Assembly: GCF_037975245.1 (NCBI RefSeq)
Contig: NC_092565.1
Location: 17,215,999-17,279,998, forward strand
From: Apostichopus japonicus
Taxonomy: Eukaryota > Echinodermata > Holothuroidea > Aspidochirotida > Stichopodidae
Reading direction: 5' to 3'
Length of the DNA stretch: 64,000 bases
Part shown: one piece after another, positions 1-64,000 of the stretch
How the letters are laid out: every line of letters begins with the position of its first letter
Position numbering within the stretch: position 1 is the stretch's first letter
Position numbers and translations under genes: made by a program
Notes under the pieces: model-generated
Databases searched by the model: none
Told to the model about the DNA's origin: nothing
The model's input: the letters and a program-made list of their open reading frames with translations, nothing else

Positions 1-3000
1 ATGATCGAGACTCTCTTTTGCATCCGTGGTTCGAACCCCGGTGATGACGTCTTTTGCCGATCTTTTACAGCTCGTGCCTACATTGTGAGCTGTAACTATT
101 AGTTAATCCACCTAATATCTCAGTCCATACAGTGGCGCGATGGCTTGGCGCACTGTACGAGCTGATGATCGAGACTCTCTTTTGCGTCCGTGGTTCGAAC
201 CCCGGTGATGACGTCTTCTGCCGATCTTTTACAGCTCGTGCCTACACGTTCACCTGTAAGTATTAGTTAATCCGCCTAATAGCTCAGTCCATACAGTGGC
301 GCGATGGCTTGGCGCACTGTACGAGCTGATGATCGAGACTCTCTTTTGCATCCGTGGTTCGAACCCCGGTGATCATGTCTTTTGCCGATCTTTTACAGCT
401 CGTGCCTACACGGGGAGCTGTAAGTATTAGTTAATCCACCTAATATCTCAGTCCATACAGTGGCGCGATGGCTTGGCGCACTGTACGAGCTGATGATCGA
501 GACTCTCTTTTGCGTCCGTGGTTCGAACCCCGGTGATGACGTCTTCTGCCGATCTTTTACAGCTCGTGCCTACACGTTCAGTTGTAAGTATTAGTTAATC
601 CACCATGTATCTCAGTCCATACAGTGGCGCGATGGCTTGGCGCACTGTACGAGCTGATGATCGAGACTCTCTTTTGCATCCGTGGTTCGAACCCCGGTGA
701 TGACGTCTTCTGCCGATTTTTTACAGCTCGTGCCTACACGTTCACCTGTAAGTATTAGTTAATCCGCCTAATATCTCAGTCCATACAGTGGCGCGATGGC
801 TTGGCGCACTGTACGCGCTGATGATCGAGACTCTCTTTTGCGTCCGTGGTTCGAACCCCGGTGATGACGTCTTCTGCCGATCTTTTACAGCTCTTGCCGA
901 CACGTTCCGCTGTAAGTATTAGTTAATCCACCTAATATCTCAGTCCATACAGTGGCGCGATGGCTTGGCGCACTGTACGAGCTGATGATCGAGACTCTCT
1001 TTTGCATCCGTGGTTCGAACCCCGGTGATCATGTCTTTTGCCGATCTTTTACAGCTCGTGCCTACACGGGGAGCTGTAAGTATTAGTTAATCCACCTAAT
1101 ATCTCAGTCCATACAGTGGCGCGATGGCTTGGCGCACTGTACGAGCTGATGATCGAGACTCTCTTTTGCGTCCGTGGTTCGAACCCCGGTGATGACGTCT
1201 TCTGCCGATTTTTTACAGCTCGTGCCTACACGTTCAGTTGTAAGTATTAGTTAATCCACCTTGTATCTCAGTCCATACAGTGGCGCGATGGCTTGGCGCA
1301 CTGTACGAGCTGATGATCGAGACTCTCTTTTGCGTCCGTGGTTCGAACCCCGGTGATGACGTCTTCTGCCGATTTTTTACAGCTCGTGCCTACACGTTCA
1401 CCTGTAAGTATTAGTTAATCCGCCTAATATCTCAGTCCATACAGTGGCGCGATGGCTTGGCGCACTGTACGCGCTGATGATCGAGACTCTCTTTTGCGTC
1501 CGTGGTTCGAACCCCGGTGATGACGTCTTCTGCCGATCTTTTACAGCTCTTGCCGACACGTTCCGCTGTAAGTATTAGTTAATCCACCTAATATCTCAGT
1601 CCATACAGTGGCGCGATGGCTTGGCGCACTCTACGAGCTGATGATCGAGACTCTCTTTTGCGTCCGTGGTTCGAACCCCGGTGATGACGTCTTTTGCCGA
1701 TCTTTTACAGCTCGTTCCCACACGTTCAGCTGTAAGTATTAGTTAATCCACCTAATATCTCAGTCCATACAGTGGCGCGATGGCTTGGCGCACCGTACCA
1801 GCTGATGATCGAGACTCTCTTTTGCATCCGTGGTTCGAACCCCGGTGATGACGTCTTTTGCCGATCTTTTACAGCTCGTGCCCACACGTTCAGCTGTAAG
1901 TATTAGTTAATCCACCTAATATCTCAGTCCATACAGTGGCGCGATGGCTTGGCGCACTGTACGAGCTGATGATCGAGACTCTCTTTTGCATCCGTGGTTC
2001 GAACCCCGGTGATGACGTCTTTTGCCGATCTTTTACAGCTCGTGCCTACACGGGGAGCTGTAAGTATTAGTTAATCCACCTAATATCTCAGTCCATACAG
2101 TGGCGCGATGGCTTGGCGCACTGTACGAGCTGATGATCGAGACTCTCTTTTGCATCCGTGGTTCGAACCCCTGTGATGACGTCTTTTGCCGATCTTTTAC
2201 AGCTCGTGCCTACATTGTGATCTGTAACTATTAGTTAATCCACCTAATATCTCAGTCCATACAGTGGCACGATGGCTTGGCGCACTGTACGAGCTGATGA
2301 TCGAGACTCTCTTTTGCGTCCGTGGTTCGAACCCCGGTGATGACGTCTTCTGCCGATCTTTTACAGCTCGTGCCTACACGTTCAGTTGTAAGTATTAGTT
2401 AATCCACCTTGTATCTCAGTCCATACAGTGGCGCGATGGCTTGGCGCACTGTACGAGCTGATGATCGAGACTCTCTTTTGCGTCCGTGGTTCGAACCCCG
2501 GTGATGACGTCTTCTGCCGATTTTTTACAGCTCGTGCCTACACGTTCACCTGTAAGTATTAGTTAATCCGCCTAATATCTCAGTCCATACAGTGGCGCGA
2601 TGGCTTGGCGCACTGTACGCGCTGATGATCGAGACTCTCTTTTGCGTCCGTGGTTCGAACCCCGGTGATGACGTCTTCTGCCGATCTTTTACAGCTCTTG
2701 CCGACACGTTCCGCTGTAAGTATTAGTTAATCCACCTAATATCTCAGTCCATACAGTGGCGCGATGGCTTGGCGCACTGTACGAGCTGATGATCGAGACT
2801 CTCTTTTGCGTCCGTGGTTCGAACCCCTGTGATGACGTCTTTTGCCGATCTTTTACAGCTCGTGCCCACACGTTCAGCTGTAAGTATTAGTTAATCCACC
2901 TAATATCTCAGTCCATACAGTGGCGCGGTGGCTTGGCGCACCGTACCAGCTGATGATCGAGACTCTCTTTTGCATCCGTGGTTCGAACCCCGGTGATGAC

Positions 3001-6000
3001 GTCTTTTGCCGATCTTTTACAGCTCGTTCCCACACGTTCAGCTGTAAGTATTAGTTAATCCACCTATTATCTCAGTCCATACAGTGGCGCGATGGCTTGG
3101 CGCACTGTACGAGCTGATGATCGAGACTCTCTTTTGCATCCGTGGTTCGAACCCCGGTGATGACGTCTTTTGCCGATCTTTTACAGCTCGTGCCTACACG
3201 TTCAGCTGTAAGTATTAGTTAATCCACCTAATATCTCAGTCCATACAGTGGCGCGATGGCTTGGCGCACTGTACGAGCTGATGATCGAGACTCCCTTTTG
3301 CATCCGTGGTTCGAACCCCGGTGATGACGTCTTTTGCCGATCTTTTACAGCTCGTGCCTACATTGTGAGCTGTAACTATTAGTTAATCCACCTAATATCT
3401 CAGTCCATACAGTGGCGCGATGGCTTGGCGCACTGTACGAGCTGATGATCGAGACTCTCTTTTGCATCCGTGGTTCGAACCCCGGTGATGACGTCTTTTG
3501 CCGATCTTTTACAGCTCGTGCCTACACGTTCAGCTGTAAGTATTAGTTAATCCACCTAATATCTCAGTCCATACAGTGGCGCGATGGCTTGGCGCACTGT
3601 ACGAGCTGATGATCGAGACTCTCTTTTGCATCCGTGGTCCGAACCCCGGTGATGACGTCTTTTGCCGATCTTTTACAGCTCGTGCCTACACGTTCAGCTG
3701 TAAGTATTAGTTAATCCACCTAATATCTCAGTCCATACAGTGGCGCGATGGCTTGGCGCACTGTACGAGCTGATGATCGAGACTCTCTTTTGCATCCGTG
3801 GTTCGAACCCCGGTGATGACGTCTTTTGCCGATCTTTTACAGCTCGTGCCTACATTGTGAGCTGTAACTATTAGTTAATCCACCTAATATCTCAGTCCAT
3901 ACAGTGGCGCGATGGCTTGGCGCACTGTACGAGCTGATGATCGAGACTCTCTTTTGCATCCGTGGTTCGAACCCCTGTGATGACGTCTTTTGCCGATCTT
4001 TTACAGCTCGTGCCTACATTGTGATCTGTAACTATTAGTTAATCCACCTAATATCTCAGTCCATACAGTGGCGCGATGGCTTGGCGCACTGTACGAGCTG
4101 ATGATCGAGACTCTCTTTTGCATCCGTGGTTCGAACCCCGGTGATGACGTCTTTTGCCGATCTTTTACAGCTCGTGCCTACACGGGGAGCTGTAAGTATT
4201 AGTTAATCCACCTAATATCTCAGTCCATACAGTGGCGCGATGGCTTGGCGCACTGTACGAGCTGATGATCGAGACTCTCTTTTGCATCCGTGGTTCGAAC
4301 CCCGGTGATGACGTCTTTTGCCGATCTTTTACAGCTCGTGCCTACACGTTCAGCTGTAAGTATTAGTTAATCCACCTTGTATCTCAGCCCATACAGTGGC
4401 GCGATGGCTTGGCGCACTGTACGAGCTGATGATCGAGACTCTCTTTTGCGTCCGTGGTTCGAACCCCGGTGATGACGTCTTCTGCCGATCTTTTACAGCT
4501 CGTGCCTACACGTTCACCTGTAAGTATTAGTTAATCCGCCTAATATCTCAGTCCATACAGTGGCGCGATGGCTTGGCGCACTGTACGAGCTGATGATCGA
4601 GACTCTCTTTTGCATCCGTGGTTCGAACCCCGGTGATCATGTCTTTTGCCGATCTTTTACAGCTCGTGCCTACACGGGGAGCTGTAAGTATTAGTTAATC
4701 CACCTAATATCTCAGTCCATACAGTGGCGCGATGGCTTGGCGCACTCTACGAGCTGATGATCGAGACTCTCTTTTGCGTCCGTGGTTCGAACCCCGGTGA
4801 TGACGTCTTTTGCCGATCTTTTACAGCTCGTGCCTACACGTTCAGTTGTAAGTATTAGTTAATCCACCTTGTATCTCAGTCCATACAGTGGCGCGATGGC
4901 TTGGCGCACTGTACGAGCTGATGATCGAGACTCTCTTTTGCGTCCGTGGTTCGAACCCCGGTGATGACGTCTTCTGCCGATTTTTTACAGCTCGTGCCTA
5001 CACGTTCACCTGTAAGTATTAGTTAATCCGCCTAATATCTCAGTCCATACAGTGGCGCGATGGCTTGGCGCACTGTACGCGCTGATGATCGAGACTCTCT
5101 TTTGCGTCCGTGGTTCGAACCCCGGTGATGACGTCTTCTGCCGATCTTTTACAGCTCTTGCCGACACGTTCGGCTGTAAGTATTAGTTAATCCACCTAAT
5201 ATCTCAGTCCATACAGTGGCGCGATGGCTTGGCGCACTGTACGAGCTGATGATCGAGACTCTCTTTTGCGTCCGTGGTTCGAACCCCTGTGATGACGTCT
5301 TTTGCCGATCTTTTACAGCTCGTTCCCACACGTTCAGCTGTAAGTATTAGTTAATCCACCTAATATCTCAGTCCATACAGTGGCGCGATGGCTTGGCGCA
5401 CCGTACCAGCTGATGATCGAGACTCTCTTTTGCATCCGTGGTTCGAACCCCGGTGATGACGTCTTTTGCCGATCTTTTACAGCTCGTGCCCAAACGTTCA
5501 GCTGTAAGTATTAGTTAATCCACCTAATATCTCAGTCCATACAGTGGCGCGATGGCTTGGCGCACTGTACGAGCTGATGATCGAGACTCTCTTTTGCATC
5601 CGTGGTTCGAACCCCGGTGATGACGTCTTTTGCCGATCTTTTACAGCTCGTGCCTACACGGGGAGCTGTAAGTATTAGTTAATCCACCTAATATCTCAGT
5701 CCATACAGTGGCGCGATGGCTTGGCGCACTGTACGAGCTGATGATCGAGACTCTCTTTTGCATCCGTGGTTCGAACCCCTGTGATGACGTCTTTTGCCGA
5801 TCTTTTACATCTCGTGCCTACATTGTGATCTGTAACTATTAGTTAATCCACCTAATATCTCAGTCCATACAGTGGCGCGATGGCTTGGCGCACTGTACGA
5901 GCTGATGATCGAGACTCTCTTTTGCATCCGTGGTTCGAACCCCGGTGATGACGTCTTTTGCCGATCTTTTACAGCTCGTGCCTACACGTTCAGCTGTAAG

Positions 6001-9000
6001 TATTAGTTAATCCACCTAATATCTCAGTCCATACAGTGGCGCGATGGCTTGGCGCACTGTACGAGCTGATGATCGAGACTCTCTTTTGCATCCGTGGTTC
6101 GAACCCCGGTGATGACGTCTTTTGCCGATCTTTTACAGCTCGTGCCTACATTGTGAGCTGTAACTATTAGTTAATCCACCTAATATCTCAGTCCATACAG
6201 TGGCGCGATGGCTTGGCGCACTGTACGAGCTGATGATCGAGACTCTCTTTTGCGTCCGTGGTTCGAACCCCGGTGATGACGTCTTCTGCCGATCTTTTAC
6301 AGCTCGTGCCTACACGTTCACCTGTAAGTATTAGTTAATCCGCCTAATATCTCAGTCCATACAGTGGCGCGATGGCTTGGCGCACTGTACGAGCTGATGA
6401 TCGAGACTCTCTTTTGCATCCGTGGTTCGAACCCCGGTGATCATGTCTTTTGCCGATCTTTTACAGCTCGTGCCTACACGGGGAGCTGTAAGTATTAGTT
6501 AATCCACCTAATATCTCAGTCCATACAGTGGCGCGATGGCTTGGCGCACTGTACGAGCTGATGATCGAGACTCTCTTTTGCGTCCGTGGTTCGAACCCCG
6601 GTGATGACGTCTTCTGCCGATCTTTTACAGCTCGTGCCTACACGTTCAGTTGTAAGTATTAGTTAATCCACCTTGTATCTCAGTCCATACAGTGGCGCGA
6701 TGGCTTGGCGCACTGTACGAGCTGATGATCGAGACTCTCTTTTGCATCCGTGGTTCGAACCCCGGTGATGACGTCTTCTGCCGATTTTTTACAGCTCGTG
6801 CCTACACGTTCACCTGTAAGTATTAGTTAATCCGCCTAATATCTCAGTCCATACAGTGGCGCGATGGCTTGGCGCACTGTACGCGCTGATGATCGAGACT
6901 CTCTTTTGCGTCCGTGGTTCGAACCCCGGTGATGACGTCTTCTGCCGATCTTTTACAGCTCTTGCCGACACGTTCCGCTGTAAGTATTAGTTAATCCACC
7001 TAATATCTCAGTCCATACAGTGGCGCGATGGCTTGGCGCACTGTACGAGCTGATGATCGAGACTCTCTTTTGCATCCGTGGTTCGAACCCCGGTGATCAT
7101 GTCTTTTGCCGATCTTTTACAGCTCGTGCCTACACGGGGAGCTGTAAGTATTAGTTAATCCACCTAATATCTCAGTCCATACAGTGGCGCGATGGCTTGG
7201 CGCACTGTACGAGCTGATGATCGAGACTCTCTTTTGCGTCCGTGGTTCGAACCCCGGTGATGACGTCTTCTGCCGATTTTTTACAGCTCGTGCCTACACG
7301 TTCAGTTGTAAGTATTAGTTAATCCACCTTGTATCTCAGTCCATACAGTGGCGCGATGGCTTGGCGCACTGTACGAGCTGATGATCGAGACTCTCTTTTG
7401 CATCCGTGGTTCGAACCCCGGTGATGACGTCTTCTGCCGATTTTTTACAGCTCGTGCCTACACGTTCACCTGTAAGTATTAGTTAATCCGCCTAATATCT
7501 CAGTCCATACAGTGGCGCGATGGCTTGGCGCACTGTACGCGCTGATGATCGAGACTCTCTTTTGCGTCCGTGGTTCGAACCCCGGTGATGACGTCTTCTG
7601 CCGATCTTTTACAGCTCTTGCCGACACGTTCCGCTGTAAGTATTAGTTAATCCACCTAATATCTCAGTCCATACAGTGGCGCGATGGCTTGGCGCACTCT
7701 ACGAGCTGATGATCAAGACTCTCTTTTGCGTCCGTGGTTCGAACCCCTGTGATGACGTCTTTTGCCGATCTTTTACAGCTCGTTCCCACACGTTCAGCTG
7801 TAAGTATTAGTTAATCCACCTAATATCTCAGTCCATACAGTGGCGCGATGGCTTGGCGCACCGTACCAGCTGATGATCGAGACTCTCTTTTGCATCCGTG
7901 GTTCGAACCCCGGTGATGACGTCTTTTGCCGATCTTTTACAGCTCGTGCCCACACGTTCAGCTGTAAGTATTAGTTAATCCACCTAATATCTCAGTCCAT
8001 ACAGTGGCGCGATGGCTTGGCGCACTGTACGAGCTGATGATCGAGACTCTCTTTTGCATCCGTGGTTCGAACCCCGGTGATGACGTCTTTTGCCGATCTT
8101 TTACAGCTCGTGCCTACACGGGGAGCTGTAAGTATTAGTTAATCCACCTAATATCTCAGTCCATACAGTGGCGCGATGGCTTGGCGCACTGTACGAGCTG
8201 ATGATCGAGACTCTCTTTTGCATCCGTGGTTCGAACCCCGGTGATGACGTCTTTTGCCGATCTTTTACAGCTCGTGCCTACATTGTGATCTGTAACTATT
8301 AGTTAATCCACCTAATATCTCAGTCCATACAGTGGCGCGATGGCTTGGCGCACTGTACGAGCTGATGATCGAGACTCTCTTTTGCATCCGTGGTTCGAAC
8401 CCCGGTGATGACGTCTTTTGCCGATCTTTTACAGCTCGTGCCTACACGTTCAGCTGTAAGTATTAGTTAATCCACCTAATATCTCAGTCCATACAGTGGC
8501 GCGATGGCTTGGCGCACTGTACGAGCTGATGATCGAGACTCCCTTTTGCATCCGTGGTTCGAACCCCGGTGATGACGTCTTTTGCCGATCTTTTACAGCT
8601 CGTGCCTACATTGTGAGCTGTAACTATTAGTTAATCCACCTAATATCTCAGTCCATACAGTGGCGCGATGGCTTGGCGCACTGTACGAGCTGATGATCGA
8701 GACTCTCTTTTGCATCCGTGGTTCGAACCCCGGTGATGACGTCTTTTGCCGATCTTTTACAGCTCGTGCCTACACGTTCAGCTGTAAGTATTAGTTAATC
8801 CACCTAATATCTCAGTCCATACAGTGGCGCGATGGCTTGGCGCACTGTACGAGCTGATGATCGAGACTCTCTTTTGCATCCGTGGTCCGAACCCCGGTGA
8901 TGACGTCTTTTGCAGATCTTTTACAGCTCGTGCCTACACGTTCAGCTGTAAGTATTAGTTAATCCACCTAATATCTCAGTCCATACAGTGGCGCGATGGC

Positions 9001-12000
9001 TTAGCGCACTGTACGAGCTGATGATCGAGACTCTCTTTTGCATCCGTGGTTCGAACCCCGGTGATGACGTCTTTTGCCGATCTTTTACAGCTCGTGCCTA
9101 CACGTTCAGCTGTAAGTATTAGTTAATCCACCTAATATCTCAGTCCATACAGTGGCGCGATGGCTTGGCGCACTGTACGAGCTGATGATCGAGACTCCCT
9201 TTTGCATCCGTGGTTCGAACCCCGGTGATGACGTCTTTTGCCGATCTTTTACAGCTCGTGCCTACATTGTGAGCTGTAACTATTAGTTAATCCACCTAAT
9301 ATCTCAGTCCATACAGTGGCGCGATGGCTTGGCGCACTGTACGAGCTGATGATCGAGACTCTCTTTTGCATCCGTGGTTCGAACCCCGGTGATGACGTCT
9401 TTTGCCGATCTTTTACAGCTCGTGCCTACACGTTCAGCTGTAAGTATTAGTTAATCCACCTAATATCTCAGTCCATACAGTGGCGCGATGGCTTGGCGCA
9501 CTGTACGAGCTGATGATCGAGACTCTCTTTTGCATCCGTGGTCCGAACCCCGGTGATGACGTCTTTTGCAGATCTTTTACAGCTCGTGCCTACACGTTCA
9601 GCTGTAAGTATTAGTTAATCCACCTAATATCTCAGTCCATACAGTGGCGCGATGGCTTGGCGCACTGTACGAGCTGATGATCGAGACTCTCTTTTGCATC
9701 CGTGGTTCGAACCCCGGTGATGACGTCTTTTGCCGATCTTTTACAGCTCGTGCCTACATTGTGAGCTGTAACTATTAGTTAATCCACCTAATATCTCAGT
9801 CCATACAGTGGCGCGATGGCTTGGCGCACTGTACGAGCTGATGATCGAGACTCTCTTTTGCATCCGTGGTTCGAACCCCGGTGATGACGTCTTTTGCCGA
9901 TCTTTTACAGCTCGTGCCTACATTGTGATCTGTAACTATTAGTTAATCCACCTAATATCTCAGTCCATACAGTGGCGCGATGGCTTGGCGCACTGTACGA
10001 GCTGATGATCGAGACTCTCTTTTGCGTCCGTGGTTCGAACCCCGGTGATGACGTCTTCTGCCGATCTTTTACAGCTCTTGCCGACACGTTCCGCTGTAAG
10101 TATTAGTTAATCCACCTAATATCTCAGTCCATACAGTGGCGCGATGGCTTGGCGCACTGTACGAGCTGATGATCGAGACTCTCTTTTGCATCCGTGGTTC
10201 GAACCCCGGTGATCATGTCTTTTGCCGATCTTTTACAGCTCGTGCCTACACGGGGAGCTGTAAGTATTAGTTAATCCACCTAATATTTCAGTCCATACAG
10301 TGGCGCGATGGCTTGGCGCACTGTACGAGCTGATGATCGAGACTCTCTTTTGCGTCCGTGGTTCGAACCCCTGTGATGACGTCTTTTGCCGATCTTTTAC
10401 AGCTCGTTCCCACACGTTCAGCTGTAAGTATTAGTTAATCCACCTAATATCTCAGTCCATACAGTGGCGCGATGGCTTGGCGCACCGTACCAGCTGATGA
10501 TCGAGACTCTCTTTTGCATCCGTGGTTCGAACCCCGGTGATGACGTCTTTTGCCGATCTTTTACAGCTCGTGCCCACACGTTCAGCTGTAAGTATTAGTT
10601 AATCCACCTAATATCTCAGTCCATACAGTGGCGCGATGGCTTGGCGCACTGTACGAGCTGATGATCGAGACTCTCTTTTGCATCCGTGGTTCGAACCCCG
10701 GTGATGACGTCTTTTGCCGATCTTTTACAGCTCGTGCCTACACGGGGAGCTGTAAGTATTAGTTAATCCACCTAATATCTCAGTCCATACAGTGGCGCGA
10801 TGGCTTGGCGCACTGTACGAGCTGATGATCGAGACTCTCTTTTGCATCCGTGGTTCGAACCCCGGTGATGACGTCTTTTGCCGATCTTTTACAGCTCGTG
10901 CCTACACGGGGAGCTGTAAGTATTAGTTAATCCACCTAATATCTCAGTCCATACAGTGGCGCGATGGCTTGGCGCACTGTACGAGCTGATGATCGAGACT
11001 CTCTTTTGCATCCGTGGTTCGAACCCCTGTGATGACGTCTTTTGCCGATCTTTTACAGCTCGTGCCTACATTGTGATCTGTAACTATTAGTTAATCCACC
11101 TAATATCTCAGTCCATACAGTGGCGCGATGGCTTGGCGCACTGTACGAGCTGATGATCGAGACTCTCTTTTGCATCCGTGGTTCGAACCCCGGTCATGAC
11201 GTCTTTTGCCGATCTTTTACAGCTCGTGCCTACACGTTCAGCTGTAAGTATTAGTTAATCCACCTAATATCTCAGTCCATACAGTGGCGCGATGGCTTGG
11301 CGCACTGTACGAGCTGATGATCGAGACTCCCTTTTGCATCCGTGGTTCGAACCCCGGTGATGACGTCTTTTGCCGATCTTTTACAGCTCGTGCCTACATT
11401 GTGAGCTTTAACTATTAGTTAATCCACCTAATATCTCAGTCCATACAGTGGCGCGATGGCTTGGCGCACTGTACGAGCTGATGATCGAGACTCTCTTTTG
11501 CATCCGTGGTTCGAACCCCGGTGATGACGTCTTTTGCCGATCTTTAACAGCTCGTGCCTACACGTTCAGCTGTAAGTATTAGTTAATCCACCTAATATCT
11601 CAGTCCATACAGTGGCGCGATGGCTTGGCGCACTGTACGAGCTGATGATCGAGACTCTCTTTTGCATCCGTGGTTCGAACCCCGGTGATGACGTCTTTTG
11701 CCGATCTTTTACAGCTCGTGCCTACACGTTCAGCTGTAAGTATTAGTTAATCCACCTAATATCTCAGTCCATACAGTGGCGCGATGGCTTGGCGCACTGT
11801 ACGAGCTGATGATCGAGACTCTCTTTTGCATCCGTGGTTCGAACCCCGGTGATGACGTCTTTTGCCGATCTTTTACAGCTCGTGCCTACATTGTGAGCTG
11901 TAACTATTAGTTAATCCACCTAATATCTCAGTCCATACAGTGGCGCGATGGCTTGGCGCACTGTACGAGCTGATGATCGAGACTCTCTTTTGCATCCGTG

Positions 12001-15000
12001 GTTCGAACCCCTGTGATGACGTCTTTTGCCGATCTTTTACAGCTCGTGCCTACATTGTGATCTGTAACTATTAGTTAATCCACCTAATATCTCAGTCCAT
12101 ACAGTGGCGCGATGGCTTGGCGCACTGTACGAGCTGATGATCGAGACTCCCTTTTGCATCCGTGGTTCGAACCCCGGTGATGACGTCTTTTGCCGATCTT
12201 TTACAGCTCGTGCCTACATTGTGAGCTGTAACTATTAGTTAATCCACCTAATATCTCAGTCCATACAGTGGCGCGATGGCTTGGCGCACTGTACGAGCTG
12301 ATGATCGAGACTCTCTTTTGCATCCGTGGTTCGAACCCCGGTGATGACGTCTTTTGCCGATCTTTTACAGCTCGTGCCTACACGTTCAGCTGTAAGTATT
12401 AGTTAATCCACCTAATATCTCAGTCCATACAGTGGCGCGATGGCTTGGCGCACTGTACGAGCTGATGATCGAGACTCTCTTTTGCATCCGTGGTCCGAAC
12501 CCCGGTGATGACGTCTTTTGCAGATCTTTTACAGCTCGTGCCTACACGTTCAGCTGTAAGTATTAGTTAATCCACCTAATATCTCAGTCCATACAGTGGC
12601 GCGATGGCTTGGCGCACTGTACGAGCTGATGATCGAGACTCTCTTTTGCATCCGTGGTTCGAACCCCGGTGATGACGTCTTTTGCCGATCTTTTACAGCT
12701 CGTGCCTACACGTTCAGCTGTAAGTATTAGTTAATCCACCTAATATCTCAGTCCATACAGTGGCGCGATGGCTTGGCGCACTGTACGAGCTGATGATCGA
12801 GACTCCCTTTTGCATCCGTGGTTCGAACCCCGGTGATGAAGTCTTTTGCCGATCTTTTACAGCTCGTGCCTACATTGTGAGCTGTAACTATTAGTTAATC
12901 CACCTAATATCTCAGTCCATACAGTGGCGCGATGGCTTGGCGCACTGTACGAGCTGATGATCGAGACTCTCTTTTGCATCCGTGGTTCGAACCCCGGTGA
13001 TGACGTCTTTTGCCGATCTTTTACAGCTCGTGCCTACACGTTCAGCTGTAAGTATTAGTTAATCCACCTAATATCTCAGTCCATACAGTGGCGCGATGGC
13101 TTGGCGCACTGTACGAGCTGATGATCGAGACTCTCTTTTGCATCCGTGGTCCGAACCCCGGTGATGACGTCTTTTGCAGATCTTTTACAGCTCGTGCCTA
13201 CACGTTCAGCTGTAAGTATTAGTTAATCCACCTAATATCTCAGTCCATACAGTGGCGCGATGGCTTGGCGCACTGTACGAGCTGATGATCGAGACTCTCT
13301 TTTGCATCCGTGGTTCGAACCCCGGTTATGACGTCTTTTGCCGATCTTTTACAGCTCGTGCCTACATTGTGAGCTGTAACTATTAGTTAATCCACCTAAT
13401 ATCTCAGTCCATACAGTGGCGCGATGGCTTGGCGCACTGTACGAGCTGATGATCGAGACTCTCTTTTGCATCCGTGGTTCGAACCCCTGTGATGACGTCT
13501 TTTGCCGATCTTTTACAGCTCGTGCCTACATTGTGATCTGTAACTATTAGTTAATCCACCTAATATCTCAGTCCATACAGTGGCGCGATGGCTTGGCGCA
13601 CTGTACGAGCTGATGATCGAGACTCTCTTTTGCGTCCGTGGTTCGAACCCCGGTGATGACGTCTTCTGCCGATCTTTTACAGCTCTTGCCGACACGTTCC
13701 GCTGTAAGTATTAGTTAATCCACCTAATATCTCAGTCCATACAGTGGCGCGATGGCTTGGCGCACTGTACGAGCTGATGATCGAGACTCTCTTTTGCATC
13801 CGTGGTTCGAACCCCGGTGATCATGTCTTTTGCCGATCTTTTACAGCTCGTGCCTACACGGGGAGCTGTAAGTATTAGTTAATCCACCTAATATCTCAGT
13901 CCATACAGTGGCGCGATGGCTTGGCGCACTGTACGAGCTGATGATCGAGACTCTCTTTTGCGTCCGTGGTTCGAACCCCGGTGATGACGTCTTCTGCCGA
14001 TTTTTTACAGCTCGTGCCTACACGTTCAGTTGTAAGTATTAGTTAATCCACCTTGTATCTCAGTCCATACAGTGGCGCGATGGCTTGGCGCACTGTACGA
14101 GCTGATGATCGAGACTCTCTTTTGCGTCCGTGGTTCGAACCCCGGTGATGACGTCTTCTGCCGATTTTTTACAGCTCGTGCCTACACGTTCACCTGTAAG
14201 TATTAGTTAATCCGCCTAATATCTCAGTCCATACAGTGGCGCGATGGCTTGGCGCACTGTACGCGCTGATGATCGAGACTCTCTTTTGCGTCCGTGGTTC
14301 GAACCCCGGTGATGACGTCTTCTGCCGATCTTTTACAGCTCTTGCCGACACGTTCAGTTGTAAGTATTAGTTAATCCACCTAATATCTCAGTCCATACAG
14401 TGGCGCGATGGCTTGGCGCACTCTACGAGCTGATGATCGAGACTCTCTTTTGCGTCCGTGGTTCGAACCCCTGTGATGACGTCTTTTGCCGATCTTTTAC
14501 AGCTCGTTCCCACACGTTCAGCTGTAAGTATTAGTTAATCCACCTAATATCTCAGTCCATACAGTGGCGCGATGGCTTGGCGCACCGTACCAGCTGATGA
14601 TCGAGACTCTCTTTTGCATCCGTGGTTCGAACCCCGGTGATGACGTCTTTTGCCGATCTTTTACAGCTCGTGCCCACACGTTCAGCTGTAAGTATTAGTT
14701 AATCCACCTAATATCTCAGTCCATACAGTGGCGCGATGGCTTGGCGCACTGTACGAGCTGATGATCGAGACTCTCTTTTGCATCCGTGGTTCGAACCCCG
14801 GTGATGACGTCTTTTGCCGATCTTTTACAGCTCGTGCCTACACGGGGAGCTGTAAGTATTAGTTAATCCACCTAATATCTCAGTCCATACAGTGGCGCGA
14901 TGGCTTGGCGCACTGTACGAGCTGATGATCGAGACTCTCTTTTGCATCCGTGGTTCGAACCCCTGTGATGACGTCTTTTGCCGATCTTTTACAGCTCGTG

Positions 15001-18000
15001 CCTACATTGTGATCTGTAACTATTAGTTAATCCACCTAATATCTCAGTCCATACAGTGGCGCGATGGCTTGGCGCACTGTACGAGCTGATGATCGAGACT
15101 CTCTTTTGCATCCGTGGTTCGAACCCCGGTGATGACGTCTTTTGCCGATCTTTTACAGCTCGTGCCTACACGTTCAGCTGTAAGTATTAGTTAATCCACC
15201 TAATATCTCAGTCCATACAGTGGCGCGATGGCTTGGCGCACTGTACGAGCTGATGATCGAGACTCCCTTTTGCATCCGTGGTTCGAACCCCGGTGATGAC
15301 GTCTTTTGCCGATCTTTTACAGCTCGTGCCTACATTGTGAGCTGTAACTATTAGTTAATCCACCTAATATCTCAGTCCATACAGTGGCGCGATGGCTTGG
15401 CGCACTGTACGAGCTGATGATCGAGACTCTCTTTTGCATCCGTGGTTCGAACCCCGGTGATGACGTCTTTTGCCGATCTTTTACAGCTCGTGCCTACACG
15501 TTCAGCTGTAAGTATTAGTTAATCCACCTAATATCTCAGTCCATACAGTGGCGCGATGGCTTGGCGCACTGTACGAGCTGATGATCGAGACTCTCTTTTG
15601 CATCCGTGGTCCGAACCCCGGTGATGACGTCTTTTGCAGATCTTTTACAGCTCGTGCCTACACGTTCAGCTGTAAGTATTAGTTAATCCACCTAATATCT
15701 CAGTCCATACAGTGGCGCGATGGCTTGGCGCACTGTACGAGCTGATGATCGAGACTCTCTTTTGCATCCGTGGTTCGAACCCCGGTGATGACGTCTTTTG
15801 CCGATCTTTTACAGCTCGTGCCTACACGTTCAGCTGTAAGTATTAGTTAATCCACCTAATATCTCAGTCCATACAGTGGCGCGATGGCTTGGCGCACTGT
15901 ACGAGCTGATGATCGAGACTCCCTTTTGCATCCGTGGTTCGAACCCCGGTGATGACGTCTTTTGCCGATCTTTTACAGCTCGTGCCTACATTGTGATCTG
16001 TAACTATTAGTTAATCCACCTAATATCTCAGTCCATACAGTGGCGCGATGGCTTGGCGCACTGTACGAGCTGATGATCGAGACTCTCTTTTGCATCCGTG
16101 GTTCGAACCCCGGTGATGACGTCTTTTGCCGATCTTTTACAGCTCGTGCCTACACGTTCAGCTGTAAGTATTAGTTAATCCACCTAATATCTCAGTCCAT
16201 ACAGTGGCGCGATGGCTTGGCGCACTGTACGAGCTGATGATCGAGACTCTCTTTTGCATCCGTGGTCCGAACCCCGGTGATGACGTCTTTTGCAGATCTT
16301 TTACAGCTCGTGCCTACACGTTCAGCTGTAAGTATTAGTTAATCCACCTAATATCTCAGTCCATACAGTGGCGCGATGGCTTGGCGCACTGTACGAGCTG
16401 ATGATCGAGACTCTCTTTTGCATCCGTGGTTCGAACCCCGGTGATGACGTCTTTTGCCGATCTTTTACAGCTCGTGCCTACATTGTGAGCTGTAACTATT
16501 AGTTAATCCACCTAATATCTCAGTCCATACAGTGGCGCGATGGCTTGGCGCACTGTACGAGCTGATGATCGAGACTCTCTTTTGCATCCGTGGTTCGAAC
16601 CCCTGTGATGACGTCTTTTGCCGATCTTTTACAGCTCGTGCCTACATTGTGATCTGTAACTATTAGTTAATCCACCTAATATCTCAGTCCATACAGTGGC
16701 GCGATGGCTTGGCGCACTGTACGAGCTGATGATCGAGACTCTCTTTTGCATCCGTGGTTCGAACCCCGGTGATGACGTCTTTTGCCGATCTTTTACAGCT
16801 CGTGCCTACACGTTCAGCTGTAAGTATTAGTTAATCCACCTAATATCTCAGTCCATACAGTGGCGCGATGGCTTGGCGCACTGTACGAGCTGATGATCGA
16901 GACTCCCTTTTGCATCCGTGGTTCGAACCCCGGTGATGACGTCTTTTGCCGATCTTTTACAGCTCGTGCCTACACGTTCAGCTGTAAGTATTAGTTAATC
17001 CACCTAATATCTCAGTCCATACAGTGGCGCGATGGCTTGGCGCACTGTACGAGCTGATGATCGAGACTCTCTTTTGCATCCGTGGTTCGAACCCCGGTGA
17101 TGACGTCTTTTGCCGATCTTTTACAGCTCGTGCCTACACGGGGAGCTGTAAGTATTAGTTAATCCACCTAATATCTCAGTCCATACAGTGGCGCGATGGC
17201 TTGGCGCACTGTACGAGCTGATGATCGAGACTCTCTTTTGCATCCGTGGTTCGAACCCCGGTGATGACGTCTTTTGCCGATCTTTTACAGCTCGTGCCTA
17301 CACGTTCAGCTGTAAGTATTAGTTAATCCACCTTGTATCTCAGCCCATACAGTGGCGCGATGGCTTGGCGCACTGTACGAGCTGATGATCGAGACTCTCT
17401 TTTGCGTCCGTGGTTCGAACCCCGGTGATGACGTCTTCTGCCGATCTTTTACAGCTCGTGCCTACACGTTCACCTGTAAGTATTAGTTAATCCGCCTAAT
17501 ATCTCAGTCCATACAGTGGCGCGATGGCTTGGCGCACTGTACGAGCTGATGATCGAGACTCTCTTTTGCATCCGTGGTTCGAACCCCGGTGATCATGTCT
17601 TTTGCCGATCTTTTACAGCTCGTGCCTACACGGGGAGCTGTAAGTATTAGTTAATCCACCTAATATCTCAGTCCATACAGTGGCGCGATGGCTTGGCGCA
17701 CTGTACGAGCTGATGATCGAGACTCCCTTTTGCATCCGTGGTTCGAACCCCGGTGATGACGTCTTTTGCCGATCTTTTACAGCTCGTGCCTACATTGTGA
17801 GCTGTAACTATTAGTTAATCCACCTAATATCTCAGTCCATACAGTGGCGCGATGGCTTGGCGCACTGTACGAGCTGATGATCGAGACTCTCTTTTGCATC
17901 CGTGGTTCGAACCCCGGTGATGACGTCTTTTGCCGATCTTTTACAGCTCGTGCCTACACGTTCAGCTGTAAGTATTAGTTAATCCACCTAATATCTCAGT

Positions 18001-21000
18001 CCATACAGTGGCGCGATGGCTTGGCGCACTGTACGAGCTGATGATCGAGACTCTCTTTTGCATCCGTGGTCCGAACCCCGGTGATGACGTCTTTTGCAGA
18101 TCTTTTACAGCTCGTGCCTACACGTTCAGCTGTAAGTATTAGTTAATCCACCTAATATCTCAGTCCATACAGTGGCGCGATGGCTTGGCGCACTGTACGA
18201 GCTGATGATCGAGACTCTCTTTTGCATCCGTGGTTCGAACCCCGGTGATGACGTCTTTTGCCGATCTTTTACAGCTCGTGCCTACACGTTCAGCTGTAAG
18301 TATTAGTTAATCCACCTAATATCTCAGTCCATACAGTGGCGCGATGGCTTGGCGCACTGTACGAGCTGATGATCGAGACTCCCTTTTGCATCCGTGGTTC
18401 GAACCCCGGTGATGACGTCTTTTGCCGATCTTTTACAGCTCGTGCCTACATTGTGATCTGTAACTATTAGTTAATCCACCTAATATCTCAGTCCATACAG
18501 TGGCGCGATGGCTTGGCGCACTGTACGAGCTGATGATCGAGACTCTCTTTTGCATCCGTGGTTCGAACCCCGGTGATGACGTCTTTTGCCGATCTTTTAC
18601 AGCTCGTGCCTACACGTTCAGCTGTAAGTATTAGTTAATCCACCTAATATCTCAGTCCATACAGTGGCGCGATGGCTTGGCGCACTGTACGAGCTGATGA
18701 TCGAGACTCTCTTTTGCATCCGTGGTCCGAACCCCGGTGATGACGTCTTTTGCAGATCTTTTACAGCTCGTGCCTACACGTTCAGCTGTAAGTATTAGTT
18801 AATCCACCTAATATCTCAGTCCATACAGTGGCGCGATGGCTTGGCGCACTGTACGAGCTGATGATCGAGACTCTCTTTTGCATCCGTGGTTCGAACCCCG
18901 GTGATGACGTCTTTTGCCGATCTTTTACAGCTCGTGCCTACATTGTGAGCTGTAACTATTAGTTAATCCACCTAATATCTCAGTCCATACAGTGGCGCGA
19001 TGGCTTGGCGCACTGTACGAGCTGATGATCGAGACTCTCTTTTGCATCCGTGGTTCGAACCCCTGTGATGACGTCTTTTGCCGATCTTTTACAGCTCGTG
19101 CCTACATTGTGATCTGTAACTATTAGTTAATCCACCTAATATCTCAGTCCATACAGTGGCGCGATGGCTTGGCGCACTGTACGAGCTGATGATCGAGACT
19201 CTCTTTTGCATCCGTGGTTCGAACCCCGGTGATGACGTCTTTTGCCGATCTTTTACAGCTCGTGCCTACACGTTCAGCTGTAAGTATTAGTTAATCCACC
19301 TAATATCTCAGTCCATACAGTGGCGCGATGGCTTGGCGCACTGTACGAGCTGATGATCGAGACTCCCTTTTGCATCCGTGGTTCGAACCCCGGTGATGAC
19401 GTCTTTTGCCGATCTTTTACAGCTCGTGCCTACACGTTCAGCTGTAAGTATTAGTTAATCCACCTAATATCTCAGTCCATACAGTGGCGCGATGGCTTGG
19501 CGCACTGTACGAGCTGATGATCGAGACTCTCTTTTGCATCCGTGGTTCGAACCCCGGTGATGACGTCTTTTGCCGATCTTTTACAGCTCGTGCCTACACG
19601 GGGAGCTGTAAGTATTAGTTAATCCACCTAATATCTCAGTCCATACAGTGGCGCGATGGCTTGGCGCACTGTACGAGCTGATGATCGAGACTCTCTTTTG
19701 CATCCGTGGTTCGAACCCCGGTGATGACGTCTTTTGCCGATCTTTTACAGCTCGTGCCTACACGTTCAGCTGTAAGTATTAGTTAATCCACCTTGTATCT
19801 CAGCCCATACAGTGGCGCGATGGCTTGGCGCACTGTACGAGCTGATGATCGAGACTCTCTTTTGCGTCCGTGGTTCGAACCCCGGTGATGACGTCTTCTG
19901 CCGATCTTTTACAGCTCGTGCCTACACGTTCACCTGTAAGTATTAGTTAATCCGCCTAATATCTCAGTCCATACAGTGGCGCGATGGCTTGGCGCACTGT
20001 ACGAGCTGATGATCGAGACTCTCTTTTGCATCCGTGGTTCGAACCCCGGTGATCATGTCTTTTGCCGATCTTTTACAGCTCGTGCCTACACGGGGAGCTG
20101 TAAGTATTAGTTAATCCACCTAATATCTCAGTCCATACAGTGGCGCGATGGCTTGGCGCACTGTACGAGCTGATGATCGAGACTCTCTTTTGCGTCCGTG
20201 GTTCGAACCCCGGTGATGACGTCTTCTGCCGATCTTTTACAGCTCGTGCCTACACGTTCAGTTGTAAGTATTAGTTAATCCACCTTGTATCTCAGTCCAT
20301 ACAGTGGCGCGATGGCTTGGCGCACTGTACGAGCTGATGATCGAGACTCTCTTTTGCGTCCGTGGTTCGAACCCCGGTGATGACGTCTTCTGCCGATTTT
20401 TTACAGCTCGTGCCTACACGTTCACCTGTAAGTATTAGTTAATCCGCCTAATATCTCAGTCCATACAGTGGCGCGATGGCTTGGCGCACTGTACGCGCTG
20501 ATGATCGAGACTCTCTTTTGCGTCCGTGGTTCGAACCCCGGTGATGACGTCTTCTGCCGATCTTTTACAGCTCTTGCCGACACGTTCCGCTGTAAGTATT
20601 AGTTAATCCACCTAATATCTCAGTCCATACAGTGGCGCGATGGCTTGGCGCACTGTACGAGCTGATGATCGAGACTCTCTTTTGCGTCCGTGGTTCGAAC
20701 CCCTGTGATGACGTCTTTTGCCGATCTTTTACAGCTCGTTCCCACACGTTCAGCTGTAAGTATTAGTTAATCCACCTAATATCTCAGTCCATACAGTGGC
20801 GTGATGGCTTGGCGCACCGTACCAGCTGATGATCGAGACTCTCTTTTGCATCCGTGGTTCGAACCCCGGTGATGACGTCTTTTGCCGATCTTTTACAGCT
20901 CGTGCCCACACGTTCAGCTGTAAGTATTAGTTAATCCACCTAATATCTCAGTCCATACAGTGGCGCGATGGCTTGGCGCACTGTACGAGCTGATGATCGA

Positions 21001-23907
21001 GACTCTCTTTTGCATCCGTGGTTCGAACCCCGGTGATGACGTCTTTTGCCGATCTTTTACAGCTCGTGCCTACACGTTCAGCTGTAAGTATTAGTTAATC
21101 CACCTAATATCTCAGTCCATACAGTGGCGCGATGGCTTGGCGCACTGTACGAGCTGATGATCGAGACTCTCTTTTGCATCCGTGGTTCGAACCCCTGTGA
21201 TGACGTCTTTTGCCGATCTTTTACAGCTCGTGCCTACATTGTGATCTGTAACTATTAGTTAATCCACCTAATATCTCAGTCCATACAGTGGCGCGATGGC
21301 TTGGCGCACTGTACGAGCTGATGATCGAGACTCTCTTTTGCATCCGTGGTTCGAACCCCGGTGATGACGTCTTTTGCCGATCTTTTACAGCTCGTGCCTA
21401 CACGTTCAGCTGTAAGTATTAGTTAATCCACCTAATATCTCAGTCCATACAGTGGCGCGATGGCTTGGCGCACTGTACGAGCTGATGATCGAGACTCCAT
21501 TTTGCATCCGTGGTTCGAACCCCGGTGATGACGTCTTTTGCCGATCTTTTACAGCTCGTGCCTACATTGTGAGCTGTAACTATTAGTTAATCCACCTAAT
21601 ATCTCAGTCCATACAGTGGCGCGATGGCTTGGCGCACTGTACGAGCTGATGATCGAGACTCTCTTTTGCGTCCGTGGTTCGAACCCCGGTGATGACGTCT
21701 TCTGCCGATCTTTTACAGCTCGTGCCTACACGTTCACCTGTAAGTATTAGTTAATCCGCCTAATATCTCAGTCCATACAGTGGCGCGATGGCTTGGCGCA
21801 CTGTACGAGCTGATGATCGAGACTCTCTTTTGCATCCGTGGTTCGAACCCCGGTGATGATGTCTTTTGCCGATCTTTTACAGCTCGTGCCTACACGGGGA
21901 GCTGTAAGTATTAGTTAATCCGCCTAATATCTCAGTCCATACAGTGGCGCGATGGCTTGGCGCACTGTACGCGCTGATGATCGAGACTCTCTTTTGCGTC
22001 CGTGGTTCGAACCCCGGTGATGACGTCTTCTGCCGATCTTTTACAGCTCTTGCCGACACGTTCCGCTGTAAGTATTAGTTAATCCACCTAATATCTCAGT
22101 CCATACAGTGGCGCGATGGCTTGGCGCACTGTACGAGCTGATGATCGAGACTCTCTTTTGCGTCCGTGGTTCGAACCCCGGTGATGACGTCTTCTGCCGA
22201 TTTTTTACAGCTCGTGCCTACACGTTCACCTGTAAGTATTAGTTAATCCGCCTAATATCTCAGTCCATACAGTGGCGCGATGGCTTGGCGCACTGTACGC
22301 GCTGATGATCGAGATTCTCTTTTGCGTCCGTGGTTCGAACCCCGGTGATGACGTCTTCTGCCGATCTTTTACAGCTCTTGCCGACACGTTCCGCTGTAAG
22401 TATTAGTTAATCCACCTAATATCTCAGTCCATACAGTGGCGCGATGGCTTGGCGCACTGTACGAGCTGATGATCGAGACTCTCTTTTGCGTCCGTGGTTC
22501 GAACCCCTGTGATGACGTCTTTTGCCGATCTTTTACAGCTCGTTCCCACACGTTCAGCTGTAAGTATTAGTTAATCCACCTAATATCTCAGTCCATACAG
22601 TGGCGCGATGGCTTGGCGCACCGTACCAGCTGATGATCGAGACTCTCTTTTGCATCCGTGGTTCGAACCCCGGTGATGACGTCTTTTGCCGATCTTTTAC
22701 AGCTCGTGCCCACACGTTCAGCTGTAAGTATTAGTTAATCCACCTAATATCTCAGTCCATACAGTGGCGCGATGGCTTGGCGCACTGTACGAGCTGATGA
22801 TCGAGACTCTCTTTTGCATCCGTGGTTCGAACCCCGGTGATGACGTCTTTTGCCGATCTTTTACAGCTCGTGCCTACACGGGGAGCTGTAAGTATTAGTT
22901 AATCCACCTAATATCTCAGTCCATACAGTGGCGCGATGGCTTGGCGCACTGTACGAGCTGATGATCGAGACTCTCTTTTGCATCCGTGGTTCGAACCCCT
23001 GTGATGACGTCTTTTGCCGATCTTTTACAGCTCGTGCCTACATTGTGATCTGTAACTATTAGTTAATCCACCTAATATCTCAGTCCATACAGTGGCGCGA
23101 TGGCTTGGCGCACTGTACGAGCTGATGATCGAGACTCTCTTTTGCATCCGTGGTTCGAACCCCGGTGATGACGTCTTTTGCCGATCTTTTACAGCTCGTG
23201 CCTACACGTTCAGCTGTAAGTATTAGTTAATCCACCTAATATCTCAGTCCATACAGTGGCGCGATGGCTTGGCGCACTGTACGAGCTGATGATCGAGACT
23301 CCCTTTTGCATCCGTGGTTCGAACCCCGGTGATGACGTCTTTTGCCGATCTTTTACAGCTCGTGCCTACATTGTGAGCTGTAACTATTAGTTAATCCACC
23401 TAATATCTCAGTCCATACAGTGGCGCGATGGCTTGGCGCACTGTACGAGCTGATGATCGAGACTCTCTTTTGCGTCCGTGGTTCGAATCCCGGTGATGAC
23501 GTCTTCTGCCGATCTTTTACAGCTCGTGCCTACACGTTCAGTTGTAAGTATTAGTTAATCCACCTTGTATCTCAGTCCATACAGTGGCGCGATGGCTTGG
23601 CGCACTGTACGAGCTGATGATCGAGACTCTCTTTTGCATCCGTGGTTCGAACCCCGGTGATGACGTCTTCTGCCGATTTTTTACAGCTCGTGCCTACACG
23701 TTCAGCTGTAAGTATTAGTTAAGCCGCCTAATATCTCAGTCCATACAGTGGCGCGATGGCTTGGCGCACTGTACGCGCTGATGATCGAGACTCTCTTTTG
23801 CGTCCGTGGTTCGAACCCCGGTGATGACGTCTTTTGCCGATCTTTTACAGCTCGTGCCTACACGGGGAGCTGTAACTATTAGTTAATCCACCTAATATCT
23901 CAGTCCA
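1..23907 (+). repeat. 164-bp tRNA-derived satellite array (about 146 monomers)
   Basis: A head-to-tail array with a period of exactly 164 bp. The block CAGTCCATAC at 121 and its last partial copy at 23901 are 145 whole periods apart, so there is no net insertion or deletion over 23.8 kb. The array is cut by the window start and ends abruptly at 23907. Each monomer holds a D-arm/A-box-like stretch (TGGCGCGATGGC), a B-box GGTTCGAACCC about 59 bp downstream, and T4-T6 runs after the B-box. This is the layout of a class II tRNA or tRNA-derived SINE head on the plus strand. Monomers differ at linked positions: GTTCAGCTG, GGGGAGCTG, TTGTGAGCTG, TTGTGATCTG, GTTCACCTG, GTTCAGTTG or GTTCCGCTG before the TAAGTATT or TAACTATT block. 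No protein gene is present, because 164 is not a multiple of three and reading frames break within about 180 bp. Confidence 0.97.
15177..20185 (+). repeat. Duplicated 15-monomer higher-order repeat (2460 bp)
   Basis: Positions from about 15177 to 17725 match positions offset by 2460 bp (15 x 164), line by line, with no difference that I can see. The match includes rare variants: GGTCCGAACC with TTTTGCAGATC, CAGCCCATAC, and GATCATGTC. Identity breaks upstream, where GATGAC becomes GATCAT near 15131, and downstream, where GACTCCC becomes GACTCTC near 17726. This indicates a very recent tandem duplication by unequal exchange inside the satellite. An older four-monomer periodicity (656 bp between GATCATG variants at 371 and 1027) is visible at the start of the array. 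Confidence 0.9.
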
Positions 23908-23985
23908 GGTCGTCAGATGCACAATACCTTCTTAAATCCTTTAAACCATAATGGCGACCTACAATCGCTGTCAGACTGGCTTATG

Positions 23986-24361
23986 CAGTGGCGTAGGAAG
24001 GTACTTTTGAGTGGCGGGGGGGGGGGGGGCTGAAGACTGATGGCCGGCCTTGGGGAGGGGTCTAAGGGGAGACGCTTCCCCCTCCCATTTGGATATTTTT
24101 TGCATTTCTTGGTGGCCTCAGATGCAATTTGGTGCAATATAGCACACTTCAACACCTACTCCATTTTGTAAACTTAATTTTGTATTTTCACCTGGCCTTA
24201 GATGCAATTTGGTCCTCCGAATGAGTTTTTTTTCTCTCATTTGGAAATGAAAAAGGGGTTTTCTGACTTGCGAACCGGGGGGGGGCGGAATGATACTTCC
24301 GCCCCTCCACATTTTTCACTGGGGGGGCAGGCGCCCCCAGCCCCCCGTTCCTACGCCCTTG
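23986..24361. mobile_element. hAT-like MITE, 376 bp, next to the satellite edge
   Basis: The terminal inverted repeats are CAGTGGCGTAGGAAGG at the left and CCGTTCCTACGCCCTTG at the right. They are flanked by GGCTTATG (23978-23985) and GGCTTATT (24362-24369), an 8-bp target duplication with one mismatch. The 8-bp duplication and CAGNGGCG ends are typical of hAT elements. The interior has poly-G/poly-C runs and no transposase, so it is non-autonomous. The motif GATGCAATTTGG recurs inside it at 24122 and 24202, and the related GATGCAATCTGG occurs near 53876 and 54014. Confidence 0.8.
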
Positions 24362-24369
24362 GGCTTATT

Positions 24370-25551
24370 TTTATGGCAAACAGGCAACAGTACCCACATT
24401 TGAACTTATGTGAACGTGAATGATATGTATAATCACTGTTTTGTCTTTAAACTATGTGTTCTAGAAGCAAATGATTGTTTGTCATATTTTGGGCGTTGGC
24501 TCGGTGAAAGACATCAGACACCGTGCCGGGGAGCTATATCCTAGACTCAAAGCTGTATTTTTATCAGTTTAATTGGCAGTGATGATAACGGTGAGGTTAA
24601 TGGGATTAAAACGAAGTCGTAAACCAGTTGAATAATTGTTTACCTATTTTTTTGTTTGAAGGAGGGGGAGGGTGAATCCCGAGAGGTCACTATTATACAT
24701 CGAATTCTTCCGCCTTTAGAGTGGGAATAGGGCGGATTTACCGAAGGGGCCATACCTTAATATCTAGCTCTTCAGGGTTATTTCCAAAAGTGGAAATATC
24801 ATGGCAACGCAAGCAAAAACGCTATAATCAGTTGCCTTTCCAGAGTGATCAGAATTCGTGGTGAAATAATTTTGTTTTGGCCGGCCTTTATCCGCCTATC
24901 GTGATTTACTAAGTTGAGAACAATATATTTGAACCCCAGTCGATGCTTATGAAACACAACATTTAACGCAGACAGGATACGAAAAGTTATATTTTACTGC
25001 AGTAATAAAAGTGTATTATAAGTCAGTCACATCAATCGAATAACATAATCTGGTTAAATGTGTTACCGTAAAAGAAAGCAAAAAATCAGTAAAACACACA
25101 CACCCGAACACACATACAACAAAAAGCAAAGACGGTATAAAAAACCAACAACAATCATTGCCACATGGTGTGCCACATTCTGCAGTCTTGAATAACATTC
25201 TTCATTTTGTCCATGGAACTGTCCATGTCTACATGAACTTAGGAATAGCTCTGAATGAAGAAGTCTTAATAAACATGTAATATAATAAACAATGCCATGT
25301 GGTGGTTATGTATACCTATAATTTATAAGTAACACGTATATACACCAAATACACTGTATAACAAAATAATAACTAACAAGACGCATGGAAATTTAATTTA
25401 ATTTAAAGGATACCCTCAAACGAATACACACTGACCACATAGGCAGAATAACACAATGAGGGGAAGATGAGGACAATAATAAGGAAATATAAGTTGGTGC
25501 CGTTTCACATCTTTTATCATTTAGTTTGATTTCACCTATAATTTTTTTTAG
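24370..25551. other. AT-rich interval, nothing recognised
   Basis: No coding exon, RNA gene or clear element could be supported here. Only short open frames without recognisable domains occur on either strand. Confidence 0.5.
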
Positions 25552-25590
25552 CCTTTGGAGAAGATCCTGCTAGGATCGAAACGTCAGGCC
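25552..25590 (+). other. Hammerhead-like hairpin, possible Penelope-element remnant
   Basis: GATCCTGCTAGGATC (25563-25577) forms a 5-bp stem with a short loop. It is followed at once by GAAAC (25578-25582) and GTC (25583-25585). A stem-II hairpin followed by GAAAC-GTC is characteristic of degenerate hammerhead ribozymes in the repeats of Penelope-like retroelements. The CUGANGA half of the core is not intact: TTTGGAGAA precedes the stem. The AT-rich microsatellite downstream is also common beside such ends. No reverse transcriptase is visible nearby. Confidence 0.35.
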
Positions 25591-25646
25591 AACTTACTTT
25601 TACACACCTTTAAAATTATAAATATATTAATTAATATATATACATG

Positions 25647-25649
<3 letters not shown>

Positions 25650-25709
<60 letters not shown>
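25650..25709. repeat. (TA)n microsatellite
   Basis: About 58 bp of uninterrupted TA dinucleotide. The open frame running through it, with alternating Tyr/Ile, is a consequence of the repeat and not a gene. Confidence 0.95.
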
Positions 25710-25712
<3 letters not shown>

Positions 25713-25973
25713 CACTTATATATATCCAAGTAAACGCATATCGTTTTTCGTACTAAGTATTGGAAACGTGTCGTTATATGACATTAAAAAGCACGAATAT
25801 CGGGCAATCTTTAAAGTTATGCATGTAACTTCAATTACAATAATTTAACACGTCCGAACAGTTGGTTATACATGAATACGAATATCGAAAAGTCTGTCTG
25901 CAATTGGCTCATAAAACTTAGTATCAAGGGATATCATATAACTTTTCCTTAATCAAATCAAATGTTCACATTT

Positions 25974-26599
25974 TTACCACTTTCCTTGTTGTCTCGTGAT
26001 TTTATACAAATCTTCGTGTACCCATTCTGCTGCATCTAATGTACTTCTAATGAGCTTGTATCGCGCGTCGGAAATTTCTATCGCAGAACTCAAAGGAGGC
26101 ATGCCCTCTCCCAGGCAAACATATCTAATTGCGTTACAACAGAAAACACCGCAACTGCTACTGTCTGGTTGCAATGTCATGACTTCATTCTTAATTTTCG
26201 ATTTGCCCTTGTTGCATAATATATTTGGCAAGTTGCTAATTAATTCCCTTCTGTGCAGGCGGTTAAAAAAGGTTTGAAGATTATGAACAACTCTTCCATG
26301 AGTTTGGTTTTTCATGGAATCAAATATTCGTACTGCCTTCTGATATTGATCAATAACGCATAATATGAAGTGGTGAAAATAGTTAATCGGAACTAGAATT
26401 AGCCTACATTGCAAACATTAAGGTTATCTGTATAGGACGTAACGTCAACTTGTCGCTTCATAATTGAGGCCCATCCGTTGTCACTCAACCCAATTGTTCC
26501 GAACGGTAGGTACCCAAAGTCTCGACGGGTATTTCCATTGCTGGTATTTGCTATTGTTACTACAGTTCTGTTGTAACTTTCTACGAAAGAGTTGGACAA
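25974..26599 (-). pseudogene. Ulp1/SENP-type C48 cysteine protease pseudogene, frameshifted
   Basis: Two overlapping minus-strand frames (26599-26399 and 26414-25974) together resemble the C-terminal protease domain of the Ulp1 family. The first frame holds the region around FGTIGLSDNGW. The second holds LILVPINYFHHFILCVID with the expected catalytic His, then FDSM with the Asp, and LQPDSSSCGVF with the oxyanion Gln and nucleophile Cys. The frames change near 26415-26430, so at least one frameshift interrupts the protein. The second frame ends at a stop 33 residues after the GMPPLSS segment. Ulp1-like proteases of this stand-alone kind are common in animal DNA transposons, and the adjacent palindromic repeat at 26703-27405 supports a transposon origin. 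A degraded host SENP-like gene is the alternative. Confidence 0.65.
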
Positions 26600-26702
26600 C
26601 CACCCTGGTTTATTGTGTGTTCATGTTTTGCAAAGTAAGAGTCAGTGTTTGGTAAAATACCCCCGTGTAAAGATACAGCATATTCTAGAGGCGGTTTCGA
26701 CT

Positions 26703-27405
26703 GGGCCAAATTGACGAGTTGCACATTTACTACCAACTCGACAAGATGACAAAATTCAGAAAATTGACGTTTTGACGAGATAACGGATCTCGTCAATGCA
26801 TCAATTTTCTGAATTTTGTCATCTTGTCGAGATGGTATACGTAGTAAGTGTGCAACTCGTCAATTTGCAGAAAATTGATGCATTGACGAGATCCGTTAAC
26901 TCGTGAAAACATCAATTTTCTGAATTTTGTCATGCTGTCGAGATGGTAGTAACTGTGCAACTCGTCAATTTGCAGAAAACTGATGCATTGACGAGATCCG
27001 ATATCTCGTCAAAACGTCAATTTTCTGAATTTTTTCATGCTGTCGAGATGGTAGTAACTGTGCAACTCGTCAATTTGCAGAAAATTGATGCATTGAAGAG
27101 ATCCGTTATCTCGTCAAAACGTCAATTTTCTGAATTTTGTCATCTTGTCGAGATGGTAGTAACTGTGCAACCCGTCAATTTGCAGAAAATTGATGCATTG
27201 ACGAGATCCGTTATCTCGTCAAAACGTCAATTTTCTGAATTTTGTCATCTTGTCGAGATGGAAGTAACTGTGCAACCCGTCAATTTGTAGAAAATTGATG
27301 CATTGACGAGATTCGTTATCTCGTCAAAACGTCAATTTTCTGAATTTTGTCACGTTACCATCTCAATAACTCGTCAATTTGCAGATAATTGTCGTTTTGT
27401 CAAGT
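26703..27405. repeat. 105-bp tandem repeat with an inverted first unit
   Basis: The block GAGATGGTAGTAACTGTGC recurs about every 105 bp (near 26940, 27045, 27150, 27255). Each unit contains an internal palindrome, GACGAGAT...ATCTCGTC. The first unit (about 26703-26787) is inverted relative to the rest, so the left end folds back on the next copy. Because 105 is divisible by three, the repeat is open as a 35-residue peptide repeat, which is fortuitous. The structure resembles the long subterminal repeats of a DNA transposon, possibly the one that carried the neighbouring Ulp1-like protease. Confidence 0.8.
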
Positions 27406-28712
27406 TGGTAACTCGTCAATACAATGTCCCTTCTACGCTTCCGTATATACAAGAGACGTACAGACATTATGTTAATAATCATGAGTGACAACTTGCTGTA
27501 CGGTCACAGGTCACAGAAACGACCACGAAGTGTCATTTACCTCATACAGCATATGTTGGATGAAGGTGTAGCCACCGCCAAATATGATTTGGATAAATAA
27601 TCTCACGCACAATTTCCTATTTATAGCCACAAATAAAAAACTATGCCACCAATTATAGGGGGATATTCCCCAACCTAAAATATTCGGGGAAATGAACTAA
27701 CGGCATAAGGAGGTACTGGTACTTCAGGCCTACGAAATAGTGCTAATATGCTAACGTTCAACCTTATTTTCTTGAATAAAGGCAGGCCTTCTACATAATA
27801 GATCTTACTTATTAATACAGCTCCAGGGGCAAGCTTTGTCTCATATGGACTAACGTTATTACTACTTGCTATAAGTGAATGTAGAAATGGGAAATGTGGG
27901 GAAATGTTTAGTTCAGTGCAACCACGGAATTCTACATGGAACAGAGCCTAATGCTGCTCGACGGGAATATAGCTATCACGTTAGGCTACAGGCACGGTTA
28001 TTGCTAGGTAACGGGTGTCGTCTGCTGCTCTAAGCACGCATACACATTTACGTACTAGTTGGGTGAAATCATCATGCGTAATGGGGAGAGTAATATATTA
28101 GTACCACCCTGGAACACATCACATGACCCTCCATGCATGGTACGTGCGTACGCGCGTATTTACTGTGTGATAGTTTCTCCAGATTCATTTACCTCGATGG
28201 TTTAAGGTACATGTGACTTCTAGAACAACGACATCCAGACTAATTTCTACGGTTTTCTTCTTACAAATTCTTATCATAATCTTTAGGAGCTTGTTTTACG
28301 TAGTATTAAGAACATTTTTTGTAAAGTTAAGAAACTAGTCTTGGCGTGTTAGGCCCAGGTTAAGTCAGTTCGTTCAAATTAATAGTCTATTTTGCCAGTC
28401 GTGAAACTAGTACTGCTACTACTACTAGTAGGACTACAGTAGTCTAGGTACAGTAGGAGTATTAACACCCATAGGCCTACTCAGCTGAGTAATGTGTGAA
28501 TCATTAGGCCTAGGCTAGGAGTCGGACTACTTCATTAGGGCTTATCAGTAGCATGGTGGTCTCATAATTGACGCACTTAAGGATTTTTATATGTGTAGCT
28601 CCTCAAAAATGTAATGATCTCAATATATTGATTGTTCTGTGCATACGTAATACACTACAATTGACTATTGAGCATAGGCCCTAGTTTGACCACAAAATGT
28701 CTACCGTGTCAA
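27406..28712. other. Intergenic interval, nothing recognised
   Basis: No exon or RNA gene could be supported. The stretch contains many TAGGCCTA-type words, but I see no longer repeat. Confidence 0.5.
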
Positions 28713-28722
28713 GTTCTTTCAT

Positions 28723-28981
28723 GGCCGTGGCTATTCTTACGACTAGTTGTAACAATTATTTATAAACTATTCTTACGACATCGGCGAATTCAAAGTAAAT
28801 AAAGCAACTGCGCATTTAGTAGGGGTAACCCTAACTCTAACCCTCAATCCAACCCTAGCCCTAAACCTAACCCTAACCGGGAATTATTGTTCGTAAAAAT
28901 AGTACTCCTAGTCATAAAATAGCAACTGCGCATGCGCAAAAGGGAATTATTGTTACAACTAGTCGTAAGAATAGCCACTTT
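28723..28981. mobile_element. MITE with 30-bp perfect inverted repeats and a telomere-like core
   Basis: Positions 28727-28756 (starting GTGGCTATTCTTACGACT) are the exact reverse complement of 28949-28978. A perfect 10-bp repeat GTTCTTTCAT flanks the element at 28713-28722 and 28982-28991, which fits a target-site duplication, with 3-4 unmatched bases between it and each inverted repeat. AGCAACTGCGCAT is repeated on both sides of the core. There is no coding capacity. Confidence 0.8.
28826..28878. repeat. Degenerate (CCCTAA)n interstitial telomere-like tract
   Basis: About eight units of CCCTAA or near variants (CTCTAA, CCCTCAAT, CCCTAG, ACCTAA). CCCTAA is the strand complementary to the metazoan telomere unit TTAGGG. 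It lies inside the MITE at 28723-28981. Confidence 0.85.
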
Positions 28982-28991
28982 GTTCTTTCAT

Positions 28992-30404
28992 ACCCCGAAA
29001 TTAACATTCTTCGATAAGCCAACTGTAAGTATGTATACATCTATTGTCTCTGGATGCTGTTTGCTATGCTCTGGGCCTCTAAGGCCAGACAGGTCAGGTC
29101 CCTGAGAGTAGTGGTATCATGTTAAGCCTAGTTAAAGGCATTGAAATTGACTACAGTAGTCCCAAACCGCGCTGCCCCTGAAAAAGTTAACTTTCCGTTG
29201 CTTGCAAGTGAAGTTTTATTCTTTTCGCTACAAAATGCAGACAGTAATGGAACATGATACATCGTTATCTTTTATCTAGACCTGAGATATCCATCGCTGC
29301 TATGTACACTGTGTTGTGGGTACTCACCGTAGCTCCATGTATTGACTGTACACTATAGTGTCTAATTACCGACGGTAGCAAGCTGTGTGTGTATTTTCTG
29401 GGATCGAAGGTGGTGTCTAACACTTCTGTACACCTCATTCGAAACTAGGTCAGATTACCGGCATCAGACGTTTCTTTGTGCGCGAGTCTTCACTCCCTGT
29501 AGTTTAAGGTTACAAGTTTTGTTAATTTTAGGGAGTAAGATTTCCAGATGCCAAGAACACAACTGGGGGTGGGAGGGGAGGGTGTTAAAAGCTTAATAAG
29601 AAACACAATTTGATCAGCACATACAAAGTTTAGGTTGCCTGCTGTATCATTTCTAGTAATTATTTGAAGGTGCGTCATTTATGAAGCCTTTGCTACACAT
29701 CTTTCGAACAGTGGCAGTAGTACCAGTATGATGGAGTGAATCATTACTTTGAATTTGAACTGTCAGCTTTTACTTACTGTACTGTCAAAAAGAAAGTATT
29801 ATTGACTGATTAATTTGTATGATGTTGCTTTTTTCATTGTCAATGTGTAATAGTGAATTTTAGCCAGTGTGTCACGTAGTCATGAATGTCTAAAGTTGTA
29901 AATAACAGTATGAATTACTCCAGCGGCAGCAGAGTTCTAGCCATGTGTGTATCCTGTTTTGTACAGGAATTGAAATAGTTGAGATAAGCCTAACTAAGTT
30001 TCTATTCTGACAACCAGAAACTTGTGTCCATGGTTTTGTCAGAGTGACATCTAGTGATGCTAGGATTTCAAGGCTTTTGATTCTACATACAGTAATCTTT
30101 CTTTGAACAATGTTTGGACCAGCAGAAAAGACAATACGGGTGGTAAAAGGATGACTGGCAAACTTATTACAGGCATGAGCTTTTTCCGCGAATTCGCAGA
30201 ATAATGGTGATTTCTTATCTACCTCGGGGACAAAAAGTATTATCATAACACTGTAGCATAAGCAAACTGGAGCCTATACCGCAATTTTTGCAAAGTTCTG
30301 GGATTTTTTTCTACCCCATGCTCATCCAGGTTATGTATGTGTTACCATGGTAATTGTAACTTTGTTATGTTGCTCCTATACTTACAGATTCAAGAGAGCA
30401 CAAA
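28992..30404. other. Region upstream of PBDC1
   Basis: This interval should hold the PBDC1 promoter and any 5' non-coding or short coding exon. A good acceptor (CTTACAG, ending 30387) opens the first exon I can place, so at least one exon lies upstream. I could not identify it with confidence. Confidence 0.4.
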
Positions 30405-33400
30405 ATGTATGATGCAGAAAACTATAACAATGATGTAAGTTGGTTGTTACTTTGTTTCTTCTTTCAATATATACTTAACAATTCAGATATTCTTTTAGTT
30501 ACATTCTTCATTAAATTTAGACATAACTAATGACATTCCATTATTAAATGGCATCTGGTTCAGTCGTTGAACTTATAGGTTTTGTAATCCCATATGGTTT
30601 GGACTGTGCCATAAGTGCTTTTGAAGCTCTGCCAATGGTCATCATGGATGATCATATGAAGCTGCCTAAATATTTGATCAAACCTTCCTTAAGTGTTGAA
30701 CAAGTATCATACAGAATTACAAGGCATCCATGATTAATGCTATGCACTTTCTACAGCAATTGCTACCATATTATATTTCTGATGATAATGATACAAAAAA
30801 GGATTGTACCAGGTTGTGCAATGGAGTTTGCCAGAAACAGCAAACTGGAAGATTTTGATGGCCTATTGAGTTGTAAGATTGCAATCTGCATTGAATTCCC
30901 TGTAATGTGGTTCCACTTCTTGGCTAAGCAAAGTACGGTAATCTGCTGCGTTAGTATGTAAACTGAAATAGCAGCAAACACTGTGAAATGCTTGTCAATA
31001 TTAAGGAAATAAAGTGTTACATTAAATCTACAGGTGAGGCAAGTACAAGATTATTTGTATTGGTGGTGTACCAAATGCAATGACTTGTTTATTAATTAGG
31101 AGTAGCCACATGGCCATTCACATAGATCACTCGTGGTAGGAGTGAGGGTTACTCAGCTAAATATTTTAAATTGTAATTATATATGACCAGAGACTTTTTC
31201 AGAGTGAAACAAAGTATTAAACAGCCCATTGCAAAATACAGAGCTTTATATTATAAGGTAAACGGTGGTAACCCTTCTATCATTCAATATGTTCATATGA
31301 ACTAATTTGCTTAAATATGTATTTACTAACTCTGGAACTCTTTGTCTTCTATGCCTGTGCTATTTCTCTTGATAGGCTAGTGTGGAAGGTCTGTGGGCAG
31401 TACAGACTATGCATCATTGTGAAACCTACATGAATGTGAGTGTTTCATAAATTTTATGTGTTGATGTTTTTTTACTTTAATAGAAAAACTATCGTTCACT
31501 GTAGTTTTAAAGGGTAGTGAGGAACATAAAATATTCCTATAAAGCACCAAAATAAATAGTGTTACTACTGTATATGTCTGAGCTATATGTAATGAACCAA
31601 ATGTTCTACAGTCTTATTGTACTTTGACCAAGTTTTGGTAGGGATGTGTAGAAGTTCATACAATATGTAATTTTCACCAAACCTCTTTAATTTTCAATTA
31701 AAATTTGAATTTAATACTTGTTGGAGCTCCAAGGATAACTGTCTTCTTTTTATGTAGGGGTTGGGGAGGGGGGAGGGGGGAGGGTGTGGATGGGGAGATG
31801 ATGAGGCTACCCATTAAGACAAGATTTGTTGTAAGCTACTGTACTTGCTGTCTGCTGTGCATTCAGAAACCTGTTGATGTTCATACTCTGTTCTCTTGCA
31901 GCTCATATCTTCTGTTGATTCAAGAATCTTGAAACTAAGTGACAGGGATGACCTCATCCTGGAAGATTTCTGCAAAGACTTCCCAAATTTTGAAATAAGT
32001 CTTGTCAAAGAAGACCACTTGAAGAAACCATCTGCTAAAGTGGTAAGGAAGTTGAAAGACTGTAGCAGTTTTTGTGATGCACAGCTGATATCCCCATCAA
32101 TTCTCTCCCTTGCACCTCCCCCCTCCCCAATCCCTCTCTTTCATCACTGAGTTTGACATGTTGGTGAGCTTTCTTTATTGGTACTATATTTCAACTGTTT
32201 TTGTCATATTTCAACTTCATTCATGCACAGTCATGGATGTGGAATATAAAACATACAAATTTTGTTCTACTTGTGTAGCATACTGTTGTGGAAGTTTGTC
32301 TTTGAAATTGTATTTAAATGACGATTTCAAAGGCCACAGTTTTGTGATGTTCATCTGTGGTTACCTATTATAAAGGAGCTGCAACAATAAACTTTTCTCC
32401 TATCTAAGTAAAGTATATCAATACGAGAGCCAGTATTTTGATACTGAGGGAGGGGATGGAGAGGAGGGCAGGGAATGCCATGCTAGGATCAATTCCTAGA
32501 CCCTCTTTTCCGTTATGTTTATTTATGGATGCACGTTTTTACTGTTCCAGTATAAACTTCATTTTCTGGATTTGTCAGGGTCAGAGGTTGTTGGTTTAGA
32601 AAGAAAAGAACAACATCTCGAAAATCCATATTTCTTTACTATGATGTAAAACTTTGACTTTATAGTATTATAACAGAGAGCATTTTACTATTATCTGCCC
32701 CTTACCCCACAAGTTCACCTATACAATCTCTTAGTTGGTAGCACAGACAGGAAGTCCTCCAACATCACTATAAAATATTACTAACAGTTTCTGTTTACAA
32801 GCCATAAAGATAATAATATACTTCCCCATCTTCTAAGTCTTGATGGATCACTTACACTTTGACTTCCACAGCATAAAACTCTCTACAACAAAAACCCTAC
32901 ACCTGTCTGTGCATATATTATATCTCTACACAGATCTCTACCAAGAAAGTAACCTTCAATGTGATGTCATTGATGATGTCACAGTGTCAATTTCTCAGTA
33001 GCCCTGCCTCTGTTTCTTGGTAGAGTGTGTGTCAACAAGAGGACAGAGTAACTTCCAGTCCCATCCTCTGTCACCAACAAGTTTCAAGTTAATTAAAAAT
33101 CCAGTATAAATTACATGAAAGTACATATTTATAAATTGGATATGACAAACATTTAAAAGTTATTATGCTTAAAATAGCATGTTCAAGCACCGGTGTGACA
33201 GAATCTCTGCAAGGTATATTATTGTGTGAAATACAGTAACATGTTTCAAACAGACTTCTTTTCAGTGTGTGTGTCGTTTTGGTACTGTAACTGCACAAGA
33301 GTACTGTAACTTCAACCTTCCCAACGTAGTGCTACTATTATTATTATTATGATTAATTATTACATATTATCTTTTATTCTTTTTCAGAAATGGCGGACAT

Positions 33401-34504
33401 TTTGCAATCGTTATAAAGAAGAAATAAAGGACTTCAATCAAGGGTTACTCATCAGGTTAGACTGCAAGAAAGACTACTCAGAAGAGAATACTATTTTAGG
33501 TGAGCCTTGACCCTGGTTGTGCAATACAACAGAAGATATATTAATCTTGTCTGTAACGCATTGATAAAAATGAAAGAAAATTTCAATTTACATCATTCCT
33601 CTCTTACCCGTCTCCTATAAAATTCACTCCAATCTACCCCAGGTGATAAACTGGCAACATTCTGTCACTGTTCCCTCCTCCCCATGACCCTTGCCTATGT
33701 TACCTATGTTCAGATTATCTAAACATGATTTTCTAGCAAGGTTTTCCATCTGCTTGAAAGAATTTTGTTTAACAACGCACATCCATCTCATATGTAAAAG
33801 TAATGAAAATGTATTCAGAGAAAATGAAGAAAAGGGAAAAAAAATGAATCAATAATTTCAGGTCAAAAATTGGGCAATGCAATTGAAGCTTTTATATTAA
33901 AGGATAAGGAATCTTCCCAGCTTGCCTGCATAATGAACTTCTTTTTAAATTGATTAAACGTTAGGTTACACCGTTTATGGGGAATGAGAGCCTTGATAGA
34001 CCTGGTTACATTCAGAACAATGAAACAAGCACCTATAATGTGTCTATGTAATGGGGGCACTGGTAGGCTGGAGTGTGGTGCACTATTCACCTCAAAACAA
34101 TCCATTTTGTGTACATTTGAAATGGTCTTTCAAAGTGATAAAACCAAAAAGTGAAAGTCCAACCATCCTCGCTTGCTCCATGTCAAACACCTATTGAACT
34201 TGTATGTCTCCATTAATCAGATCACATGCACTCATTGGGCAAAGATGTCACTTATAATATAGTGTGTTCAGTAATTTAGTATATATTTAAATGTATCACA
34301 ATGACATAAAGCACAGTTGTTATATTAATTCTTTCTTTCTTTCTTTCTTCAGTCACCAAAATCCAGTTTCTTGCTATTGAGATTGCAAGAAACCGGGAAG
34401 GGCTGAATTTGCATTTTTGGAAGACGAAAAGGAAAGATGAGCTCCAAGAACAAACGACTACAGATGCAAACAACACAGACACTAGCAGTGACAAGAACAG
34501 CTAA
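30405..34504 (+). CDS. PBDC1: PBDC1 (polysaccharide biosynthesis domain-containing protein 1)
   Basis: Five spliced segments give 164 codons and a stop: 30405-30434, 31376-31435, 31902-32042, 33388-33499 and 34353-34504. Every junction has GT/AG and the phases agree. The product matches animal PBDC1 almost from end to end: NYNND, LISSVDSRILKL, KWRTFCNRYKEEIKDFN, LIRLDC, YSEENTIL and IQFLAIEIARNREGLN correspond to conserved blocks of the family. The C-terminal tail is polar and variable, as in relatives. Despite its name, the family is not shown to make polysaccharide; the yeast ortholog (YPL225W/Chp1) is described as a ribosome-associated chaperone for eEF1A, so a cytosolic role in translation-factor folding is inferred. 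The ATG at 30405 lies 17 nt inside an exon that is open upstream, so the true N-terminus may lie in an earlier exon; human PBDC1 has more residues before this point. Confidence 0.93.
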
Positions 34505-35512
34505 TAGTCTGCTAGTAACACCGGTTAGAGCAACAGTGAGAGCAAGTTCACTTCCATTAACAACACTACACCTCCCACCATGCAAGGCCTCAGCGCTGCA
34601 ATACCAATCTTTAAGATATCGCATTAGTATCATGTAAGAACATTTAAAATTGTTCCGTTTGAAGTCAAGGGTTGCCCATTTGCCCAGCCACACAACACAG
34701 ACCTCGGTGCAACCATGTCTGTAGTTGTTGCATTAATGTCAGCTAAATAAAAAAGAGTGTTCTTTTGAAACCAGGTAGGAACATGTTGCCCAGGCATTCA
34801 ACACCATTTGAGAGATGAAAGATGGTTTCTTTTGAAATCAGGTACGAACACTTTGGCTTACAACACTTTTGAGAGATGAAATATGGTTTCTTCCAACATC
34901 AAGTGCAAACACTTTGCCCCAGCCTTACAGCACTGTTAAAGCAGCCTAATTTACATGCAAGAATCTGTGGATTTAATTTTTATTAACTGGTAAGGATGAC
35001 ACATGTAATTAATGTAATGAATAAGGAATTAAGTTATTGTAAGTAGTCCCCCGTCTAGAGGGCAGAATCTTTAGGCCTTGATGAACTGTGATGAGAATTG
35101 GATTATGCTGATATGTCAAGTTTTGGGGTTGCCTGGGTAATCAAGTCATTCTGTACTTGAGTTTGCTTTTGCAATGGGAAGTTCAAAAGTTCTATGACAG
35201 TTATTGGTCCATAGTGATCAAGCATAAACCTTTTCTGCATTTGTGCTGTTATTTAGTACTTGACTGTAGTTGTGTTTTAACTTACAGCGTGGCACTTTGC
35301 AGTATTATGCATTACAATTATTAATAGTTTGATATCTGATCAGGAAAATCCATAATTCCCAGGTTTTCAATGTATCTATCCTATTGTATGTATTATCTAC
35401 AGTAATTTAAAGAAGCTTCCTGATCTGAAAATGTGGTGTTGATTTCCAAACATGGTTTAGTTTGGACAGATTTTAATGTGAAATCATGATCTGTTTCTGA
35501 ATTCTGACACCC

Positions 35513-35518
35513 AATAAA
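35513..35518 (+). terminator. Poly(A) signal candidate for PBDC1
   Basis: AATAAA lies about 1.0 kb after the PBDC1 stop codon and is followed by a T-rich stretch near 35560. No annotated exon intervenes, so 34505 to about 35540 is the likely 3' UTR. Confidence 0.55.
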
Positions 35519-35539
35519 ATCGTTTACAGCTTTGAAGGC

Positions 35540-37410
35540 AGTCTACTGTGAAGGTGTTTTTTTTTTTATTCTTGGTCATTAGCAAATCGGGGAGGACATT
35601 TTGTGCCACTAAGTCTTTCTACAATAACTTTCAGAGAACAACCTGTGGTAATCATTCCTCCGTAAATGGTCATTAGAAATATTCCCGTGACCCAGTGTCG
35701 TCTATTCAACTTGTATTGAATAAATTGAGTTTTGACATACATATATAGAGGTCATGACCCCTTGTCAGTAGTAAGTGTACACCAGTTTTTCTGCTTTGCT
35801 TTAAGCAAAAACATTACGATTCCGAACTTCAAAAGCTGAAGGCATTGTTTTTCTAAATAAGAAGACGTTGATAAATTTGATACTTAGTATTTTTTTTTTT
35901 TATGTCCGTAGCTTTTAGTCTGGAGATATAGTATCTGTAAAAGGCCATCTTGTCAAATTTCAATTTTACCAAAATGTCAACTGAACAGAAGAGAAATAGA
36001 AACACAAGAAGATAGAGAATGTTCTGTTATCTTTGTTATTTTCATTTACCATGCATTTGTTACAAGTTTATAATTGTTTTACATACTGTACAGGTCTGCT
36101 GATGGCAAAGCACACCAAATGAACACTGACACATCCTGACATTTGAACCACACCTCTTTGCACCCCCTCACCCACTACCATCATTAACTTTACATCCCAT
36201 ACAAGTAAATGTTTTCCATTAAACAAATGTAAACCAAGATTCAAATCAGACAGACAGTGTTTACACAGTTTAATGTATGCATAATATTAACCTTCCAGTG
36301 ATAACAGTGAATTAGTTGACCATCAAAGAGGTGATAGGTTTCTATAGGTTAAATGAGTCAATCCCTTCCTCCCCCCCCCCCCCCACAACTGGATGTTCTT
36401 CGCAGCTGATAAGAGTGATGGAGAATATATGCTCAAATCTTCAAACATCACAGTATTCACTTCTGGTGTGTAACAGCGTTCAGACAGAGTTCTCCATAAT
36501 TTCACTCTAAACTTTCTCAAACACTTTACATAAATTGCTTTCTTCCTATCACACTGAAGCTGGTCTTGGGTAATTACACAATGCTTTCATTTAATGGCCT
36601 ATGGAGATGGTAGTGTCTTGGTATAACATAGCATATAGTAATAGAAGTATGGGAAACTACTGATGTAGATTTGATTCATAGAATGCCAGTTGTTCTTGGT
36701 TAGTTAGATTATTAGTCTGCTCTGTAAAAATGGAGAGATGAATGAAATGACCACACAAAAATTCATGCCTAACCTAAGGAAGGGGTGCCATTAATGTACT
36801 GCAGGTTGGATAAATATGAAATCTGAACCAGAACTAGACAGTGTAGAGTAAAGTAACAGAAAAAAAAAATTGAAAACGGAAATATGTATAATAAATAGCC
36901 ACAAAGAGGACAAAATGAATTCTTAAACAATCAAGGATATAATATCTTTTTTTTTTAATCTTAGAACATATATCTTAAACTGAACCACAATTATTCAACC
37001 TTTTACTTTAATCTTGCTACTTCAAACTGAGCATAAAATAAATCAAAGTAGATCGTCAAAAATTACTGGATCTTCACCAAAGGCGACTTGAAAATATCCT
37101 GCTAGGAACAAAAATTTGGATCCTCTATTAAACTTGCTATATATTCAGCAACACAGACTGTTTGCAGAAGATAAGTAGCTTTTATAATATTGCTTTCTCT
37201 CTTTGAATGTAAAATAACTAGTTTTCTCTTTCTAGACACATTAAATGTGGACAATAATATAAATGTATATATATAGACATATTTCAGAATTATAACCAAA
37301 TTATCATTTGATTGATTCAGCAGAATTGATCTCTGATATGACAAGACAAAAAAAGGAAAGTTAACAATAAATCTTTCTTCAACAGGGATGTAATTTTCAC
37401 AAGATGGTTA
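35540..37410. other. Intergenic interval between PBDC1 and the convergent CARD-Death gene
   Basis: Contains short homopolymers (poly-C near 36370, poly-A and poly-T tracts) and no supported exon. CCTGCTAGGA near 37100 recalls the hairpin at 25563 but lacks the GAAAC-GTC part. Confidence 0.5.
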
Positions 37411-37422
37411 TCAACCTCTTAC

Positions 37423-37638
37423 GTTGACTGTTTGGGAATACTGAGTTCCTGCCACTGCAATATCGCTTTTAAAGGATGACTGCAGGTCCGATTTAATTTT
37501 GATATGTTCTGGAACATTTATTGTACAAGCTGCTGCTATCAGTTCAGGAAGTATCTCTGTAACTCTTTTAATTTTTATGAGGAATGACCCTTTAAACAGG
37601 TGAGGTTCATCAATTGAACAAGACGCAACCCCAACCAT
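37423..37638 (-). CDS. Candidate isolated exon, possible alternative 3' exon of the CARD-Death gene
   Basis: A minus-strand open segment of 72 codons is bounded by a good acceptor (TTTCTAG just before 37638) and a good donor (GTAAGA just after 37423); without splicing it ends at a TGA a few codons later. The peptide (start MVGVASCSIDEPHLFKG, with LIKIKRVTEILPELIAAACT) shows no domain that I recognise. It could join in phase to a GTGAGT donor inside the last CARD-Death exon (exon end 38893, phase 0), which would replace that exon's final ~130 residues. The reading is speculative; it could belong to another gene or be chance. Confidence 0.3.
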
Positions 37639-37837
37639 CTAGAAATAACTGTCACGTACAACTTCCTTTCCCCAAAACAGCTAAGAAATTCTTATTCCAT
37701 TCGGGTTGATATCACATAGTTAAGTGTTTCTTAACACATAAGGCTCCTCTTCACACATAAGGCTGGAGACTAGATCAAGTCTTTATGACATCATTGAGCA
37801 TCACTTGCTTAAATGTTTTTGTTTTTTTTTGTCTTTG

Positions 37838-37843
37838 TTTATT
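37838..37843 (-). terminator. Poly(A) signal candidate for the CARD-Death gene
   Basis: TTTATT on the plus strand is AATAAA on the minus strand, about 660 bp after the stop codon of the CARD-Death gene. The interval 37844-38502 is then 3' UTR. Confidence 0.45.
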
Positions 37844-38502
37844 ACAATGGTTGACATTTTCTGTAGTAGAGATTAGTATTGCAATTGCTGAATCTAAAAT
37901 ATCTAACTATAAGTTTGCCCAGAACAATGGTGTTGAATGTCTTCCAAAGGCGTTCTGTTGCTAATATGAAGTTGAAAAAAAACATATTTTGGTTTCAGTT
38001 ATTAGGATTTATAAAACCATGGCTTAACATTTATATTTGTCATCAGTTTAACCTTAAAGGAGCCTTCCAGGTATTTATCAAAATTTGAAGGTAAATATCT
38101 CCAACACCAGAATAGCTAGAGATTGTTTTCTCCTTTCTTTGACTATTATATATCCAGACTAAATTCTGCCTAAACGTTTTCCCTTAAGTCCTTGTATTTC
38201 ACTCCTTCTTCTTAACTCTATCACTGAAGAGCTAACTGACTTGACAAGAATATTGCCTTCTATAATATATTGTAAGCGTGCATGTAAGCACAAGCCTATT
38301 GATTGTATCAAACTCTGTGATTTCACTGTATTGGTTGTAGAAAGAGATGTATTAAATAATCAAAATACGATGTTGGCGAAATGAAAGAGTTTTCTTTGGT
38401 CACCAATCAGGGTATATTAAATCCCCCTTCAAAAGTTCTAATGCCATGCCATACTCGGTAATGGTGCATTCAATATCTTACAAAAGATATATTCTCATCT
38501 TT

Positions 38503-41500
38503 TCAATACTGATTTGCTAAGCTATTCCCAAAAGACATGTCTAAAGTTGAATGTCCCATTTTAAATATAATATGCCACAAAACCCCACTTGGATCACTAC
38601 TTCTAAGAGGCTGAGGACCACAATCTGAAGAAGTGGCCTGTTGTGATTCTGGTTCAACTCTGCCAACCACCTCCTGGGTTTCATTTGCATTATTATCATT
38701 CGTTTCCAGAACTTCTGCACTTCTATCTGCAGTTGTCTGGGGTATCCCCTTACTTTTATTCTTCTCCACAACCGTTTTGTTGGAGCAATCAATGTTGGGA
38801 CCATAATCGGTCTCTTTCCTGGGACCCGCTTCCTGTGATGTTAATGGATGTATTTTGAAATCTCCCTCTTCGTGACTTGGAGTGTTACTCACATGATTAT
38901 CTAAGTGTCCTACTTGGTTCAGAGTAGTTATATCTCCACCCCTTTTGATGTCCCTTACACTGCAAGAAGGAATATCATCAGGCTCTTCAGATTTTAATTT
39001 GTCTTTTGTTTGCATTTCAGATATTCCTGAAGTTACCTTCTCTTCTTCTCGACCTCTAACAAAATGTTCACCTTGTAACCCAACGCCGGGCGTTTCTACC
39101 ATTTTATCATCTCTTGAATTTTTGACCAAACTGTAAGCTTTCTCATCGTCTTCCACCGATATTGTTGTGGTCTGCTGTCTGTTGTGATCAGTTGCCTCAC
39201 TTTGACTAATATTTTCTGCATGTTTCTTTTCCCCTCTATCTCCTACATCTCTGATTTGATTTTCAGGGATCGCTGTCATGGTTGTGGCCTCGTTTCTTGG
39301 ATTCACTGTTGTAGACAGAGGTTGACTGGCTTCAAGCTTAATAGAATCAGATGAACTAGCCTCAGACATAAGGATATCCTCAGATTGACATAGAAAAACG
39401 TCAGTGCTAGCCAGGCTTTTTGGGGAACTACTGCTAATATCAACCTCCACCTTGGTTTTGGAATTTTCATGTCCACTGCCTAAGTCATTAGTATCTGAGA
39501 AACCGTTGTTGCTGTTTCCCAACTGTACACAGTTCTCCTTCTTGGTAGAGACATCACTTCCTTTCTCTGGAGTTGACTTTGGTGTAAGACGAGGAGGTGA
39601 TACATTGTCTGTACATGTTTCGGAGGACCGTATATTGCGCATCAGCTCTTTCACAGGCGATGATGGTGGTGTGACACGGCTGACTGGTAAGTTTCCTGAT
39701 GGAGGTCTGGGTCTTATATTTTCAGCAGCCTCAGCATTCAGTCTCTTTGGAGTTGCACTTGGTGTACGACCAGGTGATACATTCTCCGCACCTGTTTCTG
39801 AGGAGCTGGTAGTACCCTTCTGGCCTCGCACAGGCTGTGATTTTGGTGCAACAGGGCTTGATGGTGAACTAACAGACTGTGGTCCTTGTGGAGTATTCTC
39901 TGATTTATCAAATTTTACAGTGCCTGCATCATGTTCAGTGCGGTTTCTGTTAGCTTGCTGCGGTGAGGGACCAATGTTACCTGCCATCCCCAGCTTTGAT
40001 GCAGCAGTTGGTTCTCTCTGCTGCACCAGACTTGTGTTGTTCTGCTGTGGTTCTGAACCATATTTGCAGGCACTATGAGGTTTAGCAGTAGAATTGTTGA
40101 ATGATGTTTCCATACCAGGCATATTAACTGATGGATATGATGCTTTTGTCTCATAGTTCACCATTGACCTCTTTTGGTTTTTCTCTTCCTGTCTTGCGTG
40201 ACCCTTACCGGATGTTGCTCTTAGAGGTTCCTTCATCAGATCTCTGCTGGGATCTCTCATTCTGTTGTCAGGTGGTCTATGGGACTGTTGAGGTGGATGG
40301 CCCTGGACAGGCATCGGTTGCTTATTAACTGTCTTCATTCCATCACTGTTAAAATGTGTACCTGGGGATGTCCTTGTTGAACTATTCCACTTCTGCAATG
40401 CATCACTTTGCTGTGATTCCAAAAATGAAATTAAATCATAAAGTTATTCTACTGGGAGATCATACAATTGACATATCCAGAAGAGAAAGCATTGTAGCAA
40501 TGATGGCATTTTGTCAAAATGAAGAGGGGCAACTTCAACTTCAATTATTTACTGAAGAAAGTTAAGCTACCATCACAACATTATCAACAAAGCACAACAT
40601 AGATTACAGAAAGTACCCCTCCACCGCTAGATGCCAGGAGAAATCTCCCCTCCCTGCCCCCCTCCCCGCAGCCCCTCCCCCGCCCCCCACCTGCACACCA
40701 TGGTAAGTTAAAATGTTTCTTTACATTTAGCTAACTACTAAGAAATAGACACATTTCAAAAAAGGCTATCTGATCAAATTTTCTCTGTGCAGCAAACTCA
40801 CTCATATCCTTAGAAGGAGTAAGTTTAACCAATTTTTTTCCTATATGAAACAAAAATTGACATTGTATCAGTTATTGTTTGAACAGGGCATTTCTCTGTA
40901 CAACTCAAAACAATACTATAAGTGCTAACTGCATGTAAAGCTATCAACATTTCACAACACAGATGACGGGATGAACCCTTCTTGAATAGCTAACAGTAAA
41001 TCACATATTTCTTATCTGATTCCTGTGACGTCCTTTCAAGTCAATTTTAACCAACAAATACAATTTAAATATCCGACAGTCACTCACATCTTTTAGGTCA
41101 AGTTTCTGCCTTTTACCTCCTTTCAAATTGTTTTCATAGTGATGATGTTTCTCAATGCTCTGACAGAAATTTTCTTGTTCTTGTTGGGATGATAACTGCC
41201 GATTTGAGCCAGCACCATCTTCTTGTGTAATCTAAACATAAAACACATTTATTTAGCTCAATTGTTCATAATACTTTTCACATAGAGGAGTTCAACCTTG
41301 TCAACAATTTCTCAAGACCAATTGCTAAGTCGCTACGAAGTTTTGATATCAATAAAAAACCAAAGTACAGTAAACTCATTACAAATGCACTAATTCAATG
41401 TTTGCTGCTGAGCAACTTTACTGCTCTAACAATGATGAGAACTTCCTCACAATATTAAGACACCATTTGAAAGTCAATCCTATCCTAGACAGTAATATCC

Positions 41501-44500
41501 TCAGGACATGACAGGTGGGCGTGGTGGTCAAGGCAGTGGACTGGTGATCTAAGGATTACAGGTTCAAGCCTTGGCCAGATCATTGTGTTGTTTCCTTGGG
41601 CTAGGCACTTTATCTCCTTTGCCTCTCTTCATCCAGGTGTATAAATGGGGGGACGAGGTAACTTGTAAATATAGTTTCCTGCGCCGGTTTGTGGCTGCAC
41701 CTTATGGGAAGTCCCCCGGGGGACACGTAGTTGTTGTGCACTGTGGTGCCCCAGGAGAGATCGATTGAATTGCACACACTTTGGTGTGTAGGTGTGACAA
41801 GTTACCAATGACCAAGACTAAGTTGTAAAAGTGCTACAATCTCGATGTAGCAGCGCTATATAAGTGTCTTATATGTATGTATAATATGTAATGTGCCATG
41901 ACAGCACAGGTCAAAATGTTTATAACCAGAAAGTCAAATGGCTTTGTGATGCCTGGCCATATTTCATATGAGAATATGTAATTTAACAAAGAATACAATA
42001 TTTGACCCTGGCTATATTCACATGATCAGCAAAGTTTCACCTTTGCCATCTGTTGACCTCTGACCTTCACAGAAATGGTGAGTCTACACACCAAGTATGA
42101 ATTCATCCATCACAAACTTTTCTTGAGTTAAGAGTGTTATAAGGGTATAAGATACGCACATATCACACATGACATCATCATTGCATAGACTTATTTTGTC
42201 CTAGGGCTGGGGGTGGGAAAAAATAAGAAAGTAGTCTTTACTGACAGTACCAGAGCCAGCTATGTGGAAACACAAAACTAGCACATGGCCTTTAAAATGG
42301 GTTTCTCAAAATGAGAGAGCAAACATGAGATAGTTAAAAGGTTTTGGCACTTTACCGTCCTCCATCTTACCACCTCCTTAATTTTTGAGACCACGTCAAG
42401 CCTTTCAATACTACAAAGTCTCGAAATTAAGTTTCCAAGGTTGGCTTGGGAAGGGTTTTTCTGATACCACCTTTCAACCAAGCGAGCAGAACGATTGTCC
42501 AAAGTTGCAAGCCAATTCCTTTCTTCCCAAGTCATACCTGTTGAGAATAAACCAAGGATTAGAGTGTAACAAATATGTTTTGTTGTCATCTTCACCAAAC
42601 TCAGAACCATATTGTCATTGTGTAACAATTGTAAAACTAAGGACAAAATGGTCAGTAAAACTTCATTTGAAAAAGGCTCCTCCCACCCTCCCCCCTCCCT
42701 CTCTCCACAGACATAAATATTCCATATAATTTACTAAATTATTTTCCATTACTACACAGGTGAAATTGCTGCTTACACAGTTCAGAAAATAGAAAATAGA
42801 ATCCAGTTTGGAATTAATACAGCTAATGGATTCTCTCCTAGTTTAAGTGAAATCATGATTGTTCTCAGGATTTTGCCCATTGGTCCCTATTCATTTATTG
42901 GGTATGTGAGGGTCTTAATACTACGATTAACTGTGCTTTAAAGAAAAATAAAATGCCTTTTATTCCAGCTTTATAATCCTATGAGGTAGCCTAGAGGCTT
43001 AAATGTAGGTTAGCAACTTGATTGCATTTCTAAGTACATCTTTCATCCCTTACAAGGTTGTACAGTATGAAGCAGGTAGCACAATGTTTCATGTGACATC
43101 AAAGAAGTAGTTCTACTTGTCCAAACAAAGATGCTACTGTATTTAACATATGTCACTTTTTTGCCCTTTTACTGACATTATGAAGCAGTTTCTAGAACTT
43201 GCATTCATGGGCTAGCTGTGTCACTGGTGTGTTTTGGGTGACACACATGTAACATGCGTGCAGTGTACAGTGCGGAAGGGATGGACGGTGTCCTATGTAC
43301 ACCAGGGGAACTCCCTAGAACAGTGTGTGACCTAGCCTTTGAAACATTTGTACAGCTACCGTCAGAGAGTCCACAAGGGGCTATAAACTGGCAATACTTC
43401 TGACAAGTTAATGGTCACAAGTAATTCACCTACAAGTTTTATATGCACCGTAAGTCTAACGTAAAAGTAACGTCTACCCTGAAAGCATAGCAGACTTGAG
43501 AAGTCAGTTACATTTGTGGAGAATAAACACAACAAATTACATTACAATATACATAGAGATATCAACAGCCAAGTCAGGTCCTGGGAACGACCGTCTCATC
43601 ATGCCCATATTTAGTGACTTTCAGTTTACGTTACATATATTATGTATATGAAATATCATTATTCTATATCTTATATCTTGCCTGCCACACCTGTATTGTC
43701 CCCAGCTCTCTCATGTACACCCCCGAAACCCCTCATCTGGCCTGCTCTCTGAAAGATACTATTACGAAGATGCAACCAGTTGCATCTTGCAGTTACAAAA
43801 TACAAATCAGCATACCAAAACAATCAGCTAAGTCTTCCCAGCTGTGGCTGATACCAACATCTTGATCTAACAATCTGAGGGCAGCTCTCACACCAGCTGG
43901 CAAATCTGACACTGGAGTGTCTTCCGAGATCGACCTCCGATTAGAGGGTGGTGGTTGGTTCTCTGAGATCCTGTGTGTGGTCTGACACACAGTTGACCGG
44001 ACAACAGGAGTAGGAGAAAGTAAGCTACCTGTGCCAAACAGAGGGCATAAAACACACAAAATTATCACAGAAAGGTACTGAAAATGTAATGACATCCATC
44101 AGCAAGAAATAATGAAGATTGTTTACGAGGAAAATGATATCGTTTGGTATCCTACAGTAAGCGACTCAACCGAATGCAGAAAATCCAGGTTTTGATAAAC
44201 AATCTCTAGAAACCTCTTAATTGCTCAATTATCCCCTGGGAGGAGACAAAAATATTGCTCTGTTCTCTTATTTATTAAGCTTCCTTTTAAATAAACACTA
44301 TACACTTCCAAGAAACATGTGCCTTAGGTACCAAATTCACATGTGGGAACCTGTGCTTAAATCCCTGAAAATTCAAGGGAGGTATCTGTGCAAAAGTGTG
44401 ATTATGACACACATTTGCCAGTTTTCAACCTTTGTGACACATTACTATGTATAGGTTTTACAATGTGAAAGGGGTGGAAACTCCCAAAACACAGGTTGAC

Positions 44501-47298
44501 AACAAAATCTATGACAACCAGTGGCAAGAAATCCAATTTTGTGATAATGTGTGAACTAGCAGAGTTTTCTGTGACACAGAATTCTCCATGTTGTCTATAT
44601 TGAATTATTTATGAATAAGATTCTCAGGTACAAAAACATATTTTCAAATTTTGTTACATGTGTAAAACCACTGGTTTCCATAAATATTCACATGTTTTAG
44701 GAAGACATGGAAAAAAATTATTTTTTTATCTATGGAATTGGGCTCAATAAACACAGGTTTTTGAAGTGTATTCAAGTGTCTTTCCTTTCTGTGTTACCTG
44801 ACAGCGTAATTGTTAGGGTTTGGTGGCAGTCAATGTTAATTTGACACTCAAATAATGCAACATTCCCGAGGGAAAAGGGGAAGTGATATTTTTGTTGTTA
44901 ATTTCTGGGTAGTTATATTTTTACCTTCTGGATAGTAGTTCTCAGACATGGGTTCATCAATATTAGAGTTTTCTGGAGGTGTGTAACAGATGAACCAATC
45001 CCTAGTAGCTTATCTAGAGATAACATTCAAACACTAGACTTGTGAGTTGTTTACTCAACTTTGTCCCAGTCTCACAACCAATGGCAGTGCAATATTGTTC
45101 CTTACTTGAATATTACTCCTACTGTACAGTACTTCATGATTACAGTAGTACACTGAATGAGAGAATAGAAATCATATAATTACGATGAGAGAATATGAAT
45201 CATATTTTTCCTGGGATATAATCCCATTCTATCCAAGTTAAAGGGACATCATCCCATTCTATCCAAGTTAAAGGGACATCATCCCATTCTATCCAAGTTA
45301 AAGGGACATCATCCCATTCTATCCAAGTTAAAGGGACATCATCCCATTCTATCCAAGTTAAAGGGACATTATCCCATTCTATCCAAGTGACAGGGAAATC
45401 ATCCCATTCTATCCAAGTGACAGGGACATCATCCCATTCTATCCAAGTTAAAGGGACATCATCCCATTCTATCCAAGTTACAGGGACATCATCCCATTCT
45501 ATCCAAGTTACAGGGACATCAACCCATTCTTTCCAAGTTACAGGGACATTATTGTACTTAAAAAACCAACCTTCTTTATCAGACTTCATCATCTCGAGAA
45601 TTTCAACAGGACCTATTTCCTCTAAGCCTTCAATAAGTTGGTCATACCATCCTGTCTTCCCTACTAAGCAGGAGCAAAGCTCTCTGTTGGCAGTTGTATC
45701 ACCTTCGTTGCGAGTGTACCTTCTTATTCTTTGCTGCAAACAGGGAAGCAAAATTGCCATGGTAACCATTATGTTATTCTACTAGCAGAAATCTTCAGAA
45801 ACAGTTTACTTTGTCTTTGAAATAGCATCGACCACGTTTTAGGTTATAGATCAGGCCCAAATGTCAAAAGACAAGAATTTGCATAAAGTTACATGTTTTA
45901 TTGCAGGATCTTCCTTCAGAGGCTAACTGAAACTTAAACAGACTAAGAATATATCTATTAACACTCAGATGTACAGACAACCTTTCAAACTATGTGCTTT
46001 ACCACCTGTAATCTTAGCATTGTTTTGAGCCATTCATACAATGGCAATAAAATCATACATAGTAAGGGTGAATTAGGGACATCTTTGGCATATGCTACAG
46101 TTAAATGCTACCATGAGTTATTATATTCTAAACAAGAAGAACTGCCAGCGGTTATGACTTTTTAAGTTTTTACATAATGCGCAAAGTGCCACAGTCAAAG
46201 CCACCTCAGAAGGACTTTGTAATTGTCAAGTATACATAAAAAAAATTGCATAAAATTTTGACTTAGCAACCATCATTTCTTTTGCATTTAGCATAATAGA
46301 GTATAAAACCTCCTTTACAGCATCATTTGAACCTCAAATTAGCCTATATTTCTTTTCATTGGGGCGAGCAGCGAACGTTTTCATGCCACGGGAAAGAATA
46401 AATTATCACCTACTATTCAATTTATTGATGTTACACACAAAAAAATGCATATTTCTCAGAAAATTTTGGGTGACAAAAGCCTTCTAAGTGCCACCATTTT
46501 ACATGTAGGCATCACCAGGATTAAAAAAAAATTTAATAGGGGAGGGGGACGCCCCCTCCCCTTATACCCTTCCCCAGGACGGCGATTCGTGGCATGGACC
46601 AGCATTTGCCTACTCAAGAGTTGGGAGCTATGACTGTGTGATATATTAATTCTGTAGATTTGACTTTTCAGTCGTTTAAAGGCCAGGTAGTTATAAATGT
46701 TGTCATCTAAGCACATCACATCAAAGTATTGTTTATACTGTGTCATTGTCTAAGAATTGTTTATACTGTGAAAGCTTCAGCATCCCTTGGGCAGTGTAAT
46801 TATAATTAATTCCAAGGGGAAAAGAATGGGCCTGCCAGTCACCCTAGATGAAGTGATCATGGTCGTAAGTAAGAGGAAAAGAGGAGTGAGATAGGGACAT
46901 AAAGGCACAGAGCAGTTTTGACGTAACTGTGAGGAACGTATCAAAGGTACAAATCAAAGGTTAATGGCTTTTGTATTCAAAGCCATCAAACCAAATATTC
47001 CTAGAGGAAGGCCAATTGTCGCAAAAGTTTGAGTAAATGCTGTACAGTAAGCTACTCACGATAACATCACTCTTACATACTCTGAAGCTCCCAGAGTGTA
47101 CTTGTAGGCAACACTAGTTTACCAAACTATAAATTCAGTAATAGAAAAAGCTGCACAGGTAAATACTCGTACCATATCTGATTGTAAGCTGATGCAAGGT
47201 AGCTTATCCAATAGGTCACCTGGGGACACCTTATTATTGAAATCAAAGGCAATCTCTCTTAACCTTTTTCTTCGTCTCTTATCCAAGATGTTGTCCAT
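38503..47298 (-). CDS. CARD-Death domain adaptor with long disordered tail (RLR/MAVS-type CARD)
   Basis: Six coding exons on the minus strand: 47298-47173, 45733-45571, 44028-43816, 42537-42371, 41231-41088 and 40410-38503. Phases agree at all junctions (0, 1, 1, 0, 0), giving 906 residues. Residues about 18-95 form a CARD resembling those of MAVS and the RIG-I/MDA5 group: SPGDLLDKLPC, then NEGDTTANRELCSCLV, then GWYDQLIEGLEEIGPVEILEMM. Residues about 138-222 form a Death domain, with SWEDLADCFGMTWEERNWL, WYQKNPSQANLGNLISRL and DVVSKIKE. The remaining ~680 residues are Ser/Pro/Thr/Gln-rich and look disordered. I see no transmembrane tail like that of MAVS and no clear pLxIS motif (nearest is EVDIS). 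Exon 4 has a second donor 15 nt further on (42356). A 5' non-coding exon is expected, since an acceptor opens just upstream of the ATG. The likely role is a cytosolic immune or cell-death signalling adaptor; RAIDD-like and MAVS-like relationships are both open. Confidence 0.85.
41515..41896 (+). mobile_element. Full-length tRNA-derived SINE (382 bp)
   Basis: The head is class II tRNA-like (Leu/Ser type), with an A-box region (GTGGTGGTCAAGGCAGTGG) and a B-box GGTTCAAGCC about 40 bp later. The body contains a GC-rich core near 41700 and an ending AGCGCTATATAAGTGTC followed by a TATG-rich tail. CATGACAG flanks it at 41507-41514 and 41897-41904, a perfect 8-bp target-site duplication. It sits in the intron between coding exons 4 and 5 of the CARD-Death gene, in the opposite orientation. 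Confidence 0.88.
42538..43815. other. Intron 3 of the CARD-Death gene
   Basis: Bounded by the coding exons ending at 43816 and beginning at 42537. The GTATGC donor and CTCAACAG acceptor fit. No further element recognised. Confidence 0.6.
44029..45220. other. Intron 2 of the CARD-Death gene, distal part
   Basis: No exon recognised. The intron begins at the donor GTTGGT just below 45571 and runs first through the 30-bp minisatellite. Confidence 0.6.
45221..45550. repeat. 30-bp minisatellite, 11 copies
   Basis: The unit ATCCCATTCTATCCAAGTTA plus a ten-base AAGGGACATC block repeats at 45221, 45251 and so on to 45521, with few substitutions. Each unit is ten codons, so both strands stay open. 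On the minus strand it is in frame with CARD exon 2 through the unspliced donor and reads as a ten-residue repeat containing WIEWDDVPLT. It lies about 20 bp inside intron 2. Confidence 0.95.
45734..47172. other. Intron 1 of the CARD-Death gene
   Basis: Runs from the GTACGA donor to the TTTGCAG acceptor. Near 46530-46580 it holds a G/C-rich patch (GGGGAGGGGG, CCCCCTCCCC) like those in the hAT-like elements of this window, probably a fragment of one. Confidence 0.55.
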
Positions 47299-47310
47299 CT
47301 CTTCCTGAAC

Positions 47311-50300
47311 CTGTTAAGGACCTGTAGGGAGATGCAGTATATTTTAATTAAAGTTAAGTCTTCCTGAAGTTAGAATAGGGTACCGTAGGTGTGGAAAAGT
47401 GTATGATTTGTGTGCTCCATGCAAATTTACTTACCTGTATAATAAAGACAAATTCTGGGTTAGCCATTTGTGGCACCCAAACGTTACAGGGGACCATCAT
47501 AAACAGTATAGATTCAATAGTTTCTCCTTATGTAAAAGGCAATGACTGCAATTTATAACCATTCCTTGACATTCGACAGGTGGGGGTACGGGGGAAACTC
47601 AAATCAGTAGGCCAAAAATGACGTGTGCGATACTTAATACCAAAGAAAGTGTCTAGGAAACTTTCTTGGTCATATCTTTATGAATGCTTGTAACATTGTA
47701 AAAGGGCTTGTAGCCTAAAAAGTAGTGAGAAAGTTTGAAGTAGTACAGCAGGCCTCAGAATGCAGGGGCTTTTTTGGGTACAAATGCTAGTGGATTTCCA
47801 TGTTTGCCATGTGAAGAAAAATGGCACTTGCATTTTGCTGTTAGTAGATCCATATTTGCTTTGTATTAATTCATATAAAATCCCAGTTAGAATTTGATTT
47901 TAGCACGTAAATCTTTTTACACACTGGCATTTCTAGCAAGCGACTAAAATTGATAATTAAACTTTTTTTATAGAATAAAGCTACAATTATCAATGTGACT
48001 TTGTGACATTCTTTCCAAGCCTTGTCAATGAATGTCATTCCATACACAACCAACCTATTTGAATTTTTCTCCTCTTTTTGGCATAGATCTCAGATACATA
48101 TTGATCTAATGCTGCAAATATGTGGATAATGAATAAAAAAAAAAACTCATCATCATAACTGAGCTTTAGAGACCTATAGTGCGTACCACATAAGTATATA
48201 AGATGCACTTGAATGTTTACTGTGTGCTACCCAAGTAATAACAAAGGGAGACAATGTGATACAATGCCAGGAATCAAAGAAGTTGAGATACAGCATGTAC
48301 TGTATGAAAGTAAAAACAAATGGTTAGTCAAACATTGCTGTAAATTAGCAAATCTTTGTGCGATTCATCACTAGCATTAAATGTTTGTATGTAAGCTTAC
48401 TTATATCAGCTAGACTGTTATTTATTGTGTCCAATATACAGTATATCAGAAGAAATATATATCTCCTTTCTAGTCAGATTTCTAGACCTTTCTTATACTG
48501 TATAATTTGTCACATTTTGCTTTAAATGAAATAAAATAATTCAAGGTCATCCCCAATTAAGTGAAGGTCTTGTCTATTGGTACGTTTAAGTGCCAATAAC
48601 AACCGTTATTGTTACGTTAGCATACCAATAAGCATCGATATTCGCACGAACATGCTCGTGCTTATAGACAGTGACTTTGCACATGAAGGCGTACTAATAA
48701 GGATTGTTATTTGCAGGAATGTGTATGTGGGTATAGGTAGGCATGTAATGATTAGAAAAGCACTGCCAATAAACATTTATATTCGCACGAACGTGTTCGT
48801 ACTGAGTAGGAGGGGAAGGTAAACCATGGCCACAACACCAGTGTTGGGTGTGCACGGTCGATTTGCCTTCCCTCACCCCCCCCCTGGCCCCCCTCAAGAT
48901 TTTGGTCTACGAAAATTTGCTGATTCTCAAAAAATGGTTATCTTTTTCAAAATCAATAGCCAAATCTGTAAAATATGAGAGAAATAAGAGATGTGATCAA
49001 TTCTGGAAAAATTCAGAAAAATAATTAAAGATTTTGCTGGAATATTTCAGAAGAGATTTGTTGCAAACGGAATATGATGAATTTAATTCATCTACAGTAG
49101 TCGCTTGTTTGCTGCTACAACCGTTTTGGAATCCTTTATTACAAAAATAGAACAAGAGCATCAATGACGCAGTATCTCAATACGGGAAGTTCTAATTTCG
49201 ATTCCTAGTTTCTTATCTTTGCTGTCTCTACAATTATCTATATCAATATATATAATATTTTTGGTCTTGTATATACGTAGTTTGACGTCAATGACAACAG
49301 TCAAATAAGAAGAGGCGAACAACTCGACCATATTCTTGATGCCTGCCTTGAGAAAGCTAGGCCTATCGACCTACTGTAGGTTACTGTAGACTGTAGTGGT
49401 GACTACCATCAAAACTGTGTACACTTCCAATTATCAAAACAACCCACATTTTTCCATCTCAATAATTTTGACATGAAGATTTCTTGGATTTATGACTTGG
49501 AAAAAATAATGTGTACACATATGTAGAATATAAGTTTTAAATTGAAAGTGATGGATGGCCTCCTCCTCCCCTAATACTCACCCCAGTTCCTCTCCATTTT
49601 AGTATTTTCTTTTAATTCTTTGTATATTTGATGTCAAACATCACAGGTTCAAAAGAAAGTAGTTTCTTATAACCTTATTATATCCTTATAAATAAAACAT
49701 AACCTTATCCAATTTTTATAGTCTTATAAAAGTTGTGATGCTATGGCCGGCTCCTCTTTTATACATACTCCAGTGAAAATAAAATGTGATAGATTATAAT
49801 TTTTGTTTTTAATTCTTTTTGGGGGGGGGGGTTAAAGAAATATACCAAACAAGCTGTTAATTCATAATGATGCTTCATTCTAGAAATGCACAATATACAT
49901 GCACTCTATTCCAAATGAATAGTTGTTGTATTATCCCATTAACATTATATTAAATTTATGGAGTCACAGTTAATATATAAGTTGGAAACTTAACTTAAAA
50001 ATTAAAACACACTGTAAGGCAATCAAACAAACTTACTTTACCCTGGCCCAAAACTGCCTGAACAGCACCAGTACATGTACAATGCTAATGTGGCTATTAC
50101 TAAATGAAGGCCTAATATAGAATGCATTAGGCCTAGCCTAAACTTGTAGCCTTCAGCAGCACAACAAAGTGTATACGTTGTAATGTTACCGACCAGGTAA
50201 TATGTTGTTCAATGTCCAAATAAAGACAGAAATACTTCTATAAAGAATTACAGAAATGTATTGAGAGGTTAACACTCGGAAGGCCAGATCGCAAGAAGCC

Positions 50301-50671
50301 GATCCTTGAACATACAGGCTATGCACCAAACAGTAATGATGTTGGTGCGCGACATATAAAGTAGCTCTTAAACGTATAGCTTAATAATGTCACATACGTA
50401 ATTATACAAAATACCTGATGGGCAATCAAACAAACTTATCATGACTCTTGCTCTGAAAAACTACCTGAACAACAGAACAATCCTTAAATTGATATTACTA
50501 AAACCATGGAGCTATAAACAGACGAAGTCCTAATATAAATTAAATGCACAACAATGTGTATATGGAATTAGTGTGCAATACACGACCAGTACCAACATCT
50601 CACAACAGTACAGTAAATTGGTCGTGAGGGTGACCATTTTCGTATATATCTAACATGTAGCTGCCATGAGG
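47311..50671. other. 5' flank or first intron of the CARD-Death gene
   Basis: An acceptor (CTTAACAG) opens coding exon 1 at 47310, so this stretch likely contains a 5' non-coding exon and an intron. I could not place that exon. Apart from the repeat pair near 48.7 kb and homopolymer tracts, nothing else is recognised. Confidence 0.45.
48625..48803. repeat. Direct repeat pair around TATTCGCACGAAC
   Basis: About 39 bp starting CCAATAA is repeated at 48625-48664 and 48766-48803, each including TATTCGCACGAACNTG and a nearby reverse-complement word (CTCGTG, TTCGTAC). The same word appears inverted at 51233-51282. It may be the end of a small foldback element. Confidence 0.5.
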
Positions 50672-50758
50672 CATAGCCAATCTGCTACAAACCAGACTTG
50701 GAGGCGGGGCTTGAGTCATAGCCAATCTGCTACACAAGACTTGGAGGCGGGGCTTAAT
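50672..50758 (-). promoter_or_regulatory. Duplicated CCAAT-box/GC-box segment, candidate promoter
   Basis: Two tandem ~44-bp copies each carry AGCCAATCTG (an NF-Y-type CCAAT box) and GGAGGCGGGGCTT (an Sp1/KLF-type GC box), separated by about 14 bp. Copy two lacks three bases between the boxes. It lies about 3.4 kb upstream of coding exon 1 of the minus-strand CARD-Death gene. A promoter role for that gene is inferred; a plus-strand or bidirectional promoter, or a chance feature of a repeat, is possible. Confidence 0.4.
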
Positions 50759-52117
50759 CATCAAAAACAATGAAACAAACAAGTTTTGGAGCGTGTGCAA
50801 GAAGGCCTTATTTCAACTGTTTTTCAGAGTGATTTGGCCAAATTTGGACATAAATCGGTGAAAAAGTCATAGAATGAGATACAATTCTGGAATAAAAAAT
50901 AGTAACTTTTGTTGGCCTATATGATATGTTGGCCTATATGAAATTCCAGAGAAGGAGAACTTTGTATAAAGACGCTGAAAATTTTTAAGAGAAGAGAGAG
51001 TCCCACTTACTGTTACAATATCTCTATACATGTAATGTATTGAGATAAAAAGTATCTGCAGATATACTTTGAACATAACCCTGGATCCCCATAGTTATCA
51101 AATTCCTGTTCCATTGTTATGCACTGCTGTGTTATTGTCCATCGATGTCCTGTTAATCCCTCCCGACCAACACATATCGGGACAGTTCATTGTTTACATC
51201 AACCACGGGCGCTGATTGGTCAAGTTACATGAGTGCGAATAGTCAACGTTATTCGCACAATTACGTTCGTGCGAATAGCCACAAAGTTAAGTGAATTCCA
51301 GAATCCAGATATATATAAATGAGAAGCACAACCATCTAACATTTGGCCTAGCCAAAGCATTGAATAGTCAGTGCTATATTGTCTAAAATCCAAATAGCAG
51401 GCCAGACAGGCTAAAAGTTAGTGATAGGCCTATATAAATACTGATTTCATTGACTCAATCACTGAATAAATACTGTGTGGTGTGTGATGTTCACAAACCA
51501 ATGATTTTATGTTAGGCTTGCTACAACAAAGTGCATAGGTTACGTTTTTTCATTATACAGGGCTATCTGCAACTTAGGCTTGGCTTGACTTAGTGTAACT
51601 TCTGTAAGGGCCTAACATTACCTGTTTCGAGAAATACATAACCTGTTACCTTTGTGTGTATTTTGATTCTTTCAAGGTTACTGATGTTCAAAGGATGTAC
51701 TTGAAATATCTGTTGAGCTACTGTCGCATATCCCTAAATTTACTTCTGATACTGGTAAGGAACTAGGGCCTAACAGCGGCATAACGCTACTTTATTTTGC
51801 GTTACACAATTTTCCTATAATTGTTCGCACATTGCACAATTACAATTTACAGTCCGTTTGACACAAGTTTACTGTTAGTACTAATCAGGCCTACTGTAGG
51901 CTAGGCCAAAACTTATTGTAGTTACTAGCCTACCGAAGCGTTAGGAATACAATTATCATATGTTACGAGAACCAACTAATTAAGACTGGTTTCTATGTCT
52001 TGCTCTCCTTTCTAATTCGAAACATTGATTTTTGCAAACATGTCTTTACTTTAAAATTCTTTCAAAGATTACTGCGTTCTGGAGCTATGGTGCAACCTGG
52101 TTCACACCAGGTTTAAT
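50759..52117. other. Intergenic interval
   Basis: Apart from the short palindrome at 51233-51282, no gene or element is recognised. Confidence 0.5.
51233..51282. repeat. Palindromic GTGCGAATA repeat, MITE end fragment
   Basis: GTGCGAAT (51233-51240) and ATTCGCAC (51251-51258) form an inverted repeat, followed by GTTCGTGCGAATAGCCAC (51265-51282). The last bases, GAATAGCCAC, match the end of the MITE at 28949-28978, which suggests a related family. Confidence 0.5.
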
Positions 52118-52496
52118 GTTACGGCTGAGGTTAGTTCCAAGGTGTTTCGACAACACAGCTAGTTGACCTCTAACGTCACCTCCGTTTCAGATTCGCTGAT
52201 CGTATTGTGGTGTTTTGGGATGTGTTGGGAATACTGTACTAACTGTTTGCCTATGTAAGCGAAACCCTCAGATCTAGGCCCTAGGTAAAGATGGTACACG
52301 AAACACTCAGTGCGCTGTACCAGGTGTCTGAATCACTGTCTGTGATGTGGTGTCGAAACACCCTGCATGGAATTCCAAGTGTTTGAATCACTGTGTCCTG
52401 GTAAGTGAAATCCTCAGAATGTGATACCAAGTTTTGTTGTCGAAACACCCTGAAACTAGCCTCAACTCGCTTGACTTTTAACCTCTAGCCCGTAAC
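52118..52496. mobile_element. Foldback/MITE-like element, about 380 bp
   Basis: Left end GTTACGGCTGAGGTTAG and GGTGTTTCGACAACA are mirrored at the right by TGTTGTCGAAACACC and CTAGCCCGTAAC, with internal differences. The interior repeats GAATCACTGT and AAACACCCTG several times. No coding capacity; no clear target duplication. Confidence 0.55.
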
Positions 52497-52577
52497 AGTT
52501 GACACAATTTCCTCATAATAAACCAAACGTCTAATTTACTTCCTAAAATTTGTACATTTTGTAGCACAAACACACAG

Positions 52578-52647
52578 CAGGGGGGTTTGACATTTGAGAG
52601 CGGGGGCGTTCGGCCCCTAGCTGCAACCTCCTCTGGTTACGCCACTG
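52578..52647. mobile_element. hAT-like terminal fragment
   Basis: CAGGGGGG at the left and GGTTACGCCACTG at the right look like CAGNGGCGTAACC-type hAT ends, only 70 bp apart. No target duplication was seen, so this may be a deleted copy. Confidence 0.35.
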
Positions 52648-52814
52648 GTGGAAGCATAGTATCAATGCAAGCCGCCCCATCCCCCTTGCGCAACTCACTG
52701 GTATCCATTATGAAAAGAAATGGCTATAAATTCTTTTTAATTCCTCGCTTTATCAAGGTAATATTACCGGTAGTAATATTTGTCTTACCAAGTGCTATTA
52801 TAGACCTAATAGTT

Positions 52815-52910
52815 TCGGTCTCGCAGACCTCGGTCTCGAAGATCTTCGGTGTGGCGGACCTTTTTAATTTCGGTCTCGCGGACCTTCGGTCTCGCAGACC
52901 TCGCAGATCC
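52815..52910. repeat. Cluster of short palindromic CGGTCTCG(C/A)AGACC units
   Basis: At least four units of the kind CGGTCTCGCAGACCT or variants with GAAGATC or GCGGACC are spaced irregularly. Each can form a small hairpin (GGTCT...AGACC). Confidence 0.7.
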
Positions 52911-53721
52911 TCAAAAAGAACAGTAAATTCAGGAAAAATTTTACAAATACTTCTAGCATCGGTAAAGACAATCTTCAGCTTATCCCTGTAAGTGTAACAA
53001 GGTGTAGCCTACCTTAGCATGCCTCCTGATATTGTTAGAAATGACTTACCTTCCTTTCAAAACACCTATAAGCACCTCCACTAGAAATATAATCCTTAAA
53101 AAATTTATGCCTGCCCCCATCGACCCCCAATTTCGTTTTAAACATAGCTGTTCAACAGAGTAATTCACCAACCATTAGGCTAACCAGGGGCGGATCCAGG
53201 ATTTTGAGAAAGGGGGGCCGACATCCCGATGGTAGCACTTTAGTGATCTGCGTCCTGGGGGAGGGGTCTAGGGGAGGGGCCCCCTCCCCCTTGGAAATTT
53301 TTGGTTAATTGTGAGTGCTTGGATGCAAAATGGTGAAACATTTCGCCAAAAACTAGAAAAACCAGAAACGTTGCAGACACGCTTTTTTGTGCACATATTT
53401 TTTCTCGATAGACACATATTTAAGAACGCTCAACAGTGCATGTACAATGGATACACTATTATTGCGTCGATTCGTTTTTTCTTTTGCGAGAAAATTATGA
53501 CGCCAGATTCACCCCAAGAAAAAACATAAAACAAGATATGTTCAATGAGATAATTATGATATACTTATTAATGAAAGGGGGGTGTAGGCGGTTTTACACT
53601 ATCTACGCAACGTAGTCGCCAAGAACCTGAAGTATTTTTAAGGGAGGGCCCGATAATAAGCGGAAACGGATCACCGACCGAAAAAACATCGGAATTTGTG
53701 GACTATTTCTTGCTTCCTATT

Positions 53722-54743
53722 CAGGGGCGTAGCGAAGGGTTTTTTGTTGGGGGGGGGGTGTGGAGAATTTGATTTGCCGACGGATCTGGAAGAAGTGACT
53801 GAAATGGGGGAGGGGTATAAGGGGAGGGGGTCTACCCCTCCCCTTTGGAAAATTTTTAGTTTTGAAACGTCCTTAGATGCAATCTGGTGCATATTTTAAG
53901 TCAAATTTGATTTGCCGACGGATCTGGAAGTGGTGACTGGAATGGGGGAGGGGTCTAAGGGTAGGGGGTCTACCCCTCCCCTTTGTAAATTTTTTAGTTT
54001 TGAAACGTCCTTAGATGCAATCTGGTGCATATTTTAAGTCAAATTTGGCACCGTAGAATTTCCATTTCGATATTATTTTTGTGGCAGTCGGCAGAAGAAG
54101 AATTAATTGGGACCAATTATCGAACTGTGTTTTCTCTTTCTCCGATCGTTGAAATAGTGAAACTTCATGATGAAAATGTTCAGAAAACTTTCCGGTAATG
54201 AGGAAAAACAACATTCATTGATATACAAGCGAGAAACGTTAAAAATTGTGTACAATTCGTGAGCCGTGTCCTTAAGTTTTCAACGGAGAACGAATGACAT
54301 CTGCGATGACGTCATTCTGAACAGAGGATAATAACAACACGTTGTCACACGATAGCACGACTCATGGGCTACGGCCTATACGGAAGCCTTTAATTCCATT
54401 TCTTTCACTGAGTTGCCGGCGATTCTGGCACTCGTCTAGCTGAGCCTGGCTACAGTAGCTATACTGACGGCCGTGACATTATCAGTTATTTGCCGAGAGG
54501 TTTTTAACTTGCAGGCGTCGGGTGATTGGATTGGTGAATGAGTTTATCAGATGAAGAACTGGAAAATCAAAATAACCGATAAAGGAGCTCTCGTTCTCCT
54601 TTTCTCTATTCAGCTTTCCTTCTTCTTCCCCTTCCGCTCTCTTCACCTTTTCTCCTTTTGCCGACAGACCCAAAATTTGCCGACAGCGACCAAATTATTA
54701 TATACACCCCTCACACCCCCCCCCCCCCGCTCGCTACGCCCTG
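53722..54743. mobile_element. hAT-like element nested in the composite region
   Basis: The inverted ends are CAGGGGCGTAGCGAAGG and CCGCTCGCTACGCCCTG. Inside the left half a 138-bp segment beginning TTTGCCGACGGATCTGG is tandemly duplicated (from 53773 and from 53911). It contains GGGGAGGGG blocks and GATGCAATCTGG, both typical of this window's G-rich element family. No 8-bp target duplication remains. Confidence 0.6.
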
Positions 54744-55209
54744 CACGCGGAATTATCCAAACTGTTTCCAAAAGAACCGATGCTAGCCTATACAAAAGGG
54801 CCCAAAATCTCAAAGGTTTACTTGTTAACTCAAGGTTTCATACTAACGAAGAATCAGCTGACTCTCAAGGTTCACACGAAGCTCTTTTAGATGCTCTTAT
54901 AGCTGCACTATGAGTCCATAAAAACTCGTGCACAGAAAATAGATGCATTTTGAGAACGAGACGCCCAGGCCGAATATAAAATATTCAAAGGCTACTACTG
55001 ATGAAGCTCCTTCTATAAAGTTTGAGAGCAGAAACCGGTCTAGTTGGTCATAAGAACCTACACTAGTCTCTCCTACTATTAACAGTACACTCAATTCACC
55101 TAAAAGGTGCAATTATGTTTCACCACGAGGAGCATGCTATAAGTTCATGTTCCTTGGGCCCTCCCTTAAAAATACTTCAGGTTCTTGGCGACTATACGTT
55201 GCCTTAGAT

Positions 55210-56413
55210 CCTTGGTTTTCAACCTTTTTTCGATCACGAGCCCAATTCGTCTTCCGAGCCGTCCTCGCGAGCCCATACCCTACCCTGCAAAGTTATCAAC
55301 TTCATAAAATCAATTTCACAGCGTTTATTAGTGTATTCTTGACACAAGTGACCCGGGGACTCAATCAGAGCTATGTATGTTCCTCCGTGATCAGATGACA
55401 GGTACTGCCCAATTAGAGCCTATCTCAAAGATTTCTTGCAACCCTCAATGGTACACTGGTTTCATAAGAAATGGGTGACCGTTATTACTATCAGAATAAT
55501 GCAGAAAAATGGAGATGAACAATGCAATAAAAAAGCAGCAAAACCGTTTGACGTGTGCATATGAGGCCCAGTAGTATTAAAGGAGATATATTTCGAATCG
55601 GTGAGGTAATTTCTATTTATTGAAAACAAATTAAGAAATAAAGAGAACGTAATAATACTTTGTGTATTGACAATAGAACGGGAGAACTGTAGAAGTGTCG
55701 GACTGTATAGATATCACGCTGTATAAGTTATTCCAATTATTGCTCATATTCGAGGCAGAATAGGTCAAAGATCCGAAGAAAAAAGTGGATCATATTTGTC
55801 TACACTTGTAAAAATTGCGATAATTCGAAGGAAAGGGCTGTAGTAGAATCCTTCTATTTTCAATACAATTAACCGTTAATTGTATTGAAAATAGAAGGAT
55901 TCTACTACAGCCCTTTCCTTCGAATTATCGCAATTTTTACAAGTGTAGACAAATATGATCCACTTTTTTTCTTCGGATCTTTGACCTATTATTAACCGAT
56001 AATTAGAAGATTGATCGATCAATGGCTAGTCGTATAAAGGCATGTTAGTACTAAATTATTCTCTATAGAAATCGCGCAATACTTGCTGCGTGCACTGGGA
56101 AGAGCTGGGTTCGATTGAGCAAGGCTTCCACACATCATAACCTTGGTAAATACGTAATACGTAGTGTGCAGTGGTTGGTGGGAGTCACCGAATTCTCTTA
56201 TACTAGTCTTATAGGGTTATAGGGTTGAGTAAATTTTACCCGTTGTACAAGGTTTCATCGATGAGGCTTCCTAAGAAACATCATCATGTGCCTTCGCCAC
56301 CAGCCCCCAAAAATGCCACAATTTTTAATCATTACTGGGGCAATGCTCGCGAGCCCACAAAATCGGCTTCGCGGGCCCAAATGGGCCCGCGAGCCCAAGG
56401 TTGAAAACCACGG
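55210..56413. mobile_element. hAT (Charlie-like) non-autonomous element with 8-bp target duplication
   Basis: Ends CCTTGGTTTTCAACCTTTTT and GGTTGAAAACCACGG resemble the CAGTGGTTCTCAACCTTTTT ends of hAT-Charlie elements. The flanks are CCTTAGAT at 55202-55209 and again at 56414-56421. The second copy of the host element has the unoccupied site CGTTAGAT at 57839-57846. The interior has no transposase but contains the large palindrome at 55759-55990. Confidence 0.88.
55759..55990. repeat. 232-bp near-perfect palindrome
   Basis: Two ~115-bp arms are reverse complements around a centre at 55874, with a one-base loop. The only difference I see is one extra T in a T run of the right arm (seven against six). 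The sequence would form a long hairpin in RNA or a cruciform in DNA. Confidence 0.9.
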
Positions 56414-56930
56414 CCTTAGATAGTGTAAAACCGCCTACACCCCGTTTCATTCAGATAATTATGATATACTTGCTAACTGTGCATTGATTTTCCCTGACAG
56501 TAATAGTCAGCACTATAGTACTGAGCCGTATCTAATTAATACGTAATGTCGCGTAGGCCTGGTAATTGCCTTATAGTTTCAAATTTGGAATAAAAACGAT
56601 CGCGTTTCAGGGAAGAGCAGCTGGATATATATTAGGCTTTTCTTTCACCAAGTTATGCCTTTTAGGAATTTGAAGTACTCCCACATAAAAAACGCAACTG
56701 ATTTCTAAAAGGGGGGGGCGGGGCCGGGTCGCCCCCCCCTGGATCCTCCCCTGCTAACGGTTATGCCGTTACAGTACCTTAGGCTATGTCTTGGGGGCTA
56801 AGCTGCGTCAGCTACAACCTGCAACAAAGCCTGGCTCATATAATTTTCTAAAACGTTCAAAGTTCAAGTCAAGAGAATACACTAGTCCAGGCTTCAAACC
56901 CATGCTGCCCAGTTGCCGTCATCTGCAGGT

Positions 56931-57020
56931 CAGGGACGTCTTAACGCATGGGCCCACTGGGCCCTGGCCCAGGGCCCCGCGATGTCAGGGGCCCCGCAAT
57001 CACAGTAACCCCGTGTCTTA
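56931..57020. mobile_element. Possible hAT-like terminus (CAGGGACGTCTTAACGC...)
   Basis: CAGGGACGTCTTAACGCATG followed by GGGCCC-rich sequence resembles a widespread G/C-rich terminal repeat. No matching right end was found. Confidence 0.3.
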
Positions 57021-57390
57021 ATCTGGGAGGAAAACTTATTGAATAGGCCATTATGCCTGATTGAATTCGATACTTGACAACTTGTGACGAGAGTTGGTGA
57101 AACACTTGAGAGTTTGACATTAAATATTCAAATCTGAGTTGGCAACCCTGGAATATACAATGCCCCGAAGGCTTACACAGAGAAACTGTTACTCCGTAAC
57201 TATAAGAAAGAGGAAATTGCCTCAGCCACGAAAGGCATAAAATTTGAAAACCGTGGGCAATACCTCACTACCAAACCTAAACAAAAGTAACCACCACTTG
57301 TGTTCAAGCTCACCTTTACACCCCATATCAAAACCACGCATTTGAAAAAAACACTTTAGAAACATTGGCACTTAATCTCGCAACACGCAA

Positions 57391-57867
57391 CAATTATCCA
57401 AACTGTTTCCAAAAGAACCGATTCTAGCCTACAATAGGGCCCAAAATCTCAAAGATTTACTTGTTAACTCAAGGTTTCGTACTAACGAAGAATCAGCTGA
57501 CTCTCAAGGTTCACACGAAGCTCTTTTAGATGCTCTTATAGCTGCACCATGAGTCCATAAAAACTTGTGCACAGAAAATAGATGCATTTTGAGAATGAGA
57601 CGCCCAGGCCGAATATAAAATATTCAAAGGCTACTACTGATGAAGCTCCTCCTATGAAGTTTGAAAGCAGAAACCGGTCCAGTTGGTCATAAGAACCTAC
57701 GCTAGTCTCTCCTACTATTAACAGTACACTCAATTCACCTAATAGGTGCAATTATGTTTCACCATGAGGAGCATGCTATAAGTTCATGTTCCTCGGGCCC
57801 TCCCTTAAAAATACTTCATGTTCTTGGCGACTACGTTGCGTTAGATAGTGTAAAACCGCCTACACCT
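57391..57867. mobile_element. Partial second copy of the 53.5-56.5 kb element, with unoccupied hAT site
   Basis: Aligned with about 54749-55208, this copy differs by scattered substitutions and small deletions, and it continues through GTTGCGTTAGATAGTGTAAAACCGCCTACACC without the hAT insertion. The minus-strand 71-codon frame (start MHLLGELSVLLIVGE) occurs in both copies with two differences, but no domain is recognised in it. Confidence 0.8.
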
Positions 57868-58097
57868 CCCTCTCAGTTGAAAGACTAAACACAAGGGTGT
57901 TACAAATGGTAAGTCCAGTATTGTTAGGGAAGGGATGGAGGGCAACTGGAAGATTTCTCTTCTATAATGTATTTCATTTTTTAGATATATCACGTATGCT
58001 ATTCAGCTAAAGTTTTATGCTTTATGCGCGACATAGGGAGGGGTGGTAAATGCAGGTGTAGCAGTACAAACTGTCGCAAATATTCCATATTCAGGAT

Positions 58098-58275
58098 AAA
58101 CTGTCCCGGTCCCACAGGACAGTTTATACTGGATTTACCAGTACGTTTGGTCTCCCCGGACCTATTGTACAAGGCCAGTTGGTACAGACTGTCTCCCCAG
58201 ACAGAATATGCTATGGTTACACGGAGGGGGACATTATTTGACGGTCATATATTTTGTTGTAAATTGTGTCCCCCT
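58098..58275 (+). repeat. Run of five consecutive short hairpins
   Basis: Inverted repeats follow one another: 58098-58125 (AAACTGTCC/GGACAGTTT), 58127-58143 (TACTGG/CCAGTA), 58149-58162 (GGTC/GACC), 58189-58204 (CTGTCT/AGACAG with CCCC loop) and 58225-58275 (AGGGGGACA/TGTCCCCCT). Three have C-rich loops. A 99-codon frame crosses the region but shows no known domain. Confidence 0.65.
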
Positions 58276-58329
58276 GAACACAATGTCCGCCGTAGCATGT
58301 ACGTCCGAGTAGCAAAAATTTAATTAGTA

Positions 58330-61300
58330 ATGGACTCTGGCAGTATCCGTATTATTAGCAAATTGTCGCATTTCGGCTTCCGTATATTTAGCAGTAAAGT
58401 CGTGCGACAACTAAAAACGGAAAAGCTAGCAGAAAACGTGAGACAAATTGCGGATATTCTAAGAGATGAGAGCTATCCAAGTGGGTTTACAAGAATAAAA
58501 CAGAGAAGAATCTTACGGAGACAAAGTCAGTCTTTCAGACTGGCTGAAAATGGAACTCTTGCGTACCGAAATTGAAGGAAAGTGTTGCTATCTAGGGCTA
58601 CTCAACTCGCCCAAATCGAAGCAGCTCACACTGACTAGTGACATCTATAAGGTAATGTCTGTAACTTACAGTATAGGATACACAGTATGCCTTTGGTTGT
58701 TAAATGGCGAACGGCCATTCCACAGTTAAACTATAACCAGGCCTCTAGGACCTTTTTGGTGAACAAATCATGATATTCTTTTACCACGTTTGGTTAGTTG
58801 TAAAAACTCATTCGCAAAAGTCAAGCAATTGCTTGTGCAACATTATAATCAGTTGTATGCTTGAGCAAAGTTATTAGGGCCTATTTCTTTTCGTTTTGTT
58901 TACCCAATTGTTTACCCAAACAAATTTTTGTGACAATTATTATAAATTTCCACCTTTAATCGCCCTGCCTATCATAAAAGATAACAACAGATTACTAAAG
59001 CTTAGAGAACTAGTCTGGTTTGCATGCATGGGACACTATAAAATGCAATTATTGGACTATAGCATATAGCCGAGCCTACTTCTAGAGGAAAGTGGCACTA
59101 ATACTGTACATAATAAATTCACGTTCATTAATTTTGGTTGGTAAGAACAGATATATTATTGAAGGCCTGATAGTACTTTTTTTAGGTGTGGCATATTCTC
59201 TACATGCCAAACCTCACTGCAGAAGAAAACTTCTTAAATATCTATAGATCCCAATTGTGGCCAAGCAATGTGTACAATAATGGGAATATTCCATTTCAAA
59301 CACTGATATAGAGTTGTAATTCAATTTTAAGGCACTTCAGCTAGAACTACCAATTCTGCAGCCCATATATTTGTGTGTGTTTGTTTGTTTGTGTTTTTTT
59401 TTGGGGTGGGGGCAAAAACATGATATCTCCTTTGATCATGAATTTTCTTATCTCTTTGAAGGTGTTCATCTTTGCATAGATAAACCAGACAACAGACTAT
59501 GTCTATTGTCTAGATTCTATTGGAAAACTATCAACGATGATGTAACAAGTTATGTTCAACAGGATGTCAAAGCGTCATTGTCATGTAGACCTACGAACAA
59601 GTCTCCATAGCATTCCTGTAACTGGATTATGGAAACAGGTAAATATTCAATCTGTTTTAATTGCACAGGATGTCCGCAGTATGCAGTGAAGGTTTAGTTT
59701 AGTTAATGTCATTCTTTCTGGACAAATTAAACATTTACAAGTTTAACGGTAGTCTGTATTGGCCCTAAATTTTGGCCACTTTAGTTGCTAGAAGTTTTCA
59801 AAAAGTACTTTTCTGGGGGTAATAACCCTTTAAATTGTGCTCAGACATTCTAAATGATGACACAAGATGATTGAATGTCCCAGTGAGGTAAATTTCCTTC
59901 AGGGATATAAACATACTTACAGAATTTTGTCCAAAGTGAAAATTTGGCATATTTAGGGCCCATACAGCAAACCTTTAAGCCACACTCTGGCCTAACTGCA
60001 GAGCAACCATCAATATAGGCATGTTGCCGCATGTAATTGTAAGTTGCAAAAAGTGGCGTATCATTTTACTGGTTTAGTGGTTGAAGCGATTGTAAATATA
60101 TGGTACAGTATGGTGTAAGTTACATTTTCATATTTGCAAGGTAAAAATAATTGGCCTAAATCCACCAACACCCTGTTTCGATCAGATATCCCACTGTTTT
60201 TATCTAGATCTGTGTACAGCATGAAGCAATGGAATAGAACAACAGTCAAGGCAAAGCCTGCAACTTGTAAAAAAAAATTAAATTAGCACCTAAATGCTGT
60301 CTTCTTTCTTAACAGGTTGGTGTTGATCTTATTGGTCCTCTACCAGTGACAGCTGCCAATCGACTGTACATGATAACACTGTCTGACTTCTATTCAAAGT
60401 GGCCTGAGACAGGCTAAGGCAGTGCCTGACAAGACTGCAGCATCAACTTCTTATTTCATTACTGATGTGATGATGAGGTAAGCATGTCTTAAAAAGTGAA
60501 CAATTTTCTGTAGTTAGTAACTAGTTCCAATATGAATGGCATCATATCTGTTATTTGTACCATGCAAATAACTTGTAGTGCATGGCAGATTCTATTCTAT
60601 TCTATTTCCAAATAGGTATTAAGCTTATACAGAAAGGTCACGAAGGTAGGTGAGAACCGAGAAAGTGTACTGTAAATCTTTGCAGGTTAAGTCCCCATTA
60701 ACAAGTTTATATGTAAGTAGTTTTTGTTCCTATATTTACTTGCAAAGGTTCCACCTCTGGTTTTTAAGTAGCATATAGCCTGACAATTGTCGTCATTTAA
60801 TTTACATCCCCAAAAAGTGATTTTGGCTGGACATGTTTCACTGCAGCAGACACAGTTTATTTGTTCAAACAAATGATGAGTAAATAATTAAGACCACATT
60901 CCACAGCTAGACACCACCTTTTGTGTGTTGTTTTTCAAAAAGGTGTTGGACAGTTTGATATTGTAACCACAGGGAACTTTTCTGTTTAGAAAGTGTGAAC
61001 TTATTACTAATTGGCTGTTTTGACAGGAACTTCGACAAGATAAGATAGATAATGTATCAACTGAGTTTTGGTACCATTTCTCTGTTAGGTCCGTTGTGGA
61101 AAATTGCTAAATGTGTTTGTGTGTATAGTGGGGGGATATTTCCTGAAACCTGGGAGAGGGACCCTCTGTTTTGGCAAAATAGGGCAATGTTTAGGTCTCT
61201 TGACGCAAAATGATGTATAATAGTACATTTTACCATAATAATGGTTAGCTAGCATTATTTGGTTTTGCATTTGGGTCATAGAGAGGGTGTTTTGAACCCC

Positions 61301-61876
61301 CATGGATCCTGATTCAGGATAATTAATGTTTGATCGGCATTAAACAGTCATGCCATGCACACATACATCAATAGAGCACCAAAAGGCATCAAACTTCTGT
61401 TGTATCCTAGCTTAAGCTAATTTGATAAATTTCTGATATTAAATTTCATTAATATGTCACAAATGTTGTATTGGCTCATGTGGTTAAAACTTTTCAGGTT
61501 TGGTAGTGAACTGTACAATATAGCGCCAAAATTATGACATGCAATCTCCAATTAAAAAAATGGACCCAGTATTCCCATAAACATGTAAGTGTCACAATAA
61601 AAGATCATCCAATTAACTCAATGCCTAAGCATAGTTCAGTTGTACACTATACAGTCTACACTTAACCAATATGGTGAATGTTAATTATCTTTGTAGTGGA
61701 GCTTACACATAACCTTTCAAGATGATAATTTATTTTATATATGACTTACAGTGTGGCATTCACTACTCATAATATTGCTTTCAACTTTTATTTTGCTCAG
61801 ATTTGGTTGTACTGATATCTCATCTCTGACCACCAATGGAGGGAGTATGTATGAAGTTAACAGAAGACATGTCTAG
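58330..61876 (+). pseudogene. Ginger/GIN1-like integrase gene remnant (multi-exon)
   Basis: Four exon-like segments read in order as parts of a Gypsy-integrase-like protein of the Ginger/GIN1/KRBA2 group. Segment 58330-58640 is the N-terminal region with a TGA after TLAYRN, then RKVLLSRATQLAQIEAAHTD. Segment 59462-59638 has a decayed HHCC/RFYWKTINDDV region with frameshift. Segment 60316-60477 has VGVDLIGPLPVTAANRLYM and DFYSKWPET, with a one-base insertion before the PDKT block. Segment 61801-61876 has FGCTDISS, EVNR and a stop. Splice sites fit (CAG/GTAAAT, AACAG/GTTGG, GAG/GTAAGC, GCTCAG). The first catalytic Asp is present, but the second (the DQG motif) reads TTNGG, so the protein would be inactive as an integrase. 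Premature stops and frameshifts mark it as a pseudogene. Confidence 0.72.
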
Positions 61877-64000
61877 ACGATTTTCTTAGCAGTTAACTTG
61901 TTACCGACAATAATCTTGTCTTTCACTCTAACATATCATGAGAGAAAACTTTGTCGGCTGCTATATGTTTAAGCAAAGAGAGGCCATTGACTTTTCACTG
62001 CCAGTCGTTCGGTGGAAATCCATATATTTGCAGGTCAAGTTGAAGGGTTGTGACGCTTGAAATTCTTTATCACCTCATTACTTCATTAAATAACAAATAC
62101 GAAGGCGTGTTTCTTGGTTCTGGAAAATGTGTTCAAGATAAGTTCTCATAGTAAAACATATAACTGACCATATTCTGCTTCCTGTTGTAACTTTTGCTGT
62201 TATGGATTTCTGTGTAAGTCTTAACGAAAAACCTGTTGGATACATGAGAATCAGCTATTTTATTTTGTAATTTACAATCAAGATTTAACTTTTGACGGTA
62301 TCAAGTTGCACATTAAAGCATTTTATCTTACTGTCTGTGGAAAGCAGTTCAAGGGGGGGGGGGGGGGATTCTAATAGGGAAACTTCTGCATGGTTTTATT
62401 GAGGTCTTTACCAAACTCTAAAGAGGATTTTCTTCATGTGGATTATGAGAGTTTCAAGTACATATTGTTTGAAGAAGAGTGACAGTAGTATATCATTCTA
62501 ACCAAGCAATACCTCCCTGCTTGAAGGATGCTCTAGAAAGCATGGATTATCTTTAGTTGCATCAGAGCTACAAAGGGAGAGTCATCATTCCAGTTAAATT
62601 TCCCCATGCAGGGGGTAGGAAGTGAGGGTGGGCACACAACATCAGAGGGACATTTTCTCATTCCACAACCACCACTCGTTATGCTATAAACCGATACACA
62701 CCGGCCATATCACTTAAATATATATGATGTGTTAGTATGTTATCAATACTATTTATTGAGATTGTTTATTGTTAACCTTGCTATAAAAAGATATGGGATG
62801 CCATTTTAAAAATAGTATGTACAGACAGTGCCCCCCCCCCCCCCGGCTCCTGGCTCCCTGATCCCATGTATAATCATTTTTCACTCTTTGCCCAGTCTGA
62901 TATAGATTCAGAATATTGTGTTTGTGCATGACTATCATCCAATTTCATGTTTTGATTTTTACTATATTAACTTTCTTTAAACAAACTTTTCTCTACAAGA
63001 ATGACATATTTAAAGTGTGAGAAACATGATGAGACAACAAATCTAGCATATTGCATCCTGCTCTGTCCTATTTGCTTTATTCTTTCCCTTGTTTGGCTTT
63101 GTTTTGTTTCCTGTATGTTTTGCAGCTCTTTTGAAGAGAATATTGTCTAATACATCTTTTCTAATTTGAACCACTTTTGTCCAATAAGAAACCTTCATAA
63201 TAAGAAACAACAAACCTTTATCACTGGAATTGCCTGGAATGCCATTTGTCTATACAAATGAAGATTTGCTTCGCGCATGGCCATCACAACGGGCTTAGGG
63301 GGCAGGGGTGGGGGAATGTCCTTCCACCCTGTTGAGAGGGAGAAAACCTTGACTCGACGATTGAGTGACAAAAATAAGGAACGGTTAAAAAGTAAACAAT
63401 AAAGTAGTAATGAAAGTCAATAAATAGGTGTCAAGCCCATACGGAGAGGGTTGGGGCAGTGTTGACATTTTCAAGGTCAGAGAAGTATCTTCCAGCTAAT
63501 TCACGGTTGTTATTAGCAAACAAAAATATTTTGGAACTCATCACAGATAGGTCACAGACTTAAGAAGACCCCTCCCCAGGACACAAATTCGATAACTTAC
63601 CATCCCAACTCCCCCCCCCCCCCCCTTATCCTTGCACTCAAAATTATGTGTATGGGCCTGAGCTTTGTATATAGCGTTGCCGATTTCATTTAGGATGTAA
63701 CTTGAAAACACTCTCGGTAACTTCCCGTCCTATAATGAGCTTTACGCACGGATGAAATTTCATATTGGCTAGGCAACTCTCGTAGACCCATGAAGTACAG
63801 TTACCATACTTGCCAAAACTTACCCACTGTGTGTCAGGGAAATACGGAAAAAATGAAGTTTGGACTCCTAAAGTTCGTAATATTTTACCTCTGCAATTAT
63901 CATATTTTGTTGTAGCTGTTGCATTACCTATCCCGTACCCGCCCTCCGTTGGGGGAGGAAGTTAGGTTTATACTATCTCTCCCTCTGTAAAGATGACTAT
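61877..64000. other. AT-rich terminal interval, nothing recognised
   Basis: Contains poly-G and poly-C tracts (62354, 62830, 63610) and short unremarkable frames. No exon or element is supported. Confidence 0.5.

Follow-up and report, generated by a model that had tools for sequence, protein, structure and literature searches.

A predicted CARD-Death gene of the MAVS class, with a long disordered tail and no detected membrane anchor, in the sea cucumber Apostichopus japonicus

In the 64,000-nucleotide stretch of Apostichopus japonicus DNA that was analysed (the window), one gene on the minus strand, from 47298 to 38503, encodes a predicted protein of 906 residues, in which a CARD is followed by a Death domain and a very long tail. 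The gene contains six exons with GT-AG borders and compatible phases (Table 1), and it is confirmed as a predicted gene model. An earlier note on this DNA had given exactly these coordinates and had treated the exons as one gene; both points hold, since the exons join in phase and all six, together with their splice sites, are kept in a tandem copy. Scored with a simple matrix, the donors of exons 1–3 are modest (5.8, 5.9 and 4.6), and those of exons 4 and 5 are good (8.1 and 8.1). One extra exon candidate at ∼44.92–45.01 kb would place a peptide between exons 2 and 3; it was rejected owing to a TAG in that frame of the tandem copy, as aligned by eye. The left third of the window (1–23907) is a 164-bp satellite, present in ∼146 copies at 96% match. 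From the gene to the window end (47400–64000), no Pfam match was found at E 0.01 on either strand.

Table 1. Predicted exons of the CARD-Death-tail gene and its candidate poly(A) signal, in window coordinates
Feature	Position	Strand	Content	Basis
Exon 1	47173..47298	-	Codons 1–42, first half of CARD; ends phase 0	Splice model; also in tandem copy
Exon 2	45571..45733	-	Second half of CARD; ends in codon 97, phase 1	Splice model, Pfam, tandem copy
Exon 3	43816..44028	-	Linker and start of Death domain	Splice model, Pfam, tandem copy
Exon 4	42371..42537	-	Remainder of Death domain (Death = residues 156–222)	Splice model, Pfam, tandem copy
Exon 5	41088..41231	-	Disordered tail begins	Splice model, tandem copy
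Exon 6	38503..40410	-	Ser/Pro/Thr/Glu-rich disordered tail, 635 codons and stop; no TM in frame	
AATAAA, candidate poly(A) signal	37838..37843	-	660 nt past the stop	Counterpart at matching place of tandem copy

Exactly two Pfam families were matched in the 906-residue protein up to E 1. CARD_2 (PF16739) covers residues 6–93 (E 3e-11; 43.6 bits, cut-off 28.2), and Death (PF00531) covers residues 156–222 (E 6.5e-8; 33.0 bits, cut-off 22.6). Up to the same value, neither the classical CARD family (PF00619) nor the helicase and RIG-I_C-RD families gave any match in this protein. Compared to solved structures, the Death domain has weak matches, to ankyrin-1 (0.0097) and MyD88 (0.1). The tail (residues 224–906, ∼680 residues) is disordered by the charge-hydropathy measure and is rich in Ser, Pro, Thr, Glu, Lys and Asn. 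The CARD, the Death domain and the very long disordered tail, which the earlier note had proposed, were thus all recovered. Neither a pLxIS nor a TRAF6 PxExx motif occurs in the tail of either tandem copy. One PxQxS is located at residue 310 (309 in the tandem copy); a second motif, PxQx[TSD], is present at 855 in the tandem copy only.

The tandem copy was identified by searching the window's own assembly (671,581,487 bases in 35 contigs; the window contig is labelled C5). This second full copy runs from 17300669 to 17290399 of C5; it is ∼37 kb away from the first copy and has the same orientation. The two copies differ by 129 nucleotide changes and four indels (12, 3, 3 and 9, all multiples of three), and the frame stays open; when 129 substitutions, half of them transitions, were placed at random, 6 of 2000 trials were stop-free. 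Between the whole copies, the Nei-Gojobori dS and dN are 0.045 and 0.050, respectively (dN/dS ∼1.1). For the CARD, dN/dS is 0.61, and the Death domain has 1 synonymous and 13 nonsynonymous changes. Because these counts are small, we read them as a frame that is kept and a protein that is changing, not as proof of positive selection. The introns and flanks of the copies are 90–95% alike, as similar as the exons. A stretch of ∼1.5 kb (34075–35611) is unmatched in the equivalent region next to the tandem copy.

The CARD was compared to solved structures using a profile of six sequences (alignment A3), which comprise the window CARD, its tandem copy and four relatives from a cluster on contig C1. 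A3 leaves out the row of L005, which is near-identical to L004; L015 (20212247) is in neither the alignment nor the tree described below, and L003, of which only the second half was used, is in the tree alone. All six A3 members match CARD_2, the best at 1.1e-14. Up to E 10, the profile matched 31 distinct PDB sequences, and the top 23 are all CARDs of RIG-I, MDA5 or MAVS, with best values of 2.7e-10, 8.6e-8 and 4.6e-4, respectively. The remaining eight are one CRISPR subunit, three Fas, three isoleucine-tRNA ligases and CDT1, all at 0.31 or worse; the 31 include no CARD of another class. Taken alone, the window CARD gives weak PDB matches (RIG-I 0.13, MDA5 0.3, MAVS 1.6), so its assignment rests on the profile and on Pfam. 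By these two measures, the window CARD is of the RLR/MAVS class, in agreement with the earlier reading. Since the best structural matches are RLR CARDs and not MAVS CARDs, there is room for its descent from an RLR CARD. Genome-wide, CARD_2 has 22 matches up to E 10, and 13 of them are over the cut-off. One of the matches, at C22:23149717, was considered as a MAVS and rejected; read by eye, it is a caspase-type CARD.

The exon structure of the CARD was compared within the same genome. Like the window gene, the CARD genes of the C1 cluster have a phase 0 intron in the same CARD column (after codon 42), at an identity of 32–34%, and their second CARD exon also ends in phase 1 (codon 97). The first donor was read in L004 and L015; for the acceptor and the second donor, L003 was read as well. 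In the RLR genes, CARD1 carries a phase 1 intron located ∼6 residues upstream by eye (donors read at three loci, acceptors at five), and CARD2 is uninterrupted at the five loci read, lying in a single open frame. When a tree was built from 16 rows, one branch (78/88; 76% of bootstrap trees) separated the C5 and C1 CARDs from RLR CARD1 and CARD2; the tree is of modest support, with 7 of its 13 inner branches drawn open as weak and the long branches flagged.

The C1 cluster (20.04–20.31 Mb; loci L003–L005, L015–L018 and L025–L029) contains nine CARD_2 matches; five are over the cut-off and three have an internal stop. At a distance of ∼1.7 to 4 kb beyond several of these CARDs lie long disordered tail exons, a feature also found in the window gene. 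They are of two types. Type one (∼360 residues) occurs in four copies; the one in L004 carries a pLxIS-like PLEIS and, with a maximum of 0.45, lacks a hydrophobic stretch. Type two occurs at five loci, all of which were measured for hydrophobicity. In L025 (2.22), L003 (1.75) and L029 (1.75), the peak is within some 30 residues of the C-terminus; in L028 the peak (1.47) is followed by ∼25 more residues, and L026 (1.0) has no anchor. Different from the window gene, the cluster therefore has an anchor-like C-terminal segment in three of the six tails measured (the five of type two and L004), and its Death domain is encoded by a single exon with better PF00531 scores. Phase 0 is the starting phase of window exon 6 and of five of the six tail exons; the sixth, in L026, begins in phase 1. 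The score between the window and L004 tails is 82 (shuffled mean 60, sd 10) and was reached by 6 of 200 shuffles, which leaves homology unproven; the score between the window and L025 tails was reached by 80 of 200 shuffles, a chance level. On the minus strand of L003 (C1:20303001-20313000), a P2RX7_C match (31.6 bits, cut-off 23.5) lies downstream of the MAVS-class CARD gene.

At two C1 loci, C1:20238207 and 20273260, a Death exon is located between the CARD and the tail on the same strand. At the former (L005/L025), which has the best anchor, the phases of CARD, Death and tail are not directly compatible, so further small exons would be needed; none was found there. At the latter (L026), the CARD end, the Death exon and the tail fit in phase, but a simple repeat cuts the CARD exon short and the tail is anchor-free. 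Owing to these defects, a CARD-Death-tail-TM gene on C1 is plausible at most.

Vertebrate MAVS (IPS-1/VISA/Cardif) has a C-terminal TM and no Death domain. Human MAVS has an exon border near residue 39; a text search of the literature for this border returned nothing of use. Another border of the MAVS CARD is at residue 97 (PMC5536018). The window gene has this border, the CARD class and a long tail in common with vertebrate MAVS; different from it, the window protein contains a Death domain, and no TM, pLxIS or TRAF6 motif was detected in it. RIG-I and MDA5 have the same class of CARD, whereas the window protein lacks their helicase and RIG-I_C-RD matches. Oyster CgMAVS (PMC5557890) and scallop CfMAVS (PMC9879056) are both CARD-Death-TM proteins. 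Like the window gene, they have an N-terminal CARD followed by Death, in animals with RLRs. Compared by description, they end in a TM, whereas none was found in the window protein, whose tail is long and disordered. Because such proteins are already published, the suggestion of the earlier note that the locus represents an undescribed signalling system is not supported. Oyster MAVS that lacks its TM does not bind RIG-I CARDs (PMC5557890). In scallop, CfMAVS binds CCD1 of a TBK1/IKKe-like kinase by means of its DEATH domain; for the kinase domain, its CARD is sufficient (PMC9879056). No description of an echinoderm MAVS was found in the open-access literature, covered as titles, opening abstracts and passages of PMC8998645, PMC6723221, PMC9334734, PMC13043383 and PMC9505182. 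One figure of PMC9334734 gives the number of MAVS hits in each species, among them Strongylocentrotus purpuratus; therefore, a sea urchin MAVS hit may already be on record.

Judged from sequence, the window gene is likely to encode an adaptor of the MAVS family that follows the invertebrate CARD-Death plan and in which no tail anchor was detected. What is unusual in it is the missing anchor, beside a second MAVS-like family on C1. The earlier note had also set the protein apart from MAVS, which ends in a membrane anchor, and we take the predicted protein as anchor-free: no TM segment is present in frame in the tail, where the top 19-residue values are 0.65 (window) and 1.31 (tandem copy). An unlikely alternative is that the model lacks a final exon, or a splice within exon 6, and that the real protein is a complete CARD-Death-tail-TM form like oyster MAVS. 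In both copies, those top values are at the very C-terminus, and strong donor-like sites are present within exon 6, among them AAG|GTAACT at 39037 (8.5) and AAA|GTAAGG at 38754 (8.3), compared to 4.6–8.1 for the five used donors. The exon 6 frame and stop are kept in the tandem copy with indels of multiples of three only, but this has little power, since the similarity of introns and flanks means that the copy says little on the use of these sites. In the +1 frame, a stretch at ∼38636–38545 is TM-like in the window copy; it was rejected as an anchor because a stop shortens it in the tandem copy. TM-like ORFs at 34.3–34.7 kb were likewise rejected as an anchor exon, as they lie within the stretch 34075–35611 that is unmatched beside the tandem copy. 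The ORF at 32405–32539 (minus strand), ∼6 kb downstream, stops soon after a hydrophobic stretch (1.97; 1.86 in the copy) and is kept with its stop in both; a splice link from the gene to this possible tail-anchor exon was looked for and not found. The AATAAA 660 nt past the stop also argues against a missed exon.

The order of CARD and Death is identical to that of RAIDD (CRADD), and the gene could be read as a RAIDD-type caspase-2 adaptor with an added tail. This is extremely unlikely, and the earlier note had already set the protein apart from RAIDD: RAIDD is small, has a classical CARD (PF00619) and has no long tail, whereas the window protein matches CARD_2 and its profile finds RLR/MAVS CARDs first. 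Moreover, the likely RAIDD homologue is elsewhere, at L006 (C20:13979001-13989000), where a classical CARD (49 bits) is followed by Death (40.1 bits) on the same strand. The two copies could also be a decaying duplicate or pseudogene pair, or one of them an unmerged haplotype. The overall dN/dS, the excess of nonsynonymous changes in the Death domain, and flanks and introns as similar as the exons are all consistent with that; however, both copies are open with all splice sites intact, an outcome rare in the random trials, and they lie on one contig and one strand, ∼37 kb apart. We regard decay or a haplotype as very unlikely.

Matches to possible partners of such an adaptor are present in the same genome. 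RIG-I_C-RD has seven matches in the genome, all over the cut-off and all on C20, where CARD_2 matches read as RLR CARDs are also located. IRF has six exon matches and TBK1_CCD1 has one. Parts of the RLR pathway thus exist in this animal. Death-domain exons number 204 candidates genome-wide, of which 150 were scored; many are on C12, perhaps as an NLR-type expansion.

From these parts, we infer how the adaptor may work. Upon RNA sensing, the RLRs encoded on C20 would expose their CARDs, and these would nucleate polymerisation of the adaptor through its own CARD. The Death domains, clustered in this way, would then recruit a downstream partner, which could be TBK1/IKKe CCD1 (the scallop case) or some other protein with a Death domain; the tail may serve as a flexible scaffold. 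Without an anchor, the protein would be expected to work in the cytosol, where it could form a second branch or, being soluble, modulate or compete with the anchored C1 proteins. Its role is probably that of a cytosolic branch or a modulator of RLR signalling. The failure of oyster MAVS without TM to bind RIG-I CARDs (PMC5557890) favours a modulator, and the kept Death domain favours signalling; given that failure and the absence of an in-frame TM, MAVS-like activation is not to be presumed. Rather doubtfully, we suggest a MAVS system of two tiers, in which anchored MAVS-like proteins of the C1 cluster are accompanied by a cytosolic, anchor-free CARD-Death-tail relative (the window gene and its tandem copy). 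The Death domain of this relative, in which the copies would be diversifying fast, might couple RLR CARD filaments to a Death-domain signalosome, or the relative might compete with the anchored forms.

Together with the mollusc cases, a CARD-Death gene of the MAVS class in a deuterostome would suggest an ancient origin of the CARD-Death form and a loss of Death in vertebrate MAVS. Genes are now named for testing the RLR-to-MAVS link outside vertebrates, and the window gene would offer a natural anchor-free form for comparison with anchored ones.

Intron 2 of the window gene contains a 30-bp minisatellite of ∼11 copies (45213–45549). With a period divisible by three, it leaves the frame of exon 2 open on the minus strand, where it reads as a decapeptide repeat; exon 2 and the minisatellite form an ORF of 192 residues in the window and 232 in the tandem copy. 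This open frame is probably due to chance; if intron 2 were retained, aromatic repeats would be appended to the CARD.
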